Shown piece by piece: positions 1 to 14,758 of a DNA stretch of 14,758 bases. The stretch's first letter is position 1, and every line of letters starts with the position of its first letter. Location of the stretch: the NCBI RefSeq assembly GCF_014205845.1, contig NZ_JACHCR010000042.1:1-14758 (forward strand), read 5' to 3'. This DNA is from Mucilaginibacter cryoferens (GTDB taxonomy: Bacteria; Bacteroidota; Bacteroidia; Sphingobacteriales; Sphingobacteriaceae). The notes under the pieces are model-generated. The model did no database searches. It saw nothing but the letters and a program-made list of their open reading frames with translations, and was not told the DNA's origin. Made by a program: the position numbers and the translations under genes.

Positions 1-114
1 TCGATGCATTTAGAAGAGAAAAAGCTATATTCACAAATCACATCTGACAACTTATAAAACAACCCAACTGTCAGATCAAATAGTGGCTATTACAACTTAG
101 ATGATAATAATTTA

Positions 115-147
115 AAGCCATTGATCAGAGATTTCTATCAATGGCTT
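115..147. repeat. Hairpin, 11-bp perfect stem
   Basis: AAGCCATTGAT (115-125) and ATCAATGGCTT (137-147) form a perfect 11-bp stem with an 11-nt loop. On the minus strand it lies directly at the stop codon of the small frame ending at 125 and is followed by an AT-rich tract, so it could end transcription of a minus-strand unit. There is no clean T-run on either side. Confidence 0.4.
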
Positions 148-205
148 CCCAATGCGCTAAAATCTTCTCTTTTTTTTGCACAGGCTGAAGTTGTTCTTTT
201 GCCAT
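125..205 (-). pseudogene. Short coding-like minus-strand frame, possible gene remnant
   Basis: An ATG at 205-203 opens a 26-residue frame that begins MAKEQLQPVQKKEK and ends AIDRNL at a TGA (127-125). The same frame stays open upstream to a TAG at 256-254 and reads like protein (PSENLFKYMAKE). A second coding-like piece beginning MDGIWSKNG lies before that stop, from an ATG at 310. This pattern fits the 3' end of a decayed gene. No family is recognised. A chance frame is quite possible. Confidence 0.2.
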
Positions 206-600
206 ATATTTAAATAAATTTTCACTCGGTATATTTATGAAATTATCCTCTAACTAGTAATCCAAATTCTTGCCATCCATAATTCCATTTTTCGACCAAA
301 TGCCATCCATTGTGAGGCTAGATGAGATTTGTAGCGCCTCAATAGCAACTCAATAGAAATATTTATATACTACACTCAAATTTGATTATGTCGTATTTTA
401 ATTGATGATGATCGCGGGGATCTTATATAATTCATGAACTGGACATTATAGTCTACTGCTTTATGGGATTTCGTTTGTAATTGGGGCTGTTTTTTGAGTG
501 TTTGGTTGAGTTTCGCTGGGTGACTACCACTAACCGGGGAGCTATCAGTTAATATGGTCGTCGTTCGTTGACTACAGTATTTGTGTGGTATAATGTGTAG

Positions 601-840
601 ACAACGGGTCAATTACCCCTGCTAAATTTTCTAATACTTATTTATTCGGCGACAAAACAACTATCGGATTTATTTGAAACACCCGTTAAAGAATTTTTGA
701 ATTTACCGAGGCCTTGCTACCGGAATTTAGGAAAGCGATTAAATGAACAGGGAGTTCTTTTGGCGACAGATTACAGTTTGCTCAAGATTCGTTTTTTCAA
801 TGAAGAGTCGAGGATTTACCTATCAAGTAGATGTGAGTAG
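601..840 (+). pseudogene. Open frame without start codon, possible gene remnant
   Basis: Between a TAG at 598-600 and a TAG at 838-840 one frame is open for 79 codons and looks protein-like (for example KQLSDLFETPVKEF and LLKIRFFNEES). It has no in-frame ATG near its beginning. Its last codons and stop lie inside the conserved upstream element of the promoter at 825-882, which argues that the region is now regulatory and not coding. I do not recognise a family. Confidence 0.2.
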
Positions 841-882
841 GCTGTTTTTTATAAAAAATGATCTTTTACCTGTTTCTTTGGT
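825..882 (+). promoter_or_regulatory. Shared bipartite promoter, copy A
   Basis: The element AAGTAGATGTGAGTAG (825-840) is two AGTAG pentamers with starts 10 bp apart. After 36 bases comes TTTCTTTGGT(G), with TTTG at 877-880. This matches the TTNCTTTGNG box seen in all five copies. Bacteroidota -7 boxes are known to have the form TAnnTTTG, so the box is read here as the -7 element and the pentamer pair as an activator site. The first downstream gene is the broken glsB-like gene at 914, then the intact yegP-like gene at 1173, so yegP is probably the working target. Confidence 0.7.
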
Positions 883-913
883 GCACAACCGGTTAAACAG
901 TAACAAGTGAGAC

Positions 914-1082
914 ATGATTTTACATTTAATTTTAGGCGGCGTTGCAGGTTTTCTGGCGGATGGTTAGGCGGGCGGGTTTTGGGTCTACTGGGATTACATC
1001 TCCCTGGGTGGAGTTATTTTGTTACTGTTTTTTCCGGAGTTGTTCTACTGGTACGATAGTAAGACTTTTAAAAGGTAGCTAA
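914..1082 (+). pseudogene. GlsB/YeaQ/YmgE-family membrane protein, frameshifted remnant
   Basis: Reading from ATG 914 gives MILHLILGGVAGFLA, the usual start of the small transglycosylase-associated (GlsB/YeaQ/YmgE) stress membrane proteins. A missing base in the G-run at 956-959 breaks the frame: the next frame gives GWLGGRVLGLLG and then a GW-rich hydrophobic piece ending VVLL. A second shift near 1050-1053 gives TIVRLLKGS and a TAA at 1080-1082, which resembles the family's basic C-terminus. Pieced together it is about 55 residues, shorter than the usual 80 or so, so a central block also seems lost. It lies 31 bases after the promoter box at 877 and 90 bases before the yegP-like gene. The family call rests on motif resemblance only. 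Confidence 0.5.
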
Positions 1083-1172
1083 ACAGCTTGATTTAACATG
1101 AATTTTAGATGTCAGAATTTTAACCATGTGTATGAGGTCAATAAACCATTAATTTTAAATAACAAATCAATC

Positions 1173-1502
1173 ATGAGGAAATTTTCAACAAAAAAAGGAA
1201 ACGACGGTCAGTATTATTTTAATCTATTAGACAAGAACGGACAGGTTATTCTGATTGGAGAAGCTTATACCTCTATAGCAGCAATGCATGGCGGCATAGC
1301 ATCAGTTAAGAAAAATGCTGCTGGGGATAAACACTATGAGTGGGCTATGTCTAATAACAAAAAGTTTTATTTTAATTTGAAGGCCTTAAATGGGGAGATT
1401 ATTGGTACAAGTCCAATGTATGAAACTGAAGTCGGACGTGACAATGGTATGGAATCGGTCAAAAAGAATGCCCCAGAAGCTCCAATAGTAAACGAGTACT
1501 AG
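1173..1502 (+). CDS. YegP-like protein, two DUF1508 repeats
   Basis: The 109-residue protein has two similar halves. The first has GQYYFNLLDKNGQVILIGEAY and SVKKNA; the second has KFYFNLKALNGEIIGTSPMY and SVKKNA. This tandem layout, the F-N-L-K-A-x-N-G-E-I motif and the length match the YegP/DUF1508 family of small cytosolic beta-rich proteins, whose function is not established. An ATG at 1098 is in frame, but the extra 25 residues are unlike the family, so the ATG at 1173 (MRKFSTKKGNDG) is preferred. No clear Shine-Dalgarno is visible, as is common in Bacteroidota. It follows the broken glsB-like gene and is probably transcribed from the promoter at 825-882. The terminator at 1814-1855 is the first strong one downstream. 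Confidence 0.85.
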   Translation: MRKFSTKKGNDGQYYFNLLDKNGQVILIGEAYTSIAAMHGGIASVKKNAAGDKHYEWAMSNNKKFYFNLKALNGEIIGTSPMYETEVGRDNGMESVKKNAPEAPIVNEY

Positions 1503-1813
1503 TAAATTATGTCATTTGGAAAAATATCCAGGAGAGTTCTGTAACGCTTACTTACATGGGTATTTTGCAACCTACTAATAATGGCTGCTGCAACCCCAAA
1601 AGCAACTGCTGCCCATCCGTAGCTATCCAAACAGTCAAAGCATATGGAAATAAATACACCTATTGGTTACAGTGTATATGTATTAAAATAGTAAATCAAT
1701 TGTACCGGCGGAACTTTGATCTTGTTGTACTCCTTACATTCAAATCTCACCCTTAACAGTGCGCTAAAGATCCGGTAACAGAAACCGTGTCGCTGATGTA
1801 AGCCAGAGAAGGC
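1503..1813. other. Intergenic or leader-like stretch before a terminator
   Basis: No convincing gene. A 66-codon frame (1556-1756) and an opposing frame (1906-1667) are poor candidates. The stretch leads into a strong intrinsic terminator. GCTGATGT at 1792-1799 is complementary to ACATCAGC at 1824-1831 inside that terminator, so two competing folds are possible. It could be the 3' region of the yegP transcript or a small RNA. Confidence 0.4.
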
Positions 1814-1855
1814 GCCTTTTGGGACATCAGCCTTGCTGTCCCAAAAGGCTTTTTT
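1814..1855 (+). terminator. Rho-independent terminator
   Basis: GCCTTTTGGGACA (1814-1826) pairs perfectly with TGTCCCAAAAGGC (1837-1849) across a 10-nt loop, and six T residues (1850-1855) follow. The T-run is on the plus strand only. It probably ends the transcript that carries the yegP-like gene about 310 bases upstream, or a small RNA starting in between. Confidence 0.85.
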
Positions 1856-1999
1856 ATCATCCAGATTTTTGTAATTCGCAGGCACATTGTTATAAATTGT
1901 CGTCAATAATAATGCTTTTTTTCTTCAATACTGTGTATAATCTGGGGGACCAGCGCTTCTGTTGAATAGATACTATCACTTTGTTGTATACTATATGAA

Positions 2000-2109
2000 G
2001 GAATGCATAGCATTCCGGTTAAAATTAACCAAGCGGCTCGTATTTTAGAAATAAAATACGTTCAAGGATCATGTGAAAAGCGATTAGTTTACACGATCAA
2101 AAATTCGTG
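2000..2109. other. Cluster of four hairpins, candidate structured RNA
   Basis: Four perfect inverted repeats follow one another. GGAATGC/GCATTCC (2000-2016) has a 3-nt loop. GGTTAA/TTAACC (2017-2030) has a 2-nt gap. CGTATTTTA/TAAAATACG (2039-2060) encloses a GAAA tetraloop. CACGA/TCGTG (2092-2109) has an 8-nt loop. No gene lies between 1856 and 2320. The first two stems abut with no spacer. This is unusual for neutral AT-rich DNA and suggests a folded RNA or a row of protein-binding dyads. It does not fit a tRNA. Confidence 0.35.
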
Positions 2110-2251
2110 CAGTATATCAACATGTAACCAAGCCATACATGAGGGCGATGGATAGTGACTTTCTGGAGTGTAGGTACGGGTATTCACCACAGTTTTGGCG
2201 GCTGAGAAGTAACATGCGCGATATATTTAATGCAGCGAACTGGCTTGCCGG

Positions 2252-2282
2252 GGTTTCTGCATGTTCTAGGGATGCAGAAACC
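2252..2282 (-). terminator. Hairpin downstream of the zinc-ribbon gene
   Basis: GGTTTCTGCAT (2252-2262) and ATGCAGAAACC (2272-2282) form a perfect 11-bp stem with a 9-nt loop. TGGC (2241-2244) and GCCA (2287-2290) can pair outside it. It lies about 40 bases beyond the stop codon of the minus-strand zinc-ribbon gene and may end its transcript, but no T-run follows on that strand. Confidence 0.4.
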
Positions 2283-2320
2283 AGCGGCCAACCCATTTAT
2301 CTGCTTTACTTCTGATAAAC

Positions 2321-2509
2321 TCAGACCTTGTATCTGCGTACTTTCGTCTCTGTCATTAGCCGATAGCGGTTCTTCATGCACTTAGCGCAAAAGAACTTTT
2401 GCAGAGGGATAAGAAACAAGAAGTTACGCCCAACCCAATTTCTTTTTACACGGTAATGAAAGGGCTGGGAGCAGCGACGGCAATACAGGTAAGGTTTTTC
2501 TTTGTGCAT
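2321..2509 (-). CDS. Small zinc-ribbon protein
   Basis: The 62-residue product begins MHKEKPYLYC and carries two CxxC knuckles, CRRC near residue 10 and CAKC near residue 41, separated by a basic and aromatic stretch (HYRVKRNWVGRNFLF). This spacing is typical of a structural zinc ribbon. The end is strongly basic (KVRRYKV). The function is unknown; nucleic-acid binding is only a guess. In-frame ATGs also occur at 2551 and 2590. The predicted promoter box (TTTG at 2563-2560) places the transcript start near 2555, so 2590 is too early and 2551 would be nearly leaderless. The ATG at 2509 is preferred. It stands alone, with its own copy of the shared promoter upstream and a hairpin downstream. 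Confidence 0.65.
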   Translation of the reverse strand: MHKEKPYLYCRRCSQPFHYRVKRNWVGRNFLFLIPLQKFFCAKCMKNRYRLMTETKVRRYKV

Positions 2510-2557
2510 TGGTTTAAATTCAGGAGCGAGAGGATTTTCGACGTTTAACATAATGGG

Positions 2558-2615
2558 CGCAAAGTAACCGAGAAGGAAAAAAATAAACATAAAGTAAAAC
2601 TACTTACATCTACAC
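2558..2615 (-). promoter_or_regulatory. Shared bipartite promoter, copy B
   Basis: On the minus strand GTGTAGATGTAAGTAG (2615-2600) is followed after 36 bases by TTTG (2563-2560) within TTACTTTGCG. It matches the other copies in element, spacing and box. It points at the zinc-ribbon gene. This copy's box is the one closest to the known TAnnTTTG form. Confidence 0.72.
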
Positions 2616-2776
2616 AATCAAGATTAATATATTGATGTAGCGTAAAAAACGCTGACCGTCAGCAGCATTGAATTTGTATCTTTTTTTTAAACCTTAAGGA
2701 ATATGATTGCGTATAATTATAAAAAATGAACTTATGCATACGATGATTGTCATCCGGAGCGCTTATTAGCTTGTAC
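2616..2776. other. Intergenic region between divergent units
   Basis: The region separates the minus-strand zinc-ribbon unit from plus-strand frames. It holds a small dyad, GCTGAC-C-GTCAGC (2651-2663), next to GCGT/ACGC (2640-2652), possibly an operator. No gene is seen. Confidence 0.3.
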
Positions 2777-2926
2777 ATGATCAAACGCCTGATTGATTTA
2801 AAAAGAAGCGGATTGAGAGACGGTTTACATGAAAAGACTTTTAAAGAAAGTAAAGATATATTGTTAAAGACTGTTTTATCATATTTTATGAGGTCAGGCG
2901 AAGAGTGCTTTTGTAAGACTGGTTGA
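2777..2926 (+). CDS. Small hypothetical protein, 49 residues
   Basis: ATG at 2777 opens a 49-codon frame ending at TGA 2924-2926. The product is rich in Lys, Arg, Leu and Glu (begins MIKRLIDLKRSGLRDG, then KTFKESKDILLKTVL, with cysteines near the end) and would form amphipathic helices. It lies upstream of the hypothetical gene at 3040 with 113 bases between. No Shine-Dalgarno or promoter is evident. No family is recognised. The composition looks like real protein, but at this length chance cannot be excluded. Confidence 0.35.
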   Translation: MIKRLIDLKRSGLRDGLHEKTFKESKDILLKTVLSYFMRSGEECFCKTG

Positions 2927-3039
2927 TAAGTAGGGATTTAAGGAGTTTAGGTGAGTGAAATAAAGTTCTCAAATCTGTAATTAAATTAGAAGTGCGGCGC
3001 AATGACGTTTAGAAAGTAGTAGACTTGCATAACCTTATC

Positions 3040-3405
3040 ATGATGAAAAATGTATATTCAAGCGCAGAATTATTTGTTGAATTTCTTATTAGTGCAGATC
3101 TTGGCACAGAGTATTTTAATATTGCTGTAATCGGTTTAGATAAGATTTCAGGTAAGCTTATTTTTGAGAATAAGGTGACAAAAACACTACATATTGCAAA
3201 CTTTTGTGCGCTGAATGAACCTATTCTTAGAAGAACTAATATCTGCCTGACTTTATCCAGATCCGATGCAAAATTCTCGATGCTGAAAAACGGGAAACTT
3301 GTAGCTACCCGAGTAATTAGCTCGGAGGTGAAGGATTTTCAGGAGCAATTACGTACAGTTCAGGATGTTTTTTTGACCGTTTTAATAAGGCGAAACGGTG
3401 CTTAA
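3040..3405 (+). CDS. Hypothetical protein, 121 residues
   Basis: The frame begins ATG ATG (3040, 3043). A TTG at 3025 extends it by five residues but is less likely as a start. The protein begins MMKNVYSSAELFVEF and alternates hydrophobic and charged residues as in a mixed alpha/beta cytosolic domain (EYFNIAVIGLDKISGKLIF, then AKFSMLKNGKLVATRVIS), ending in a helix (DFQEQLRTVQDVFLTVLIRR). No signal peptide, membrane segment or known motif is visible. I do not recognise the family. It stands alone, without a copy of the shared promoter. Confidence 0.55.
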   Translation: MMKNVYSSAELFVEFLISADLGTEYFNIAVIGLDKISGKLIFENKVTKTLHIANFCALNEPILRRTNICLTLSRSDAKFSMLKNGKLVATRVISSEVKDFQEQLRTVQDVFLTVLIRRNGA

Positions 3406-3709
3406 ATACAGGGTGCTTTATTTTATTATTAAAATGCCGCTCACCAAAGTGATTTTCCGACGCAAATAGTAGGGTATAGTTTTTGCTAATATTAGCGATA
3501 TTTGGTTATCCGGCGGAAGACTTCAAAACCGGAAACGGTTCTCTGCGCTGGTTTAAATTCGATTGACCGGGAACAAGAAAAGTTAACCGACTCCCATGAA
3601 ATAAATTACTATTTTAAATGGTAAATCAAATATTCACGAATCAAAAGAGGCATACTACTTGAGACCATAACAAGTCAATATCGACTTTAACGTGCTTTGG
3701 GGCTATCAA
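3406..3709. other. Intergenic, no gene seen
   Basis: AT-rich and stop-rich. A short coding-like fragment near 3505-3565 (reads GYPAEDFKTGNGSLRWFKFD before a stop) could be a gene remnant. No promoter, terminator or RNA gene is recognised. Confidence 0.3.
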
Positions 3710-4015
3710 ATGAAGATACACGCATCTACGTACGGATATAAAAAAATGTTTATTAGGTGTTTAAAAATGGCTCTTGGCAAGCAAAACCACACTTTACGGA
3801 ATGGAGAGTTTCAGATAAATCCGAAATGGAATGGATGCTTTAGTGAACTATATTACCTCGGTAAAGACCATTCTGTTGGGCGGAGTAGGGGGAAATACCG
3901 GATAAAAAACAGGTTTGCAAAAAGACCAATATGTCAATATAGATGGCCAATACATTGTTTTGTTTCGGTCGTCCTAATATCTCTTGATTTAGATGTCATT
4001 GCCAGCTATGGGTAG
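3710..4015 (+). CDS. Doubtful open frame, 101 residues
   Basis: ATG at 3710 (a GTG at 3692 is also in frame) opens a frame to TAG 4013-4015. The product begins MKIHASTYGYKKMF and is basic, rich in Tyr, Asn and Arg, with a hydrophobic stretch near the end. No motif or family is recognised. Its stop codon overlaps the conserved element of promoter copy C, which weakens the case. It may be a chance frame or a remnant. Confidence 0.2.
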   Translation: MKIHASTYGYKKMFIRCLKMALGKQNHTLRNGEFQINPKWNGCFSELYYLGKDHSVGRSRGKYRIKNRFAKRPICQYRWPIHCFVSVVLISLDLDVIASYG

Positions 4016-4066
4016 ATGTGTGTAGTTGTTTATCCTGATATTTCTTTTCGTTTTGTTTGCTTTGTG
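4010..4066 (+). promoter_or_regulatory. Shared bipartite promoter, copy C
   Basis: GGGTAGATGTGTGTAG (4010-4025) is followed after 35 bases by TTTG (4061-4064) within TTGCTTTGTG. It points to the histidine kinase gene at 4133, giving a predicted leader of about 60 bases that contains a short upstream frame. Confidence 0.68.
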
Positions 4067-4079
4067 TCAAATTGAAATC

Positions 4080-4136
4080 ATGAAAACTTTACTAGAGCTT
4101 TTTATTCCGTTGACCCATAACATGTTATTATTATGA
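4080..4136 (+). CDS. Short upstream leader frame coupled to the kinase
   Basis: ATG at 4080 starts an 18-codon frame (MKTLLELFIPLTHNMLLL) whose TGA stop (4134-4136) overlaps the ATG of the histidine kinase (4133-4135) as ATGA. It would begin about 10 bases after the predicted transcript start. The overlap suggests translational coupling: ribosomes ending here could restart on the kinase. The leucine-rich peptide is hydrophobic. The arrangement could be chance. Confidence 0.35.
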   Translation: MKTLLELFIPLTHNMLLL

Positions 4137-6028
4137 CGCAGGCAACAAACAATGATATTAATGGTATTACTGAAGAGAAAACAGAAGAACAGCAGCGGGA
4201 GTTTGATAAAAATAACCTGAACGCCCTCATCAATAGTACAGATGATCTGATATGGAGTGTCGACAGGAAATTAAATCTTATTACCTGTAATGAGCCCTTT
4301 AAAAGAGCGTTGGAAACAATATCGGGCCATGCTATTGTAAAAGGAGAGTCTGTTCTTCCAAATGAAATTCAACCAGATCTGGCGGTCGCCTATACAAAAT
4401 TTTATGAGCGGGCTCTTACCGGAGTCTCCTTTAAAGAAATCCGACATAATAATGATAACTATGCCGAGGTTTCATTTTACCCTATTCAGCTTGGAACTGA
4501 GATTATTGGTGTTGCCTGTCGCTCGCGGGATATTACAAAAATTAAACAGACACAAGATAGACTAATAAATAGTGAAAGACGCTACCGCCAGATTGTTGAA
4601 ACATCCCAGGAGGGCATCTGGGTGCTAGATGAACATAACAAAACCATTTTTGTCAATAAACGAATGTGCGAAATACTCGAATATACTGAAGAGGAAATGA
4701 TTGGTCGAACCAATTTTTCGTTTAAAGATGAAACAGGGCAGCAAATCGCGAGAGAACAGCTTGAAAGGAGAAAAAATGGAATTAGCGAAACAGAGGAAAC
4801 TAAGTTTATAACAAAAAGCGGGAAGCCTATTTGGGCCCAATTGTCGGCTAGTCCCATTTTTAATGAAGCAGGGGGGTATATTGGCGCCCTAGCGATGATA
4901 TCCGAAATTACTGGGCGAAGAAAAATAGAACAAGAGCTGGCACAGAGTGAGTCGCGTTTAAAGGAAGCTCAATCTTTAGCTAAAATAGGGAATTTCGAAT
5001 GTGATATGGACCAGCGTTCGGAGATCTGGTCGGATGAGATTTATAAAATTTATGGTTTAAATAAGGAAGAGGTCACTCCCTCTAAACAGTTGTTCCTATC
5101 ATTTGTTCATCCAGACGATCTGAGCGATGTAAAAATGGCAATGACCCAATGTTTAACGACCTTTCAAAACTCCATTTTCGATTTTAGGTTCAAACGGAAA
5201 GATGGAGCCCTTAGATATGGCTATAGTGAAGTAAGATTACAGTTTGATAAAAAACGGCGGCCAATCCGTATTTTTGGTATTCTGCAGGATGTTACTGAAA
5301 GAAAAATGGCGGAAATGGAGCGTACTAAAATGATTAATGACCTCATGCTGCGGAATACGGAGTTGGAGCAGTTCGCTTATATCATTTCCCATAATCTAAG
5401 AGCGCCCCTCGTTAATATTATCGGAGCATCCAATGTGCTGACCGACCCAGGCCTAAGCGTAGGAGATAAGGAATTCCTGTACGCCGCCATAAACCTGTCT
5501 GGTGTAAAGCTTGACGATATTATCAAAGACCTTAATCTTATTTTAGAAATAAAGCGTGAAATCAATACGACTAAGGAGCTGGTCCGATTTTCTGATCTGG
5601 TTGACAATATAAAAACACACATCAAGGACTTGATGCAATCGTATGATATCGAGATTCGATGCGATTTTTCTGAAATCAATGAGCTTTTGACTTTAAAGAT
5701 ATATTTGCACAGTGTTTTCTATAATTTGATTTCCAATAGTATTAAATACCGTAAACCAAATGTTCAAACTATTATTGAAATAAAAAGCCGGAATATCAAC
5801 AATAAAGTCGAATTGGTTTTTATTGACAACGGAATGGGGATTGATCTTCAAAAGAATGGCGATAAGGTTTTTGGGTTATATAATAGATTCCATAACCATA
5901 TTGCAGGTAAAGGCATGGGGTTGTTTATGGTAAAATCACACGTCGAAGCACTGGGTGGGAAGATAGCCATCGAGAGTACAGAAGGCCAGGGGATTCAATT
6001 TAAAATTGAATTTAACATAAATGCGTAA
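4133..6028 (+). CDS. Soluble multi-PAS sensor histidine kinase
   Basis: This 631-residue protein has no signal peptide or membrane span, so it should sense in the cytoplasm. Three PAS/PAC units are visible: about 28-140 (ends ACRSRDITKIKQ), 148-265 (ends LAMISEITGRRK) and 280-395 (with FVHPDDL, ends FGILQDVTERK). The phosphoacceptor domain follows with SHNLRAPL, His420 being the predicted phosphorylated residue. The ATP-binding domain has an N-box (FYNLISNSIKYRK, 529-541), a G1 box DNGMGI (565-570), FGLYNRFHNH (580-589) and a G2 box GKGMGL (592-597). All catalytic motifs are intact. PAS domains may bind small ligands or cofactors; none can be named. It has its own shared promoter (4010-4066) and leader frame. 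The expected partner regulator appears decayed immediately downstream. Confidence 0.95.
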   Translation: MTQATNNDINGITEEKTEEQQREFDKNNLNALINSTDDLIWSVDRKLNLITCNEPFKRALETISGHAIVKGESVLPNEIQPDLAVAYTKFYERALTGVSFKEIRHNNDNYAEVSFYPIQLGTEIIGVACRSRDITKIKQTQDRLINSERRYRQIVETSQEGIWVLDEHNKTIFVNKRMCEILEYTEEEMIGRTNFSFKDETGQQIAREQLERRKNGISETEETKFITKSGKPIWAQLSASPIFNEAGGYIGALAMISEITGRRKIEQELAQSESRLKEAQSLAKIGNFECDMDQRSEIWSDEIYKIYGLNKEEVTPSKQLFLSFVHPDDLSDVKMAMTQCLTTFQNSIFDFRFKRKDGALRYGYSEVRLQFDKKRRPIRIFGILQDVTERKMAEMERTKMINDLMLRNTELEQFAYIISHNLRAPLVNIIGASNVLTDPGLSVGDKEFLYAAINLSGVKLDDIIKDLNLILEIKREINTTKELVRFSDLVDNIKTHIKDLMQSYDIEIRCDFSEINELLTLKIYLHSVFYNLISNSIKYRKPNVQTIIEIKSRNINNKVELVFIDNGMGIDLQKNGDKVFGLYNRFHNHIAGKGMGLFMVKSHVEALGGKIAIESTEGQGIQFKIEFNINA

Positions 6029-6251
6029 AACGTTTGGGCAACGCCTCGTGGTGATTCCTGACACATTGCCAATCTATTCGCTGAAAATCAGATCCTATTC
6101 GTACGGAAGACAGGTCTTTTATTTTGCGCGTAAAACTACTTCGGCGATGATAACATACATACTAAAACGAAAAAGACTACTTTTTTTTAATACCCATTGC
6201 CTTACGGAGATGTACACGCGAACGGGAGGGCCATATCCGGAACATTATTAA
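6021..6251 (+). pseudogene. Possible decayed response-regulator receiver domain
   Basis: The frame begins with an ATG inside the last codons of the kinase (8-base overlap), the place where Bacteroidota often put a cognate response regulator. The 76-residue product starts MRKTFGQRLVVIPDTLPIY, which resembles the first strand and acidic pocket of small receiver proteins (consensus like LVIDDTPID), followed by GRQVFYFARKTTSA. The acidic pair is damaged (IPDT) and no proper phosphoacceptor Asp or later receiver motif is visible before the stop. It may be a fast-decaying receiver remnant or a chance frame. Confidence 0.3.
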
Positions 6252-6305
6252 CGCATGGATTCTATTTGAATTATACCAGCGCCTGCGGTACTAAGCTGAT
6301 CAATT

Positions 6306-6448
6306 TCAGGTTCGAAAGTAAATTGGGCGTTGCCTCTGGTAACGGGGTAAATTCAGTCCTGCTTTTAGCCAATTGCCGAAATCTACAGGACGGTTAGTTT
6401 GTTTATTTTCTGATAGGGAGAACGCTGCCCCTAATAGGCTGCTGCATA
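6306..6448 (-). pseudogene. 3' part of a frame apparently split by the IS3 element
   Basis: On the minus strand the frame reads SSLLGAAFSLSENKQ, then VDFGNWLKAGLNLPR, and stops at TGA 6308-6306. If the IS and one copy of a 4-bp duplication (TACG/TATG) are removed, this frame joins without a shift to the open frame at 7810-7689, giving one continuous frame of about 86 codons. No family is recognised and no start codon is found at its far end. Confidence 0.35.
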
Positions 6449-6474
6449 TGTAACCCTTCCTTAGCTCGGATTGG
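6449..6474 (+). repeat. IS3 left terminal inverted repeat
   Basis: Begins TGTAACCCTTCC and continues to CGGATTGG. It matches the other end with a few mismatches and one gap. It lies downstream of orfB. Confidence 0.75.
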
Positions 6475-6507
6475 TATTTTATAGACTTATTTAATTCAAA
6501 AGTATAA

Positions 6508-7378
6508 TTATTGTTGTTGGAACTGTGGGGATATTGAAAACTCGGCAGAGTTTTCAATATCCCCACAGTTTAGCCGCTTATACAGGTCTGGCGTTATACC
6601 TCCCAATGCTTCATGCGGCCTGCTGTAATTGTAATCTTCCATCCATTCATCGGCTAAAACCTGTACCTGATTGATGTCTTCAAATAAGTAAGCATCCAGT
6701 ATGTTTTCCCGGAAGGTTCTATTGAACCGTTCGATATAGCCGTTTTGCATAGGCTTGCCGGGCTGTGTGTACTGGACTTTTATACCCTTGCTTTCACACC
6801 AATCCTTGAACTCTTTACTGATAAACTCAGGGCCATTATCTACCCTGATGCAGCTTGGCCTACCTTGTTCATGAATGGTTCGCTCCAGAATCTGCGTTAC
6901 CCGCATGGCAGGCATCGTATAAGCTGCTTCCACGGCAATAGCCTCCCGGTTAAAATCATCAATGATATTCAGTGTTCGAAACCTTCTTTTGTTCATCAGC
7001 ACATCACACATGAAGTCCATAGACCAGGTATCTCCAGCCTGTTCAGGTACGACCAATGGCACTTTAACGCGTGCAGGCACGCGTCTGCGGACCTTTCTGC
7101 GGCGATTCATGCCCAATAACAGGTAAACTCGTCTTACACGCTTTTAGTTCCATAGCATGCCTTGTTGCCGAATTCTGCTGTAATACAGATCCTGACCCTC
7201 GGTGGGATGCTTTTCGGACAGTTCCAGCAACTTATCAATGGTCTCTGAATCATCACTGAAGTTCTTATAATAATACATGGATTTGGGCAGCTTTACTACC
7301 CGGCAAGCCCTGCTAATGCTTACCTGACGGAATACCATTAATAAGCAACAATGTCCTTACGCTGGCAGGGTTTTAAAA
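6508..7378 (-). pseudogene. IS3-family transposase OrfB, broken by frameshift and stop
   Basis: OrfB encodes the DDE integrase-type transposase. The N-terminal piece (LKPCQRKDIVAY) is separated from SISRACRVVKLPKSMYYY by a missing base near 7339-7342. A TAA at 7146-7144 then interrupts the frame where relatives read WN-x-KRVRRVYLLLG; a single base change from TAT or TAC would explain it. The remaining 200 residues are in the same frame and keep the catalytic triad: Asp in WSMDF, Asp in RVDNGPEF and Glu in NGYIERFNR. An ATG after the stop (7116-7114) could start a truncated DDE domain. The 3' end contains a long perfect palindrome. Confidence 0.88.
6521..6570. repeat. Perfect 23-bp palindrome inside the end of orfB
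   Basis: Arms 6521-6543 and 6548-6570 are exact reverse complements, starting AACTGTGGGG and ending CCCCACAGTT, around a 4-nt GGCA loop. It overlaps the last coding residues of OrfB (around CGDIENSAEFSIS) and starts 72 bases from the left IS end. It could form a very stable hairpin in either transcript and may block transcription entering or leaving the element. Confidence 0.9.
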
Positions 7379-7623
7379 CTTTTTTGAGAGTACGTCTTTT
7401 AGTAAGCTGTGATCTAAAGCCAGTTCTGCATACATGTGCTTTAGTTTACGATTCTCTTCCTCCAGCTCTTTTAGCTGTCCATGCCGGCATACTTTTTACG
7501 CCAGTTATAAAAGGTGGATTTGTGCACGCCCGGTTCGCGGCATACATCGGTTAGCTCACGGCCACCTTCATATTCCTTGATGGCCTTTACAATCTGGGCT
7601 TCGGTAATAATCGAGTTCTTCAT
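7373..7623 (-). pseudogene. IS3-family OrfA, frameshifted
   Basis: OrfA provides the DNA-binding helix-turn-helix and leucine-zipper part of the IS3 transposase. ATG 7623 gives MKNSIITEAQIVKAIKEYEG and the helix-turn-helix ending STFYNWRKKYAGMD, then a premature TAA at 7473-7471. The rest continues in another frame (QLKELEEENRKLKHMYAEL to SKKF, TAA at 7375-7373), so bases are missing near 7475-7482. Where relatives read GGMDVSQLKEL, this copy has lost about two residues plus a frame. Confidence 0.85.
7379..7385 (-). promoter_or_regulatory. Slippery heptamer for -1 frameshifting (orfA to orfB)
   Basis: A AAA AAG sits in the orfA frame (TCA AAA AAG) just before the orfA stop. IS3 elements are known to make the OrfAB fusion by -1 slippage at such a site. 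A slip here leads into the LKPCQRKD frame of orfB, as expected. The signal survives although both genes are broken. Confidence 0.7.
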
Positions 7624-7662
7624 CGTTTGACTGGTTAAAGTTAAGACTTTTCGTTCTTTAAG

Positions 7663-7688
7663 CAGTCCGGTTTTTAGGAGGGGTTACA
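7663..7688 (-). repeat. IS3 right terminal inverted repeat
   Basis: Read on the minus strand it begins TGTAACCCCTCC and continues to CCGGACTGC. It lies about 40 bases upstream of orfA and should contain or adjoin the element's promoter. Confidence 0.75.
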
Positions 7689-7810
7689 CGTAATGTAGTG
7701 TGGCTTCCAGTTGCCTTGTTCAGGGATACGATCCCCAAAAAATCAATATACGCGCCAATTGTTTTTAAAAGATCCTCATCATCACTTGCAAGATGGTATG
7801 GGTTAAACCT
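7689..7810 (-). pseudogene. 5' part of a frame apparently split by the IS3 element
   Basis: On the minus strand the frame is open from just after a TAA (7813-7811) and reads NPYHLASDDEDLLKTIGAYI, then DFLGIVSLNKATGSHTTL, up to the IS edge. It joins the frame beyond the IS when the element and one 4-bp duplication are removed. It has no ATG, so the true start may lie upstream behind further damage. No family is recognised. Confidence 0.35.
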
Positions 7811-7909
7811 TTAATTAATATTAGTGATTTTCGACCAATATCCGAGCTTAGTTTTCAGTATTTTACGACAAAAAATGCTAATTCATGGTTGTATCACTGA
7901 AATATCTAA

Positions 7910-7924
7910 ATAATTGACAATTAT
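7910..7924. repeat. Short dyad downstream of the membrane regulator
   Basis: ATAATTG-A-CAATTAT is a perfect 7-bp dyad around one base. It lies about 80 bases past the stop of the minus-strand regulator gene. It may be an operator or part of the transcript end. The stretch 7811-8000 holds no gene. Confidence 0.3.
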
Positions 7925-8000
7925 CGTTCTTAAGCCAGAATCACGGAGATATTGGGTATTTATTATGTTTATCACACCTTGACACCGGAAAAGTTTGAAC

Positions 8001-9377
8001 TTAAATATTGGTCATCCAGATATTGATGTCTTGATCAGAAGGAATGTCCAATTTTTTTCTTATCCTATATTTTTTGCCTTCCACCGCACGTACGGAAGTT
8101 TTAGTATAACGGGCGATTTCCTTTGTTTCAAAGTTCAGTCGGAGTAATACGCAGAATTCAATCTCTGTCGCGACCATATTAGGTGCGATGGAAAGGATTT
8201 TTTTGCTGAACGCAGGATCGTAATCATTAAATTTCATCAGGAACGCCGGGTTATTGTTAACGATGAGCTGTATAATCTCCTTTAACTCCTCCATTTGAGA
8301 AGCGGACTGTTTACCTTCGCTCAATTCGACTTTCTTTACTAATTCTTCTATTTTCTGTTGAGCAAGATTAATCGATAGGGCATTTTCTTCTCTCAGAAAA
8401 AGTTCAGCTTTGTTAAGCTGAATAATAAACATAACCAATATTCCCGCAAAAACGAAAATAAGAAGAAAGGCCGCTGTGTAAAGCCTATTTAATAATATTG
8501 TAGCTTCTTTATAATTTTTAAGCGTTACTTCCCTGAAGTCATCGGATATTTTGTAATTAAGATCCTTAACATCATTAATAAGGCGTTCCAGTTCATTGCT
8601 AATATGGGTGTTCAGCGAGATTAATTCGCCTTGTAGGTCAAGCAACCTGCTATGTTGCTGCTGCAGTTGCTGCAACTTTTTCGCATAGATATTCTTGTTG
8701 TTTGCTACGACTTTTTGGGTATAGGAATCTGTTACGTGGGTATCTCTGTTATGGTTAATTTCTATTGCTGAAACATCGTTTTTATTAGAAATTGCATCTT
8801 TCAGCCTGCCAAACAGGCTCTTTTTTTTCAATGGTATTACTTTACGAACAGTGTCTGTTTTGTTTTTTTCATTTTTCTGATGGATATGGATGCTTGTATC
8901 GAACTTTTGAAATTTTCCATCTTTTTCTTGATTAAAATGAGCATAGCCGGTAAGAAGTGAATCTTGCTCATGTTTGAGTAAATATAGTTTATGGGAGAGC
9001 CCTAGTTTTTTACCATACCAAAATTTCACCCGATTTCTTTCCAAAGCAGTTAATCGTGATGTGTCAACCTTTTCTTTCAACAAGGTGTCGATAATATTAA
9101 AAACCAGCGACAACTTGGCCTTATAGCTGGCGCCTTTGTTGTTATCGGCATCTAATAGTGACTCCTGGAAATCATCTTCTGCACTATGAATCAGTAATAA
9201 AATTTTTTCTGGTCTGGATTGGTCTTGGCCAAGATCTTTTGCGAGCTTAGACGTATTCTTTAGTTTTGTAGTAAGTGAACCGCGTATAACGAGTGATACA
9301 ATTGAAAAGATAATTGCGAATCCCAGAAATATGAATAGGATTTTTCTGGCTAAAATCCAAGTATAGGTTAAATTCAT
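8001..9377 (-). CDS. Membrane-anchored regulator with C-terminal LuxR-like HTH
   Basis: The 458-residue protein starts MNLTYTWILARK, then a first membrane span (KILFIFLGFAIIFSIVSLVI). About 265 residues follow, predicted outside the membrane and mostly helical, with a basic KKK patch and a coiled coil (KKLQQLQQQHSRLLDLQGEL). A second span (LYTAAFLLIFVFAGILVMFI) leads to a cytosolic coiled coil and a helix-turn-helix (TEIEFCVLLRLNFETKEIARY, then TSVRAVEGKKYRIRKKL). That end matches the LuxR-like domain of Bacteroidota membrane regulators. The sensory part has no family I recognise and lacks clear TPR motifs. A TTG at 9413 is in frame, but the ATG at 9377 puts basic residues just before the first span and suits the promoter at 9495-9438, so it is preferred. 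It probably passes an envelope signal directly to DNA. Confidence 0.85.
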   Translation of the reverse strand: MNLTYTWILARKILFIFLGFAIIFSIVSLVIRGSLTTKLKNTSKLAKDLGQDQSRPEKILLLIHSAEDDFQESLLDADNNKGASYKAKLSLVFNIIDTLLKEKVDTSRLTALERNRVKFWYGKKLGLSHKLYLLKHEQDSLLTGYAHFNQEKDGKFQKFDTSIHIHQKNEKNKTDTVRKVIPLKKKSLFGRLKDAISNKNDVSAIEINHNRDTHVTDSYTQKVVANNKNIYAKKLQQLQQQHSRLLDLQGELISLNTHISNELERLINDVKDLNYKISDDFREVTLKNYKEATILLNRLYTAAFLLIFVFAGILVMFIIQLNKAELFLREENALSINLAQQKIEELVKKVELSEGKQSASQMEELKEIIQLIVNNNPAFLMKFNDYDPAFSKKILSIAPNMVATEIEFCVLLRLNFETKEIARYTKTSVRAVEGKKYRIRKKLDIPSDQDINIWMTNI

Positions 9378-9437
9378 TAAATTATAAAGTGAAGACAAAG
9401 TAATTGCCGTCAATTTCTCTTTTCGGCTTTCAATTGC

Positions 9438-9495
9438 CGCAAAGGAAACAACTTGTAAGAGTATGTCAGTGTAATTTGTCTACTCACATCTACTT
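9438..9495 (-). promoter_or_regulatory. Shared bipartite promoter, copy D
   Basis: On the minus strand AAGTAGATGTGAGTAG (9495-9480) is identical over 16 bases to copy A. After 36 bases comes TTTG (9443-9440) within TTCCTTTGCG. It points at the membrane regulator with a leader of about 58 bases to the ATG at 9377. No Bacteroidota-type -33 TTG element is visible between the two parts. Confidence 0.75.
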
Positions 9496-9983
9496 AGAAA
9501 TATGTTGAGCTCTGAAAGTCAATTATTTGCGTGCTGGATTGTTGTTGTTTGCAGAATGAAGAAAAAGGGGGGATTGGGGTGCATTATTCTATGAGGGCTT
9601 ATTTTAAAGCTATTTGATTTTTCATCTTAAGCCCTGAGGGTTTTCTCTTAAGGAAAAAGCATAAAAAATGATTACTGTAAAGAGTACGCGCATTTTTGGT
9701 CATTTTTCTATTTGTCAAAAAAGTCAACTGTCTTTTTTATAATTCCACTTACAATATAAATGATATAAGCACGCTTTTTAAAACGAAAGAAAACATTCGA
9801 CTATCTAATATAGCCTTGGAATTTTTTAATGAATTGTTCAAGGCTTTTATAGTACTATGGAATGGTTTTCGATTTGGATTGATAAAAAGTCGACACCAAA
9901 TGTGATATGTATTTTGGTGGCTTTTGTGGCGAAAGGCTGGAGATAAATTCTCTTAGATTTTACGAAAACCCTTTTAGGCGCAA
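9496..9983. other. Intergenic, no convincing gene
   Basis: AT-rich and stop-rich. A 69-codon frame from a TTG (9696-9905) is poor evidence for a gene. Near 9630-9652 CTTAAG occurs twice around a small CCC/GGG stem. The hairpin at 9894-9919 is listed separately. Confidence 0.35.
9894..9919 (+). terminator. Weak terminator-like hairpin
   Basis: CACCAAA (9894-9900) pairs with TTTGGTG (9913-9919) across 12 bases and is followed by GCTTTTG. The stem is short and the T-run poor, so this is tentative. Confidence 0.3.
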
Positions 9984-10148
9984 ATGAAGATAATCATTTT
10001 TTGTGCGAAATGGCCGCGAACAAAAGTGATCTCTTACTATACAGCGTTGAATAACCTGGTAGAAAATTTCGAAATTTATGTGGGCAAGGAATTTAGCCGG
10101 GTAGAATATATAATAAATCAGGTTGATAATTTAAAAGAACGAATCTAA
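9984..10148 (+). CDS. Small hypothetical protein, 54 residues
   Basis: ATG at 9984 opens a frame to TAA 10146-10148. It begins MKIIIFCAKWPRTKVISYYT, then ALNNLVENFEIYVGKEFSRV and ends INQVDNLKERI. The mix of a hydrophobic start and regularly spaced charged helices looks like real protein. No family is recognised and no promoter copy or Shine-Dalgarno is seen. It could be a small gene or the end of a decayed one. Confidence 0.35.
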   Translation: MKIIIFCAKWPRTKVISYYTALNNLVENFEIYVGKEFSRVEYIINQVDNLKERI

Positions 10149-10371
10149 GCGTTACCGACACAGTTGGAATTATCTTTTGTCGTCTTAACCCATTTCAGAA
10201 TTCTTCAATCATTTGGAGTTCTACACTTTCATTCTTTTCGGCATATGTCAGCTGGATATTTTATTGTGATGCAAACGAATTTGATCCATAAATATTGTCC
10301 AGTGAACTTTAAAAGAAACTAATTATTAGTTATTTTTTTATAAAAATCTAATAATCAATTACTTGTCTAGT
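10149..10371. other. Intergenic, nothing recognised
   Basis: No gene, RNA or strong hairpin is seen. The last 60 bases, just upstream of promoter copy E, are very AT-rich. Confidence 0.4.
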
Positions 10372-10428
10372 GTGTAGATGTGAGTGCTTTAATTTTTTTT
10401 TTCTTCTCTGTTAAATTATTCCTTTGCG
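10372..10428 (+). promoter_or_regulatory. Shared bipartite promoter, copy E
   Basis: GTGTAGATGTGAGTGC (10372-10387) is followed after 35 bases by TTTG (10423-10426) within TTCCTTTGCG. The last two bases of the element differ from the other copies. The T-rich spacer and the sequence around CTTCTC resemble copy B. It lies about 200 bases upstream of the collagen-like gene, whose orientation it shares. Confidence 0.65.
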
Positions 10429-10431
10429 TCC

Positions 10432-10628
10432 CGCAATAAAAGGAAGCAGGTTCATCATTTTGAACATCTGAATTAAATCTTCATTGCAGGTATTTCTGAT
10501 CGGGTATTTCCAATCAATATTTAAGATAATATATCAAGTTACTTGATTGAGTCAAAGTACTAGCATCATAAAAAGTATTCACAAAGTAATGACCATCAAT
10601 GGTGATGGGGTTATTATAATTTAAACAT
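10432..10628 (+). promoter_or_regulatory. Long predicted 5' leader of the collagen-like gene
   Basis: If transcription starts just after the box at 10428, nearly 200 untranslated bases precede the ATG. They contain GTTCA/TGAAC (10450-10465), a dyad ATCAAGT-T-ACTTGAT (10533-10547) and a hairpin CCATCA/TGATGG (10593-10608) that ends 20 bases before the start codon. These could control translation, or the dyad could be an operator for a second, nearer promoter. Confidence 0.4.
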
Positions 10629-13600
10629 ATGAAAAAAACGCTACTCATCAGTTTTGCCCTCTCGATAGCCACGTTGGGTGCTGTTGCTCAGCAAAAAGTA
10701 AAGGACGGTACTGTTAGTAATGGAAATCTACCTAATAAGGATGCAATCCTGGAGTTGGAGAGTTCAAATAAGGGATTGTTGCATACCAGGGTGGCTTTGA
10801 GGCGAACAATAGATGCCTTTCCATTAACCGCGCATGTGGCGGGCATGATGGTTTATAATATAGCTTTTCATGAGGATGTTGTGCCCGGTATCTATTATGA
10901 TGACGGAACTAAATGGGTCTTTATTAAAGGAACTAAAGGGGACCCCGGCACCTTAGTCATAGAGGCACAACCAGGGAAAACGGGTACTCCAGGGATACCA
11001 GGTCAGCCTGGTGGTCCCGGGGAGGGGGTTACTATAGTTACAAACGGTAGTGGCACCTGGATTTATAGCCAGGCCACGAATACCTGGACAAATATCAACG
11101 GCCCAAAAGGTGATAAAGGAGACCCTGGTATTGTAGGGGTGCAGGCGCAGCCGGGGAAAACAGGAGCGCCCGGAATCCCTGGTCAGGCCGGTGGTCCAGG
11201 TGCCGGTGTTACCATAGTTATGAACGACAGCGGTACCTGGGTTTATAACCAGGCTACAAATACATGGACAAATATCAATGGTGCAAAAGGCGCAGATGGC
11301 AAAGGCATTTCAACTACAACAACTGATCCTATAACAGGTGCGATCACGATAACATATACCGATGGTACGACTACGGTAACCCCGGGTCTGAAAGGTCCTG
11401 CGGGAACCAATGGTACCAACGGTGTTGACGGTGCAAAAGGTGCAGATGGAAAAGGTATTTCAAGTACAACGACTGATCCCGTAACAGGTGCGATCACGAT
11501 AACATATACCGATGGTACGACTACGGTAACCCCGGGTCTGAAAGGTCCTGCGGGAACGAATGGTACCAACGGTGTTGATGGTGCAAAAGGTGCAGATGGA
11601 AAGGGTATTTCAACTACAACAACTGACCCTGTAACAGGTGCGATCACGATAACTTATACGGATGGTACGACTACGGTAACCCCTGGTTTGAAAGGTCCTG
11701 CGGGAGCAGATGGTAAAGATGGTGCGGTGGGTACTCAAGGTCCGGCTGGTGCGACAGGCGCGGCCGGCACCAATGGGATTGACGGTAAAGACGGCGCAAA
11801 AGGAGCAGACGGAAAAGGTATTTCAACTACAACAACTGATCCTGTAACAGGTTCGATCACGATAACTTATACCGATGGTACGACTACGGTAACGCCTGGT
11901 CTGAAAGGCCCTGCGGGAACAGACGGTAAAGACGGCGCAAAAGGAGCAGATGGAAAAGGTATTTCAAGCACAACAACTGACCCTGTAACTGGGGCGATCA
12001 CGATAACTTATACTGATGGTACGACTACGGTAACCCCTGGTCTGAAAGGTCCTGCGGGAGCAGATGGTAAAGATGGTGCGGTAGGTGCTCAAGGTCCTGC
12101 GGGAACCAATGGTACCAACGGTGTTGACGGTGCAAAAGGTGCAGATGGTAAAGGTATTTCAAGTACAACGACTGATCCCGTAACTGGTGCGATCACGATA
12201 ACTTATACAGACGGCACTACTACAGTAACCCCGGGCTTAAAAGGCCCTGCGGGAACAGATGGTAAAGATGGCGCAAAAGGAGCAGATGGAAAGGGTATTT
12301 CAAGTACAACGACTGATCCTGTAACAGGTGCGATCACGATAACTTATACCGATGGTACGACTACGGTAACGCCTGGTCTGAAAGGTCCTGCGGGAACAGA
12401 TGGTAAAGATGGTGCGGTAGGTGCTCAGGGTCCGGCTGGTACCAATGGAACCAACGGAGTTGACGGTAAAGACGGCGCAAAAGGAGCAGATGGAAAAGGT
12501 ATTTCAAGCACAACAACTGACCCTGTAACAGGTGCGATCACGATAACTTATACCGATGGCACGACTATGGTAACCCCTGGCCTGAAAGGTCCTGCGGGAG
12601 CAGATGGTAAAGATGGTGCGGTAGGTGCTCAAGGCCCGGCTGGTACCAAAGGTACTAACGGGGTTGATGGTAAAGGTATTTCAACTACAACAACTGACCC
12701 TGTAACAGGCGCGATCACGATAACTTATACCGATGGTACGACTACGGTAACCCCTGGTTTGAAAGGTCCTGCGGGCGCTGATGGTAAAGATGGTGCGGTA
12801 GGCCCTCAAGGTGCTGCTGGAACCAATGGCACCAACGGGGTTGATGGTAAAGACGGTGCAAAAGGCGCCGATGGCAAAGGCATTTCAACTACAACGACTG
12901 ATCCTGTAACAGGTGCGATCACGATAACTTATACCGATGGCACGACTACGGTAACCCCTGGTCTGAAAGGTCCTGCGGGAGCAGATGGTAAAGATGGTGC
13001 GGTAGGTGCTCAAGGCCCGGCTGGTACCAATGGTACTAACGGGGTTGATGGTAAAGGTATTTCAAGCACAACAACTGATCCGGTAACTGGTGCGATCACG
13101 ATAACTTATACTGATGGCACGACTACGGTAACCCCTGGTCTGAAAGGTCCTGCGGGCGCTGATGGTAAAGATGGTGCGGTAGGTGCTCAGGGTCCGGCTG
13201 GTACCAATGGCACCAACGGGGTTGATGGTAAAGACGGCGCAAAAGGAGCAGATGGCAAAGGTATTTCAACTACAACGACTGATCCGGTAACTGGGGCGAT
13301 CACGATAACTTATACTGATGGTACGACTACGGTAACGCCTGGTCTGAAAGGTCCTGCGGGAGCAGATGGTAAAGATGGTGCGGTAGGTGCTCAAGGTGCT
13401 GCTGGTACGAATGGTACCAACGGTGTTGATGGTGCAAAAGGTGCAGATGGAAAAGGTATTTCAACTACAACGACTGATCCTGTAACAGGTGCGATCACGA
13501 TAACTTATACCGATGGTACGACTACGGTAACGCCTGGTCTGAAAGGTCCTGCGGGAGCAGATGGCAAGGATGGCGCAGTAGGTCCTCAGGGAGCAACAGG

Positions 13601-14758
13601 TCCGGCGGGGGCGAATGGAGCAGATGGTAAAGATGGCGCAAAAGGAGCAGATGGAAAGGGTATTTCAAGTACAACAACTGACCCTGTAACAGGTGCGATC
13701 ACGATAACTTATACGGATGGTACGACTACGGTAACCCCTGGCCTGAAAGGTCCTGCGGGAGCAGATGGTAAAGATGGCGCAAAAGGAGCAGATGGAAAGG
13801 GTATTTCAAGTACAACAACTGATCCTGTAACAGGTGCGATCACAATAACTTATACCGATGGTACGACTACGGTAACGCCTGGTCTGAAAGGCCCTGCGGG
13901 AACAGACGGTAAAGACGGCGCAAAAGGAGCAGATGGAAAAGGTATTTCAAGCACAACAACTGACCCTGTAACTGGGGCGATCACGATAACTTATACTGAT
14001 GGTACGACTACGGTAACCCCTGGTCTGAAAGGTCCTGCGGGAGCAGATGGTAAAGATGGTGCGGTAGGTGCTCAAGGTGCTGCTGGTACGAATGGTACCA
14101 ACGGTGTTGATGGTGCAAAAGGTGCAGATGGCAAAGGTATTTCAAGTACAACGACTGATCCTGTAACAGGTACGATCACGATAACTTATACCGATGGTAC
14201 GACTACAGTAACCCCTGGCCTGAAAGGTCCTGCGGGAGCAGATGGTAAAGATGGTGCGATAGGTGCTCAAGGCCCGGCTGGTACCAATGGTACTAACGGG
14301 GTTGATGGCAAAGGCATTTCAAGTACAACGACTGATCCTGTAACAGGTGCGATCACGATAACTTATACCGATGGCACGACTACGGTAACCCCTGGTCTGA
14401 AAGGTCCTGCGGGAACAGATGGTAAAGATGGTGCGGTAGGTGCTCAAGGCCCGGCTGGTACCAATGGTACTAACGGCGTTGATGGTAAAGGTATTTCAAG
14501 TACAACAACAGATTCTGTAACTGGTGCGATCACGATAACTTATACAGACGGCACTACTACAGTAACCCCGGGCTTAAAAGGCCCTGCGGGAACAGATGGT
14601 AAAGATGGCGCAAAAGGAGCAGATGGTAAAGGTATTTCAAGTACAACAACAGATCCTGTAACTGGTGCGATCACGATAACTTATACCGATGGCACGACTA
14701 CGGTAACCCCTGGTCTGAAAGGTCCTGCGGGAGCAGATGGTAAAGATGGTGCGATAGG
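10629..14758 (+). CDS. Giant secreted collagen-like repeat protein, 3' end outside window
   Basis: From ATG 10629 the frame stays open for 1376 codons and leaves the window. Residues 1-20 form a signal peptide (MKKTLLISFALSIATLGAVA, cut before QQKV), so the protein is exported. A head of about 80 residues follows (NLPNKDAILELESSNKGLL, HVAGMMVYN, GIYYDDGTKWV), a type often found before collagen-like tracts in Bacteroidota. Two tandem 60-residue units with GTWIY and TNTWTNINGPKG come next. The rest is a modular array of Gly-X-Y runs alternating with a 27-residue Thr-rich segment starting GISTTTTDPVTG. The predicted product is a long trimeric surface fibre. The anchor or sorting end is not visible. 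The region is richer in GC than its neighbours. Expression is probably driven by promoter copy E. Confidence 0.92.
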   Translation, partial: MKKTLLISFALSIATLGAVAQQKVKDGTVSNGNLPNKDAILELESSNKGLLHTRVALRRTIDAFPLTAHVAGMMVYNIAFHEDVVPGIYYDDGTKWVFIKGTKGDPGTLVIEAQPGKTGTPGIPGQPGGPGEGVTIVTNGSGTWIYSQATNTWTNINGPKGDKGDPGIVGVQAQPGKTGAPGIPGQAGGPGAGVTIVMNDSGTWVYNQATNTWTNINGAKGADGKGISTTTTDPITGAITITYTDGTTTVTPGLKGPAGTNGTNGVDGAKGADGKGISSTTTDPVTGAITITYTDGTTTVTPGLKGPAGTNGTNGVDGAKGADGKGISTTTTDPVTGAITITYTDGTTTVTPGLKGPAGADGKDGAVGTQGPAGATGAAGTNGIDGKDGAKGADGKGISTTTTDPVTGSITITYTDGTTTVTPGLKGPAGTDGKDGAKGADGKGISSTTTDPVTGAITITYTDGTTTVTPGLKGPAGADGKDGAVGAQGPAGTNGTNGVDGAKGADGKGISSTTTDPVTGAITITYTDGTTTVTPGLKGPAGTDGKDGAKGADGKGISSTTTDPVTGAITITYTDGTTTVTPGLKGPAGTDGKDGAVGAQGPAGTNGTNGVDGKDGAKGADGKGISSTTTDPVTGAITITYTDGTTMVTPGLKGPAGADGKDGAVGAQGPAGTKGTNGVDGKGISTTTTDPVTGAITITYTDGTTTVTPGLKGPAGADGKDGAVGPQGAAGTNGTNGVDGKDGAKGADGKGISTTTTDPVTGAITITYTDGTTTVTPGLKGPAGADGKDGAVGAQGPAGTNGTNGVDGKGISSTTTDPVTGAITITYTDGTTTVTPGLKGPAGADGKDGAVGAQGPAGTNGTNGVDGKDGAKGADGKGISTTTTDPVTGAITITYTDGTTTVTPGLKGPAGADGKDGAVGAQGAAGTNGTNGVDGAKGADGKGISTTTTDPVTGAITITYTDGTTTVTPGLKGPAGADGKDGAVGPQGATGPAGANGADGKDGAKGADGKGISSTTTDPVTGAITITYTDGTTTVTPGLKGPAGADGKDGAKGADGKGISSTTTDPVTGAITITYTDGTTTVTPGLKGPAGTDGKDGAKGADGKGISSTTTDPVTGAITITYTDGTTTVTPGLKGPAGADGKDGAVGAQGAAGTNGTNGVDGAKGADGKGISSTTTDPVTGTITITYTDGTTTVTPGLKGPAGADGKDGAIGAQGPAGTNGTNGVDGKGISSTTTDPVTGAITITYTDGTTTVTPGLKGPAGTDGKDGAVGAQGPAGTNGTNGVDGKGISSTTTDSVTGAITITYTDGTTTVTPGLKGPAGTDGKDGAKGADGKGISSTTTDPVTGAITITYTDGTTTVTPGLKGPAGADGKDGAI
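10935..11294 (+). repeat. Two tandem 180-bp (60-residue) units
   Basis: The units start KGDPG at 10935 and 11115. Both contain AQPGKTG, a PGIPGQ tract, GVTIV and SGTW(I/V)Y followed by TNTWTNING. They differ at many bases, so they are older duplicates than the array that follows. Confidence 0.85.
11298..14758 (+). repeat. Modular coding repeat array, 20 copies visible
   Basis: The Thr-rich core occurs 20 times; its GAITIT motif is encoded at 11341, 11491, 11641, 11854, 11995, 12190, 12331, 12535, 12712, 12916, 13093, 13297, 13492, 13696, 13837, 13978, 14173, 14350, 14527 and 14668. Spacings are 141, 150, 177, 195, 204 or 213 bases. Between cores lie 6, 7, 10, 12, 13 or 14 Gly-X-Y triplets (GLK GPA GAD GKD and so on). 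Copies are nearly identical in DNA, which suggests recent expansion. The array runs off the end. Confidence 0.95.

Follow-up and report, generated by a model that had tools for sequence, protein, structure and literature searches.

The 14,758-base contig C42 of the Mucilaginibacter cryoferens genome (6.95 Mb, 64 contigs), analysed here in full and referred to as the window, raises the question of whether five copies of a 16-base element, each followed by a TTTG box, represent activator-type promoters of one regulon, and which protein would act on them. Comparison of genomes supports well the bipartite promoter and the regulon that a preliminary description of this DNA had proposed. The sites, the genes behind them, the form of the element, its association with a family of regulators, and a possible mechanism are considered below.

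Sites and genes in the window

The features of the window, in order of position, are as follows.

825..840, plus strand: element 1, core 827-840 GTAGATGTGAGTAG; poor upstream half, caa
873..882, plus strand: box 1, TTTCTTTGGT; TTTG 36 bases past element 1
914..1078, plus strand: broken glsB-like copy, with a stop after 17 codons in its own frame
1098..1502, plus strand: DUF1508 (yegP-like) gene, PF07411 at 8e-39; an inner start at 1173 is possible
2321..2590, minus strand: small frame, zinc-ribbon-like by eye, with two CxxC pairs
2558..2567, minus strand: box 2, TTACTTTGCG; TTTG at 36, ATG of the next frame about 8 bases beyond
2600..2615, minus strand: element 2, core GTAGATGTAAGTAG; upstream tgt
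4010..4025, plus strand: element 3, core GTAGATGTGTGTAG; upstream tgg
4057..4066, plus strand: box 3, TTGCTTTGTG; TTTG at 35, extra TTTG at 26 and 30
4133..6028, plus strand: gene of a PAS-domain sensor histidine kinase, by domain matches
8001..9380, minus strand: proposed activator, a predicted membrane protein with a C-terminal LuxR-like helix-turn-helix (HTH); open frame from 9413
9438..9447, minus strand: box 4, TTCCTTTGCG; TTTG at 36
9480..9495, minus strand: element 4, the autosite of the regulator, core GTAGATGTGAGTAG; upstream taa
10372..10387, plus strand: element 5, core GTAGATGTGAGTGC; upstream tgt
10419..10428, plus strand: box 5, TTCCTTTGCG; TTTG at 35
10629..14758, plus strand: gene of a collagen-like surface protein, PF01391; the open frame extends past the contig end

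All five 14-mers match GTAGATGTRDGTRS exactly, on the strands proposed for them, and the spacing reported earlier also holds, with N34 or N35 preceding CTTTG and TTTG starting at 35 (4012, 10374) or 36 (827, 2613, 9493). The box described as common to all sites is TTNCTTTGNG at four of them, while box 1 (TTTCTTTGGT) differs in its final base, T. An upstream TG is present at three of the five sites. Element 1 had been assigned to a glsB remnant together with yegP; because the glsB copy is broken, the first intact gene after this element is the DUF1508 (yegP-like) gene. In the small frame at 2321..2590, which has no Pfam or NCBIfam match, a start past box 2 leaves 76 residues.

The claim that the arrangement is not due to chance is borne out by 500 dinucleotide shuffles of the window, none of which contains the element with its box; the exact 14-mer occurs in them at a mean of 0.002 per shuffle as compared to the 5 copies observed. 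With three mismatches allowed, the 14-mer is at chance level in the window (10 matches vs 11.3 expected), so that only the exact form is informative there. A structured RNA was rejected as a reading of the window, in which no Rfam family reaches its gathering score.

Form, spacing and copies of the element

Removal of redundancy at 85% leaves 53 of 56 boxed sites, which have only the element and the box in common, and 52 of the 53 lie outside frames of more than 150 residues. Their alignment displays a tandem direct repeat, TGNGTAG-ATG-TGNGTAG, with a 10-base period. The sites were picked on the 14-mer and the box; T at -3 (36/53) and G at -2 (43/53) are upstream positions unused in the picking. 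Exact copies of the upstream half are found at 28 of the 53 sites, and of the downstream half at 40. The 16-base element first described is real, but as a 16-mer it hid the full TGNGTAG tandem repeat.

The distance from element to box was monitored in 61 non-redundant core sites, drawn from loci fetched around regulators or earlier matches and not from whole genomes. TTTG is found at 36 in 24 sites, at 35 in 17 and at 26 in 6 (one of them also with 35), and every other offset occurs in at most 3 of the 61. Beyond the 41 sites with TTTG at 35 or 36, 5 of the remaining 20 have it at exactly 26, an excess with a permutation probability of 2e-4 over offsets 10-60 that is made up of 5 non-redundant sites, one with a weak core. 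The reversed core, used as a control, gives 6 sites without a peak at 35/36 or 26. The proposed rule of 35-36 bases describes the main class and has to be widened by a second spacing of 26; the operator stands at 35/36 and 26 only, distances which differ by about one helical turn, and a shift of 9-10 bases keeps a bound protein on the same face of the helix.

The first position of the box is T in 39 of 48 sites and the second is T, not A, TTTG itself having been required in picking. A TTG at -33 is not conserved, being found in that stretch at 6 of 48 sites, a count for which no control was run. The -7 box of Flavobacterium psychrophilum is placed at -12 to -5 in PMC9723704; by our arithmetic with the box at that position, the 14-mer would lie between about -58 and -45, and between about -48 and -35 when the spacing is 26.

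The exact 14-mer has 11 copies in the genome, 5 in the window, 4 in C31, 1 in C23 and 1 in C4, the last within a 738-residue open frame, as compared to a single genome-wide match of the reversed pattern. The pattern GTAGATGTNNGTNN followed by N30-40 and CTTTG occurs 7 times, 5 of them in the window (control 0). When variation is allowed, the count of copies followed by TTTG at 35, 36 or 26 rises to at least 12, a minimum since the genome-wide searches used the spacings 35 and 36. Nine of the 12 belong to C42 (5) and C31 (4: 59913, 67971, 70817 and 72135, the last with a spacing of 26), and the others are located in C23 (2643, 8411) and C10 (71250). Weaker candidates are C4:299606, without TTTG, and a site in C10 near 74811 with a poor core and a spacing of 26. 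Searches with three mismatches give 21 places vs 15 reversed at spacing 35 and 26 vs 18 at spacing 36; being near the control, they leave the weak end of the list of copies uncertain. The genome-wide matches of element and box are not random in position or orientation, as predicted, and the regulon is not the local one it was taken for, its members lying also in C31, C23 and C10 and recurring in two genera.

The end of C31 carries another part of a collagen-like gene, followed by genes of a CHU_C type IX secretion signal protein, PorP/SprF, an OmpA protein, response regulators, a histidine kinase, an aquaporin and a protein of the GlsB type. C42 and C31 may adjoin in the genome. Joining them by sequence was rejected, as end-to-end overlap is absent and the two contigs have only repeat stretches in common.

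Association with HTH regulators and recurrent targets

The 14-mer with TTTG at 28-42 is found in 20 of 149 genomes of the genus, at 32 places, of which this genome holds 10 and G078 holds 4. With the pattern reversed as a control, 17 places in 15 genomes are obtained, so the lone matches (18 genomes, one each) are near chance by themselves. The places are not alike in position, several lying upstream of the gene for the window's membrane HTH protein or of the collagen-like gene, or beside an aquaporin gene. A second pattern, GTADATRTGNGTAGN{32,37}TTTG, was set from variants seen at the loci of relatives of this HTH protein and then run unchanged. Of the 149 genus genomes 15 contain it, as compared to 2 for the control, with one place each; of 399 family genomes 14 contain it, at 32 places in total, whereas the control is found at 9 places in 8 genomes.

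With a profile built from 17 HTH domains, 13 of the genus genomes have a match at 1e-59 or better, and G071 has one at 3e-41. The boxed element is present in all 13 and in 2 of the 136 others (p 6e-17, not corrected for descent), in a comparison which is not blind, as the pattern was shaped on loci around HTH genes, and in which the 13 genomes may be related. The 14-mer pattern, which was not shaped on these genomes, is present in 10 of 13 vs 10 of 136 (p 4e-8, likewise without correction for descent); its match in G046 is away from the regulator. G071 lacks the boxed element, and the exceptions among the 136 have one place each. The lone matches of G002 and G241 and the strict match of G440 lie within open frames, that of G013 outside frames. 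The sensor half was rejected as a correlate of the element, which is carried by none of 39 genomes with a protein match but without the HTH, mostly with the sensor half on kinases.

Outside the genus, the strict pattern occurs in 2 of 9 Pedobacter-type genomes with a strong HTH (G280, and G440 inside a frame); the element nearest to the strong HTH gene of G440 has 3 mismatches and is 817 bases away. In G368 a collagen-like gene is preceded by a good site, yet the genome has only a weaker HTH relative (4e-38), and about 50 further family genomes have weaker HTH relatives without the strict element. Among 395 genomes of the class, with at most 10 candidates scored in each, only this genome and G161 reach 1e-40.

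The sample examined for autosites, elements in front of the regulator genes themselves, comprised all 17 full-length sensor-type relatives (9 in the genus, 8 Pedobacter-type), leaving out most of the 120 listed homologues, G280:C130 and most weaker HTH matches. All 17 genes have an element with at most two mismatches on their own strand within 140 bases upstream, as compared to none of the 20 other HTH genes and 10 among 376 further frames with at least 200 residues, these ten including the window kinase, aquaporins, PAS kinases and the 316-residue protein described below. Besides the window's own autosite, 5 are exact in the 13 fixed bases, 3 have one mismatch and 8 have two; 15 of the 17 are followed by an exact TTTG at 35, 36 or 26, and 2 are not. 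The Pedobacter variants GTAGAAATGNGTAG, GTAGATACGNGTAG and GTAAATGTGAGTAG were recognised, at up to two mismatches, only after the strict pattern had failed. At the targets in G283 and G288 the element still has its common form. Covariation of recognition helix and element is roughly parallel but confounded with genus, and was not used as evidence.

A recurrent target class, judged by similarity to seed proteins, follows 45 of 71 listed core sites. The regulator is the target of 17 sites, aquaporin of 7 (G074, G037, G147, G078, G104), the collagen-like gene of 6 (the window, G074, G368, G283, G288, G356) and GlsB-type proteins of 4 (two in this genome, two in G078); a protein of 316 residues that has no Pfam match recurs in this genome and G078, and kinases and XRE proteins are further recurrent targets. 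The 26 sites without a target from the seed list, in which the PAS kinase seed was cut too short to work, include chance matches, targets off the list and PAS kinases. The gene of the regulator and that of the collagen-like protein stand side by side in divergent orientation in the window, in G283 and in G288, and the DNA between them holds one element for each; in G356 a TPR-HTH gene lies between them.

The protein encoded at 8001..9380 has two hydrophobic segments, at about 6-38 and 293-329, and the stretch between them is predicted to be extracytoplasmic; the C-terminal HTH covers about residues 330-459. With predicted membrane segments and a DNA-binding domain joined in a single polypeptide, it has the layout of a transmembrane transcription regulator. 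The HTH call is based on weak family matches and database names. The window protein scores 17.1 bits for Sigma70_r4_2 (cut-off 25.7), and GerE is not among its listed Pfam matches; GerE scores 13.9 bits in P0050 (cut-off 23.5) and 19.3 bits in a TPR paralog. These GerE matches being below the Pfam cut-off, the domain is termed LuxR-like and not LuxR. A sequence search of the PDB returned one chain, the helix-turn-helix regulator 6ugl, with a weak E of 1. The first 347 residues of the regulator share 54% identity with the BarA-like kinase P0067, a similarity that ends where the outputs start and that suggests one input module with two kinds of output. Because five HTH-family proteins are encoded in this genome, the single activator of the preliminary description is unproven.

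It is conceivable, though unlikely, that the TPR-HTH paralogs bind the element and the sensor-type protein is merely their target. The paralogs have the same recognition helix, they are the only strong HTH match in four genomes with the element (G014, G017, G046, G095), and their gene directly precedes the sensor-type gene in G074 and G356. Against this, the element is present in G011, G044, G104, G106 and G147 with the sensor-type protein as the only HTH match. The occurrence of each type alone, in five and four genomes respectively, indicates that both probably bind the element. No autosite was found for the TPR-HTH paralogs; the element tends to precede their neighbouring gene instead of their own.

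Repression by the same proteins at the same sites is improbable, judging by the location of the element upstream of the polymerase core site, its strict helix-phased distance to the box, and the low frequency of TTG at -33 (6/48, no control run). An upstream operator at a phased distance without a -33 TTG is typical of activation. That a different regulator binds the element is very improbable. One such candidate is the small XRE-type protein whose gene is often a neighbour of the sites, as seen in several genomes; its relatives are present in all 149 genomes of the genus, whether or not these carry the element, but close ones (E below 1e-70) in no more than 2, and it was rejected. A dispersed repeat or chance matches of no regulatory meaning can be dismissed almost entirely: the copies are clustered in this genome and lone matches are at about control level (18 genomes vs 17 control places in 15 genomes), but the flanks of the filtered sites differ, the shuffles are empty, spacing and strand are constant, and conservation at orthologous genes in two genera contradicts it.

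Proposed mechanism and relation to known systems

It is likely that the sites are activator-dependent promoters of one regulon, with the TGNGTAG repeat as the putative binding site of membrane-anchored LuxR-like regulators. From the computed sites, spacing, repeat form, co-occurrence, autosites and recurrent targets we infer binding, dimer formation, activation and not repression, a signal, a physiological role and the assignment of paralogs to sites. The C-terminal LuxR-like HTH would bind the operator, the tandem TGNGTAG repeat with its 10-base period, probably as a head-to-tail dimer, and the window protein 8001-9380 would be one of the membrane-anchored regulators acting on it. Standing 35-36 bases before the -7 box (TTNCTTTG), or about a helical turn closer at 26, the activator would replace the absent -33 element and recruit sigma-A RNA polymerase. 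On sensing an extracytoplasmic signal through its sensor half, the regulator may switch on its own gene, in positive feedback, together with the genes of the collagen-like surface protein, an aquaporin, proteins of the GlsB type and sensor kinases. These targets suggest a response to envelope, osmotic or surface conditions.

A wider reading is held tentatively and with more doubt than belief. Clade-specific membrane-bound LuxR-like regulators, acting from the inner membrane on tandem TGNGTAG at two positions one helical turn apart, would fire promoters that lack a -33 element; their sensor would be swappable with that of BarA-like kinases, one extracytoplasmic input being wired to a one- or two-component output, and a giant collagen-like surface coat would be made beside type IX secretion genes.

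The regulator resembles the transmembrane transcription regulators ToxR, TcpP and CadC in having membrane segments and a cytoplasmic DNA-binding domain with no kinase partner. The HTH of ToxR and CadC is a winged helix, while that of the window regulator is LuxR-like, and site and promoter geometry also differ. Such regulators are enriched in Bacteroidota according to the survey in PMC10269533, from whose main text the word LuxR is absent; a title in its reference list indicates that ToxR recognises a direct repeat.

Sensor kinases of the BarA-like type in Pedobacter and Mucilaginibacter share the N-terminal input region described above; the HTH replaces their kinase and receiver domains, and the kinases alone do not track the element. 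The last 60 residues of the regulator match the BT3442 family of TPR-HTH proteins (NF053779) weakly, the 24.1 bits being far under the curated cut-off of 940 bits. PMC2954219 describes TPR motifs in BT_3442, and its accessible part gives no DNA site.

As regards the promoter, it resembles Bacteroidota sigma-A promoters in the T at the first position of the box, ahead of the TTTG by which the sites were picked, and differs in T instead of A at the second position, in C or T before TTTG, and in a fixed-phase operator in place of the -33 TTG. The sigma-A consensus of Bacteroidota is TAnnTTTG at -7 with TTG at -33.

Transmembrane transcription regulators and activator-dependent promoters are known already. 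A literature search by title, terms and abstract, outside most subscription journals, returned no description of the element or regulon, and none of the operator, the two-step phasing, the link to the HTH family or the set of targets. To our knowledge, few membrane-bound one-component regulators have a known DNA site. The present case joins an operator and its promoter geometry with a likely regulator family and conserved targets, in genera with cultured species, so that the phasing rule, the signal of the sensor and the regulator's action from the membrane can be tested directly; it also provides a regulatory handle on very large bacterial collagen-like proteins. The Mucilaginibacter and Pedobacter relatives that carry the DNA signal are soil bacteria.

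Elements at GlsB-type and aquaporin genes

The glsB-like copy in the window (914-1078, forward strand) is broken, yet the element, a tandem TGNGTAG repeat, and its TTTG-type promoter box are retained. The GlsB-type genes of two other contigs of the same genome, C31 and C23, are intact and also carry elements. At aquaporin genes of two species, the elements occur as a tandem pair with a spacing of about 380 bases.

Tandem elements at aquaporin genes (positions local to each locus)
L082, 13972 and 14351
L083, 8467 and 8845

Paralogs of the regulator

The window's membrane regulator has four paralogs sharing its HTH domain (TPR-HTH) in the M. cryoferens genome, and no element was found just upstream of any of these four genes.

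TPR-HTH paralogs (local positions)
L019, 7239-8696
L019, 14216-15712
L094, 8641-10131
L093, 7703-9184

In another genome, G414, two elements (L208, 9733 and 12475) lie upstream of 298- and 276-residue frames beside a TPR-HTH gene; the start of the 298-residue frame resembles that of a secreted protein.

Further features of the window

3025-3405, forward: 126-residue open frame, flanked by the zinc-ribbon-like gene on one side and the sensor histidine kinase gene on the other
6508-7338, reverse: IS3-type transposase remnant split over two frames, between the kinase and regulator genes
6521-6570: perfect 23-base inverted repeat, within this remnant

The 126-residue frame had no match in Pfam or NCBIfam. 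Collagen-like repeats are interrupted by the contig break, both in the window (10629-14758) and in the C31 locus L020 (13649-18247, reverse), where the collagen-like part adjoins CHU_C, PorP/SprF and OmpA genes.
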